A stretch of DNA of 64,000 nucleotides from NCBI GenBank assembly GCA_947172415.1, contig OX359199.1, forward strand, positions 2,444,001 through 2,508,000. The letters are read 5' to 3'. The notes below the pieces were generated by a model that worked only from the letters and a program-made list of their open reading frames with translations, was not told where the DNA came from and searched no databases. A program made the translations under genes and the position numbers. The DNA is from Chondrosia reniformis. Its lineage: Eukaryota; Porifera; Demospongiae; Chondrillida; Chondrillidae. The stretch's first letter is position 1; every line of letters begins with the position of its first letter. Shown here piece after piece: positions 1 to 64,000 of this stretch.

Positions 1-440
1 TCAAAGAGGCCCTAAATTTGGCACTTTCAAAAGTAACACGCTTCGGTTGGAGCGCGTTGAAATCTAGGGTAGCCTATTCCCTAGTTCGGAAACATTCATG
101 ACGATTTAGTATTTGTATGTACCTGCGTAAGTTCGCATGTTAGCGCTAGCTCATTTGAAAAAAGAAGAAGAAAAAATGAGGAATTGCAGAATTTGGCCTA
201 TTTCGGTTTAACCACTTTGCGAAGGTTGTAGAGCATCGTAACATGTTTTGGCGTTTAGAAAAGTATGCAAAAACGACTGCAAACACACGAATGCAACCGA
301 AAATCTGAACGTTGTTGATTTATGAGGTGTTAATTGATAATACATTGAATAGGGCGGCCATGTTTTTTTTTAGGCCATCCCTACTTATAGAGTACTACCG
401 TATCTATGATAGAGTACTACCGTACTCTATGATTAGTCTT
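1..440 (+). repeat. Partial copy of fold-back element family A (cut by window edge)
   Basis: This stretch is nearly the same as 39137-39620 (shared blocks include 'gccctaaatttggcac' and 'ggtgttaattgataatacat') and is related in reverse orientation to 62876-63300. It ends in the family's palindromic tail, built of 'agagtactaccgta' and 'ctatgat' units. The other end lies outside the window. No coding potential is seen. It is a non-autonomous element; its superfamily is not recognised. Confidence 0.75.
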
Positions 441-1426
441 ATTACATGTGATCACTGTCATGTTTTGTTATTTAAATTCATTGCATGATAATCAGATATT
501 CAAATTTTTTGAATGTTTTCTTGGTGATAACTTGAAATAATGTCGTAGTCAAGAGAAAAGAACCAAAATCTCGATAAAAATGACAATCTGTATATACATG
601 CTCCAAAGCAAAAAATCCATAGTAGGTCTATAGCATTAATCCCATAGCAAGGCCTACTGTCAACAATCCACTAACCAATATCAGGGATTTGGCTCAGCAG
701 GCATGGAGTATTCTCCATTGTGATCCTATTCAAAAAGTTTTAGTACATTGGTATCATGAGCTGGAAATGGGTACCCTTATAATCATACATATATACCCCA
801 TGCATGATTATACAGAATACCCTTAATTAATCATGTTTACATTCTACACTTTCATCATCTCACTTCCTGGAAGAACTATAGTAATTGATCATGATTCTTC
901 AAAATAAGACATTAGATTCAGAACCAAAGAGCATCAATAGGGATTAACTTAAGGTACATTACCTCCTTCCTACAATCGTTTAATTGATTGTTATTATTGA
1001 AGGTAACCCCTTCAGCACCAGGCTGGTATTGATTAATCCGAAACTTGCCATAATTGGAGCAATATATGTACATACAATTAACATCTTATCCAATTTATTA
1101 CTCCTTTTCTTTTCTTCAATGGTAAGAAGAACCTCTTGCCCATGCTCTTTCTATATAAACATCCCCGCCCACATTTCCTGCCTTATCCACATGTACGTAT
1201 ATAAATCATCAACTTCTGATGAGTGTTTCATCCATAGAGAAAAGATGGGGTTGAAAGTTTAGAATAATTTGTCTAGTGAAGTTGCCAAAAAAAAATTAAT
1301 AATGAGTATACATGTCTTAATTTTCTCTCAAATCCGCTTGTATACGTAATTATATCATGATTAGACATTTACTTTGTAACAGGTAATTAAGTGTATGAAT
1401 GAAAGAAGCATACATACTACAGCTGT
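441..1426. other. No gene recognised (3' flank of the protease gene)
   Basis: AT-rich sequence with only short ORFs that lack family resemblance. Positions 441-560 weakly resemble part of the family A elements ('gttttcttgg', 'cttgaaata'). The rest is probably the 3' UTR and flank of the minus-strand gene that stops at 1427. Confidence 0.5.
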
Positions 1427-4400
1427 TTACAAATTATCTAGAAGTGGTTGAATGTTCATTCCAAGACTTGCAGCTTTTCCATTATCAAATCCCCTGTGCA
1501 CTCCAATAATGACACAATGTCCTTTTCTAGCTACACTTCTACTTTCCCCATCTATGGTTACAGTAGTGAGGTTGGGTCCTGTATTAGCCAGTACCACAGG
1601 AGACCCCGAAGACCAACTGCAGGTGTCAATGTAGTAGGTAAGTTCATCTGTTAAGAAGTGTACAAAAAGAGGACATATTTATGACTGTAACAGTAAACAA
1701 AGACATATATATGACAGTGAACGTATGCAAAAGAAGTTAAAATCAAATGACCAAATGTACGAATGTACATCTCTTCCTCTAGTTACGTTCAAGGCTTTGT
1801 TTCTGAAAAAATTGAGGCCACACAGTATAGACCAACTTTTTGGTGCAAAGATTTCTTTATAAAATCTATATCACTATGAAGATGCTAAAACATGAAAACT
1901 CTCAAGCATAAATAGAACGTTTCCATAGTTTGTCAGTCACAAAAAGAGCAACCCCTATGTTTAGACGATATGGACTATGCCAAATTAATCTTGAGATGGT
2001 TCATCTTTAGTCGTTTGAACATCTAAAGAAGCTGTGTGGTTTTCAAGAGGTCAGACATTCATATTTCAGGCTGATAGGAGTATATTTTACGGTACCTACA
2101 GTATGCTATACAGTGCAGTGACTAAAATTCTTAGGAGTAAAAGCATTTTATGAAAATATAGAAACTTGCTTCCTTCTAAATGCTCCATTATTCCATGACT
2201 AAATTGCAGTTGCTTTGTATGGTCATGTTTATCAGGAAGATTAAATGTAGTCACAATAGATTGTGCAGAAACCTTGATATCCCTGTAAGCCTCTGTATTG
2301 ACGTAGAATGGGATAATCTCCTTTGGTACGGTTTTGCATTCAATAGCTAACAGCTCTGGCTACAGAAAGGTATTGTTATGGTGTAATTTCTAAAGTTAAC
2401 ACTCACAGAGAAAGCAGAAACACATTCATTGTCAGATTGTTAGACAGATAAAACATACGTAAGACAGCATGCTTAAACTGTATTAAGTAGCCATCTATAA
2501 AATAATAATAGAGTCTCTAAGGCCTTTGAGTATATAGATGATCACTATCTGTTATGGGTTAGAGGGGTACTGTAGGTGCTGTATATATGAAATATGTATA
2601 ACAAAAAATACACAGCTTAAAAATATTTCCAAATTTTGATGGAAGTTGGTCAAGTAAGGAGCTAATAACCCATTTGATCCTCCAATTTCCTACATTGAAC
2701 AATGTTTATAACATAATAGATGGTAATGCCTATTGCAAGGCCTTAGGTAGCTACTGTGGTGATAACAGGCCTGAAGCACCCCCAAATTCGGTAAACCATT
2801 TCTTGTTTTCACCCATAACCGTGAAAATACAAGCCGTTTCTTTACAATAGTAAAGAAATCTTTGTATAGTAGAACCTATCTGCCGATAGAGTTAGAACTT
2901 ATTTACAAGGGAATACGGAGATAAAGAAGCAATCAAAGGAAGTTAGACTTTAAGGTAAGCTTACCGTTTAACGGTCATTTTTGATTTCCTGGCGGTGCCA
3001 TTTCAATTCATTGTATATCTCTTTGACTTAGATTAATTTATTATTGCTTGTAATCTCAGTCTCAGTATATGGAGAACATGTGGCATTGACTGTGTTATAG
3101 GTTTCTTTATACAATGGAAACAGGGACCTTGAATATGGTTCTCAGGTAATGAGCAACAATCACATGACGCTGGTCCCTCTAGTAGTTTAACTGAATCTTA
3201 AAGTTCAAAATTGAGTAGCAGTGAGAGCATATGTAGATGTCAATACCAGTTCTAAGAAGTAATGGCTCATTCTTAGTCAGCCAAATTAGCCTATAACTAG
3301 GCTCAATTTTCCCAAATCAGCATTTGGTGGTCAATAGTGTGCATTTTCTGCTAGATGGTGTCAACATTGTCCATGGTTACCTACAGGAAGATGATTCAGT
3401 ACTCTGCTTGTATTATGCTACTTCTGTCCAACAGAAAATGTCTTTACCTGGTTATGCAACAAAACTTTACAGAAACTGGATCCAGCAACTGGCAAAAGAC
3501 ATTACACAAATTCAACATGAGCAATCAACATCCCATAGGTGTGCTGTTGACAGGATTATGAAGAGTTCAAAGTATGTTGGTGAGACGTTGCTTATACCAA
3601 AGAGAAGGCTAGAAATCGAAATGTTTTACTAATAATTTTGTCTACAATATGTTTCTAGCTCGGCAGGGACTACCATTACTTGGTAGTCACACAGGTGATG
3701 GATGTGGCGACAGTAATTTTAACTGTGCAGGGCCGATGAGCCCATTTTGGATGAATGGATCTCAAAATCAGTATCAGCCTAGTCATCCAAAATGGATCAT
3801 GGCATCAACTACGTATCTTGAGAAAACGTACTCATAAGCTTTCTCAACAGCTGTTTTTAATAATGGCTGATGAAACAGTTGACATTTCTAATACTAAGCA
3901 ACATGTATACCGTAATTCAGGAAATATTTGTGTGATAAATTTTTGCGTTGAAATATTTTCTTGGTCTAAACCAACCGCATTCTTGATTTGAAAAACAAAT
4001 GAACGAGCGAACATTTTGTGCGAAAAATGTTCGTGGTTTGGGCCAACCATGAAAATATCTTAACAACAAAAATTACAGTATTGTATTTGGCAAGCATACT
4101 ACAAAGTAATAGACCATGCCATTCAATCTCGATTTGATCAGGATGGACTCCTGACAGGCTGGAAGAGTTCCTGATGCTAACGCCAAATTAAGTGAGTAGA
4201 TAGAAATATTTGTTCCCTTGAAATACCATCAACTGATGATTTTCCTAATCCACTTAAGTTCCACTAGTTGATATCAATCACAATGAAATAATGAATGTTC
4301 ACTTAGGCCAGGAGGTAGTAAGAAGCCTAGATTCTGACTTGAGAGGACAAAAGAGAAAAATTGTACTCTTGTTAGAAGACCCCCAAAACAATGAGTTGCA

Positions 4401-7400
4401 GAACATAAGGTTAGTATTTCTACAAGCAAATACAACCAACATCTAGACCAAGGAATTATCAAATGACAAAGCTTTCTACTGCAAGGAAGTTCTCAGGAAA
4501 ATCATCACATCAATCGATAATGAAGAGATCAGAAACTATAACTAATTGCTTTAAGAGGGAGCAGGAACAGGAGTAGCTTGTGAACAGAGGGAGGGAGCAG
4601 GAGCAGGAGTAGCTTGTGAACAGAGGGAGGGAGCAGGAGCAGGAGTAGCTTGTGAACAGAGGGAGGGAGCAGGAGCAGGAGTAGCTTGTGTACAGAGGGA
4701 GGGAGCAGGAGCAGGAGTAGCTTGTGAACAGAGGGAGGGAGCAGGAGCAGGAGTAGCTTGTGAACAGAGGGAGGGAGCAGGAGCAGGAGTAGCTTGTGAA
4801 CAGAGGGAGGGAGCAGGAGCAGGAGTAGCTTGTGAACAGAGGGAGGGAGCAGGAGCAGGAGTAGCTTGTGAACAGAGGGAGGGAGCAGGAGCAGGAGTAG
4901 CTTGTGAACAGAGGGAGGGAGCAGGAGCAGGAGCAGGAGTAGCTTGTGAACAGAAGGAGGAAGCAGGAGCAGGAGTAGCTTGTGAACAGAGGATTACAGC
5001 CTTACAAAATTATGTACAGTGTAACTTCTCTAACCAGAACCCTATGTAAACCGGAATTCCCTTTGAACTGAATGATTAGTAAAGTCCCGATTTTCTCCAT
5101 ATACAAACGATACAAAAAATATCTTAGTAAACGAAAACCTCTGAATTCCGAAAACCGAACTGTAGTTCTAGTCCCAAAAAAGTGTTAACATCCATAGAAA
5201 GCTCTCACTAAACCGAACGAATTGTGAATATTATGTCTGCAGTTAAACAAATCCCAAAGCAAAGAAGAATTGAATTGTCCTTAGATAACAAAGTGAAGTT
5301 AATTAAACAATCAGAGTCTCTGCCAAAACTAGGTTTAATTGACGAATTTAGCATTGGAAAGTCTACTGTCTTGGATATTCTAAAGTGCAAACAAAACTAT
5401 AAAGATAACTATAAAAGAAATCATGATAAGAAGAAATGTCATCATAGTATACGAAACCTCACTAATCTGAACACACCTCTAAACCGAACCTTTTTGTTGG
5501 TCCCAAGTGTGTTTGGTTTAGTGAGGTTCACTGTATATAGATTCCTATCACTTAGCATATGGAGGAACAGGTTGCCTATTAAGGGATGGCTTTCAGATCA
5601 CCTCAAAATGACCCTAAAGACAGGTTTTCCATCTACCTCAACAGTAAGCCACATATGCATGAAACATGAGTGTGTCTATGTAATTAGCTCAGTACCTCAG
5701 CTATTACTAAGATATCTTCTTTCAGGTCATCTGGATCACCTTTCAGGTATCTTATCAATGGAATGGGGCCTTGAAGACTCATAGTGTATTCCCAATCCAA
5801 CACATAAAAGCTTGCACCCTTTAAAGCTTTCAGGATATCCTTCTTGCTGTTTCCAACAGTGTCCATTCCCTCCTTTTTCAGGATGCAGTGAATGCATGTA
5901 ATACAGTATTCTATTTCATTGACTTCAATAAAGAAACATGTACCAGTAGCTACTCCAAGAGAATTCCCATTAATAATCCTGAGAAAAAAGTAAATCAACT
6001 GTCATTTAAAAGTTCAGAAAAAATCTACAGAAAAAACATACGGTTGGGCCTCAATCCTACAGACAGCTTTAACCATGTTTCGAAGACTAAATTGACGATG
6101 TGCTTTCTTTATTGCTGCTTCACCAGTCTCTAAGCTGAACATCTTTTCTATCCCTAACAAAAGAGAGAAAGCAAAATGTAATGCCATTGCAATAATTCAG
6201 AGTTGACAGTAATTACTACTACGTACATAAAAATAACAAAATTAAAATACATTCAGGACACTGGTGCCATTGAACAGTGATTAGGTTTAAAGAATCTAAT
6301 GTAAAAAGTTTCTAGAAATGTCCTTAAAAATAACCGATGGCGCTTATCGTTCTCGTAAGTAACCACAGAGATAATATATAATACCTCTAAACGCACAGTG
6401 ACCATCAGACGTCATCCCCTGAATATGGAGGCAAGATAGCAGTATGGCTATGCAAGACTACAGACTACATATATGAGACTTGAAATAACATTAAACAGAA
6501 GACACAACAAAGTCGGGATTGAAATGGAACGAAGAAAATTGTATTTTTTGAAACAGAAAATCCTTTGGCTCTAAGTTTCTTATACGTATAACATCATAGC
6601 CCTTATAAAATTTAAACATTCTGTATTGATTGGTGTTTGACTGATAAATTGACAAAAATTATATCTTAAGAGATATTTTAAGGCCTTTATCAAGCCATAA
6701 CTTGTAGTAGGAATGACAAAACAAAATGATTGTTAACTTTATTTCAAAAGGTTTGCTAAAGGTAGTAAATGTATTATTAAATATTAAATAGCATTTCATT
6801 GTTAACATCATTGACATTACTTGTTCGATTTCCATTACTAAAAGAATTCATCTAGACCAAAGTATTCATAGTTAAGGGTGGGCCGGTGGTATTTTGACAA
6901 AGTTAGTTATCTTTGGTATTTACGATATCAGTACAAATTCGTACTAATGACAACAATCTTATTAATGAGACTACTTCCTGAGAGCAAAAGTTAATAAAAC
7001 AGCGACATCACTTCCTATGGTAGCCATATTGTTGATTGCATCAGGCATCGTAAGGCCATCCTTTACAGGCCAGAGGAAACCATTTCAGTATTGAAAAAAA
7101 TATATCCTCCCTTATTCTCAACATACATCAAGCAATTTTAACACAGTGGTATATAAATAAAACGTGAAACAAAATTACTCAACTTATAGATATACATGTG
7201 AAACTTTGCAAAACATACACAAATTTAATTGATTTGTAGGGCAGACGAGCTGTAAGCATACAGTGATATATTCCCTAAGGTATATATATATTCAGGTATG
7301 GTATATATTCAGGTCAGCTTCTTTAACACTATCTACTGTGCAGAAGAAAGGAAAGGAATGTGGTAAATCTGCTTCAAGTCAGATCAATCTGTAGTTTAGT

Positions 7401-10400
7401 TATAGCTTTGCAAGACTTGCTAAACAAGTACAATACATTTGTTACAAAACTGTAAGTACTGTACTTCAACCGAAACTCATGCTATTAAATAATAATGTTT
7501 AGTATAACTAATGCTCGAAAATAAAAATATTATTATAATAATGGAATAAGGGACTTTGCAGCTTTCTGTAACAATGGATTATCTTTACTTATCATATAAA
7601 CCCAGGGCTACATGCAGAACTACACTTTGAGGTAGGTTCTGACTCTCTCAAAAATAATGAAATTGACCAAACAAAGTACATGCACACCTTACTAACCCCA
7701 ACTTTACAACATGCTAATGATGACATACGTATGTTAGAGAACAGTCACAAGGTGCCAGTGTAAATTACAGTCTTCGGAGGCAAAAACTTATGAATTAATC
7801 CTATACCTTTAGGGCCTTCAAGAAACTCTTCAATCTTAGCTCCAACAGCACGGTTCTTGTCATACAAATTATCCTGTTGAAAAATCCTGGCTAGTTTACT
7901 CAGTTTTGTGATGCTAGGCTTAGCAGTGAAGTACCCATATAACAAATCTCCTGGGTTTTGGTTTTTGTGATCAAGCAGTTCTCTCAGTTGGTCATCTGAG
8001 ATCACATGAGCATTGGAAAGTTCTCCAATAACATCATTAAAATTACACTGTCGGAGATCATCCAAAATAGTTCCAAAAAATTCTCTGATTTCCTCTGGGT
8101 CAGCAAGGTCTATGATACGATTATAAGAGAACATACAAGTAAGTAACCTAAAAGATTCATCTACAAAATTAGATAAAGTCCCAACCTTTTACTCTTGTCT
8201 TCTCAATTCTTTTAGAAGTCATAGCTGTACTTCCAATGCTATTAGTATAAGGTTTTAATTCAGTGTCCTCTGTCTCTATAAAATGTCCCTTGTAAAACTT
8301 AGTATATCTTTAATGACCATAACAGTAATCTACACATCTAACAATTGTACTGTGGAATTTACTTGTTTTATGACTTAATCTGATATTTCATCAAAAGTTA
8401 AATTCGGAATTAATGTTTTCAGTCAAAAGCAGTTAATTAAATTAATTAGTAAAGTGAAGTTGAGGTAGAGAGTTGTTCATGGACTTAACCTATCTACGTA
8501 CATATGATAGATGAGACCTACGATGATATTTAGCATAAAACATGATACGTACGTATGTGTGCATAATTCTAAGAACTGCAAACATGCTTATGAAAATTGA
8601 CATTGGCCCAGATGCTTTAACATCCATAAATCAATATAAATGTACTATACTGTACATTTAGTACAATCCAATGGTATTTGTATTTGAAGTTTATTGGGAA
8701 AACGGATGCATAATTAAAATTCTGCTAAATTAGATCTCTTAAAATTCTGAAATTGTGAACATTTGGTTCATATGACCCTACCAGGAGCCATATGAATTAT
8801 TTAATTATTTATTTATTTACATTAAATTACTATAGTATATTACTTGCACTGTATAAAAAGGAGAACGTACACATTTCGGGGTGAACCCTACAAATGAACT
8901 GTAGAAAGCTACATAAGAGAGAGCAGTGAGCAAGTGTGTATCTGTATGTCTTTGTTCTTTTGCAAATGTAATTGTAATTGTCTGCTATATATAGGAGAGA
9001 CACGACATGTTAATGGCTTCGAAGAGACTTATGAAACAAATGATAGGGAATATTGCAGAGACAATCATCAAAAAATGAATTTTCTGTAGACATGTTACAG
9101 AAACTTTCTACTAGTGAAGCACAACATTTTTTAAGTAAGAATATTAATATTAATATCGTTACCATACCAGTATGTATCACATTAATATGCCATTTAAAAA
9201 GTTATTAATGCGTGAGGATACACAGTTGCACACCATTTTCTTTTATGTACTCTTGACTATATTAAACGATGCTCTATATACAATATACCAGCAAAATTAT
9301 CATTGCCCCCCCCCCCTTAAATTTGAAAATTCGCATTATGCCCTCCCCCTGGCCCCATGTTCTGCATGCAGCCCTGATAAGGCTAGCCTCTTTTGAATGG
9401 AGAAAACCATTTCGTGCCCTTTGGGATTCATAGTGGCCTAAACAGCTGTGCATGGCATATATGTACGTAATAGTTACAGCCCAGAGGCAAGGATTATAGC
9501 CAAAATATAATACAAGCCAAGGAGGAGCCAAGGCCAAGTAATTATATTTCAGCAGAAGTGCAAGGCAATGGGCTCGCTATAACTGATTTATACCTATTGC
9601 CACGGCATTCACCTATTCTGGGATTAAATTGGCTAAAAAGGCTAAGGAAATGTGAAATTTACTTTAAGGACTAAAGAAATTGCTGGAAAAACTAAGAAGA
9701 CGAATGCATATGATAAGATTTATTTCACTTCCTATATTAACTTGTTTATGCTATATACCCTATTAATCAGCAGTTAACGTTGTATATGGTAGATAATGCC
9801 CATCATTAACTCATTGCCATGGCAATGGGGTACAAATATCTATAAACAAGAAACTGCAGCCTACTAATGGAGGCTTGCTTCTGGCTCACCAACGATTATT
9901 ATAGCACTTTATTAGTAAATGGCAGTGTTCAGTATGCTTCAGTTAACAAAGTCTACTTTCTTTTTCTATAACTTTGAGGAGTCAACAATTGTCAAGGTAA
10001 TGATAACAAAGTTGCCAAGTAATTGGAGTATGGGAGATGGCATCCCCTTGAGACTCGAATTACCTGTTAACATTTACCAATGTCACACATATACATTACA
10101 TTAAGAACTGGAGTGTGAAAAATGCAGACAATAAATAACTAAATGTAGTACCAAGGAACGCCGATATCTTGTCAGCAAGGAGCCTGTGAACAGGTTGAGT
10201 GTTGTCTTCTCGGAGACAGTGCGACAGAGCAGACAGTTTCTGAGTTGATATGTCTCTACATAGCATCTCGTAAAGCCTCAAATTAGCCTCTCTCCTTCCT
10301 CCACCATATTCAGTGCGCCATATTTCATCGTAATCAATCACATTATGAGCCTTCAGAGATGGGACTAAACGTCTAATGTCACATTCTTTCAAAAATTCCA

Positions 10401-10556
10401 AAAAATCTGATTTTAAAAACTCCTTTATCTGACCTAATGTAGACAATGTAAATATATAGTACATTTTGAAATCTCATCGGTCAATTTAACTCTGCAGCTT
10501 GTGATTTTACGACTGTATACAAATTTTCCTCTCACTAGCTTCAAAGAAAATGTCAT
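1427..10556 (-). CDS. CARD-like/CARD-like/trypsin-like serine peptidase protein
   Basis: Seven exons join in phase: 10556-10463 (tentative start), 10433-10152, 8109-7807, 6153-6042, 5978-5696, 2359-2200 and 1647-1427, for about 484 residues. Exon 2 encodes a CARD-like helical bundle ('IRRLVPSLKAHNVIDYDE'). Exon 3 encodes a second death-fold-like unit ('LRELLDHKNQNPGDLLYG'). The next exons give a trypsin-fold peptidase: 'GVATGTCFFIEV' then 'YCITCIHCI' (catalytic His), 'KEDILVI' (catalytic Asp) and, in the last exon, 'YYIDTCSWSSGSPVV' (catalytic Ser), ending at a TAA. Every junction from exon 2 to the Asp exon is GT-AG with matching phase. The donor at 2200 (GTCATG) is weak, so that junction is the least sure. 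No signal peptide or membrane segment is seen, so it is probably cytosolic. CARD domains recruit partners in innate immunity and cell death; the substrate is unknown. Domain naming is by eye. Confidence 0.72.
3324..4170 (+). pseudogene. hAT-type (ZMYM1-like) transposase remnant
   Basis: Several frames carry pieces in the order seen in ZMYM1-like hAT transposases: 'VGETLLIPKR', then 'FLARQGLPLLG' near 3650, 'GDSNFN' near 3706, 'IMADETVDISNTKQ' near 3863 (start of the catalytic region), and a late 'SRFDQDG' near 4125. Frames shift and stops intervene, so it is dead. It lies in the 3.3-kb intron of the CARD-peptidase gene, on the opposite strand. Confidence 0.6.
4552..4990 (+). repeat. 36-bp minisatellite, about 12 copies
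   Basis: The unit is built of 'gggagcaggagcaggag' followed by 'tagcttgtgaacagag', with a period of 36 bases. Most copies are identical and a few carry single changes (for example gtgtacag for gtgaacag, and aaggagg for gaggagg). Because 36 is a multiple of three, the array stays open in one plus frame (12-residue unit GAGAGVACEQRE) and in all three minus frames. There is no ATG and a TAA lies just before it, so I take it as a non-coding intronic satellite. Confidence 0.9.
5017..5533 (+). mobile_element. Tigger/pogo-like element, internally deleted, with transposase N-terminus
   Basis: Terminal inverted repeats begin CAGTG (5017) and end CACTG (5533), and TA dinucleotides flank both ends. Inside, an ORF from ATG 5233 encodes a CENP-B/Tigger-type N-terminal helix-turn-helix: 'LSLDNKVKLIKQSESLPK' followed by 'FSIGKSTVLDILK'. 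The DDE catalytic domain is absent, so this is a non-autonomous deletion derivative about 517 bp long. It sits in an intron of the minus-strand peptidase gene. Confidence 0.8.
6154..7806 (-). other. Intron of the CARD-peptidase gene, no other gene seen
   Basis: This 1.65-kb interval separates the second CARD-like exon from the linker exon. Joining them gives uninterrupted phase (Lys-Gly-Ile-Glu-Lys). It is AT-rich, with no recognisable ORF or element apart from short tandem 'ggtatatat'-type stretches near 7280-7310. Confidence 0.55.
8110..10151 (-). other. Intron between the two CARD-like exons
   Basis: This 2-kb intron is flanked by GTACTA (donor, 10151) and CATAG (acceptor, 8110) on the minus strand, and splicing it keeps the frame. 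It is AT-rich, with short ORFs but no family resemblance. A poly-C run of nine lies near 9306. Confidence 0.55.
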
Positions 10557-10652
10557 CTTAAAATACCTCTTCTCTGTGCTTTTATAATTCCACTTCATGG
10601 TCGCACACACACACATATACTTGAATCCTTCGACATTATATCTGATAGACAC
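10463..10652 (-). CDS. Candidate first exon of the CARD-peptidase gene
   Basis: An open frame runs into a GTACTA donor at 10462. A 29-nt stretch then ends in ATTAG exactly at the next exon, with the phase required (one leftover base, giving Cys). Candidate start codons lie at 10652, 10598 and 10556. The encoded segment ('RGKFVYSRKITSC') has no recognised domain. Chance is not excluded; a longer intron leading to an unseen first exon is the alternative. Confidence 0.35.
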
Positions 10653-12094
10653 ACTGTACTAATAAAATGCGAAACTATCTACTTAAATTACTTCGCTCCT
10701 TCACGGAGTGTGAGTGTGTCCCACGTTGCTGGTAAGGTTGTACTGTTTCGCCGGGGAGTTCAACATACTCATTGGTGGCCATTGTATCTTCTTGGAAACA
10801 GTAATTTTTATATGCATCATACCACATACCACACTATATAAATTATTACGTCCGAGAGAAATGCAATTAGGTGCCAAAGCGTACGTAAAAGCCAACATCT
10901 TTGAAACTACCATTAGACATGGATAAGAATTGAAACAAATGTACATGAGCATGTTGCAAAACTATTTAAGAACATTTCGCTTTTCTGTAAGAGAGGAACA
11001 ATATGTCTTTAGAAAGAAATTACTGAAAATGATCTAAAATGCAAAATGCACACTCACATAAGTATAGAAGATTTATGGTCAAACAATGTTAAAAGAAAAC
11101 GCATATCACATGGGCACGATCATCAGATTCACGCAACAAACTGTTGCCATGGTTACCTAGGTTATGTGATGTTGACTGTGTGACGTTTGAGTAAGTAGGG
11201 AATTGAGTTAATGATCTGAAATATTTATCCATATATACACTATGTAACAAAGAGCTGCAGGTGATCCAGTATAAAAGACTTGGCATGCATAAATTTTATT
11301 TGAACTGAATATATATAATAACACTATAACTGCACTTAAAGTACGTAGCTTATCTATCAGTGCAGTGATCTTACAAAATATGTATTGGACGTAAACACAC
11401 AATTTTAAAATGGATTGCTCACACTTAGAGTTACTTAAAATGGTAAACAGATTGTCTCAATAAAGTACAAGCTCTCTGTCTCAGTTCCATTTTTATTCCT
11501 ATTTTTCATTTGATTGATACGTGCACTCATCCAAAATTGACAGCTTCTCAAATACATACATCTAAATGTAGATATATTAGTAGAAATCACAGGAACTAAA
11601 AAGGATAGCAGTTTATCTATCGTCTTTGTAAGCACTTTCTAAGTACAGTGAAACTTGCCTTGTTCAATCTGGTAACCTATGAAAACTAGTCTATCCAGTT
11701 AAAATTAGTTTATCCAGTTGCATTATAAAATTAGTTATCTGGTTACATTAAATAATAAAGTTTATTATTTTATATAGATATGCTGCATGCATAGAAAATA
11801 GATTAAATGTTCAGTTTTTGTATTCAAATCTTTATGATGTATCTATGTAGGTGTGTCTGGTCGTCCAGGAATTGGAAGGATTGCAAACTATACGACCATA
11901 TAGTTTACAATCCTCCCAATTCCTGGTCTTGTATTTCCTTATATGTAGGCAAGGAGTTCTCAGAGTTGAAAGCTGGCAGGAAGGCACTGCTTTTTCTGAG
12001 ATATACAAGTAGGTGACCTTCTGAAGTTAAGTAAACTGTTAACCAATTGCAAGTTCTATCAGTTATAGTCAGCTTATGATTCTCAATGTTACAG
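10653..12094. other. No gene recognised
   Basis: This is probably the upstream region of the minus-strand peptidase gene and of the plus-strand kinase relic. It holds one strong hairpin (11875-11936) and a lone Tigger-like terminus at 11645 ('cagtgaaacttgcc') for which I did not find a partner. Confidence 0.4.
11875..11936. repeat. Near-perfect 28-bp-arm hairpin
   Basis: 'ccaggaattgg' + 'aaggattgcaaactata' is followed after a 6-base loop by its near-perfect complement ending 'ccaattcctgg'. It may be a small MITE or a transcribed hairpin. No function is assigned. Confidence 0.8.
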
Positions 12095-12663
12095 AAATCA
12101 AGAGTCTTTAAGTGCTCAGAGGCAGGAAGTGGAGAGGCATAGTAAGTTGCTTCAGAAAAGGAAGCCTGGTTCCACTAAAGCTGTCGTTTCCAAGCAGACT
12201 TTGGACAATCCAAATGATGGTTTTTCCAAACCCCAGCCTTTAGAGTAAAGAAGAGTGGTTTAATAGCCATATATTGGTTTGCATACAGATATTACAAGGA
12301 TATCACTTGTCAAAACTGTATTAAGCATGGAATATATACAGATTGTGTTTATGGGTTGTGGTGTGACTGTGGCTCATATATAACATTTACTGTAAATAAT
12401 ATTTCACAAAATGCCAAACACATATATGTAGCATGTAACTTGTACCTCACTGCAGCCCCCTGCCAGCTGATTTGTACCAAGCTCAAGATTAAGTGTTGAA
12501 ATTGAGAGCAATTACTTTAAAAAGGTACGACACATACTTGAGTTGATCACTACTAAAGATAAATTTGGTGTTGCCATGTTTGCCACTCTTTTCCATGGCA
12601 ACACCTATCACCTGTCATCTGAAGACTAATCTCTATAATATGTATATGTGTATATGTACAATA

Positions 12664-12919
12664 ATCAGATATTTATTGGAAAATATTACACCAAACCAGC
12701 CAAGTCTCGGCTGGGGGACCAAAGTCCTAATAAATGCACACTGATGAACCCAAATGAGGGCCAAACAGCTGTCTGTGGTTCTTTGATGAATTTTTCCATC
12801 TTGGATGACTGGGAGGCGATCAGTGGTTGCTGATATAATAGGATTTCAGTCCCCTCCGCCAATATTAGACTGCCATCACTTGGCTGGTTTGGTGTAATAT
12901 TTTCCAGTGAATATCTGAT
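12664..12919. mobile_element. MITE with about 41-bp terminal inverted repeats
   Basis: The left end 'atcagatatttattgg' + 'aaaatattacaccaaacc' is mirrored at the right end as 'ggtttggtgtaatatttt' + 'ccagtgaatatctgat'. About 170 bases of non-coding interior separate the arms. It is non-autonomous and its superfamily is not determined. It lies within the tousled-like kinase relic. Confidence 0.8.
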
Positions 12920-13275
12920 CATCATCATAGTCTCTGCACATGCAGGCCAATTGCAATTTACTCCCTTACTTCATCGTATGTATGTATGTATGTATGTTAA
13001 AGTAAGGATGTATCAATAGCAGCAGCAGTATCTGTATAGCTGAGACCAGTTAATATGTAGCTGTGTATACTACACTATGCAATTGTATGTCTACTGCTCC
13101 CACTTGCAGAAGGAAGCCGAACTTCTAGTGGAATTAGAAAAGCTGAAAAGAGAAAGAATTGTTCACATTGTTCAAGGATTTCAGCAGAGGTTAATTCAAA
13201 GTGCATAACAGTGCAATTGCATCTACTAACAATATAGCATGCCTGCCCATCTATCAATGTGTTAAACTGGACCAA

Positions 13276-13379
13276 TGTCTGCCTCCTTTTTGCTATGACA
13301 TCATTCATCAGAAGGGTGGTCTGGCATACTAACATTTCTTGTCTGCCTCCTTTTTGCTATGACATCATTCATCAGAATT
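13276..13379. repeat. Direct duplication of a roughly 38-base block
   Basis: The block containing 'gtctgcctcctttttgctat' and 'gacatcattcatcagaa' occurs twice, 65 bases apart. A diverged third copy lies near 14112 ('tacctccggtccatgtttct' ... 'gtcatttgtcagaa'), so it is probably part of an old dispersed repeat. Confidence 0.7.
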
Positions 13380-14312
13380 CTGGTCTGGTATATTTTTCAA
13401 AATTTCCAACCACACACTCAGTCTAACACTCTACATTAAAAATTATCACCCTAAATTATTCCTACAGCTTGCAGACATGTTTCGGATTAGCTTATGTATG
13501 ATGGTACTTTAATGTACATCTAACAGTATGTGTATGCTGTTCTGGCGGGTTTAATAAGAACCCTCTGCTTTACTAGCTAGGGCATTACTTTTAGGAACTA
13601 TGCACTACTAGAAAAGTTCAAAAAAATGATTCTTTAATTATTGCATGATGAATAATGATCAATGAAATGTAAATGTTTAATTTTTAGATTGTTTACTAGT
13701 TTCATGTTTATTTTTTGCATGATTATGTGACTGAACTTTTTTAAGCTTTCTTTATTGCCCATTACATATATTATTTTACCTGGTGTTAGATCCAATGTCT
13801 GTCCTTTTTATATATTAAAAGGAAAACTTTGTACATTTGTGATTGAAATTCTTCTATAGGCATGCATTAAGAGAGTACAATATTCATAAGCAGCTAGATC
13901 ACCCCAATGTTGTTGGACTCTATGATGTATTTGAAATTGACAGTAACTCGTGAGTTCAAAGTTATTAAGTATACACTAACCTCTTTCAGTAGGGTTGAAT
14001 TTAGTTTTTTGTATACTGTACATTATGTGTATCTAATCTTCATTAGTTCTAGTCCACCTTAGTGAGTTTGACTGTTATTTAGTCTGACAACATAGCCTGG
14101 ACCACCTTTCTACCTCCGGTCCATGTTTCTATGATGTCATTTGTCAGAACAGTGGCCTGGAACATTTCTCACCAACACCTTTTCAGTATCAAGATGTTGA
14201 GGAAAGTGATAAATGTTAATTAATTTTTGATCCCCACCACAATAGGTGTGAATGTCAAATGTCTGCAATATCACTGAAGCAAATCTAATTCATGCACCAT
14301 TTTCCTACTCTT

Positions 14313-14475
14313 TAAAAAGCCTATAGAGAACTAAACCTGGAGAGAGCTTTGAATGAAGATACAGGTCCTGGAGACTTTTCTTTCTTCTTTTCTCCACTGG
14401 GCCAGACAGCTGTTTATGGGATTCCACCCTTCATTAGTGACCCTGGGAATCTTTGTCTTTACTTGACCTTGTTGT
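14313..14475 (-). repeat. Penelope-associated pLTR fragment, inverted, with decayed hammerhead
   Basis: The reverse complement aligns with 18350-18520: shared blocks are the 'gatgaagggtgg'-like core, 'cccagtggagaa' and 'ctgtatcttcat', and the end near 'ctctataggct'. On the minus strand at 14447-14394 the hammerhead-like layout is kept, but two core positions are mutated (CTAATGA and TAAA), so it is probably inactive. Confidence 0.65.
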
Positions 14476-14974
14476 TATGTTGTAAATGTTATACTTAGTC
14501 TACCTATGCAAATAAAATGACTAACATGGAATGGCCCTATTTTGCTATAATTCCATCATAAAAGATCTTGAAAGATTTTTGAAAGAGATGGTTTCTATGA
14601 AACGCAACATTAGAGACACCTGCCAGAAAATGGTGATATATTGTATGATATATATATAATAGCAGGGTTTGGAAAGGTTTCCAAGTACAAAATGGTCTAT
14701 CTCTTCTTAAAAACGTAACACTCTCGGTTTTGCTAAATGTAGATTTATTAGCCAATCCTTAAATAAAAAAATGAAGATCAGAAGATTCTTCAGCCCAAAG
14801 TACTTTATATTTAGGTATATGTGCACACGGGTTCTGAAAAGAGTCCCAAAGTGTACCTATTTACGTATCTTCTCAAAATAAATGTCATAGCCTAGTTAAA
14901 GAAAAAAGAAACAAAACTGTTTTTCTGTTAATTATATATTTATTTTAGTACTATCTATGTATAGCAAAAAGGTA

Positions 14975-16293
14975 TTATGTGCTTGAGAGTAAAATTTTGC
15001 ATTCTTCCGTGTAAGGTAGATACTGAATACCGAACTCAATTTTTTGATTTGGTTTGATGGTCAGTACAACCGGAAAATTTCCCTTGATTTGCAAGCGTTC
15101 AGATAAGGATAAATGGGTGCCTTTTGAGGTCACATACATCCAGGTTAATTTCAACATACGTGCACTGAAAGAACCATCACATTTAATAAATTGGCAACCT
15201 GCATCAATTATTGACTTCTTGCGTGACCATTCACCTTGGGCACCCTCTTCTGTGTGTTTCAATAGATCATTTAGTATCCGACCTGACTTTGAACTCTGTA
15301 ATTCAAAGTCTAAAGGCGGAAAGGAACTCCTACTGGAAAATGATAGCCTAAAATGTGAAGTCTCACTTTCTTGGCAAAATATTCTAGGCCAGGTCTCTAC
15401 CTTGCCATAGTATTGGATTGACTGTCTGGAACCTGCCCTAAGTGTTACCATCTTTGGATCTAGGAGTTGAAAGTCACACAGTGTACCCTTGTAGTGCCAT
15501 TTAAGTGCTTCACCAAACTTTTTGTTGTCGTAGCTTCCTGTTGGTCCAACTTCACTAATTAAATCCTCAAAAGGTATAACACCATAATAGCAAATTTGTG
15601 AAAAGAGCTCTGAAAGATGTTCACTGTCTGACTCTGGGTGATTTTCCTTCCATTCCAGGAGGGCCTTAAATATATCTATCTCAGGGTCCACAATGTCTTC
15701 GGATTTCACAATCATCTTCATAATCTCAAAAGGTAAAGGAGAGAGACTGATATCCAGAAATCGCTTAGTTATGTAGGAAATATATACAAGCTTTTATAGC
15801 TGGATTGTCTCCTAATTTCAATGGTTCCAACAAGGCCACACTTATACATAGGCTGATCACTTGATCGGGATTACTCCATTCACTTACTGTGCTTGATATA
15901 GCACCTTTTATTATAGTAATCGGCAGCTTGATACAAAAGAACTGCCTCCTCCTCTGTAACTTTAACTAGCTGACCATAAGGATAAAGTATTAATTTCTCA
16001 AAGAGACTTGCTTCAATGTCTTCTCTGATTGGTATTTCCTTCATAGCGTTTTCACCCCAATCCTCTTCAAACATGGTTTGAAAAAACTGAGAATATTGAG
16101 AGGACAGCTCTGTGAGCTGGGATTACAAGGTTGGTCACATGATTGCCATCCTCAGGAGATGTTTTCACAAAGTGAACATCTGCAGATTCAGGTCCATAGT
16201 GCTCTCTGATGTTGCCCATAGATATAGACAGAGAATGTGTAGAACTAGTAAACTTGTCATCTTGAAGTTTAAAGGGATTGCTCTTTGATTCAT
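14975..16293 (-). pseudogene. BTB-BACK gene copy A, frameshifted
   Basis: It is collinear with the intact copy at 28758-30056. The C-terminal 248 codons (15721-14975) are open, starting at 'MKMIVKSEDIVDPE'. Upstream, the BTB part is broken by small indels: a duplicated 'ta' near 15780, lost bases in the 'YYDLSI' region near 15920, and further changes near 16090. The true start would be near 16293. It has extra C-terminal residues (YTEECKILLSST) that copy C lost to a stop. Flanks match copies B and C on both sides ('gaaacaaaactg' downstream, 'aaacattaggtcatag' upstream). Confidence 0.85.
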
Positions 16294-16599
16294 TGTCTGC
16301 TTAAATGATAAATTGCTCTCCAGATTATATTTTGATGATAAACATTAGGTCATAGCTATTTATAGTAGAGTAAGTATGCAATGTTCGGACACCATCATAC
16401 GGACAGCGCTGTATCACCAACATAAACAGTGAACAGCATTTCATATAATGCTAAGTACCAGTATAACAACACCAATCTATAAGTGTTTCATTTGCAAAGT
16501 CCTGATCGTACGTTTTCTGGTGGCTTGCTTCTTTTGCTATGTAAATGACTGTATAATGCTTTAGATATGTATGTATAAACATTACAAGTACCTTTACTT

Positions 16600-18200
16600 A
16601 TTCTAAATGTAATGTAGAACCCCAGCAACTACCATATTCACTCGATTAGATAGTCTCGTGTAGCCAGACCGCTATCTCGCCTCCATATTTATATGGTGAT
16701 GTCACACGGTCACCACCCGTGTGATGTCATACATTGATAGCTTCTTCACACAAAACTTACTACCAAGCGTCTTTTCAGATATTTAAATTCAACTGTTTTA
16801 GGCAATACTGCCAACATAAAAATTAGATTGCCCTAAATTAAGAAATTCTTAATAGACCTACGTAATAAGTATGTCATAGCCCCTGCCGATAAGGTCTCTA
16901 ATATTTATATGTCAGTCTTCCTATAGACAAATCATTAATGAAGAACTAAGCAGTACCTCTACTTATGTTAAATGTACAGTAGAACCCAAACAGTTAATTA
17001 GGAAACACATAGATTTCTTAAAACTAGAGAACTTAGAATTCCCTCTTTTTACTGGATGCCTAAGCTACATAAAAACCCTTACAGCTACAGATTTATAGCT
17101 GCCCCTCACAAATGTACAACCAAACCCCGTTCTAAATTTCTAAGTTTGGCACTCAGACTAATTCTCAAACATTTTAGAGAATACTGCCTAGGTATATATA
17201 GGAATACTGGTGTAAATGCCTTTTGGATAGTAGAAAACTCACTAGAAGTCTTAGGTCTATACCCACTAGAAAAGCCCAGCTAGCTAGTTTTGATTTTTCT
17301 ACCCTATATACAGCGATCCCCATAACCTCCTTAAAGACAAGATTACTAACCTTATTCATAGTGCCTATACCTGTAGGAAGTCCCATTATAGACGTCTGTC
17401 AGGATAAAGCCTTTTGGTCTAACAATGTCGCCAATAAAGCAGTCACAGCTGTTCATTTAGTAAAGCTCTTTAATTACCTTATTGACAACATTTATGTGTA
17501 GACGGTTCTGTATTTAAGCAATGTGTAGGTATCCCTATGGGTACTGACTGTGCCCCTGTAGTTGCTAATCTTTCTCTGTTTTCCTATGAGTATGGGTTTA
17601 TGAAAGGACTATTTAAGGATAACATCACCCTAGCTATTAAATTTTAAATACTTATAGAACCTGGTATATTGATGACCTTTTATGTATCAACAACAAGGAT
17701 TTTGAACTATCAATTAGTGACATTTATAATTACCCTAAAGAACTTATATATTCTGAAAAAGATAAATACCAGCCCTATAGGAAATCCCCCCTTTTAGACT
17801 TAGATATAACTATTACTAGTAACCAATTGCAATTTATCACTAAAGTATATATGAAAAGCAAGAGGACTTTAACTTAGATATAGTAAATTTCTGCCATTTA
17901 GATAGTAATATTCCAGCCTACAGTGTCTTTATTTCACAACTAATTAGGTATTCCAGAATATGTAGTGACTTCTCCAGTTTTCAGGCTAAATGTTTGCAGT
18001 TATGGAGTCTACTGTAGGCCTATTAAGCAGGGTTACAAATACTTTAAGCTAAAATCAACCTTTAAAACCTTCCTATCCTGGCAGCCTCCAGTTAGAATCA
18101 AGTATAAGCAAAAAGTAGCTAGTATGCTTAAGGACTGTCTTGTGTTACTCCACCTCCAAAGAAATGTTACTACTATAAGACCTAAGGCTAGACTTATGTA
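16600..18200 (+). mobile_element. Penelope-like retroelement, decayed reverse transcriptase
   Basis: Shifted frames together give a Penelope-type reverse transcriptase: 'WMPKLHKNPYSYRFIAAPHK' with 'CTTKPRSKFLSLAL' (17049-17160), 'ASFDFSTLYTAIP' (17283-17322), 'GIPMGTDCAPVVANLSLFSY' (17530-17588), the catalytic 'TWYIDDLLCINN' (17659-17694) and the trailing 'YSEKDKYQPYRKSPLLDLDI'. Frameshifts near 17049, 17290 and 17640 and stops make it dead. The YIDD motif and the 'PKLHK' signature are typical of Penelope-like elements. I see no GIY-YIG domain. The flank at 16600-16650 repeats the segment at 16960-17000 and also occurs in the LANCL intron near 30970. Confidence 0.8.
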
Positions 18201-18382
18201 ATATGTCCTACTTATGTCTGTGGTTATGCTGATATTCCTTTCATAAAATTAAATTTCATCGTGTGTCTTAGTTAACACCTTATTTAACTTTTGGCACCAA
18301 AATAGTATATATAAGGCCCCTAGATTTAGCATAGAGAGCCAAGAATTCACAGAAGATCAAGATAAAGAAAAAGACAAAGACT

Positions 18383-18437
18383 CCCAGGATCACTGATGAA
18401 GGGTGGAATTCCCAGAAATGGCTGTCTGACCCAGTGG
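18383..18437 (+). ncRNA. Hammerhead-ribozyme-like motif (type I) downstream of the Penelope element
   Basis: The conserved core is present in order: CTGATGA (18393-18399), a GGG/CCC stem II with a 7-base loop, GAAA (18415-18418), a minimal 2-bp stem III with loop GGCT, and the cleavage triplet GTC (18424-18426). Stem I pairs TCA with TGA next to the core, then GG with CC beyond one mismatch. Minimal hammerheads of this kind are known from Penelope-like elements. One weakness is an A-A opposition at the base of stem II (10.1/11.1 positions). The second copy at 14447-14394 changes paired bases in compensating fashion. Self-cleavage is inferred from motif only. Confidence 0.6.
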
Positions 18438-18840
18438 AGAAGAAGGGAAAAGAAGGAAGAAAAGACTCCTGTATCTTCATCCAGAACTATCTTCAGGTTA
18501 ATTCCCCTATAGGCTCTTTTACAGAATAGGCATAGCATGTAGGAAAATTATATATTAGATTTTTCATAATATAGTATGCTTAAGGCCTGTCCTGTGTAAC
18601 CTCACACTGTGTGTTACTTAGCACATTCTTCTAAAACTGAGAAAGATTGCAGCTCATTGGGTAAGTGCACATGTACATGTGTCAACATAAAATGGCATGT
18701 GTTCTTGGGTAAATAGAGTGATAAGAATAAAGCTTCAAGTATATTTGTCAGGAATTGCTAATTGTCTCACCTCTATATAATAGACTGTAATAGACCACAT
18801 TATATAATAGTCCCTATATAGACTTAGAATGTGTTAGAGT

Positions 18841-20276
18841 TCAAGGACTCTGACTACTTGACCGGAGTGATAAAGACTGTATTGTACAGATATGTATATT
18901 AATAAATACCATGTGTAAATACCTCTGATCCAGTGTCACCTGACCTTGTGATAAACAAAATAAAGCAGTCTTAGTACAAAATGTGTTGGCAATGTCACGG
19001 CTAGGAGCTTGACGATTTCCAGACACATTAAATCGACGTACCATGCCATTGAAAGACTCACACCTATGAAATGCAATATATACATTTTTCAGTCTAGACT
19101 GTGAGCTCACATATAATACACATTCTGTAATGAACCAAGTGTACTATACTAAACTATATATACGTACCTTTCAGTGTTGTAATTGGCTGGAGGCCCAAAA
19201 TCCAGAATATTTTCTGGTAAATGTAAAAGAAGGTGAACTTTCAGCTTCTTTAGCATTTCTGGAGCTGTAGCCTCAACACAGTGAACAAAGTGTTCTATGT
19301 TGTGTATTCTCTCAAGATGTTTACACTTCTCCAATGTACCGGAATAGCACAGGCAAAGCACCTGTAAATGTCATGATAAAGAAATTCAGAGGTAATAGAC
19401 ATGCACACACACATATATGTATATGAATCCCCATTGTGCCTACATCTGAAAGAGCAATCCATAACTCCAAGTTATCAGTGGATATATAAGGATGCAATAT
19501 AAAAGGTGCCATCTGGGCCCAGATTTTGAAATTTCTCCCTACAGAAGATTGGCTATAACAAGTGACATTACTAGTAAGGCATCCACTGAATCCAGAATAA
19601 TTAAACGAGGAAATGCGGGCTAAAATTTCTTTCTTTTGTGAAGGGCTGAGGGCATTCATGGTCTTCCCCAGCAAGGTCCTAGCAGCAAAGTGTGCAAAAT
19701 CTCCACATGTGTTGATCTATATATAATTGAAATTTGAAAATATACTAACATTACATACACAACACACATTCAACCTCATGACTGAAATATACATTAAGAT
19801 AAATATATAGGTACATTACATACCTGAATACATCAAATCCTAGTTTAAGAAAAGGGCTAGCTTTTGGGTACAGTCCTGTTTCAGTGGAAAGTGCATTTTG
19901 CCTTGAAGACTCAGCTTCCATGGCCCTATGAATTTCAAGGCTCTGTTCCTTTGTTCTTACTTCTCCTAATATTGTAGGAGAATTCTTGTCAGCCTGTATG
20001 TATATAAAAGAAAAGCAATGAACACAGAATCACGGAAGCATCCTGCCGTGCCGTGCCGTGCCACCAAACATACCATGCACATGAGACAAAACTTTTTGGC
20101 AGAGCTGCCTAGATGACACAGAATCTCTGAAGCACGTGGATTGTCGCACATAATAAGAAGGACAGGTGCTACCAAGAGCACATCTTGCTTCAACCCTGCA
20201 TGGTAAACCATGATCCCTTTTTCCAATTCCTCCAACTGTTTCACAAGGGCATGCGCATGCTTCAATATTTCTATGG
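18841..20276 (-). pseudogene. Plavaka/Tnp2-like DNA transposase relic with introns
   Basis: Minus-strand blocks in order: 20276-20074 ('GLKQDVLLVAPVLLIMCDNP' then 'GSSAKKFCLMC'), 19993-19824 ('ETGLYPKASPFLKLGFDVF'), about 19720-19445 ('EILHTLLLG', 'LSPSQKKEILARISSFNYSG', 'FKIWAQMAPFIL'), 19361-19169 ('LLLHLPENILDFGPPANYN') and 19064-18950 ('CESFNGMVRRFNVSGN', 'RQAPSRDIA'). These follow the layout of Tnp2/Plavaka-type transposases that I know mainly from fungi. Splice phases match between the first three blocks, but a one-base shift breaks the third near 19672. It is probably dead. It sits between tousled-like kinase exons. Confidence 0.55.
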
Positions 20277-22359
20277 CTATACATATATACATGCAACAAA
20301 CATATATCCCAGTTGTTACTGTGTTTGTGGGAAAAGTCTATATTTAAAAGAATTGAGCATAAAGCAAGCACAATCAGGATAGTTCTATGTTTGTGAGAGT
20401 GGCATAATATTTGCACAACAATTTCTGTGATTTTTGTATTCTACCCATATACACTTAACCCAAATATAGTTTAAATCCTACGTAGTAATGTTCACATATA
20501 TAATGTATAATTTATAAATAACAATGTAGGCATAATAGGTGTACTATATAATAAAGCATATTTGTAAAACTGGAGCAAATTGCTTAGAAGAATAACTGGG
20601 AGAAAAAGAAGGGACATGCCTAGTTATGGTATAATTCATATTAATTGGATTTGTTCCTGAGGTTGTTGAGTTAGCATTTCTATTATTTTTATAGGAAATA
20701 TTCTGCTCTTATTTTCTGGAGATAAACAGCAGTATGTAGCGAAAATTACTGATTTTGGATTAAGCAAGGTTGTGGAACAAGAAGGACCTGATGGTATATG
20801 GAACTGACATCCCAAGGAGCTGGTACTTACTGGTACCTTCCACCTGAATGGTTTGTGATTGGAAAGAAGCCACCATTAATATCATACAATTAAGGTATAT
20901 ATGCATAATACTTTGGAGTAGACTGTACATGTGTGTTGCAAATGTATATATATGTGTCGTATTATTTAAAGTATATACATTCAGCAGTCAAGTATTTCTT
21001 TAATTTTTAGGTTGATGTTTCGTCAGTAGGAGTTTTATTTTATCAGTGTCTCTATGGGAAAAAGGTAATAATATATAGTTAACACTGAAAAATGAAATCT
21101 AATGGTATACACAACTTATGTGAATATTTTAAGTTGATCAAAAAGAGATATCCTATCTTTGGTATGACATCCTTTTTGTATTTCTGTAACCACGCAGCCC
21201 TTTGGTCACAACTTATCACAAGCATCCATTCTAGAACAAAACACAATGTTGAAAGCGACAGAAGTGACATAAACCAACAGTGACCCAAGAAGCTAAAGTA
21301 AGTACACATGCAAAATTGCCCGTATTAGAGGAATTCCCTAAGATGTGTGATTGATAAAATATATTTCCATTTTAGGATATTGGTAGTTATATGTACACAT
21401 ATATCAGCAAGAGTAGCCATTTTCTTTCACAAAATATAAAAATATTATCTTAACACATCCTTATAAATGCTCTTGATCTATTTTAATTAATGAAGCTTCT
21501 TTGATTATAAGAATTTTAGAGATGGTAATCTTATAATTACCTGCTATATAGACATCATGGACTTTAACCAATTAAAATGTTGGCATTGAAGTAGCCATTT
21601 CTCTGTATATATTTATAAACAAGCCATAATTGCAGTAACTTTAATTCGGTGCTTTATAAATATTTACTTCATTCATTTAGAAAATTTTATAACTTTTCTA
21701 GCTATTAAGTGAACTGTTTTACACTTAACTGTTTTTTTTTTTTTCATTTTAGAATTTTATTTCTCGTTGCTTAACTTACAAGAAAGAGGAGAGATCTGAT
21801 GTGATTACAATTTGTGAAGATGTCTATTTGAGACCTAATTCTAAGAAGACAGTATCAACTCCTCTTTAAATAGCCCTTGTTATTAGTCAATTTGTCTTTA
21901 GTAAGCTCCTGCTGTACTCTTGTAAAATGTATGTATGGAGTTTATTATTTCATTATTTCATTATTTTTATTGCTAAATGTTATATACATTGTTTTACATT
22001 ATACGTAATATACAGTGATTGTAAATATTTAATAGTAGTGACTGCGACAATTTCTTCCATACAAAACGGCAAAAGGAACATTAATGAGTTGGGGTAAGCC
22101 TGGCTAAAATTTAACTTCGCTATTATGGTAAAATTTCAGTAATTTTTTAGATTTTCAAAAGCTTATGTAATGCTATAACTAAAAGAAATTGACATATAAC
22201 TACTAGTCTACTTTTCTGAGACCTTTTTCAGTAATAAAAGCTTGTGAAATTATGTGTGTTATCGATAGCTCCTGCCTTTCCTTACAATGTTTGTTGATCT
22301 AATTTGGTTGTATATGAGCAAATCAATAACTGAATCAAAGTCACAATGTTATGTACATA

Positions 22360-22819
22360 CAGTGCAACCTCACTTATCCGAACCCCTGTGGTGTGAATTG
22401 AAACAAGTGTTGGGATAATTGAAAAGTTTGGATAACTGAAGTGAAACAGAACTTGTTCTACCATTGATTATGATAACATAAATATGCTAATGCATTACAT
22501 GTAAAGCACTAATAAGGATTAATATTGTGTTCTTTATCCCGCAATTACCGTCAACGAATACTTTTCCAACATCTTAATACAGTGGGCCCTGGTTTAACCG
22601 ACCTTCAGAAAACCAAAAACCTTATTTAACCGAACGAAATCGACTGAAACCCATCTAAATCGTATTCCCCGTAATACTTTAGGCCCTCGTATATCCGACC
22701 TCGGTTTATCCGTATCCGTATACACTAAAATGGCAGATGCACTGGGCTCATTTGGATAAATGAGGGTTCGGATAAACGAGGTTCAGATAATCGAGGTTCG
22801 GATAATCGAGGTTGCACTG
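22360..22819. mobile_element. Tigger-like MITE inserted next to BTB copy B
   Basis: Termini are CAGTGCAACCTC (22360) and its inverse ending GGTTGCACTG (22819), with TA on both sides. Copy C flank at 28621-28640 shows the unfilled site ('gtacatatagcctaatt'), so this is a clean insertion after the duplication. The interior repeats 'gataatcgaggttcg' motifs, and a second 'cagtgggccctggttt' terminus at 22580 suggests one element nested in another. No ORF. Confidence 0.85.
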
Positions 22820-22941
22820 TATAACCTAATTAAAGAAAAAAGAAACAAAACTGTTTTTCTGTTAATTATATATTTATTTTAGTATGTACGTATGTATAGC
22901 AAAAGGTATTATGTGCTTGAGAAAGCTGAGAGCAAAATTTT

Positions 22942-24241
22942 GTTTTTTTCCGAGTTGCCATGTTTAAAGTAGATACTGAATACCAAACTCAACTTTTTGA
23001 TTTGGTTTGATGGTCAGTACAACCGGAAAATTTCCCTTGATATGCAAGCGTTCAGATAAGGATAATTGGGTGCCTTCTGGGGTCACATACATCCAGGTTA
23101 ATTTCAACATACGTGCACTGAAAGAACCATCACATTTAATAAATTGGCAACCTACATCAATTATTGACTTCTTGCGTGACCATTCACCTCAGGCACCCTC
23201 TTCTGTGTGTTTCAATAGATCATTTATTGTGCGACCTGACTTCAAACTCTGTAATTCAAAGTCTAAAGGCGGAAAGGAACTCCTACTGGAAAATGATAGC
23301 CTATATAAAATGTGAAGTCTCGCTTTCTTGGCAAAATATTCTAGGCCAGGTCTCTACCTTGCCATAGTATTGGATTGACTGTCTGGAACCTGCCCTAAGT
23401 GTTACCAGCTTTGGATCTAGGAGTTGAAAGTCACGCAGTGTACCCTTGTAGTGCCATTTAAGTGCTTCCCCATGCAAAGCTTTTGTTGTCGTAGCTTCCT
23501 GTTGGCCCAACTTCACTAATTAAATCCTCAAAAGATATAACACCATAGCGAATTTGTGAAAAGAGCTCTGAAAGCTATTCATTGTCTGATTATGGGTGAT
23601 TTTCCTTCCTTCCAGGAGGGCCTTAAATATATCTATCTCAGGGTCCACAATGTCTTCGGATTTCACAATCATCTTCATAATCTCAAAAGGTAGAGGAGAG
23701 AGACTGATATCCAGAAATCGCTTAGTTATGTAGGAAATACAAGCTTTTATAGCTGGATTGTCTCCTAATTTCAATGGTTCCAACAAGGCCACACTTATAC
23801 AAAGGCTGATCACTTGATCGGGATTACTCCATTCACTTACTGTGTTAGATATAGCACCTTTTATTATTGAAAGATCATAGTAATCGGCAGCTTGAAACAA
23901 AAGAACTGCCTCCTCCTCTGTAACTTTAACTGGCTGACCATAAAGATAAAGTATTAATTTCCTGCTTCAATGTCTTCTCTGATTGGTATTTCCTTCATAG
24001 CTCTTTCACGCCAATCCCCTTCAAACATGGTTTGAAAAAACTCTGAGAAAACTGAGAGGACAGCTCTGTGAGCTGGGATTACAAGGTTGGTCACATGACT
24101 GCCATCCTTAGGAGATGATTTCACAAAGTGGACATCTGCAGATTCAGGTCCATAGCGCTCTCTGATGTTGCCCTTAGATATAGACAGAGAATGTGTAGTA
24201 TTAGTAAACAAGGGATTACTCTTTGAGTTACTTTGATTCAT
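22942..24241 (-). pseudogene. BTB-BACK gene copy B, frameshifted
   Basis: Start ATG at 24241 and an open N-terminus ('HVTNLVIPAHRAVLSVFSEF'), then a deletion near 23960 (IEASLFEKL reduced to IEAGN and a stop). A second open part covers 23900-23520, with a lost base in the WKENHPES region near 23605. Insertions near 23475 and 23305 break the C-terminal domain. It matches copy C closely in the remaining sequence. It is non-functional as a full-length protein. Confidence 0.85.
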
Positions 24242-24683
24242 GTCTGCTTAAATAGCTTTTTATAGTAACACCTATTTTTAGGAATGATGTATTCGCTGAT
24301 GTCATTAACAAAAGGATGAAATTGAAGATTCAAGTGATTATCGGTGGCGCACCAGTGCTAGACCATGGCTAGAAAATAATGACTATTGCAGTGAAGCAAC
24401 TGTTGACCTGGCGATGGAAGACCATGGTTTAATGGTTTAATGTACAAGCCTAGTAATGAAGATGTAAAAGTACGCTGGTGTGGATATATAGGTGGAGATG
24501 AAAATACTGGAGTGAAGTATTAGTATAAGAAATTGACATACTATTAAGAATGTAGACTTTTATAATTATATTGAACTTACCATTTATGATTTACCTTTAA
24601 TTTAATCAGATAACTTTTTATCACAAACGCAATTTAATTAATTGAATGTTTCTTAAAAACATGCAAGTTCCTTGTTTTCTTTT

Positions 24684-25747
24684 ATCAGAGAGTACGGTAG
24701 TACTCTCTATGTAGGGATGGTACGGGTTGTTTCGTTTTCCCTATACATTGGTATAAGAGCGAAAATCCGAAATAGGCTGAAAATCGCCGAAAAAAAGCTA
24801 TGTATAGTTAAAAATACACCAGCCATGCTATAAACTGGCCTTAAAGGCAAGCGACCGTGTTCCGCTAGCAAATGGGCGAACTTTGAAATATTCCATTTTC
24901 GTTTTCTTCTTCTTCATCTTCTTCATCTTCTTCTTCATCTTCTTCGCCCGCTGTAATCAGAGAGTACGGTAGTCAGAGAGTACGGTAGTACTCTCTATGT
25001 AGGGATGGTACGGGTTGTTTCGTTTTCCCTATACATTGGTATAAGAGCGAAAATCCGAAATAGGCTGAAAATCGCCGAAAAAAAGCTATGTATAGTTAAA
25101 AATACACCAGCCATGCTATAAACTGGCCTTAAAGGCAAGCGACCGTGTTCCGCTAGCAAATGGGCGAACTTTGAAATATTCCATTTTCGTTTTCTTCTTC
25201 TTCATCTTCTTCATCTTCTTCTTCATCTTCTTCTTCATCTTCTTCGCCCGCTGTAACTAAACAAGGAAGTAAGTTTTCGGGATACTTCTGAAGCGAAAAT
25301 ACTCCAAATTTTCCGCGCTGTATTCTTTTGTAGAAGCGAGAGCGATAACGTTATTATTGAGCATGACGGTTTTCGTGGCCCAAGAGTCAATTAATTCAAT
25401 AAATTCGCCATTTTAATGACGTCATATTCAGTCGAATATTGCGAAACCAAAATGGTCTATTATATAATTCCTAGCTTATGCTCCATAAAAAGTACAGAAA
25501 CTAGAGAATAATAAAAATTTTCTACAAAAATAGTAGAAGATGTAGGGATGGCACAAAAAGCATAGAAACAAGAAAGGGATGTTACACAGTGAAGAATTAT
25601 TTATGCACGAATCCTACAAGCAAGGGTGTTGTATGATTCATGCATAAATAATTCTTCACTGTGTAACATCCCTTTCTTGTTTCTATGCTTTTTGTGCCAT
25701 CCCTACATCTTCTACTATTTTTGTAGAAAATTTTTATTATTCTCTAG
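24684..25747. mobile_element. Fold-back element family B, with internal tandem duplication and long palindrome
   Basis: One end is the hairpin AGAGAGTAC-GGTA-GTACTCTCT (24687). The opposite end is a long palindrome at 25501-25747 with arms of about 115 bases. A terminal segment of about 270 bases (24686-24955) is repeated almost exactly at 24975-25255, including its (cttcttcat) tract. Related copies: 60118-60873 (inverted) and 52557-52690 (truncated). No ORF longer than chance. Confidence 0.85.
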
Positions 25748-25842
25748 TAATTTATGTATTGCATGTCAATACCATTTGTTATTCAAATGTGTAAGGCCCA
25801 TATATAGATGTGGCCCTTCCTATACTAGACCTGACCCAAAAA

Positions 25843-28800
25843 ATGGACTCCGTTTCGCGCTCGTTTCAAAATCCTTTTGGTAGCCTTCAAACTCAAGATG
25901 AAGGAGATTTGATAACTCCAGAAGGAGCCCTCACACAGGTTAGTTCTTGTAGGTGTAATAATATTAACCTTTGATCGAATTGGCTGTCTGTTAAATGCGT
26001 AGGAGTTTAGAGAGAAATTGAAGGAAAATTTGAAGTTGGGTCTAAAGTCGATAGAAGGCGCATTATCTAGCAGTCAATTATATTCAGATTATTCCGTGTA
26101 CACTGGAACAACTGGTGAGAGAAGTACAATCGTTTCGTAAAACTAAGCGAGTAGCTGGTAGGCATAAAATGGACGCTGCAGCAAGCTAGCTGTAGGTTTC
26201 AAATTAATTCTCCCTCTTGCTCTAATGTAGGTATAGCTTTATTGTATCTTCATATTGCTCTTTCACTGGACAAGGAGGATGACCCAGATTTTAAGAAGGA
26301 ACTGTACCTTCAGAAAGCAGCAGATCTCATTTCCCGTACCCTTGCACAGTTGCCAAAGGGACCAGTTACCTTCCTCTGTGGGTCCCCGGGCCCCCTTGCA
26401 GTTGGAGCAATCGTATTCAACCTTCTTGGTAGGTCCAATGATGCGTCACACTGCGTATCATCACTTGTCAACATTGCTTCGGACGTGATCAAGGATGCTA
26501 AACTGCCAAATGAGTTGCTCTATGGCCGAGCAGGCTACCTCTATGCCCTACTATTTGTCAACAACTACATGCCTGGCACAATCAAAGAAACTCTAATAGA
26601 AGAGGTACATGTATGTACGTACGTATATAATGTATATAGGTAGGGTAATGACTTACTGGTTACTAAAGACATAGGGTTTGCACAGGTTTACTTATGTAAC
26701 AGATTAATGAGTTTATATAGGACCTGTGACAAATATAAAAGACCCTTTTTCTACTTTTTCTACATACTATGTCAATTACAGAGTAAAAGGCCTTTAGGGA
26801 AATTAAACCTGTATAGTGAGAGCTTTGGATGAGAATACAAGAGTTTTCCTTCTACTTCTACTCTACCCATATATGTACATATCAGAATATTGATTGCTAT
26901 GAATCATAGATTTGAATTATCAGTGTTGAAAACATTACTGCATCCATTTTATCTCGTGTGTAGATTGCTAAATGCATCCTTGATGCTGGTAAGGCTGGCA
27001 GAGATCCTTCGATTCCTTCTCCTCTTATGTACGAGTGGCATGGTAAACAGTACCTTGGTGCAGCACATGGAATATGTGGAATCCTCACTCTACTCCTTCA
27101 GGTTATCTCAAACATTATGCTTTGCATATATTGTATGTATATTGGAGTAAGAAATCAAATTCTGCCACCCTTGTGCCTAAAATATAGGAGCCTAGACTCA
27201 CTATTAAATTACAGCCTGTGTGTTTTATATCCATGCGTCTGCTATAGATGTAGTGGGAGCTGACAGTTTCTCTGCCTCTTAGATCCCGAGCAGCCCTGTC
27301 AAGGATGAGGCTGTGAAGATGGTTCAGCAGTGTCTTCCATATTTGCTGAGCATCCAGTATCCTTCAGGGAATTTCCCTTCCTCAGTTGGCAGTGCTACTG
27401 ATAGATTAGTGCATTGGTGTCATGGATCTCCCGGATTTGTACATCTGTTAGCTCATTCCTACAATGTAAGTTGTATTTTATTGTTTTGTATTTATCCTGG
27501 GTAGTCCCATTAGCCATAAGTATGGGAGCCCAGTATTACACAGAAAATAACATGAGAAACACATACACACAGAAAAAAAGAAAAAACTAATAGTTCTAAC
27601 TGCGTACATCAGGAGTTACTGCAATAGCGTAGTTGTCATGTCAAGTAAAGTAATTAATGAGCAATACCGTATTTGATCGAATGGATGCCATACCCCGTTA
27701 GTAGCCACCCTCAAATTGACGTTGCACTTGACAAGGAGCAAAGCAAAATAGTAGCTGCATTTAATGACACTCGTAATAAACGTCAGGGTTGCCTGTTGTA
27801 TAACAGTGCAGTAACAGCAAGTGCGTGGTGTAAACTGAGTGCGAACGATTGGAGATGGATGCTGTACAGAAGAAAAGAACATTCAATGCATTATTTAAGC
27901 TCGCCATTTTCATCGCACTATGGTATAATAACATTAACGCATGCGGACAATAACACGTACTTTGCGTTGGCCACACCAGTGTTAATAGTAGCCACCCTCG
28001 AATAATTGCCGTATCCTTGAACCAGACCTGAAAATAATAGCTGTGGCATCTATTCGAGCAAATGCAGTATTCCAGTAAGTGATTTTAAAGTAGTTTGAAA
28101 TCACTTAGTTTAGAGGTAGTCAATATATCAAAATAATAATTCTTAAATAAATAATAGGATTTTTGGCTCACTAATTCTGCATATATCATTTTTGAAAATT
28201 AATAGAAGCTTGTGTATGTAGTAGAGTTGATAGGTTGTGTAATTGTGTAATGACCAATCCCTTTCAAAAAGCTGGGTTACTTGTTAACCAATGCTTTGTG
28301 AGAAGTGGTATTCTCCGAAAGGCCTTTTAGCATAGTCAGGGTTTCTTTCAGGGGACTAAAATAGATTTTTTTTCTGGAGAGCATACACCCAAAACCCATA
28401 TTCTATGGTTAATACCCCCTTGCTAAATACTCTGAAAGAACACTGATAGTGGTATCTTAGTTGTGAGTACATAGTCTACTTTTCTGAGACCTTTTTTGGT
28501 AATAAAAGCTTGTCAAGTTATGTGTGTTATCGATAGCTCCTACCTTTCCTTACAATATTTGTTGATCTAATTTGGTTGTATATGAGTAAATCAATAACTG
28601 AATCAAAGTCACAATGTTATGTACATATAGCCTAATTAAAGAAAAAAAAGAAACAAAACTGTTATTCTGTTAATTATATATTTATTTTAGTTGTATGTAT
28701 GTATAGCAAAAAGGTATTATGTGCTTGAGAAAGCTAAGAGCAAAATTTTGTTTTTGTTTAAGGTAGATACTGAATACCAAACTCAATTTTTTGATTTGGT

Positions 28801-31800
28801 TTGATGGTCAGTACAACTGGAAAATTTCCCTTGATTTGCAAGCGCTCAGATAAGGATAATTGGGTGCCTTCTGAGGTCACATACATCCAGGTTAATTTCA
28901 ACATACGTGCACTGAAAGAACCATCACATCCAATAAATTGGCAACCTACATCAATTATTGACTTCTTACGTGACCATTCACCTCGGGCACCCTCTTCTGT
29001 GTGTTTCAATAGATCATTTATTGTGCGACCTGACTTCAAACTCTGTAATTCAAAGTCTAAAGGCGGAAAGGAACTCCTACTGGAAAATGATAGCCTAAAA
29101 TGTGAAGTCTCACTTTCTTGGCAAAATATTCTAGGCCAGGTCTCTACCTTGCCATAGTATTGGATTGACTGTCTGGAACCTGCCCTAAGTGTTACCAGCT
29201 TTGGATCTAGGAGTTGAAAGTCACGCAGTGTACCCTTGTAGTGCCATTTAAGTGCTTCCCCAAAGCTTTTGTTGTCGTAGCTTCCTGTTGGCCCAACTTT
29301 ACTAATTAAATCCTCAAAAGGTATAACACCATAGCGAATTTGTGAAAAGAGCTCTGAAAGCTGTTCACTGTCTGACTCTGGGTGATTTTCCTTCCATTCC
29401 AGGAGGGCCTTAAATATATCTATCTCAGGGTCCACAATGTCTTCGGATTTCACAATCATCTTCATAATCTCAAAAGGTAGAGGAGAGAGACTGATATCCA
29501 GAAATCGCTTAGTTATGTAGGAAATACAAGCTTTTATAGCTGGATTGTCTCCTAATTTCAATGGTTCCAACAAGGCCACACTTATACAAAGGCTGATCAC
29601 TTGATCGGGATTACTCCATTCACTTACTGTGTTTGATATAGCACCTTTTATTATTGAAAGATCATAGTAATCGGCAGCTTGAAACAAAAGCACTGCCTCC
29701 TCCTCTGTAACTTTAACTGGCTGACCATAAAGATAAAGTATTAATTTCTCAAAGAGACTTGCTTCAATGTCTTCTCTGATTGGTATTTCCTTCATAGCTC
29801 TTTCACGCCAATCCCCTTCAAACATGGTTTGAAAAAACTCTGAGAATACTGAGAGGACAGCTCTGTGAGCTGGGATTACAAGGTTTGTCACATGACTGCC
29901 ATCCTCAGGAGATGTTTTCACAAAGTGAACATCTGCAGATTCAGGTCCATAGCGCTCTCTGATGTTGCCCATAGATATAGACAGAGAATGTGTAGTACTA
30001 GTAAACTTGTCATCTTGAAGTTGAAAGGGATTACTCTTTGAGTTACTTTGATTCATTGTCTGCTTAAATAATAAAATGCTCTGCAGAGTATATTTTCATG
30101 ATAAACATTAGGTCATAGCTATTTATAGTAACACCTATATTTAGGAATGATGTAATCGCTGATGTCATGCTAGGTCTACAATTATGCAAATAACCTAAAT
30201 AAAAGCTTTGCCAGAATTCATAAGCCTCTATAGGTTCTTTTTATATATGTTATATGTTGATTTATGGATATGGTTTCAATTTTCATAATTTTACATTGTA
30301 GTTTGCTATATTTATGTTTCCAATGCTGATATACTCTGTTGTTATAGTGATTATCCAATGGATAGGATTTTAATATTTTAATCTGTGTATGCTAAGCACT
30401 ATTAATAAGTAACTGTAGTGACAGTATTACATTTGGTAGCCATTTAAACACTAATGAATGGTGGAGACTTGCTCTTATATATATAGCAACTTTAAAATAA
30501 ACCTATTGATTTATGGAAAGAAAGCTCCCTTATTTAGACGTATTAAATCATGAAACAAATTTGTCTCATGTTTACTCTTTCACCATAGATTATCTATACT
30601 ACGTAAAGTTGTATAGGTACTGTATGACGCTAAATTTTCGAGGAGCACTATTTTTGTGTTTTTGTGTTGTTGTATTCACAATTATTCTATCATTCACTTT
30701 ACACACTTGTCAACACATAGGTAATAGGAAATGAAAACTACCTGAAAGTTGCAAGAAAAGCCTGTAATAATGTCTGGGAACGGGGCCTCCTTCTTAAAGG
30801 ATACAGTATTTGTCACGGGGCTTCAGGAAATGGTTATGCATTTCTGCAAATGTACAAGACAACTAAAGAAAGGAAGTATTTGAACTGTGCCTGCAAGGTA
30901 GCTGACAATATATATTATTAGTGTGTACATGACTGTATGAAGCTATAGTATATATGTATAGACAAGTACCTTTTCTTATTGTAATGTAGAACCCAAGCAA
31001 CTACCATATTACATTACATAATACAAAAGTCATTAATTTTATTTATAGAATGTATAATCTTAGACAATCCCTTTTATTCCCATCATAATTTATTGTAAAC
31101 ACCCTCACCATTCTTTTTGTGACTAATAAGCCAAACCTGGCTGGTCAGCTTGTATACTGATAGTCACTTTAATAATAATAATAATAATAATATTAGCTTA
31201 ATCAGATGCCGGCTACTATATATTTTATTGCAGAATTTGTACGGCTTCTATTTGAGAGCGGCTACTATTCGAGGTCTTTAAGATGCATGTTGATTTTTTA
31301 AACGACTAAACTTAGAACCCAAGCCAGACTGGTGTAACCTTCCCTTTTTTCTGGATGCCTAAAATCCCTATAGCCATACATTGATAGCTTCTTTACACAA
31401 AACGTACTACCAAGCATCTTTCAATTCAACTCTTTTAGGCAATACTGCTAAGGAACATAAAAAGTAGATAGTATGCTTAAGGCCTGTCCTGTGTAACCTC
31501 ACAGTGTGTGTTACCTCTCTTCCAAAGTAATGTTACTACTAATCTAAGGGTGAACCTATGTATGTACAAGTTCCTGTACAAGTCTGATTATTTCACATTC
31601 ATTTTTATACCAGATAATTTGATTTGACCTATACATTCCTGTAACCATAGTTTTAGCCTATGATTTAGTATAAATATATGGAAGTAAAGAAGATACGAAA
31701 GTGCTATTCTATTTTAAATTGTCCAGAAATGTTTTCATATTGAAACTTTCATGAAGACCAGATGACACTTAATGACTACTTTTAACCCTATATATGGAGG

Positions 31801-32577
31801 TTTCTTATTACTGTGAAACTTAATTATAGCACTTAGTACTTGTCAAACAGTTCTAACGTATAGATACTGTTAACATGAATATTATCTGGCAATTATACAA
31901 AGTTTTTCATAATATACAGCTAGAAGTAGTCACTATGTGTAGTCTGTGTGTTTGGAAACGTTTCAACACGAACATTTTCAATTTAAAATCGATAAAATCA
32001 ATAGTTAAACTAATAATCAGTTGCCAAATTCTGTTCACATTAACAGTAGTGAATATGTATGTTAAATGGTACCTTTTTGTATTATAGGGACTCAGTGGTT
32101 TCAGTTTTGTTCACATAAAGTGATAATTTGTGTAAAGCATTTCTAACCAGTTTTCACTGTATATATATACCCCACTGCCACAGTAACAAGCTAGCTAATA
32201 GGCAAGCATTGTCTAAAATATACAGTGTGAATTGCTGATTATAGATATGTGGCCTGAACTTATAACAGGAAGTGAAGTAAATTCATTCGTTTTCTTTTTT
32301 GCTGTCGATTTCTTTAGTACCTTGCTTCTCGGTTATAACTATTACATATATTTGGTTCCTAGTTTGCAGAATGGTGCTGGACTTCTGAAAAAAGGAAGTG
32401 CATGACTCCTGACAATCCCTTTTCCTTATTTGAAGGTGAGTTTTCACTTTTTGTATCATTTTTTGTTAAAATACATATAAATCCTTCCTTATTTTAGGTT
32501 TGGCTGGAGTTTTGTACTTTAACATTGATCTACTAGTACACAATAGTCATGCTTATTTTCCAGCATTTGAAGTTTAA
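25843..32577 (+). CDS. LANCL: LanC-like protein (LANCL1/2 family)
   Basis: Eight exons splice in phase to about 410 residues: 25843-25938, 26003-26114, 26231-26604, 26964-27101, 27283-27465, 30721-30897, 32363-32435 and 32498-32577. The start ATG 25843 gives 'MDSVSRSFQNPFG'. Family marks include 'SVYTGTTG' at the end of exon 2, 'GRAGYLYALLF', 'YLGAAHGICGI', the zinc ligands in 'HWCHGSPGF' and 'ICHGASGNGYAFL', 'TPDNPFSLFEG' and the C-terminus 'YFPAFEV'. Animal LANCL proteins carry the seven-fold toroid of bacterial lanthionine cyclases with Cys-Cys-His zinc; they bind glutathione and have been shown to add it to dehydroamino acids. Length and motifs look complete, so I expect a functional cytosolic or membrane-associated protein. 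Intron 5 (27466-30720) hosts a MITE and the antisense BTB gene copy C; intron 6 holds Penelope fragments. Confidence 0.93.
26785..26870 (+). repeat. Small Penelope pLTR-like fragment in LANCL intron 3
   Basis: 'taaacctgtatagtgagagc' followed by 'tttggatgagaatacaagag' resembles the segment at 14325-14375 ('taaacctggagagagctttg', 'aatgaagatacagg'). It is short and diverged. Confidence 0.4.
27666..28073. mobile_element. MITE in LANCL intron 5
   Basis: The left terminus 'accgtatttgatcgaatgga' is mirrored on the right as 'tctattcgagcaaatgcagt' (imperfect, about 26 bases), and a 'tagtagccaccctc' motif lies inside both ends. A 110-codon ORF inside has no resemblance to a transposase. Similar half-motifs ('ggctactattcgagg') appear at 31258. 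Confidence 0.6.
28758..30056 (-). CDS. BTB-BACK domain protein, intact copy C, nested in LANCL intron 5
   Basis: A single-exon ORF of 432 residues from ATG 30056. Residues about 30-140 form a BTB/POZ fold ('ADVHFVKTSPEDGSHV', 'VIPAHRAVLSVFSEFFQTMF', 'YLYGQPVKVTEEEAVLLFQA'). Residues about 145-260 look like BACK ('VDPEIDIFKALLEWKENHPE'). The C-terminal 160 residues form a beta-rich region ('SFPPLDFELQSLKSGRTIND', 'FSARMLKLTWMYV') that I do not recognise. BTB-BACK proteins often serve as Cullin-3 substrate adaptors, but that role is inferred. The ORF ends at a TAA where copy A reads on for 12 more residues. Upstream and downstream flanks are shared with copies A and B, so whole units were duplicated, not just mRNAs. 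It runs antisense to LANCL. Confidence 0.88.
   Translation of the reverse strand: MNQSNSKSNPFQLQDDKFTSTTHSLSISMGNIRERYGPESADVHFVKTSPEDGSHVTNLVIPAHRAVLSVFSEFFQTMFEGDWRERAMKEIPIREDIEASLFEKLILYLYGQPVKVTEEEAVLLFQAADYYDLSIIKGAISNTVSEWSNPDQVISLCISVALLEPLKLGDNPAIKACISYITKRFLDISLSPLPFEIMKMIVKSEDIVDPEIDIFKALLEWKENHPESDSEQLSELFSQIRYGVIPFEDLISKVGPTGSYDNKSFGEALKWHYKGTLRDFQLLDPKLVTLRAGSRQSIQYYGKVETWPRIFCQESETSHFRLSFSSRSSFPPLDFELQSLKSGRTINDLLKHTEEGARGEWSRKKSIIDVGCQFIGCDGSFSARMLKLTWMYVTSEGTQLSLSERLQIKGNFPVVLTIKPNQKIEFGIQYLP
30960..31575 (+). repeat. Penelope-derived fragments in LANCL intron 6
   Basis: 'gtaatgtagaacccaagcaa' (30978) repeats 16609-16630. 31315-31540 repeats pieces of 16735-16830 ('cattgatagcttctt', 'ggcaatactgc') joined to pieces of 18115-18180 and 18575-18620 ('agtatgcttaaggcctgtcc'). 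The catalytic core is deleted. Confidence 0.65.
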
Positions 32578-34402
32578 CTGTGAACATTTATTTGATGCTG
32601 CAATTTACTATACTACATATATACTTCCTGCTTCGTCTGTTTCCAAGTGTTAGTATGAACATGTGTGTAAGCATGCAAAATTTCATTTGCTCTTTTAAGC
32701 TCCTCTAATGTGGCCCTTTATGGAATCAGAAGTACTGCTAAGTTGACCATGGCCCCAATATAGTGTTTGTACTGGCAACTAATTAATGACCAAGGAATAA
32801 ACTATCTGAAATTTATCAGTTGACAATTATTAGGGGAGACATGTCCCAAATATTATGTAGAGGTAGTACGAGCCTAGTTTTGTTTACCTATACATTGGTA
32901 TAAAAATTTTGAAATAGGCAGAAAATCACTGAAATATGCATGTTTAAAAAGGGTCAAGGACTAGCTTGTAGTCCACAGGAACTAAACCTATTACATGTAG
33001 CCGGGGCTATTTAAAGGCAACAATGGCTCAACAGCCACCAGGGAACATGAGGCTAAGTAAACACATATAAAGAAGATTCCCAAGATCAAGAGAAAGACAT
33101 GCAGAGATATTATATAACTATGATCCTTTACTATTCAATATACATATATTATATAGATCATATAAGGTTAACCACATGCCCTTCCAATTACATTTTCATA
33201 CCTTAGTATAGACTTAAGATGATGCGTCTGCATGCCATTATCAGCAAAAATTCCAGTCTCAGGAGGTTTCAGCCACTGCAGATTTGATTTGCCTTGAGTG
33301 TGAGCTCTATAGGAGTACCGACGGTTGGTTGCACACATTCACATGAACAACAGGGTTAGAGACCATTTGGTAACTTGCACACAAGGGACATTGTACATGA
33401 ATTAAATTAAAGGCCTCAGCCTTTATGTCCTTGTGTTTAACCTTATATTATCTGTCGACTACTACTCTGTTTGCGGAAGTTGAGTATTTCAATGTGGCTT
33501 AAGTCTTGAGTCACTTGCATCCGTGTATAAATTATTAACTTGCACTGTGTAGTACGTGATTATATATATTATATGTAAAATAAGTTGCATCATCTTTATT
33601 CTGTTAAGAATATATTATATCGAATATTGAATGTATAATACATAAATAAATATATAATCAGCTCGCTTGCACACACACACACATAGGCAATATATATTAG
33701 TCCTTTTATTAAAAAAGTCATTCCTTAGTTTATCAAATTTCTCTTATATACTATACAATGTCCAGCCCTATATGTAATATATATAGTACGGTAAAGAGGT
33801 TTACATCTGAAATTTCCTTCTGACTCAAGGTCTTATATCATGAATATATGAATATAAGATTATTTGGTGATGATAACTAGATCTCGTATATAAATAATCA
33901 TTGTTACATATGAAACACATTTTGACTTTATTTGTATATATACCAATGTTATAGCTACCTGCTACAATACTATATGGCATAAAAAGTATTGCACATTCAT
34001 GAATTGCATGTTGTCAATGACATTATATTGATCCATGCATGAGTTACATTATAAACCTGAAAATTGTTAATCAAAATGTCATAATGAAGTGAATATATGT
34101 TTTTATTCAGTAGAAGTAGGACATTGTGAGCAACACTCCCCAGGTTTTGTGATTGGATTTTCACAATCCAGTGGAAAGAAACAATCAATTATTAAAGTTG
34201 CCAGGTGACCGTTAAAGCAACTCCTGTATTAAACGGTATATTAGCAAGAAATATATACATAATATATATGTATACAAAGAAATTAATGCTAACCATATAT
34301 AAACAGCTATAGATAGTAGTGACTATTGATCAATGTGGTTTTAAAACTAGTGCATGTACATTGTCAAGACATACTGCATGTATAAATGTCATGTGTTTGA
34401 GC
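32578..34402. other. No gene recognised
   Basis: Intergenic, AT-rich sequence between LANCL and the WAP-domain gene. 32865-33000 resembles the body of family B elements ('tatacattggtata', 'gaaataggc'). 33360-33420 ('taacttgcacacaag', 'aggcctcagcct') resembles 61690-61740. A short (ac) run lies at 33670. Confidence 0.5.
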
Positions 34403-37073
34403 TCACATTCCAATACATGGTGTATCCGGGTATACAGTTTCTCCGTTTTTGACAACTGTTCCATCATCCAGCCGACAAGATCCACAATAAATCTTTGTAG
34501 AAGCTACTCTTCCATTATAGCACCAGCTTTAAGAAATACAATATGCTACATATATAAATAAGTAAAATTTTAATATATGCATACCAAGTGTTGCACCCAT
34601 CAGAGCAGTTCCAACTTTCACCAGACTGATAGATATTGCCACCTTCAACACAACCTAAAAATAGTATAAAAGATTACATTAATTTGTACGTATATATATA
34701 TAGAGCTTTTGCTCTTTCAAGCCTGAAATGTACAAGTACATGAGGAGTACATATTTGACTCTACCAGCTAACAGAATATTTACTTGCTTGTGTTGGACAG
34801 GCTCTTTTGGTACAAGCTACATGACCCCCCAGACCACAAGTGCTATAGAGGAAACATTGGTCTGGATGATTATTCCTACCAAGTGTTTCCCACATTGTCC
34901 TTGCTTACCATGTATTACAACCATCGTCTGCAGGAAAGGTGTCTCTGGGTTTATGTACCTGTCCACTGTACTTACAGTGACAGCTACCACAACAGCTGTC
35001 AGGAGGAGGAGGAATGGCTATAGCACCAGGAGCACAGGCTAAGCATGATACAGCCTAGAGTTGTAAGAGACAAATGGATAAAGATGGAGTATATAGCAGC
35101 ATACATTCACTGAAAATAATATACAATGATATAACTGTAGTGTATATAATCCATGATTCACTTAAGTCAAAATTGTTCGATAATGCATATAGTAAATTGC
35201 TCACAGAACAGTCCAATGGTACTGGAGTAGTACACACATGTCCACATCCATTGGAACAGCACTTTTCATCTCCATTACAATCAGAATCATGGCTGCATCT
35301 TTCAACACATATTCTGATTTGACCTGGTCTCACTGGTGGGCAAACCACTGTACATATGTGGACATACATGTGCATATTATAGATCTAGATATATACACTC
35401 CGGAATCATTACTGTAAGTTTAGCGATTTATACATACATGTATAAATCAATGAAAAAACCTACACGGACGTGACGGACAAGCTCTTTCAGTGCAAGACAC
35501 TAGACCATTGAGACCACATGTACTACACAAAAGTATACAATGAATATTAGTTATATATGCCTAATATATAATATATATATATACTCCTTTAAAACTGCCT
35601 ACCATTCATTGCAACCATCGTCTGCAGGAAAGGTGTCTCCAGGTTTATAAAACACTCCATTGTAGTTACATCGACAGCTACCACAACAGATGTCAGGAGG
35701 AGGAGGAATGGCTATAGCACCTGGAGCACAGGCTAAGCATGATACAGCCTATATGAGATCGAGTTGCAGAGAATTAGGTCATGATCACTTATGGAGGTAT
35801 GTACAGCATACACTCACTTATATGCAAGCTATATTAACACATTACCAATGCATGGTCCTTCACAATGAACAACTTACAGAACAGTCTGGTGGTCCTACAG
35901 TAGTACACACATGTCCACATCCATTGAAGCAGCACTTTCCATCCCCACAATCATCATCACTACTACACAATTCAGCACATATTCCAGGTTGATCAGGTCT
36001 TGGGGGTGGGCAAACTAGTGTAATTTAATGAATAAGAGTATTTTAATTAGGCATACACATACCTTTTGGGGTGCCCCAGGCGTCCCTATATTGTTTTCAG
36101 AAATTATGCTAACGTATGGCTTCCTGTTCGTAACCTTGTATATGTACGTATCGCTCGGCTGGCTTTCATTTTCTAGTTTTCTCTTCCTTAGCGTCGAAGT
36201 TGAACCAACGGAAAGTATTTAGAAGCCACCTTTACTAATACTATGTAACGTAAAGCTTACGCAAAAACGTTTTTTACAAGATATGGCCTTGAAATTGACA
36301 GCAATTAAACAATGACTGGAATTTTATTAGTATTTCATTTGGTTGTCAAAAAATGGTTTGTATGCATATCTTAGAAATAGATGGAGAAATAACTAAATAA
36401 CTACTAAAAAGTATATTTAGCCCACCAGCAAATTTACAAGTCATGTCTATATCTCCATTATATACGTATTCAGTGTAATTAAATTCATGATTTTATATAT
36501 ATATATATATAATACCTTATATTTTATATTGAATTGCTGGTACTTCAATTAAACCATGAATGTAGGCCTAATTTCTGAATTTACAGAGTATCAAAATGCC
36601 ACACTTTGCCAGGTATAATGTTATTATAAACGTATATCACAATTGTCTATGTAAATTTAAAGACTATACATTATAACAAACATGCATGTAAATGATGGCA
36701 TTGATTAATTGTAATGCATTGATAATGGATTAACCTGGAGTTGGACATTTGCCTGGATGAACACATTCTCTTTTCACAGTATCGAGAAGAAAGCCTTTGC
36801 GACAAGCACAGCCAGGTCGACAAGCAGCTCTACAAGTTTCAATTGGGTTATCACATGTGGCCGGACAAATAGTTTGAGCACAGCGTGTATAGACCTGTCC
36901 TTTGATGGGGCATCCTATACAGGAGACAGATTTTTGTGCTATATATAATAGGTAGGCAATACTAAACCAATCAATATTACAATTGGTATCTCACTTTTCC
37001 AAAAAGCAGACCAAAAAGCAGTAGCAGAAACTGTTAAAGAAAAGAAAATGGCAACCAACAGCAAGTCTTTCAT
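34403..37073 (-). CDS. Secreted TIL-WAP-VWC multidomain protein, probable protease inhibitor
   Basis: Ten exons, all phase-consistent, give 388 residues: 37073-36995, 36938-36735, 36014-35878, 35748-35603, 35522-35464, 35347-35205, 35054-34909, 34842-34784, 34654-34585 and 34526-34403 (TGA). The start gives a signal peptide ('MKDLLLVAIFFSLTVSATA'). Then follow a ten-cysteine trypsin-inhibitor-like (TIL) domain ('CPATCDNPIETCRAACRPGC'), a WAP four-disulfide core ('CSSDDDCGDGKCCFNGCGHV'), a VWC-like module over two exons ('CCGSCRCNYNGVFYKPGDTF', 'CTCGLNGLVSCTERAC'), a second WAP, a second VWC and a third, shorter VWC-like module. TIL and WAP domains commonly block serine proteases or act in defence and matrix; the target is unknown. 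WAP-VWC exon pairs are clear internal duplicates. Confidence 0.88.
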
Positions 37074-37452
37074 TTTTGGAAACATTTCCAGAACAGTAAG
37101 AATTTTAACTAAGAGTAGGATATGTAGCTCTATTTATAGAACAGGCTGACTTATTCACTCAGAAACTATCAATGTGATAATATACTAAAAATAGCATCAA
37201 AATCCACTGATAGGGAGCAATATATATATATACATACTAAAATATACAATTAACTAACCACGTATGATTTCATATTTACACATGCATGAAACTATTTCCT
37301 GTAAAATATAAATTATTGTAATCTACGGCATTTTTTGCTTATCGTACAAAGTATTCCATGCACATAATACTATCAATGTTTTATATATACTCATGTAGTA
37401 TATTAAACATACCATCTCCTTCTTAAACATTATAAGCCTTAGCAGCTATATA

Positions 37453-38041
37453 CAGTGTAGTCCACATAATTCAAATCTTAGAATTCATTATTAAAAATTT
37501 GAATTAGGCAAAAATTTGAATTGTCAGTATTTTATCAAAATCAATGTTAAACACAATTTCTAATGAAAGTAAAGTCAATTATAAGTACTGTCTAGTAAAG
37601 TACCATATATTGGGAATGCGAGAGTAAAACAGATTGTGATTTGTCAAAATTACGGGTATAAGTAAACATTGTGGTTAAAATTATGCGATATAAAACTTAG
37701 ATGTACGGGACATATATGCGGAATTACTGAGGTGTCAAATCATAGACTACCATTACATCGATGTAATATGGTTAGTCTATGGTCAAATTAATACGTATCA
37801 AAAGATTGCGTACACAGTCAAAGATATGTGGCTTCAACATGGGCAACTATTTCGAGCTTTTTCCTTATGGATAAAGATTGGTAGCTGCTCTTTTCATTCT
37901 AGAAACAAAGCTATTTTTCCAACTAAATGAAATTGTCTGTTCAAAATTTTGTATTGCTGAAATACAGGGAATATATGGATTCTTCTAATTATGTGAAATT
38001 TCGAATGAATCAGATATGAATTATGTGGACTATATACACTG
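37453..38041. mobile_element. Tigger-like MITE
   Basis: The left end CAGTGTAGTCCACATAATTC is mirrored at the right as 'gaattatgtggactatatac' + 'actg'. An inner near-palindrome at 37740-37786 ('catagactaccattacatcg') centres on 'atcgat'. There is no transposase ORF. The extra 'tata' in one terminus makes the inverted repeat imperfect. Confidence 0.65.
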
Positions 38042-38610
38042 GATATATATATAATTAAGAGCATGCAGCAGTTAATAACCTATATAGTAAGCTGCAATCA
38101 CTATTCAGTAAATAGGCTCTCCATACCATTGTCTGACCTTTTCAGTATCAATAAACTTTTCATACCACAAGTACGTATATATGGCAAAGCTTCCTATCCT
38201 TCCTAGACAGCCAGGAAATCTGGTTCAAAAATCAAGTATATAAACATAATTAGGAACTGCACAGTGCATGGCTATAGGTGACACTACTTGTATATCCTTA
38301 TTGTTGTGCAATGTAAACGTTGTGATCATGGTCTATTGATTTAACAGACAATACCAACTTTCGTTATACATATTAAGTGCAAGTACATATATATCATGAT
38401 ATCAATATGCAGAAGATATAAAATTAATTCTATATCCTAATGCCTTACTTAATTTAGGAACATGGTTAATGAAAATGAAATAAAAATAAAACCAAGTGTT
38501 TAATTTACTACTCCACTTTACTAGGAAAAGAACATCTCCCTTATAACATCAAACACCCTGTGGCTACCAAGTTAATTGAATAAGTTATTTTTATACATCA
38601 TGGATATACT

Positions 38611-39625
38611 AGAAGTAGGGATCGATGCGCCCAAACATAGAAGTGATGTGTATAGTTAAGTTTCAGTATGCCACTTCTGCAATGTTAGCCTTACCATATG
38701 ATCACTTTCTTGTTTCGTTACTTTTTCTAGATGTGCCAATCACTGTTATAGTGCCATCCCTACTTTTAACTTCATTTTTGAATGTTTTTATTTAACTTGT
38801 ATTGCCCCTTTTTTCTTGTTAATATTTCTTTTGAAAGTTTTCTTGGCGAAAACTCGAAATAAAGTAGCAGAATAGACGATATAATCTAGAGTTCTAAATT
38901 AAAAAATGGCGTCCGAAAAGATCCCAAATTTGTCAAATAAGTTTTCTACCGTACTTTAACATTTAGATTAGGATATTAAAGGCTCCATAATCGTTAAGAC
39001 TACGACTGTATAAAGGCCCTGCAGAGCGACTAAGTAATTCGATAGCGGGGGGCGGCAGTACCTCCAATCTTTCTAACTCGAGTTACTTATTTATATACAG
39101 AGAATTTGAAACTTAATTAAAAAATGGCGTTCGAAGGGGCCCTAAATTTGGCACTCTCAAAAGAAACACGCTTCGGATGGAGCGCGTTGAAATCTAGGGT
39201 AGCCTATTCCATAGTTCGGAAACATTCATGACGATTTAGTATTTGTATGTACCTGCGTAAGTTCGCATGTTAGCGCTAGCTCATTTGAAAAAAGGAGAAG
39301 AAAAAATGAGGAATTTCAGAATTTGGCCTATTTCGGTTTAACCACTTTGCGAAGGTTGTAGACCATCGAAACATGTTTTGGCTTTTAGAAAAGCATGCAA
39401 AAACGACTGCAAACACACGAATGCAACCGAAAATCTCAACGTTGTTGATTTATTAGGTGTTAATTGATAATACATTGAATAGGGCGGCCATGTTTTTTTC
39501 GGCCATCCCTACTTATAGAGTACTACCGTATCTATGATTACCGTACTCTATGATTATAGAGTACTACCGTATCTATGATTACCGTATCTATGATTACCGT
39601 ATCTATGATTACCGTACTCTATGAT
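38611..39625. mobile_element. Fold-back element family A, near-complete copy
   Basis: It starts with 'tagggatcgatgcgcccaaa' and 'cttctgcaatgttagcc', which match one arm of the long palindrome at 63416-63791. It continues through a body shared with 1-440 and 62876-63300, and ends in repeated 'gattaccgtatctat' units. It interrupts the region just upstream of the gene fragment at 39689. Confidence 0.75.
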
Positions 39626-39688
39626 ATTTTGGCATGTTTACATATTACCGTAAAGCCGGAATTGAATACGATGTAGGTTGGATCCTAG

Positions 39689-39967
39689 ACTGGCCCATCC
39701 TACAACTAACACATTCAATGATGCCCAAACACTGGACAGACTTTTAACTGACATTTACCAAGGGTCTGTTTCTGGACCACATCAAAGAAGTCACAAGTAC
39801 GTGTGACTGTTTGGTCTATTATATTCATGATCTATTTTGTAATGAGTGTTTTATGGTGGCTGTTATACAGGTTTAAAAAACATCCCAGAGGTGACATGCA
39901 AGAGTATGGACAATATAGTGACTCTGTAGGCAGTTCAGGAACCCTTCGTAATGAGGACTTGCAGTAG
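39689..39967 (+). CDS. 3' end of an unrecognised gene (two exons)
   Basis: Exon 39689-39796 ends in a GTACGT donor. Exon 39871-39967 starts after TTATACAG and ends in TAG. Joined, they read 'LAHPTTNTFNDAQTLDRLLT', then 'DIYQGSVSGPHQRSHKFKKH' and a tail ending 'GSSGTLRNEDLQ'. The phase fits (AA + G). No family is recognised. Upstream exons were not found: the family A element occupies the place where they would be, so the gene may be truncated by it or simply have a long intron. Confidence 0.5.
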
Positions 39968-40122
39968 CTACATGTTTCTGTACTTTTTGTGGATATGTAT
40001 GTTATTAATTTTGTGTAGTACTATTTAATTATTTGTAATTCAAGAAGAAATGGTTAATTTCCATTATAATGTAAAATTGATGTAGTATACAGCATACACG
40101 TATACATGGCAGCTAAAAAAGA

Positions 40123-40194
40123 AGGGGGCACCGGGGATTGAACCAGGGGCCTCTCGATCTGCAGTCGAATGCTCTACCACTGAGCTATACCCCC
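40123..40194 (-). tRNA. tRNA-Cys (GCA)
   Basis: The minus strand folds as a 72-nt tRNA: acceptor GGGGGTA/TGCCCCC with discriminator T, D arm GCTC-AGTGGTA-GAGC, anticodon loop with GCA in 'CTGCAGA', and T arm around TTCAATC. One T-stem pair is a mismatch (CCTGG/CCCGG). There is no CCA and no intron. A T-run (TTCTTTTTT) follows as the likely Pol III terminator. Confidence 0.93.
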
Positions 40195-40268
40195 TGCCTT
40201 GGAAAAGATTAAAAGTAAGCTCCTTATGTACCAAAGTGACCACGGTTTGCCAACTTTTCTTGCACATC

Positions 40269-40775
40269 ATGGAAATGGACTCCTTTCTGAAGAGATTGGA
40301 ACAATTAGAAAGACAGGTTTACGGAATAGAAAAGTCTACTCTTGAACAACCTTCCTTTCGAGAGAGCCTACAAGAAATTGATTCAATATTAAAGAGTTTG
40401 GGAATAGTAGAAAATTCGAATGTAATGATGGCGTGGAAGAATGTAGAAGACATACAACGACACATTTCGGAGGAGAAGGAGAATGACGAAGTTATGGAGT
40501 CTGTAAAGTTAGAATTCCTTCTGGCTAAAGAAAGTTTCATTAGAGAACAAGCGGAGAACCTTGAGCGTCTCTCTAAAGTGGCCAAGTTTTCTGAAGTGAA
40601 GCTGAGTGGATTAGATAAAAGCGAACAGAGGATGCCTCCCATAGTGCATGCTCACGTCAATCAACAGGCCTCGCTCCAGGAAACGAGTAATGGCGTCAAA
40701 GATCTTCTCACAGATTACAACAAAGTTATGGGTTTGGTTTCAAAACAGTTTATGAATTTAACTGAAGTTCCCTAA
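40269..40775 (+). CDS. DCTN3: Dynactin subunit 3 (p22/p24) homologue
   Basis: A single uninterrupted ORF of 168 residues from ATG 40269 to TAA 40775. It is mostly helical and charged: 'FLKRLEQLERQVYG' at the N-terminus matches the family's opening heptads, and the C-terminus has 'LTDYNKVMGLVSKQFMNL'. DCTN3 is a small coiled-coil subunit of the dynactin shoulder, linking the p150Glued arm to the Arp1 filament for dynein transport. Length is close to the usual ~180 residues. It could be intronless or a retrocopy. It lies 75 bases from, and divergent to, tRNA-Cys. Confidence 0.75.
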   Translation: MEMDSFLKRLEQLERQVYGIEKSTLEQPSFRESLQEIDSILKSLGIVENSNVMMAWKNVEDIQRHISEEKENDEVMESVKLEFLLAKESFIREQAENLERLSKVAKFSEVKLSGLDKSEQRMPPIVHAHVNQQASLQETSNGVKDLLTDYNKVMGLVSKQFMNLTEVP

Positions 40776-40953
40776 CATTCTGTACAGTTGAACATTAGGA
40801 TGGATGTATGATGTAGATTAGTGGATTTCTAATGATTGATATTGAAGAATGTGTATATATCTACACAGATAACTACACTATGTTCATATGATTATGATAG
40901 GTAGAATGTTAAACTTGCATGATTAAGGCACACAACCTTTGGCACTACAGAAT

Positions 40954-41142
40954 AGCATCCATCAATTGCCCACAGAATATATAGCATCCATCAATTGCCC
41001 ACAGAATATATAGCATCCATCAATTGCCCACAGAATATATAGCATCCATCAATTGCCCACAGAATATATAGCATCCATCAATTGCCCACAGAATATGTAG
41101 CGTCCATCAATTGCCCACAGAATATATAGCATCCATCCATTG
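40954..41142. repeat. 29-bp tandem repeat, about 6 copies
   Basis: The unit is 'agcatccatcaattgcccac' + 'agaatatat'. The last copies diverge ('agcgtccatc', 'catccattgc'). It lies in the 3' flank of DCTN3. No coding role is seen. Confidence 0.9.
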
Positions 41143-41454
41143 CAAGCTATGGCCAGTTTATTAAATAGTAACACTAGTTGCAGGAAATAGTATGCCCCAA
41201 ATTCTGGATGTTTTTCTACATGTGGTCATTTTAGGGGAATATATCCATGCTCCAATCTTAAAGTTTACACATATCTTTCATGTTTGGGGAGGCACACCAC
41301 CAGGGGGTGTGTCTAACAGTACAGATAAACAAAAGGATACGACACATCTGCCTCTGACCATCCTGTTGGATCAAATCATCTTTTTTATCTAATCATTAAG
41401 AGATGTCAAAGAAGTAATCACCCATTTGTGAGTACCAGTTGATGGGAGACTTAC

Positions 41455-42781
41455 AGAATCCTTTCCAACAGTGTAATCAAACTTCTTTGCCAATGGTTTT
41501 ACTATACTTTCAGCAGATGGTGGGAGGAATTCATCCTGAGTTAATACAGCATGCATGTGAACAAGACACAAGAGATGAACAACAGAGTATACATACCTCT
41601 TTATCCATAGCATCTGGCTCATTAAAGTAGCTTCCCTTTTTGACCTTATCAGCACTGGCTTTCAACTTTGCATCAAACTTGTAATCCCCAGCATCATCAA
41701 ATATGCTGCAAGTTGAGCAGAGAATGTACAATTGCACATGAAGGTGGCTCATATTAGTACCCATTTGTTGGAGACAGAAAGTGTACCTCAAGTCTGCTTC
41801 AGGTGGCCTGCCTTTCCTCTGTTCCTTCTCTACTTTGCCTACAGGAGGAATGGATCAGAAAGTCCTTAAAATCCAGGAGTTATGGTCGATGGGTCACGAC
41901 TAAATTGTGTTCGTTATTAAGATGTTAGGTACCTCTGTCCTTTTTCTTGGATTTCTTTGGCTTCACTCCAGTCCTCAGGTAGGAGAGAATTTGGGTTAAC
42001 TTGTTGATAACGATATCATTTTTATTCATCAGAGAATGGTCCTATACACACATGTATATACACATTCCAGTGGAGGATTATTGTTTATAATGTATTTATG
42101 GAATGTATGAATAAAATTAATACTAGAAGGCAATCCGAATGTATGATTTTGTACATCTGGTGTCTATTATGCGGATGGTACTGACAAAAAAAAGCATCTC
42201 AAACTAAAGTATGGACATATTCTCTTATAACTATATACACTCCCAGACTTCTACTGCATGCACTGATGATTTGGAAGAGATGTGACAAGAGATGAGTACC
42301 ACACTCACCTCAATCTGAGGACAGTCGATCTGCCTTGCTCCTGATCAGAGTGGTAGGTATGTCTCCCCTTATGTACTCATATACATAGGCCTATGGGAAC
42401 AGTTTAAATGTATCATGAAAATATTACATATGAATCTAATTATCTTATGAATCTCATTACTGAATGCATGGAAAAGCTGGGTACATATACTAAATACCAA
42501 CATATATACAAGTATAGGCTCAGAATTGCCATCATGGCGTTGTAGTGAATGACCTCATATTCACTCACCTAAGGCATCATGGTGCTGGTATAAAGTAGTA
42601 TGTCTTGACCTACCATTCGACCAGGTGCAAACAACTCATTTCTCAGTGGAGGCCGATTGACAAACACACTTCGGTAAATATTTTTACCTGAAAAGAGTTC
42701 CCAAAACTAGGATTAATAGTGACGCAGGTTAAACATGTTTCCAACCAACCTATCACAGTGCTAAACTTGACTTCATCCTCC
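41455..42781 (-). pseudogene. IK: IK/RED spliceosome-protein gene, partial and frameshifted
   Basis: Seven minus exons match RED (IK): 42781-42750 ('EDEVKFSTVIG'), 42687-42614 ('KNIYRSVFVNRPPLRNELFA'), 42390-42309 ('GDIPTTLIRSKAD'), 42041-41933 ('NDIVINKLTQILSYLRTGVK'), 41838-41787 ('GRPPEADL'), 41705-41597 ('IFDDAGDYKFDAKLKASADK') and 41535-41455 ('AKKFDYTVGKDS', GTAAGT donor). RED is part of the B-complex spliceosome. In the third exon the frame shifts by one base right after KAD: one frame stops, while the next (CPQIE) fits both the family and the following exon. The N-terminal region, and the C-terminal third after 41455, were not found. It is either a disabled copy or a gene with a sequencing indel; I favour a truncated copy. 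Confidence 0.7.
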
Positions 42782-43217
42782 CTACAAACAGTCACAGAGA
42801 TTATATAGAACAAATACTACAATACCCACATAGTAACATAATGAGAATATAAAGTGGAGATGGACTGGAATAGTTAGAGGAACAAAGGTCACAGTTGCTA
42901 CATATCTAACATAATAATTCCACTGTTTGAGTGTATCCAGTGGTTAATTTGTTTCTGTGAGTACGTGAAATAAGATATAAAAACTCACTTATCTTTTTCA
43001 TGTTTCTGTTGGGTTATCTTCTTCTTCTAGGTAAATTTTTCAGATTGCATCGCTTCTATTCTCTGTCAAGTGATAATATCAGTTCTCACTTAAACGAGAC
43101 AGAATCCACTCCACACAAGTACCCCTACCTTCTGTTTCAACACGTAGTCCAGTCCCTTTACCAAATGGATATAGGATAATCATTTAATCTCTATTGTCAT
43201 TGCACTGAAGAAGAGAG

Positions 43218-43719
43218 ATGATTCGATTGAGGAGAGGACAAGAGACGCCCAGGTTGAACAAGACAGGCAGGCTACTTTCTCGGATTGTATCTCTAGTTCC
43301 AGTCATTTTCGTTATCCTAGCTATCCTATGGGGATACTATGTCTACGTATTTATCCTAATGATATTCCAGGGACCAGGTATGTCCTTGACCAATTACTTT
43401 CTATCTACAGATCAAGGGTTGTCAAACTTACTTTTGGGACGCCAGGTAGTCCAACTTATTGGAAGATGTATCGTTCCAAACATAAAATTAATAATTTTAA
43501 CACTGACTCTTTTTCCAAATTAAAATAAATTTCTCTCATCTACTACAGGTCTGGCGGATAAACCATTAGCAGCCAGAGGTATGTATTGTTCTGGTGTTTG
43601 ATACACTCATTGGTGGAGCTCCTTCAGCAAGTCAAAGGGAGGAAGATCGTCTGCGAGGAGGCGAAGACTCATGTACTGAAGATGAGCTATCTGAACGGGT
43701 CCCTCTGAGGAAAACATAG
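43218..43719 (+). CDS. ZDHHC2/15/20-like N-terminus spliced to a C-terminal tail, DHHC domain absent
   Basis: Exons 43218-43377, 43549-43578 and the one ending at TAG 43719 (starting 43629) join in phase into about 99 residues. The first encodes a basic start and one membrane segment ('LVPVIFVILAILWGYYVYVF'), much like the first segment of ZDHHC2/15/20 palmitoyltransferases. The tail is 'LADKPLAAR' plus an acidic end 'CTEDELSERVPLRKT'. The family normally has about 350 residues with four membrane spans and a zinc-binding DHHC core, none of which is seen. It could be an internally deleted gene or a short membrane protein. Homology rests on one hydrophobic segment and is tentative. Confidence 0.5.
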
Positions 43720-43787
43720 ACGATTACAATTTTATTGTACTGTGTATAAATTTGAATATGCTTAAAAGCATTGTAAATGCTCTACGG

Positions 43788-45120
43788 TTAAACATTGTGT
43801 GAAGTATCTGTAGAAGTCACATGATCAGGTTTTTGTCGGATGGAAGAAGTGGCAAAGTTTCTTGCATGTTGAAGTCTTGCTCTGCTGTTGCTGCAACTTT
43901 GTGGCCTCACAGAATCATGTTTATCATCCAGGTCATCAAGAACATGGAATAACTCTGTGAATCTATAGCACAGAATACAATTATAGACAATTATAGATAA
44001 CAAACTGAGAAATGCATGGAAAAAGCCATACTTGCCACCCAGTTCAGATTGAGCTGAAACCAAGACATTGTGAGACTTGTCAAAATCACACTCCATCCTT
44101 TTGACATTGATATATGGTTGGTTGGGCGTGGCTGGTTGCTGCCCTACCCTTTTATCACACTGGTCCACGATCTGAACTCCTGCAAGTTGAGTTCTAATCT
44201 CTACAGATGCTTGTATTGGATTGCCTATCATGATAAATTCCTGAAGTTTTGGTAACTGTCTAAGAGTATGTGATACTTCTTCCAGTGACGATAGCAGGTT
44301 TCCACTCACATCCAAAACTGTCAAGTTTGGGAACCTGAGTACTATACCATTTAAATCTTTTAATTTGTTATTGCTCAAATGTAATTGTTGAAGTGTCTTT
44401 AAAGTGGAAAATTTTGGAAGTGATTCCAAATTTAAACTTTCCAATTTTAGAACCTAACCAAAAGAACAATTACTGACAGTGACAATGAAACAACACTTGA
44501 TACATGAACCAGTAACAATCTAAACACACCATTTTCCTGTAAACATGGGTCATGCATGCTAACAAGGTGCTACAATATTGAGCTCTGCACACTCTACCTG
44601 TAAATGTGGCATTCCCTTAAGAGTATCAAAGGTCCTAATGGGGTTAATTGAAAAGTCTTGCTCTTCCAACTGTAGAAAAACAAACACACATAAAATGTAT
44701 AAAAGGTCAACAAACCTAATGAGTGATACTTTTAACAAATGCTAGAAGTTTTGTGTATTGTGTACTCCTTGAGAATATTCCTTTAGGAATCATGCATTAT
44801 CTCAAAACTAACCTTTTGACATTTCTGTATATCTGATGGAGGTGTGGTCAGTTTGTTTCCTGCTAAATTCAAATGTACCAGGGAAGGGAGGTTATAACCA
44901 CACTGAAACACATGACCCTTACATGATTAAACTGAATACCCTGCGTGTCTGCGAGCTTATTGCAGGAAGCATCTAAAACTCTCAGCTTTTTATATTTTTC
45001 TAGTCCCTTAATTTCAGTCAACCCTCTTCTACTCAATGTCATTTCGTATACAGTCAGAGGTGTGTCGCTTATGCTAGCCTGCGGCTGCAGTTTGGGGTCT
45101 TGCATTATTTTGGTGGCCAT
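43788..45120 (-). CDS. Leucine-rich repeat protein (SDS22-like repeats)
   Basis: Exons 45120-44923, 44902-44813, 44669-44598, 44453-44032 and 43962-43788 (TAA). Repeats include 'LRVLDASCNKL', 'LVHLNLAGNKL', 'LQQLHLSNNKLKDLNG' and 'LTVLDVSGNLLSSLEEV', then an LRR cap-like 'LQEFIMIGNPI'. The C-terminus is polar ('ELFHVLDDLDDKHDS'). About 318 residues; no signal peptide or membrane span, so cytosolic. Short SDS22-type LRR proteins often work in phosphatase regulation or cilia, but I cannot name the orthologue. The first intron would be only 20 nt (44922-44903), which is exceptional. The repeat across it is 28 residues rather than the usual 22-24, so an alternative non-canonical junction is possible. 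Confidence 0.75.
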
Positions 45121-45190
45121 TTTTAGAGGTAAAACTTATTAACTTGTAGTAATGTGACACGCCCCCAAATCTGCAAGCTCAAGATCTAGG

Positions 45191-46970
45191 ATGGATCACC
45201 TATTCCAAAACTCCTTGAAGACGCCAATCGAAGACAGTTATAGTATATTGGAAATATTGGGACAGTAAGTGTTATTCATGCAAGTTGGACACTGCTGGTT
45301 TACAAACACAAAATGTGGCAGTCGAGGTTAGAAACTCGACGTTATGTCGCAATACTAGTTTTGAGAACGGCGCGTGCAAAGTTTTCGTTAGTATTCGACT
45401 GTTTGCGTTCTCAGAAGTCGTGTTTGACTACTTGTAGCGTGTTGTCCAGTCAAAGGGCTGTCTTTTGGTCTTTGACCGACGACAATATCACGTTTCTGGA
45501 CCACGATATGCTCGCTCAAAGATGTGACATTAGCTATATGGTTTGTCAGATGTAGCTACATGTTGTTTATGCTGCTTGTATTAGCTACCTAGTGGAGTAT
45601 GATTTTCTGCATGCATTTTGGTACACGTCGCTTTGCGTTCATCAGTAAGACTATTTAAGGATAAGGTAGCTAGTGAATGCTAGCTAGCTAGCTAACTAAA
45701 AACAATAATAGCTATTGTTTTCCTACTTGTCAATCTTTTGCTCTAGAATAAAATGCTGCTTATAATACTGTGTGGTGTAAATTGCTAAGGAACTTACCAA
45801 TTACGATGCAGGATCGGGCTGTTTTGGAACGAAATCCGATAATCCGTGAATGTGGCGGCGGCCATTTTATAGCTTATTAATATGCAAATTATATGGAAGG
45901 AGACGGCTGGAGTCCAATCGCGGGTACTTCTGAGGCTCTAGCTCTGCCGTAAATGAAGGTATTGCTTTGAAACTTTCAGCGAAGATAGTCCAATAGTTCT
46001 TCTTTCCAAAAATGCAAAAAACTTAAAATGCGACCCCCTGACATAAAGTCGAGTTTCTAACCTCGACTGCCACAAATTAATTTGATATCAATTTGCAGAG
46101 GCGCGACGGCAGTAGTACGAAAGTGCAGACACCTCAAGACACAGGCGTTCAATGCGCTTAAAATTATACAGAAAAAGGTAACAATGTCCTGTAACCTAAA
46201 AGGACACCTAAATAGAAAGGCGATTGCCAATTATCCATACAGCACTGCCTTCTTCCTTTTAGCACGTCAGCCAGAAGACTATGAACAGAGAAGTGAGTGT
46301 GCTTTTGCGAGTCAGCCATGAAAATATCATAAGTTGTTGAATTTTTGGGTCACTAACTGTACCATAATGGCATTTCATCATAAACTGATGACATTTGCAT
46401 AACATTATTTCACTTTTTTACAGATAAAAATGAGAGAAATTTATGAATCAGAGGAAAATATATACTGGGTTTTAGAATTGGTTACTGGAGGAGAGATGTT
46501 TGATAGGTATTTGAAGAATAAATTTGCAATTCTGTAGCTTTCCTTTTACTAGACCCTTTGCAGATGAAAGGGGAGACCAGTTCATTTTTGACAGAATAAT
46601 GAAGGCTAATTATGACATGGATCCAGAATATTGGGAAACCATATCTGACAAAGCAAAAGATCTAGTGAAAAGGCTCCTCCTCCTGGACTATACTAAGAGA
46701 TTGACAGCCAAAGAAGCTCTTAAGCACCCATGGATACAGGTACAGAAATTTATCATTTTTATTGCAAATCCAGATATATATAGTGTTACAACAATGTATT
46801 CTAAAAACAGAAGCTGCATTGTTTAGGGTACTTTAAAATGAGTGATTGTTGTACTATTATAGAGTCAAGGAGTCACTGATAGTCACCTGGGAGACTGCCA
46901 AAACAAGCTGAAGGAAACCAATGCAAGGAGAAAACTAAAAGTGAATTGCAATGATTACCTCAAGATTTAG
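45191..46970 (+). CDS. CaM-kinase-like gene lacking its catalytic loop
   Basis: Exons 45191-45264 ('MDHLFQNSLKTPIEDSYSIL'), 46099-46177 (glycine loop 'ILGQGATAVV' and lysine in 'FNALKII'), 46263-46332 ('MNREVSVLLRVSHENI'), 46424-46506 ('WVLELVTGGEMFD'), 46553-46740 ('PFADERGDQFIFDRIM', 'DLVKRLLLLDYTKRLTAKEA') and 46863-46970 ('KLKETNARRKLK', TAG). The order and motifs follow CaMKIV-like kinases. Between VTGGEMFDR and PFADERGDQF, about 105 residues holding HRD, DFG and APE are missing; only a 44-nt GT-AG intron lies there and it joins in frame. The junction between exons 3 and 4 is out of phase by one base. It is best read as a kinase-dead remnant, though transcription is possible. Confidence 0.7.
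45314..46074. mobile_element. MITE with perfect 27-bp inverted termini, in CaM-kinase-like intron 1
   Basis: 'tgtggcagtcgaggttagaa' + 'actcgac' at 45314 is matched exactly in reverse at 46048-46074, with further similarity inside ('ttatgtc'). The interior of about 700 bases has no transposase. The flanking target duplication is unclear. Confidence 0.85.
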
Positions 46971-49284
46971 TTGCTGGAGACAATAAAACTGTTCATATTG
47001 TATATAGATGTAGCCTTTTATGATTATGATTGCACAATCTGGTGATGTATTTTGATGTTTCTCTAATGTGTCACCAACACCTCTTGTATGTCGCTCTGTA
47101 CACATTTAGTGAGTCTTGTGACACTGTGAAAACATCACCGCCTGGTGGCTAAAGATCATCTCTTTTTATGAATGGCTATGACAAGTTCACGCTCTCCTAC
47201 GGGAAGGAGCTACTGAATAAGCGAGTTGTAGCCAAGTTTAGATAAAGCATATTTGTATACGTTCTCGTTTCGTTCTCGTTAAGTTTGAGGCAGAAGAAGA
47301 AGGTCAATAGATTCAGCCTAGCATCAACCTCTGTTTGACACTTTGAAAGGTCAACCTCAAACCATTTCATTTTCCATACATGCCTGATAAACTTTCCCAT
47401 ACCATATCTGATAGTGATATGCAATGAATGACAATGCACAGTCATGTCATGTGTACTGTGTGTCAATTTGATTCATGAATAATCTGATCTTTTGTCACTT
47501 GTTACTGTATTGTGGCTTCAATTAGGAGTAGGTTGCATCCAAAGAATGTCTTCTTCCCACATAGTGGCCAGCTATACAAGATATCAGCTACTTTGCTCAC
47601 TATGCGGTTGGCATGTATGGATGGCTAATGTACTGCTATTCACCTCTTCCTGCATGCTATGCATCAAGATTGGGTAAGGTATCTTATAGCAGTGGGGGTA
47701 CACAGCCAATATACTACATGGTAGTGTAAAAGTTAGGTGTGGCCAGCTTCACAGCAGTTGTTTGTGAAGTGATAAAAGTTCTAAGGGTCATACATTTGAT
47801 AGGAGTGAAAGTCTAATGATAATTAACTATTGGTTTTATGTGGTGCAATTAAAGATAGTAAGAGAAGGGGTGTTATGCAATGTACCAGCTTATTATTATA
47901 GTACATTAGCAGCTTCTGAATAGTGGGCAACCTCTGAATTCTGGATAATGGACACTCTGCCTGAACACCCAAGGACTTCATGTAATACAAAAACAACTCT
48001 TTTAATGGACAAAGAGGGCCTTTTCTAGCTACAGTTGCAGTCAGAAAAAACTGAATGATTTCTGTACGTAACGAGGGATGCCTCTCACTGAGAATTGATG
48101 GAGCTGTTAATGAAGTAAAAGCGTCCTATTGACTAATCTTGAATGTACTAACGAAGCAATGTACGGCTGAACCCGTTTCAGATAGCATTGTATACAGATA
48201 TAAAGCTTCTATTATGAAAACCTCTCAGTAAAGGACAACCTCCGAATAGTGGACAAGTCCTTTGCACCAACTTGTCCATTATTGAGAGGTTTCACTGTAT
48301 AAGCAGCAGCTCACTGTATGGCTGGTATTGGAAGGTGTAGGCAAATATTATGGAATTGACATTCGATGGGGGTAGACACTTTGTAACAATCAATTAATGC
48401 TCATGCACCCACTTTATTCATTTTGTTGCTTTAAAGCAACAAAATTTAATAATTTAATGTACTGTAAGATTTCTCTAGAAATTAAATAAAACTTGTTAGT
48501 TTATATAAACATTTAACTCTAAATTATATGTAGCATAATTTCATGTTTCAAAGCTGCATTAAAATATTGAAAATTAAATACGAAAATGGCGGCAACGCGG
48601 TGAACTTTAACCATGGATAATTTAGGATTACAATAATATTTCTTTATCATTTACACAGTAAATCAATAAAATGACTAATAGGTAATAATCTATAAACGAT
48701 TCAGATAAATCCCTTCAGTATTTTGTCGATTAGCACACCTTTAACGGCTATAATTTTTACTTGATTCCGTCGGCCATATTGAATTGATGGTTAATGTGAT
48801 ATGGTTCGGTGATTAGAATATGTTGAACTATCTAGTTACAGATTTGATAAGTTTGATAGTTCAAGATGCTCTAATCATAAGTTACAGATTTTTGGTTATA
48901 TTTGAACACATGTGTATACTAAGGGGGTTAATAAAACACGAAATTAGAATAACCTAGTGTCTAAGTATGCGCATGCTTACTTAATTATTGTTCTCTTTGT
49001 AATGTCCGTAGTTCTTTGTAGTTGCTAGTGCTTTGTTGGAGACTTGCAATTGTGAAATTAGTGCCGATATCTCTGAGTAAATGGCCGACGGAAATATTGC
49101 GAAATTGCTGGCGATATCTGTGCAAATGGCCGACGGAAATGCACATTTTAAAATGCATAATTATATTCATTATCCTATCTGTGTATTATGTATATATACA
49201 CGGATAGAATAATGAATATAATTATGCACTTATATAAATATCATGTTTGTATTCCTACCATCCACAAAGTGCGTGATTCTGAAG
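46971..49284. other. Intergenic, including a degenerate Tigger-like element
   Basis: 47890-48298 looks like a Tigger-type element. The right end reads 'tgtccattattgagaggttt' + 'cactgta', with 'aataatggaca'-type motifs repeated inside ('gaatagtggacaag', 'ggataatggacac'); the left end near 47903 is diverged. Two near-identical 'aaatggccgacggaaat' blocks lie at 49078 and 49124. No gene is recognised. Confidence 0.55.
49154..49228. repeat. Near-perfect palindrome, arms about 32 bases
   Basis: 'tgcataattatattcattat' + 'cctatctgtgta' is mirrored by 'tacacggatagaataatgaa' + 'tataattatgca' around a short TA-rich loop. It may be a small MITE or hairpin next to the gene remnant at 49285. Confidence 0.85.
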
Positions 49285-50044
49285 ATGTCGCTGTCTCAAA
49301 AAGGAATTACTGAGGAAGATGTAAGTCACTTTAAATTGTACCCTAAGAGATTAGCAAGAACTTCAAAATTGTATTTTCATACTGCTGTAGTATCTACCAT
49401 TTGATGATGCCATTTGGCAGAATGGACAGGGGTCCATTCCTGAATCCATAAATATAGAGAGCATGAGTATCGATTCTGAGCAACCGCCGCCGCTACAGTC
49501 ACCGCCACAACCGCCGCTACAACCGCCGCTACAGTCGCCGCCATAACCGCCGCCACAACCGTCGCCACAATCGTCTGTAGAACAACAGCCGTCAGAAAGG
49601 CCAAGGGTTTGGAGGAACAGGAACAAGAGGCAACGTTGTCGCCCTCAGCAAGCGGTAAGGTTTTTCTATTAATTTGACACCTCATGCAGTAATTCCGTTC
49701 ACTTTCAAACTAGTGTAGTTCTATAAATGTATGCGTGGTATTTAATTATGCTATATTTGCGAGTAACTATCGAAGCGTATAATTTAATTTCGCTCTAGAA
49801 TTCACCCCTCAAAAAACAAATTTTTACCTCTGTTAAGGTGTTAAAAAAGACGTATTCAAGAACGACTTACGATGGCACTGCAAAAAAGTATTTTAAGACC
49901 GTGTTACAGACTGCAAAAGAGACAGGAATCGGCAATAAAGATACAAAGGAAGTGAATGCTGCCGTATCACGATTCACAAATGGCATATTTGTAAAACAAG
50001 TATTTCGAGTTAAAAACTTGTGGGGTTGTCGCCCCCTGAATTAA
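49285..50044 (+). pseudogene. Proline-rich two/three-exon gene remnant with one nonsense codon
   Basis: Exon 49285-49320 (MSLSQKGITEED, GTAAGT donor) joins 49392-49655, which joins 49799-50044, all in phase 0. The middle exon has 'YLPFDDAIWQNGQGSIPES', then a Pro/Gln repeat of 'CCGCCGCTACAGTCGCCG'-type codons, then a basic patch ('RVWRNRNKRQRCR'). The last exon carries 'TYDGTAKKYFKTVLQTAKET' and ends 'VKNLWGCRPLN'. One CAA-to-TAA change inside the repeat (near 49545) stops the frame. Otherwise it reads well. The family is not recognised; it may derive from a mobile element, given the flanking palindromes. Confidence 0.5.
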
Positions 50045-50274
50045 TTTGAACTATTTGGCCGCATCGTTGGGCGTTAGTACATCTATTCTTAATCCTAACG
50101 ATTGGGGGCGCTTAAGTGTCCTGAACTTTATTAATAACGATGGAAAAGCTTCGTTTACTAAATCTTCCTTAACGCCGCCATTTATTTATACAATAGTTGA
50201 GTATATCTCTCACCAAAAGACGATTAGCGGTTAAACATGTAACAAATACCTTGTACTATGTGCATCAGAAATCC

Positions 50275-50587
50275 AGCCTATGGTAAAACACGGAATTCCA
50301 GAATTGATATTTTAATGGAATTATAGAATAGGATTGAGAAAAACATGGATGTCCTATTCATTTTACGTACGGGTTATCACCTTAAAATCTACAATAGTTT
50401 ACTTTATGTGTTAGTTAGAAATCTATTTGTTATAGATTTTAAGGTGATAACTCGTACATCAATTGAATTAGGGCATCCATGTTTTTCTTGGTTGTATTCT
50501 CTGATTATAATAATAACTGAATATCAGAGTAATACATGCATGTCTATGCATTAGGCCAAGCTGGAATTGCACGTTTTACCATAGGCT
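50275..50587. mobile_element. Nested inverted-repeat element (MITE-like)
   Basis: Outer arms: 'agcctatggtaaaacacgga' + 'attccag' versus 'ctggaattgcacgttttacc' + 'ataggct'. Inner arms: 'aaaaacatggatgtcctatt' through 'ttatcaccttaaaatcta' versus 'tagattttaaggtgataact' through 'gcatccatgtttttc'. Two inverted repeats are stacked in one 313-bp unit. No ORF. Confidence 0.8.
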
Positions 50588-51029
50588 TCACTATCCCACG
50601 GCAGCAATTAGAAATGTAAAAAACTGAAATGTATAATTTAATTTTTGATTAAGTAAATCATTCTAATTCCTTGACAAACTTTTGTTCTTGTCTATCTCTC
50701 CCTATGTATATTCCCTATATAGAAAATTGTATATAATGTGCATGGCGATTTACATAACCATTATGGGAGGGGTGGGAGGGGTGAAAAAGGTGAACAAAAG
50801 GTTTCTACCTCCAACAAACAATAAAGCAACTGTACATGTATACTGACCTGCTGCTGATTGCTTAATTGCTTAATTGATTATAATTTTAATTTTGATATAT
50901 TGTATAAAATTGATTGGAATTTAATGAGTAAATGATGTAGAATCATAGATACCTATAATGCATTATAAAAAGTGGAAGAGGGATGTCTTGTGTTTGAGTG
51001 ATAAATGGTCATGTACAAATATATGTAAA

Positions 51030-51262
51030 ACGTTGTAGTATACTATGGGGAAACTTTACATCTAGGTTATACTGTGCTATGGGGAAACTTTACATCTAGG
51101 TTATACTGTGCTATGGGGAAACTTCGTTGTCTATGTATATATAAATTTATGACTGTAGGCTAGTCTATAGTGGGTGGGGCAGTGAGATTAGTGGGTGGGG
51201 CAGAGAGTCTAATGGGTGGAGCAGTGAGATTAGTGGGTGGGGCAGAGAGACTAATGGGTGGG
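51030..51262. repeat. Two adjacent short tandem arrays
   Basis: 51030-51124 holds a unit of about 40 bases containing 'ctatggggaaactttacatc' and 'taggttatactg', 2-3 times. 51168-51262 holds a 'gtgggtggggcag' unit with alternating 'tgagatta' and 'agagactaat' variants. The latter is G-rich and purine-biased on the plus strand. Confidence 0.8.
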
Positions 51263-51490
51263 AAGTCTTTTCTGCTTGTTACATCTCATTTAAGAGAGGA
51301 ACATTATTAGGCAATCTTTTGTCTTGAATTGAAACGAAACGAATGAAATGGGAACTAATACAACGATACAACTAACATAGTATAAACCTAATCTAGCCCT
51401 AACTCTAGCCACACCCACACTCTAACCCAAGAGGATTGAAGATGCTGGTTGGTCTTTGCTTCGTTGTATTAGTTCCAATTTTATTTCATT

Positions 51491-51564
51491 CGTTTCGTTT
51501 CGTTTCGTTTCGTTTCGTTTCGTTTCGTTTCGTTTCGTTTCGTTTCGTTTCGTTTCGTTTCGTT
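51491..51564. repeat. (CGTTT)n microsatellite, about 15 copies
   Basis: An uninterrupted CGTTT pentamer array of about 74 bases, open in several frames on both strands because of its composition. The complementary pentamers recur in isolation nearby ('gaaacgaaacgaatg', 51331). Confidence 0.95.
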
Positions 51565-51999
51565 CGCTTTGTTTCATTTCGCTTTTAGAACTACACACTT
51601 TCATTTCTAGCTCTTACAATCGCGTGTGTATTGAAAATTTTGCGATTCGTTTTGTTTCGGATTCCGTTTGAACGCAGGTAGAACATGTGCAAATCGCACA
51701 CAAAAAGGGGCGTTTAGTGGTTTTAAAAGAATTTGTTTATATAACGGCGTCACACAATTAAATGCGTAGGATGGTCATGCGCAAGGTACGTGACTTGATC
51801 GATGATTCGTTTTGACGAATAAAAATTATCAAAGTACAGACACGTTGTATCTCTTTTGTTTCTTGGACGATAAGTTTTACTTCGCAACGGATGGCTTAAA
51901 CAACTCGCTAATCGATCAAATCTCCAAATCGACTGTCAAAAGAGAATACGTATTCAATGACGTCGTAATTACCTCGTGACCTCAGTGTGACTTTGTCGA

Positions 52000-52390
52000 G
52001 AAGAATGAATTTTTTACGAGTTTATTTCTTTCAAAAAGGCGGTCATGTAAACGATGGATTATCGCTCCCACAATTTAAGGACCACTTCACAAAAGGTAAA
52101 ACTCACTTTTCACCGCGTCGGTTTGTGATAGTTTCTTCTATTACTGATATGTGCAGGTTTTTGTATTAATTTCTTATCAAAAATCCAAAGAACGCTGCAC
52201 ATCTCGGGAATGAAATGGTATTTCAAAAGCAGACGCGGTGAAAATTTAGATATTGATGTTAGCAATCTTTTAAGACCACTATTGTACTTTTTAACCGAGA
52301 TCTTCTTGACCGCCTTTTTAGTCGAAGTGCTTTTCGTACGCCCAAATGAATTTGTCTTTTCTATATCAATTAATAAAATACGAAGAAGAA
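52000..52390. repeat. Large imperfect inverted repeat
   Basis: 'aaaaaggcggtca' (52033) pairs with 'tgaccgccttttt' (52308). Inside it, 'ttttcaccgcgtc' (52107) pairs with 'gacgcggtgaaaa' (52242), and 'gtgcag' pairs with 'ctgcac'. Arms are interrupted by unpaired stretches. It is probably an old fold-back element; both arms carry fragmentary ORFs only. Confidence 0.65.
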
Positions 52391-52556
52391 AATAAGCCAG
52401 ATCATTAGTTTAGTTAAAATATTCCATGAGATGTTTTCTTTTATCAGAAATCTAAAAGAAAGGGAAAACATACAACTCAATTTAGATCTTTGTTTTTTAC
52501 GGCCATTTTGTTTTCGGCCGGAAAATGCACATGTCCTACCTGCGAAGGTGCTTATC

Positions 52557-52690
52557 AGGGAGTACGGTAGTACTCCCTATGTAGGGATGAGGCGGTTTTT
52601 TCGTTTTCCCCATACATCAGTATAGGAGCAAAATCCCGAAATAGGCCAAAAATCGACAAAACAAGGCTATGTATAGGCTATGTATAGTAT
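52557..52690. mobile_element. Truncated end of fold-back family B
   Basis: It starts with the hairpin AGGGAGTACGGTAGTACTCCCT, in which both arms changed together (A to G and T to C) relative to the AGAGAGTAC copies. It continues with 'tatgtagggatga' and 'cgaaataggcc', then breaks off. Confidence 0.75.
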
Positions 52691-52759
52691 GAAGAAATCA
52701 GACCCGAAGAAGATGTTAAGACTCGCACACCTCAACGCCCGGGCAGAACCTGGCAGATT

Positions 52760-54133
52760 TGTATGCAATTAGGGCAAGAGGAGGGATGAGAAAGATTGGT
52801 AAGAATGTATTTTCATTTCAGTGTTACATTTATCCACGAACTACGGTTAATACATACAAGATTGTAATCGCCGCTGGTAGTCAATCACTAGTCTGTTGTT
52901 GTAGGTTCTCAAAGTGAATTTTGTGTTTTATAGTATGGTTAATGACCATTGCGAGCTGTAGATTGAGAACCGTCATGGTTTAGTTCTTAAAATCTACATA
53001 TCGTAAGGCCTTTTCACACCGGCAAACTGAATGCGTATTGATGCGCATTAACCATTTGCAGTGTGAAAAGGCCTTAACACATACCGTACACATAGTAGAA
53101 GGTAGGGTAATGCCATTTGAATTTTTGTTTTGGTGTTTTTGTTTATATGACAATGTAATGGCTTTTACTATAGCAAGGTGTGTGTGTAGTCGTGTGCATT
53201 ATTAAGGGAAATGGGTATGCTGTCAAATAAAAGTAGTTTTTGATTAAGCTACATGTACTAATCTATTTCATTTTACATCTTTTTGAGCAATCTCTATGAT
53301 CAACTCTGTTATAAATTGTATATTACCCTAATAGTCCTATGGATTGGCGATATGCATGTAATGATGGAGTTGACTTGAGGTTAATCATCTGTAATTGTTG
53401 AATCCTTGAAGCCATATTATGCAGATGTAAAGGAAAGGTCATTTTGATTTTATTGCACAAATAAATATTGAATCCAAATAATGCAATTTCATAACCACAA
53501 CTATTTAAACTGAGAATTGAAGCAATTAAAGTTTAATATATCTAATTGATATTGTCTGTGAAGCCATAAATCAATACAGATAATGATATTATGGGACATA
53601 GGTATTATTGATATTAAGCATAAATGCACATCATGACCACAGTTATAGATGCTATATATGCATGTGTGATGCACAATGAACAGGTATGTCTATGTATCTT
53701 AAGACCACATTTTCTAAGGAGAAGTTTTTAGGCTTGTTTTGTCAATAACAGGGTTCATCAGTTTATTCTTAATAACCCAGCAGAAGTCAAATGAATTAAT
53801 TTGAGGTACTAGTTCTTCTGTTAGTGCTCTGTTATTCCATAATTGCTATCCACCTAGGTACATATAGCTCAAGTACAATGAGGGATGGAAGGTGATATAC
53901 AGGATATGGTGATGTGGGTTGTCTTGTCAATATGTCTTCTGTTCTATATATACATTTATTGCGTATATCATCATTTTTGTGTTGTGTACATGTAGTATTA
54001 TATATTTAAGATGTATGCAGAAGTATAGAAAACATATATAATATGGCATTTTATAAATTAATCAATGATGTTGATACAAATAATTTTGAGAAATATATAA
54101 AAATCATGTATTAATCAATGCATTTTTTGTAAT
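52760..54133. other. No gene recognised; small palindromic repeat inside
   Basis: AT-rich intergenic sequence. At 53004-53076, 'taaggccttttcacac' is mirrored by 'gtgtgaaaaggcctta', a compact 73-bp hairpin MITE. Nothing else is supportable. Confidence 0.6.
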
Positions 54134-54337
54134 TTATCTAGTGAGTTCTGTATACATGCATAGATCTTCATCTGAGTCCTCATTCTCATCACTGCTGACA
54201 TAATTAATTGGCCAGGGCCAAGGCCCCTCTGGCATTGGAGAGGCTGAGTTTTCTCGCTCTTCTCTTTTTAATTGCTCCTGGTCAGATTGATTGTGTACAG
54301 GCTTAAATTCTTCTGAACATTCTTTCTTCTTTTCAGG
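54134..54337 (-). CDS. Acidic terminal exon of an unrecognised gene
   Basis: Minus-strand exon after a 'tttttgtag' acceptor, 67 codons to TAA. It reads 'PEKKKECSEEFKPVHNQSDQ', then a proline/tryptophan run 'PEGPWPWPINYV', then an acidic patch 'SSDENEDSDEDLCMYTEL'. The composition is protein-like and unlike the surrounding AT-rich DNA. Upstream exons were not identified, and chance cannot be excluded. Confidence 0.4.
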   Translation of the reverse strand, partial: PEKKKECSEEFKPVHNQSDQEQLKREERENSASPMPEGPWPWPINYVSSDENEDSDEDLCMYTELTR

Positions 54338-54444
54338 CTACAAAAATGACATATCTCTATTGGTTGAAAACTGATTTTATATTGATACCTAGGCTATTGT
54401 AAGCAATTTAAAATTTCATGGTTTCACAAAATTACGTATTAGTT

Positions 54445-54567
54445 ATACTATGGTGGTGAGGTGTATGTAGGTTTTATACGTATGAGTCGCAAGGACGCAT
54501 TAGTGCCCAAGGGTGAGTATGTATATAAACCCATATACACCAAAACACTGTGGTATGAGTGATATAT
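54445..54567. mobile_element. Hairpin MITE, copy 1
   Basis: Arms 'ctatggtggtgaggtgtatg' and 'tatacaccaaaacactgtgg' flank a centre 'gtcgcaaggacgcattagtg'. It is about 80% similar to the copy at 54871. Confidence 0.7.
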
Positions 54568-54870
54568 ACTCTGTCGCTTGTTATCGTTATTTTGGTGGGA
54601 CTTTCAGGATGGCTTATCTAGCATCTGCTTGGTTTTGCTTTAACACTGACGACTTCATAGAATGTTCTTGCCCTGACTACTCCAACTGTCCTAAATGTAA
54701 GGAGAATTATCCACTCCAAGAAGAAACATCTTAGTTTATCATATTTGGGCAGGGATATAACAGGATTTAAGAAGCCGATGTAGTATTTAGCTACTTAAAT
54801 CCTGTTATATCATGGTTATGAAATTTTAATACAGGCAGTTGCCCTGGCAATGAAGTATATGTATTAGTTA

Positions 54871-54984
54871 TACCACGGTGCTGAGGTGTATATGGGTTTT
54901 ATACGTACGAGTCACAAGGGCGCATAGCGCCCGAGGGCGAGTACGTATATATATAAACCCATATACACCGAAGCGCCGTGGTAT
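54871..54984. mobile_element. Hairpin MITE, copy 2, near-perfect
   Basis: 'taccacggtgctgaggtgta' with 'tatgggtttta' pairs with 'taaacccatatacaccgaag' and 'cgccgtggta'. The loop itself holds the smaller hairpin GGGCGC-ATA-GCGCCC. The copy at 54445 has lost many pairs. Both are followed by the same 'ttattttggtgggacttt' tail. Confidence 0.8.
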
Positions 54985-55149
54985 AAGTGATATATACTCC
55001 GAAGCTTCTTATTGTTATTTTGGTGGGACTTTAAGAATCCGAGGGCAGTATATAGCTTCTTAAACAGAATTTAAGAATCCGAGGCCAGTATACAGCTTCT
55101 TAAATACTATTATATCCCGGCGGTTGCCCTGGCAACGGGGTATATATTG

Positions 55150-56298
55150 GAGATATAAGCTTTTGAAAATATAACAATGGAAGTGTAACTAAAATCAAGG
55201 TATAATGGAATTCATTTATGCTTGCACAATCAAGCAGTTGATGTCTGCATCCATAAGTACACAAACAATTGTAACGAAACGTTTTGAAAAAACGGTTTTT
55301 AACAACATAAAACCTTCGGTTTATAACGAAATTTTAGGGGCGAATCTTGGAAAAATTCGTTTATAACGAAAGAGCTACCAGCTTACCACATCTAAAAGCT
55401 AGCTAAAATTGCAAAGGACAAACTGCACTAATGAACTTCTTCAGTTACAGTCCTGCATGACATTCTATAACTTGAAAATCGTACGTATAAGAAATCACGC
55501 GATCATTTATTATTTATTTTGATGTCAATGTACTACAAAAAAACGAACAAATGACTTAGAGCTATAGACATTCCATCTATAATTTACCATGACGAATATG
55601 GATACGATGCGTGCCTGAAAACGTATCTTTTTTATAAAGAAATTCGCTTATAACTAAATAAATTTACTGCAATTTGAAGTGCATTATATCTGTGTCCACT
55701 GTACATCGTTTTTTGCAAATGGCGGCTTTCAGGAAACTTTAGGTAACGAAGCTTTTCCATTGTTATTTATAAAGCGTCCGCAATCGTTAAGATTATATTA
55801 AATCTCAACTAAGTGACCAAGTAGTTCGAGTTAAATTGGGGAGGTGGCAGCCTTACGAATCTTTAAACCCAAACTGCTTGTTTTTAAAGATTTTATAGTG
55901 TACATACAAATATATCACTTATAATCTACTAACGTAATCATTGTCTGTTTCTGCTTTCTTTGATCATTAGAACTATTCTCTTTTTCTTATTACAGTTACC
56001 AGCTGTAGCCATAACTACTAAATTATTAGTAGTGGTGATTTGCGGAAGATTGTGTTATGATCGCCGACGTCGGGTTAATCGAAGTTTTCTGATGCAATTT
56101 AAACTCACTGTTTCTTCTGATTCTTGAACATTTGTATATTGTGTTAATGTTCTTTTCTATAATTAGTGAACCATTTTAGAATATGAAAGGATTATATTCA
56201 TTGTCTGCAATTGTTGCATACATTTACGAATACAGTAAGTATATATTAAGCATACTAAAGTTTGCTTGATAGTTATAGCTTGCTCCTGTGGACCTTCT
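55150..56298. other. Intergenic; remnants of mobile elements
   Basis: 55260-55702 has repeated 'tttataacgaaa' motifs and a 'cactgta' end typical of Tigger/pogo-type elements, but I could not define both termini. 55770-55875 ('atcgttaagatta', 'gtggcagcctta') resembles 38975-39090 of family A. No gene is recognised. Confidence 0.45.
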
Positions 56299-57540
56299 TT
56301 AGCGGCTTCGGCCATAATTTAGCAGGCGAATAGTACTCTCCTGTCGACTATTTATATATATATAGCTAAAACATATAGTAGGAAGCGGAATAGGAAATGT
56401 ATGTACGTATATAGAGAGAAGTAACAAAGGAAAAACAGTCTTCATACTCTTCCTTTTTGACAGGTTTGAGTAACAGATCCTCCAATTTTTGTAGGCTTTG
56501 TATCCAGGCTGGTCAAACCTATCTTTAATTGAATTTACAATCAGATCCAAAGCCTCATACAATTGTTGACGATAATACTGCTTGCAATCAGTGAAGAACT
56601 CTGCCTCAGCAGTGCCATCTTCAAACCTTCTTGGCACCTTTCTCTTTCTTGGCAAGTTATCAGTTTGTCTCAAAATGGGATCACCTACTAGAACACCAAA
56701 CAAATACCTAAAGGTCCTGAACTGTGCTTCAACACCAATAATCCTTGCTTTGATTGAAGGGTCAGATACTTGAACTTCACCCAATTTTAAAGTTCTTGCA
56801 ATGCGACGTAGTTGTCCAACTGATTTAAATGAATCAGCTCTAACAGTCCACCTAGTCGGACAGAGCACACGGAAACCAGGTGTGTCTGGTGTTAGGGTTT
56901 CTTTCTGTTTTTCCAGCAAAGTGTCCCGCTTTGGAGAATATTTTTCCAGCTTTGAGACTTCATAGGTCACATCTAGTGCATCCTTCATCAATTTTGATTT
57001 CTTGACAGCATCTCCAGCTGCTAGGTTTAATGCATGGTTGTTAATGGGTGGTGGGTGATGCTGATCAGATTCCTGCCTGATGGCTTCATTGACTTGAGAG
57101 GCCAAGCTCCTTCTGTGTCCTCCTCTTGCAGGCAGCACAAGGAGAAGAGGAAAAGACGATTCCAAGACACTTTGCTGTTCTCATCAACGATGTCACCAAG
57201 AATGGTGGTGAGCTTGTTTGTCGGAAGGATTCTCCGCAAAAGCCTGGGTTTAGGAAGGATAGGGCCGAACATCTGAGGGTTGCGAGACCGACTGAGGGTA
57301 GAAGGAGGCAAAAGTTGGGGCAGATGACGGAGGTTTCCCAGACCCATGACAGCAATCTTTGACCGGCCTATGGATACAGATGTTGCCATCACATCTGAGT
57401 GGCATGCATGGCCCGGCTACGCACCGCACACAACGCACTGGAGGTGGAATCGTTGCTTGAGCAACTGTTCTGACTAGCCTCCATCGCAGAAACCTCCACT
57501 GCAGAGTCCAAGTAATCAGGGAAACACTGAAACTTCTTCA
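56299..57540 (-). pseudogene. hAT-type (ZMYM1-like) transposase fragment
   Basis: An ORF on the minus strand reads 'NNHALNLAAGDAVKKSKLMK', 'YSPKRDTLLEKQKETLTPDT', 'GFRVLCPTRWTVRADSFKSV', 'VGDPILRQTDNLPRKRK' and 'NSIKDRFDQPGYKAYKNW', the order seen in the middle and late part of ZMYM1-like hAT transposases. 57086-57355 continues upstream in other frames with a 'LVTSLMRTAKCLGIVF' remnant. The N-terminal zinc finger and the C-terminal dimerisation domain are not seen. It is the longest hAT piece here and a different fragment from that at 3324-4170. Confidence 0.7.
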
Positions 57541-57799
57541 TTCAAACGCCATTTTCGTTGGTACTTCATTTATTCATTTATTTATGCAAATAGTAATAAA
57601 TCTATATAATATATAAATCCATTCCCATTTTGTTACACATGGGGGGCACTGGGGGCCTTGGGTACTAGCCCTAATGCAGATGTATTCCCTGTCTAAGGGT
57701 GCAAAGTAGAGGGTCCAAAGGAGACAGGGCTGTGGTCCCTGCAGTTCCCCCTTATGCCAACGATATTCTTTTTGTATCTCCCCATACATGTCCTCATGT

Positions 57800-58561
57800 T
57801 ACACCACTAGCTTGTACATCTGTTGATTGCAGTACTATAGTCTTGAAAGTAACAGGGCTCTAAAACTCTAAAGGTTCAGAGAGGCCCCAAGTTCATGTTT
57901 CCACAGATTATACACTTACGTACAGTTACATAAGTGTATATTATGATGTTTCCAAAAAGGCTGTCACTTTCCCAGTAAATTAGGACCAGGACCCCCAGTT
58001 TGCTGGTAAATTACACCCTTGGGCCCTACCTTATTATTTTGACTTGTCAGCACGAAAATCTTTCAAAACAAATTCAAACTAGTAAAAAATGGGGAATTCA
58101 AGTAAAATAAGCTATATATAGCCATACAGAAATGGCATGCTGAAAATAAGTTACTTTACACATCATATCTGTGTTTCACTTTAGGCGCACCATGAATAGC
58201 TGAAATAGGGATGATGCACCCAAACACAAAAGTGATGTGTATGGATACACTTCATTTTAAATAACTTAAATTTCAGTATGCCACTTCTGTATATGGTTAG
58301 CTGTATCTCTCATGATCACTGTCTTGTTTCAATACATTTTACAAATGTGCTGTTCACTGTTGCAACACTTGCCATTCCTATACTTTATGTAAATGCAAAT
58401 GGCAGTGTTGGGGAAGCTAAGCTCTTCTATCGTTCCTTATAATTTCGTGGACACTTTAATGTTCAGAATCATTAAGATTACAACTATATATAAGTCAAAC
58501 AAATGCTAAAGCAAAGAATAAACAAACAAGCAAATATGGTTCAAGTTAGGAATAATATCTG
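57800..58561. other. 3' flank of YIPF6 with an old family A relic
   Basis: 58200-58400 ('gatgatgcacccaaacacaa', 'tttcagtatgccacttctg', 'ctcatgatcactgtcttgtt') is a diverged copy of the arm found at 38611-38790 and in the palindrome at 63600-63790. The rest shows nothing recognisable. Confidence 0.6.
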
Positions 58562-59185
58562 TTAATTATGCATACCAATTAACAATGTTATAGCAAAATA
58601 AAACAGGAATATTGGATATATCGCTAGAAACTTCCTGCCTTCAGGTAAATAACTCTTTAAGAAGCCAAGTGCAGCCCATATAGACCAAGACATAGCCACT
58701 CCACAGAGAACAAACTTGACAATTACTAATTTAAAAGGATATTTCTCCATGAAAGAAGAAAGTATCTTTAAGATTAGTAAGGAAATGGTCAAAGGAGTAA
58801 GACTGTATCCAAGGGTACAGACGCACTGAAAGAAAGAAACTTTTCCTTTCAGCAGCTGTGTGTTGATTGTTACGATAATGGCACCAGTCCATAAAAGTAT
58901 AAAAGCCTGAACAAATTTAATTCCCCCACCGACTGATCCATCACTGCTGCCATGCTGGAGTAAAAATGATATAATCAAACACAGAACAAGAGGTCCCCAA
59001 AGGTCCCAGTCGTGAAGGAGAGCCTCACTTCTTCCCGGGAAACTGGGTAAAACTACGTTAAACAGTTTCTTAAGTACTGCCTTGACATCCCTCTTCAGTG
59101 TTTTAGAAATGGGTTCGTCTAGGGTATTTTCTTCTTCTGGTGAAACTTCAATTGCGATGTTACCTTCGACATTGTTACCATCCAT
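58562..59185 (-). CDS. YIPF6: Yip1 domain family member 6
   Basis: A single-exon ORF of 207 residues, ATG 59185 to TAA 58562. The N-terminal 60 residues are polar and acidic and include the family's 'TLDEPISKTLKRD' and 'DWDLWGPLVLCLIISFLL'. Five hydrophobic segments follow, with 'TLGYSLTPLTISLLILKIL' and 'FLAIYPIFLFYFAITLLIGM' at the C-terminus. YIPF6 is a Golgi/ER multi-span protein of the Yip1 family, linked to Rab and vesicle traffic. The length is slightly under the vertebrate protein (~236). The frame is intact and a functional gene is likely. No introns, which may be ancestral or reflect a retrocopy. Confidence 0.92.
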   Translation of the reverse strand: MDGNNVEGNIAIEVSPEEENTLDEPISKTLKRDVKAVLKKLFNVVLPSFPGRSEALLHDWDLWGPLVLCLIISFLLQHGSSDGSVGGGIKFVQAFILLWTGAIIVTINTQLLKGKVSFFQCVCTLGYSLTPLTISLLILKILSSFMEKYPFKLVIVKFVLCGVAMSWSIWAALGFLKSYLPEGRKFLAIYPIFLFYFAITLLIGMHN

Positions 59186-59189
59186 TCTA

Positions 59190-60117
59190 AATTGGCAAAA
59201 TGTCTCAGAGCACAGGTATGAAAAACGCGTAAGGCCTAAGTAACTCGTTATCGTCTATATACAAATGAGTATAGAAAGTAACGCGGAATATAATGTATAA
59301 AAACCTAACCCAGTGTATAATCCTTTTAGGAAATAAAATGGCTACCACTGCTACGGTACGATCAACGTTTAGGGTACGTTTAGTATAGTTGAGGTATTCG
59401 TGTCTCGAGGGTCAATTATCCCAGAGTCAAGCCCTATCTGTAGTTTATCGGCGTGTAGGTTTTCTTATCAAAAAAGTTAGACATTATTATCAATTAGACA
59501 GCGCCTTAGTTTATCGGTCATGTTAACGACGGCTTCTCGCATCAGCGTATGTAGATTCGCCGTGTAAACATAATTTGATGCTTACTTTTGTTAGGTCAAT
59601 AGACACTTAACTACATGCAAACTGAAACTAACTAATGTTTAGCTCTAGAGAGCATTACTAATGATATTGCTAAGTTTCAAGGATTCTGCAGCACTGCTAG
59701 GGGCATGGTAATAAATGGGACTCAATCATGCACATATAGCCCATACAGCCCATACATGCATGACAACTCTAATCAATACAGTGTACATTAGTAGCAATGA
59801 TTTGCAAATTTCAAAGGATTCCACAGCACTATAGGGGCATGGTGGTCCATTAATAAAGCTATACATGCACAACAATTCCAATCAATTTTATAGTAGTATG
59901 ATTACATAGCCTCTTTCAGTTACTGAATTAAGCATCTTGAACTGAGATATTAATTCCATATATTCTTGCCAGTATACATTTTTAATATAGTGCAAGTTAC
60001 AAAATACCATAGTAATCAAATAATATAAATGCATATCACAATAGTTTAAATTACAAGTATAATGAAGGATTGAATATACATTTGAATAAAGGAAAAAACT
60101 GCCTAAATGTTCATTAT
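59190..60117. other. Intergenic, upstream of YIPF6
   Basis: No gene is seen. Two similar blocks occur at 59665-59720 and 59800-59850 ('attccacagcacta' and 'attctgcagcact', each followed by 'aggggcatggt'), suggesting a local duplication of about 140 bases. Confidence 0.5.
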
Positions 60118-60873
60118 AGAGAACAATAAAAATTTTCTACAAAAATAGTAAAGATGTAGGGATGGCACAAAAAGCAGAGAAACAAGAAAGGGATGTTACA
60201 CAGTGAAGCATTAGCTATATATGCATGAATCATACAACACCCTTGCTTGTAGGATTCATGCATAGCTAATGCTTCACTGTGTAACATCCCTTTCTTGTTT
60301 CTCTGCTTTTTGTGCCATCCCTACATCTTTACTATTTTTGTAGAAAATTTTTATTGTTCTCTAGTTTCTGTACTTTTTATGGAGCATAAGCTAGGAATTC
60401 GTGTATTTTAAACCACTTTGGTTTTGCAATCTTCGACTGATATGACGTCATTAAAATGGCGAATTTATTGAGGTCTTGACTCTGGGGCCATGAAAACTGT
60501 CATACTCAATAATAGCGTTATCGCTCTCGCTTCTACAAAAGAATACAGCTCGGAAAATTTAGAGTATTTTCGCTAAAGAAGTAGTCCGAAGGCTTATTTC
60601 GTTTTTTAGTTACAGCGGGCGAAGAAGATGAAGAAGAAGATGAAGAAGAAGAAAACGAAAATGGGAGATTTCAAAGTTCGTTCATTTGCCAACGATACAC
60701 GGTCGCTTGCCTTCAAGGCCAATTTATAGCATGGCTGTTCTATATTTAACTCTACATAGTCTCGTTTCGGCGATTTTCAGCCTATTTCGGAATTTCGCTC
60801 CTATACCAATGTATGGGGAAAACGAAACAACCAGTACCATCCCTACATAGAGAGTACTACCGTACTCTCTGAT
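60118..60873. mobile_element. Fold-back element family B, complete-looking copy
   Basis: It starts with a palindrome of about 246 bases (60118-60363; arms 'agagaacaataaaaattttc' through 'agtgaagcattagct'), continues through a body containing 'gcgggcgaagaagatgaaga', and ends with the 22-base hairpin AGAGAGTAC-TACC-GTACTCTCT (60849-60870). It is inverted relative to 24684-25747 and lacks that copy's tandem duplication. Confidence 0.85.
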
Positions 60874-60955
60874 AAAATAGATTATTAACACATTGTAGGA
60901 TTATATATATATATGCCTAGTCAGATACGTTGTCTGTTTGGGGAGGGGGTGAGAG

Positions 60956-61607
60956 GTGCCCATCACCACCAGCATTACCACATTAGAAGGCTACTGCGAG
61001 GCTCTGCAACAGGAACTGCAGGGAGCGTGGCTCACCATTCTCTGGCCTGATCCTGTGCCCCAGTTCCTTAATGAAGGAATGGCCTCTGGCCTGAACACGC
61101 CTGATGTCTCGATGGCCTCATGTGACAAAGTGGTGACTGGAGTTGAGAAGTGCATACTACTGGATCTTTGCCTTCTCTGTTTGGCTGACCACCTGCCTCT
61201 TTTACTGCAAGGGCCGTGGGATGGAGCAAACATAATAGGGCAAGTGGTATTCCATACTAATGTCTGGCCATTCTGCAGGGTATCACAGAAATCCCATCTG
61301 TCCTCTTTCCATCAGAGCGTACAATGCCTGTGGGCTACAGGAGAGAGGGGACCTTTACCAAGGCCAATGATCTTTTGAGAAGATCATCACTGCTGCATAT
61401 CTGGGGTGCTGGCCCTGGCTCTTTCTGCAGCTGAGACCATGCAAAGCCAAGTGGTCCATTTCAGCAATGCACTGATGACACTTGCATGTGTGGTTGCTTA
61501 GGGGGGCCACGAGGCGAAGCCCCATGCACTGCCACACGAAATACCTTGTCATCTATGTGAAGGCCATGCAAGTGCTGACATTAGATAAAATATAACAAAA
61601 GTTCCAG

Positions 61608-61655
<48 letters not shown>
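60956..61655 (+). mobile_element. Poly(A)-tailed retro-like segment
   Basis: An open frame at 60956-61378 ('EGYCEALQQELQGAWLTILW', 'ASCDKVVTGVEKCILLDLCL', 'LCLADHLPLLLQGPWDGANI') continues past a stop into further in-register pieces ('ISGVLALALSAAETMQ', 'VVHFSNALMTLACVV'). The segment is richer in GC than its surroundings and ends in 44 consecutive A residues (61612-61655). It is probably a retroelement gag-like region or a processed transcript; the family is not recognised. 61741-61978 ('FSLETLRAFCMLVNSLSI') may belong to the same kind of element. Confidence 0.45.
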
Positions 61656-61658
<3 letters not shown>

Positions 61659-62291
61659 TCAGCTAATAAGATTGATTTGACTTAAATTTAAGACCCTTTG
61701 GTACCTTGCACACAAAGACATAAAGGGCCAAGGCCTTATATATGTCATACGAAGGCCCCTTTGTGGAGGGCGAATCCAGTTCAACTGTTGGCAAGGTGGA
61801 CAACCAACTTGAGGAACCCTTCTCACTAGAGACTTTAAGAGCCTTCTGCATGTTAGTCAACAGCTTATCTATTAACTCAGAAGCAGCTTGTGTCTCTTGT
61901 TGTCGACAGGTCTTGCTCGCTTCTAATTGGCTTTCTTTTGTGCATGTGCCTCAGACAAAGAATGAGCTAGTGGAATGATTGCAATGGTGTACATGGCCAT
62001 GTTGAGGGGATCACCTTGAGTTGTGCCTTCTAAGCCTTTGCCGTTAATGTATAGGTACAATTCCTGATTGGTGTTGGTAACAGCAGTTATTAGGGATTTG
62101 TATATAGAGGTGTTGGATTTCCAGGGGGCATTCTCTCGGTTGAGTGAGTTAGAGCATTTAACTGGCTCATTATAACTATAAATTTAACTGCTGTTTAGTC
62201 ATCTGATGGCAATTGTTTCTAGTAGTTTCAATTGTGACTCGAGATATACAGAAGGAACAAGGCGTTTTGTTAGGGCCTAATTGACACTTAC

Positions 62292-62608
62292 ATGTATCTA
62301 TATAAAATAAATTGCTGTATGTGTGCTGCTTCTTCTGAATCTTCAGCATTACCTTCAGATTGGATAGGCATGGCGGTTGGACTAACAACTTCTCTAACGA
62401 TCTCTTCTTCCCTCAAAGTCGGCACGGGGAATTCTTCACCTTCTGCACTGGTCTTGTCGCCTTTCTCAAGTGATTCTTGGCTGCTGACATCTTCATCTAG
62501 AGTTACTCCTTCATACTCTATCTCTACATCACCAAATTCCTTTTCCAGCTGATCAAAAATATCGTCAATATATCGTCTACCTTGCATTTTGCCGAGCCGT
62601 ATCTTCAT
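62292..62608 (-). CDS. Acidic first exon of an unrecognised gene
   Basis: ATG 62608 opens 'MKIRLGKMQGRRYIDDIFDQ', followed by a Glu/Asp-rich stretch ('EKEFGDVEIEYEGVTLDEDV', 'EEFPVPTLREEEIVREVV') and 'EGNAEDSEEAAHIQQ', up to a GTAAGTG donor at 62291. The composition is strongly coding-like and probably nuclear or cytosolic. The following exons on the minus strand below 62290 were not identified. Confidence 0.5.
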
Positions 62609-62875
62609 AACACTTCAAGATAATTTAATCAGACAATAAGCTGTAGGGTGATCTTTGTCTAAGGTATTATTGCAGTCATATCTGGTACTCCCGAAAATCC
62701 GGCAACTTTTTCTTATGAAAACGTTTTTCATTCATTTTGACAAATTCTTGCAGTCACCTCAAAACATTGTTTTCATGTGAACGGTAACATATAATTGTTT
62801 ATAATATGCCAGTGTACTAGTTTCCTGACTTAAGCAGCATGTGGTAAGACTTCATTATTGTTGTTCTACATATAT

Positions 62876-63791
62876 CAGAGAGTACGGTAGTACTCTCTAA
62901 ATAGGAATGGCCGGGGAAAAAATGGCCGCCCTATCCAATGTATTAGCAATCAACACCTCATAAATCGCCAACGAAGCGATTTTCGGTTATTTGCAGCGAT
63001 TAATGCACGCTTTCCTAAATGCCAAAACATGTTTCGACGCTCTACACGCTCTATAGCGTTCAAAAAGGGGCTAACTAGGAATAGACCCACTTCCAAAATT
63101 CTTTTTTTCTTCTTCTTCTTCTTCTTCTTTTATTGAATAGACTAGCGCTAATATGCGAACTTATGCGGGCACGTACTAGTTATAAATCGTCATAAATATT
63201 TCGGAACTAGGGAATAGACAGCCCTAAATCTCAATGCGCTCTACAATAAGCATGTTAATTGTGAAGAGTGAAAATTGTGGTCTTCTCGAACGCCATTTTT
63301 TAATTAAGACATCATGGTTTTCGGTATATTTCTCTTGTCTAAGACGTTATTTTGAGATCTTCGCCGAGAAAACTTTCAAATCAATTTAATATTAAGAGGA
63401 AAAAAGGGGGAATACAAGTAAATAAAAAACATTTACAAAAATGATGTTAGAAGTAGTAATGGCAGTGTTCACTAATACATCTGCAAAAAGTATCGAAACA
63501 AGACATTGATTATATGATAAGGCTAATCATACAGAAGTTGCATATACTGAAATTTAAGTAACTTAACCATACACTTCTGTGTTTGGGCGCACCATTCCTA
63601 CTTAAGGTTTAGTGCGCCCAAACACAGAAGTGTATGGTTAAGTTACTTAAATTTCAGTATATATGCAACTTCTGTATGATTAGCCTTATCATATAATCAA
63701 TGTCTTGTTTCGATACTTTTTGCAGATGTATTAGTGAACACTGCCATTACTACTTCTAACATCATTTTTGTAAATGTTTTTTATTTACTTT
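62876..63791. mobile_element. Fold-back element family A, inverted copy with giant palindrome
   Basis: It begins with the hairpin AGAGAGTAC-GGTA-GTACTCTCT, passes through a body matching the reverse complement of 39137-39480 ('aaatgccaaaacatgtttcg'), and ends in a palindrome of about 376 bases (63416-63791). Its two arms of about 178 bases are nearly perfect, separated by about 10 bases around 'acttaaggtttag'. No ORF. Confidence 0.88.
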
Positions 63792-64000
63792 ATATATATA
63801 TACAAAGGATATACAATACAAGCTGTGTATAGGTTATCCTGTTATTTATATATATCTTAGTTTTTTGTAGAACTTAAGCATTTTAAAAGTCCATGCTGGG
63901 ATTACTCAAGTTCTCCAGAGGAAAAAGATCTAACGCATAATATTATGCATGTGTGACACAGAACTGCAAACTAATCTTTGACACTTGAAAGTCACTGAAA

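What the first reader, a model, noticed from the sequence alone, without database searches (positions are those of the whole stretch)
1427..10556. CARD-CARD-trypsin fusion gene: a possible animal counterpart of bacterial CARD/protease defence
Phase-matched exons on the minus strand join two CARD/death-fold-like domains to a trypsin-fold peptidase with His (YCITCIHCI), Asp (KEDILVI) and Ser (CSWSSGSPVV) motifs. The exons are seen directly. From established work, CARD-like domains and trypsin-like proteases occur together in bacterial gasdermin anti-phage loci, while in animals CARD usually recruits caspases. A direct CARD-trypsin fusion would be a caspase-free death or immune protease. The functional link is inference; no gasdermin is seen in the window.
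Basis: partly seen in the sequence, partly recalled or inferred. Interest (0 to 1): 0.9.

Follow-up and report, generated by a model that had tools for sequence, protein, structure and literature searches.

The report
Sponge CARD-CARD-trypsin protease gene family
A sponge carries a small gene family that joins two death-signalling adaptor domains (CARDs), which in other animals often recruit caspases, directly to a trypsin-like protease, a layout described in some bacterial anti-virus systems.

Summary

Corrections: the last intron uses a GC donor. The residue expected to be the oxyanion-hole glycine is Trp in this copy alone, so it may be impaired.

The bacterial parallel is one of architecture. 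Searches of prokaryotic and viral collections found no relative, and no gasdermin was matched. More distant CARDs of the superfamily precede 31 of 101 listed NACHT units, but the CARD groups of this gene contain no NACHT-linked member. I favour a CARD-recruited, caspase-free protease. Its function and partner are inferred.

The parts
10152..10433 (-). exon A, CARD 1 (phase 1-1)
7807..8109 (-). exon B, CARD 2 (phase 1-1)
6042..6153 (-). exon C, linker and probably the first strand of the peptidase domain (phase 1-2)
   Evidence: AG/GT ends; phase-2 donor shared with P3 and P1
   Evidence: H invariant in 7 of 7, D in 4 of 7 aligned copies; phase-0 donor shared with P3, P4, P5
2170..2359 (-). exon E, peptidase with the acid of PELLAIEC (Glu codon 2356-2354); ends at a GC donor
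   Evidence: acid E/D in 7 of 7; GCAAGT in register with GTAAGT of P5
1427..1647 (-). exon F, peptidase with the Ser motif (Ser codon 1609-1607; Trp codon 1615-1613 where other copies have Gly) and stop
   Evidence: SSGSP invariant in 7 of 7; W only in the window copy
10692..10782 (-). possible start exon (ATG frame with a phase-1 GT), unverified
   Evidence: read by eye; outside its own locus no match better than E 0.33 in the loci held
4555..4992 (.). 36-bp minisatellite (12 copies) inside the D-E intron

Best explanation
It is one gene of a small family in the sponge Chondrosia reniformis that encodes, most likely, an intracellular protein: two CARDs followed by a trypsin-fold serine peptidase. 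A receptor or scaffold bearing CARDs of the same superfamily (a Roc-COR type protein, or an NLR) oligomerises, recruits the protein by CARD-CARD contact and activates the peptidase by proximity. The peptidase then cuts a substrate that starts a death or immune response, in the place a CARD-caspase holds in other animals. Shown here: exons, phases, CARD-like folds, peptidase family, repetition in paralogues, and CARDs of this superfamily in front of NACHT domains and in a gene with Death and Roc-COR-like frames. Inferred: location, recruitment, partner, protease activity and the death/immune role. The substrate is unknown.
For: Single open frame over six exons. CARD-like folds and CARD sequence family. 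Trypsin_2 in 6 of 7 aligned copies; the profile matches PDB glutamyl endopeptidases at E 0.0016, over the Ser-bearing half. Of 9 peptidase units examined, 5 have a CARD exon within 3.5 kb upstream on the same strand: three with an A-type exon, and the window and P4 with a B-type exon. P1 and P3 repeat CARD-CARD-peptidase. A-type CARDs are followed within 3.5 kb by NACHT in 38 of 150 cases (1000 shifted placements: mean 3.5, maximum 17), on 31 of 101 NACHT units, and by none of 19 caspase exons. CARDs closest on the tree to those of this gene include exons of a gene with Death and Roc-COR-like frames. In bacteria the LypA CARD binds the NLR-like LypB and the peptidase Ser is needed for lysis (PMC13236601 section 9).
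Against: No transcript or protein data. The tree groups holding this gene's CARDs (CARD 2: 11 rows, 100/100; CARD 1: 13 rows, 86/81, unstarred) have no member closer than 23 kb to a listed NACHT unit, which speaks against an NLR as the nearest partner. Trp stands where the oxyanion Gly is expected, and the acid is unsettled. Recent copies have pairwise dN/dS of 0.5-1.05, so constraint may be relaxed. Four of 9 peptidase units have no CARD in the stretch fetched. P1 does not clearly share the D and E splice sites.
Confidence: 0.45

Rival explanations
1. The family is as described, but the window copy is a pseudoprotease that acts as a decoy or regulator: Trp replaces the glycine expected in the oxyanion hole.
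For: W at this place only in the window copy, G in the 6 other aligned copies; unusual GC donor; about 2 Mb from the paralogue cluster; Trypsin_2 not matched by this copy.
Against: His, Ser and the surrounding SSGSP are kept and the frame is open over six exons; pairwise dN/dS 0.43 and 0.31 against P5 and P4. From memory, some trypsins with a non-Gly residue here stay active.
Confidence: 0.25
2. CARD exons and peptidase exons are two neighbouring genes, and the fusion is a reading error.
For: No RNA evidence; 1.65 kb separates exons B and C; the start exon is missing.
Against: Exon phases fit throughout and the joined frame has no internal stop; the same order in P1 and P3, and CARD 2 close before the peptidase in P4; shared phase-1 donor after CARD 2 in P1 and P4.
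Confidence: 0.05
3. Descent from a bacterial CARD-trypsin defence gene (horizontal transfer).
For: Same CARD-then-trypsin order as LypA; remote PADLOC matches: PDC-S45 in 7 of 7 copies (best 2.5e-6) and LmuA in 5 of 7 (best 2.9e-5). The control DegQ matches PDC-S45 only at 0.017, so that match is not explained by the control.
Against: No relative found by word-filtered protein searches or in GTDB and viral contigs; the LmuA match is not specific, as DegQ reaches 1e-9; the PDC-S45 match seen in detail covers only 18-39 residues round the Ser; exon A resembles animal CARDs.
Confidence: 0.05

Closest known systems
Bacterial CARD-NLR systems (Lysobacter enzymogenes; LypA of Caulobacter crescentus), PMC13236601
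   Same: N-terminal CARD fused to a trypsin-like serine peptidase; NACHT genes exist in the same genome
   Different: LypA has one CARD and a C-terminal ATPase and sits in an operon with its NLR; here two CARDs, no C-terminal ATPase, no NACHT in the window, no gasdermin matched, no sequence relation found
Bacterial bDLD1/bDLD3-trypsin proteins (PMC8195603, passages)
   Different: bacterial; direct sequence comparison not made
Animal CARD-caspases (caspase-9, caspase-1)
   Same: CARD in front of a protease
   Different: the protease is of trypsin type, not a caspase; two CARDs. In this genome 2 of 25 listed Pfam-CARD exons precede a caspase
Sponge death-like/TRADD-N proteins with variable C-termini (Amphimedon, PMC8195603 section 10)
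   Same: 1-3 death-superfamily domains joined to interchangeable C-terminal domains in a lineage-specific expansion
   Different: TRADD-N not sought here; the enzymatic effectors named there are caspase, PNPase and HD, not trypsin
FAM111A protease
   Same: similar G-S-SGSPVF serine motif aligned with a paralogue
   Different: E = 1, not significant; no CARD, as recalled

Membership tests
CARD (PF00619) | Pfam profile match | tested here: inconclusive
   window exons 0 of 2 at E<=1; 11 of 26 aligned family exons match at E<=1, best 8.9e-5
CARD (PF00619) | helical death fold closest to CARDs | tested here: met
Trypsin-like peptidase (PF13365) | profile match | tested here: inconclusive
   6 of 7 aligned copies at E<=10; of three scanned singly one exceeds the curated cut-off; the window copy does not match
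Trypsin-like peptidase (PF13365) | His and Ser of the triad | tested here: met
   7 of 7 by alignment
Trypsin-like peptidase (PF13365) | catalytic acid | tested here: inconclusive
   two candidates: D in 4 of 7, E/D in 7 of 7
Trypsin-like peptidase (PF13365) | oxyanion-hole glycine two residues before the Ser (place recalled) | tested here: not met
   Trp in the window copy, Gly in the 6 others
Bacterial CARD-NLR defence system | CARD fused to trypsin-like peptidase | tested here: met
   gene model and folds; no transcript
Bacterial CARD-NLR defence system | C-terminal ATPase domain on the same protein (LypA type) | tested here: not met
   stop codon directly after the peptidase
Bacterial CARD-NLR defence system | NLR-like partner gene next door | tested here: not met
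   no NACHT match at E<=0.1 in 12 of 12 frames of 125 residues or more at 11000-64000, none listed in the window (101 of 139 candidates scored)
Bacterial CARD-NLR defence system | gasdermin effector (some systems) | tested here: inconclusive
   PF04598 no match at E<=1 in the six-frame genome, 0 candidates; introns limit the search and no animal positive control was run
Bacterial CARD-NLR defence system | sequence relation | tested here: inconclusive
   searches found none; these need shared short words or an exact pattern. A weak PDC-S45 match remains

The most novel reading that the evidence does not exclude
Sponges run a caspase-free, inflammasome-like pathway in which CARD-bearing receptors or scaffolds (Roc-COR type or NLR) recruit CARD-CARD-trypsin proteases: an independent animal reinvention of the bacterial CARD-NLR-trypsin layout that acts without gasdermin.
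Probability: 0.25. Interest if true: 0.85.

Novelty: new variant of a known kind. Interest (0 to 1): 0.62.

Why it matters
CARD signalling in animals is best known for ending in caspases, kinases or adaptors. A CARD joined directly to a trypsin-type peptidase would show that the protease slot of death-fold pathways is exchangeable in animals, as it is in bacteria. It would also give a sponge model in which to ask how cells die or signal infection in a phylum for which one survey found no gasdermin.

Tried and rejected
Exon-by-exon Pfam gave nothing; only family alignments did. FAM111A was considered because of the Ser motif: E = 1, not claimed. Profile comparison of the peptidase with E. coli DegQ/DegS found only the Ser motif, probability 0.2%. 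PADLOC: the LmuA match (5 of 7 copies) is rejected as specific evidence because DegQ matches it better (1e-9); the PDC-S45 match (7 of 7) is not removed by that control (DegQ 0.017) but is short, and I leave it open. PADLOC on the CARDs gave 1 of 26 members for each of two unrelated models. A ZU5-like exon before P5 and Death-like frames before P6 and P7 were seen by eye; Pfam gave no match for P5 and P6 and an unrelated weak one for P7, so they are not claimed. Foldseek alone gave no significant hit for exon B. Silicatein was looked for as a sponge marker: seven of 43 cathepsin-type stretches were fetched and read, all with the Cys motif; identity rests on contig lengths instead. The Nature 2025 paper on CARDs in bacterial gasdermin systems is not held; I know it only through papers that cite it. 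A CARD-trypsin fusion in animals did not appear in the listings, nor in the passages read of PMC12909245, PMC11797021 and PMC12799240; the library is partial, so that is no proof of absence. Rows dropped: one search kept CARD hits covering at least 90% without stops; one search thinned them to 27; alignment A2 holds 26 of these 27. Alignment A1 holds 7 of 9 peptidase units (P7 and P8 came later). A tenth weak match at C9:6644691 (E 0.004) was not examined. Caps: A-type CARD 150 of 295 candidates scored, B-type 150 of 177, NACHT 101 of 139. Conservation, dN/dS and tree rest on paralogues of one genome. On re-checking I found that this gene's CARD groups hold no NACHT-linked member, and lowered the mechanism from 0.5 to 0.45 and the novel case from 0.3 to 0.25.

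Full report
The window. Ten of the 15 contig lengths of the window's assembly were seen. Nine agree to two decimals with the chromosome table of the Chondrosia reniformis assembly odChoReni1.1 (for example C7 8.46, C11 7.63, C13 6.9 Mb); C4 is 8.954 against 8.96 (PMC12181767, passages). Total size (117.38 Mb) and count (14 chromosomes and a mitochondrion) also fit. The window is therefore almost certainly chromosome 11 of this demosponge, at 2,444,001-2,508,000.

The gene. Six minus-strand exons were delimited: A 10433-10152, B 8109-7807, C 6153-6042, D 5978-5696, E 2359-2170, F 1647-1427. The acceptors are AG. Four donors are GT and the last is GC (GCAAGT). The joined frame runs 462 residues to a single stop. 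With the acceptor at 1648, one GT in exon E keeps the frame open, but it would remove ten residues present in the paralogues; the GC donor keeps them, and P5 has GTAAGT at the same place and phase. The 5' coding exon is not identified; an ATG frame at 10782 with a phase-1 GT is a guess without support in the loci held.

Peptidase. The D and E exons have paralogues mostly on the same chromosome, extended examined units: the window; P4 209 kb, P5 231 kb, P7 269 kb, P1 377 kb, P2 382 kb, P3 386 kb and P8 401 kb on C11; and P6 on C13. Seven spliced domains were aligned (A1). Trypsin_2 is matched by 6 of 7, best 6.9e-7, and not by the window copy. The profile matches glutamyl endopeptidases at 0.0016 over the Ser-bearing half. 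His and Ser are invariant in 7 of 7. A second acid, at PELLAIEC, is E in 6 and D in 1. Two residues before the Ser, six copies have Gly and the window has Trp. Whether the window protein cuts is open.

One family. P3 repeats A-B-C-D-E-F and P1 repeats CARD-CARD-peptidase. P4 has CARD 2 before the peptidase with what looks by eye like a degenerate CARD 1 in front, and P2 has one CARD. Splice sites agree in phase with P3 and, where compared, P4 and P5; P1 agrees at the CARD exons and exon C, but its D and E ends were not clear. Five of 9 units have a CARD exon within 3.5 kb upstream. P5, P6, P7 and P8 have none in the 2.4 to 4.7 kb fetched. Pairwise dN/dS of the window peptidase is 0.43 (P5) and 0.31 (P4), and of its CARD 2 against P4 0.44; recent copies give 0.50, 0.61, 0.62, 0.98 and 1.05, and one pair was saturated. 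This fits some constraint in a fast-moving family and does not prove function.

Context in the genome. A-type CARD exons are followed within 3.5 kb on the same strand by a NACHT domain in 38 of 150 cases, against a mean of 3.5 and a maximum of 17 in 1000 shifted placements. They cover 31 of 101 NACHT units, so some carry two, and none precedes one of 19 caspase exons. Two of 25 Pfam-CARD exons precede a caspase. Another stretch, probably one gene, has three CARD exons, a Death domain (1.6e-6) and weak COR-A and Roc matches (0.0048, 0.017). So this sponge joins CARD units to different C-terminal parts, in the manner described for Amphimedon death-like/TRADD-N proteins (PMC8195603, section 10). 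Against a simple NLR link: on a tree of 43 CARD exons, CARD 2 of the trypsin genes falls in a supported group of 11 (100/100) and CARD 1 of the window in a weaker group of 13 (86/81); both include exons of the Roc-COR-like gene, and none of their members lies within 23 kb of a listed NACHT unit. The partner cannot be named from sequence.

Mechanism and comparison. In bacteria, LypA is CARD, trypsin-like peptidase and ATPase; its CARD binds the NLR-like LypB and its catalytic Ser is needed for lysis (PMC13236601, section 9). Bacterial death-like domains fused to trypsin are also reported (PMC8195603, passages). The sponge protein works, in the most likely reading, like these and like CARD-caspases: recruitment by CARD contact, activation by proximity, cleavage of a substrate. 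It is not filed as a member of the bacterial system: no ATPase domain, no NACHT in the window, no gasdermin matched, no sequence relation found apart from short PADLOC matches, of which the LmuA one fails a DegQ control and the PDC-S45 one does not. A metazoan survey lists only NLR and caspase-1 for Porifera (PMC11508797, passages). Convergent assembly from animal parts is the simplest account, not a proven one.

Verdict. The architecture is firm as a gene model (about 0.95). The recruited-protease mechanism is the best guess (0.45). Catalysis by this particular copy is doubtful. Interest is moderate to high, because a direct CARD-trypsin fusion in an animal did not appear in the papers searched and is testable.

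Noticed in passing
L064 (C11:409001-418000), minus strand: Three CARD exons, a Death domain (PF00531, 1.6e-6) and weak COR-A/Roc matches, probably one gene: related CARDs on a different C-terminal part.
   Followed up: partly
C7 about 0.9-2.8 Mb of the genome: Large array of CARD-NACHT units, some with two CARD exons.
   Followed up: partly
L065:5910-6623: Open frame after a CARD 2-type exon that by eye resembles a PD-(D/E)XK nuclease; Pfam gives only a weak TOP6A-Spo11 match.
   Followed up: no
L061:994-1665, L068:1501-1779, L072:56-433: Peptidase paralogues P5, P6, P7 are preceded by a ZU5-like or Death-like frame by eye; Pfam does not confirm.
   Followed up: partly
14975-15793, 23520-23966, 28758-30095: Repeated BTB-BACK genes: BTB 7.7e-15 and BACK 8.6e-8 on the last, BACK 3.3e-5 on the first, a weak BTB match on the second.
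   Followed up: partly
40086-40775, 26155-26643, 58562-59254, 43788-44453: Ordinary neighbours: dynactin p22, LanC-like, Yip1-domain and LRR frames.
   Followed up: partly
4555-4992: 36-bp minisatellite, 12 copies, inside an intron of the gene.
   Followed up: no
C9:6644691-6644828 of the genome: Weak further match to the peptidase Ser region (E 0.004), not examined.
   Followed up: no
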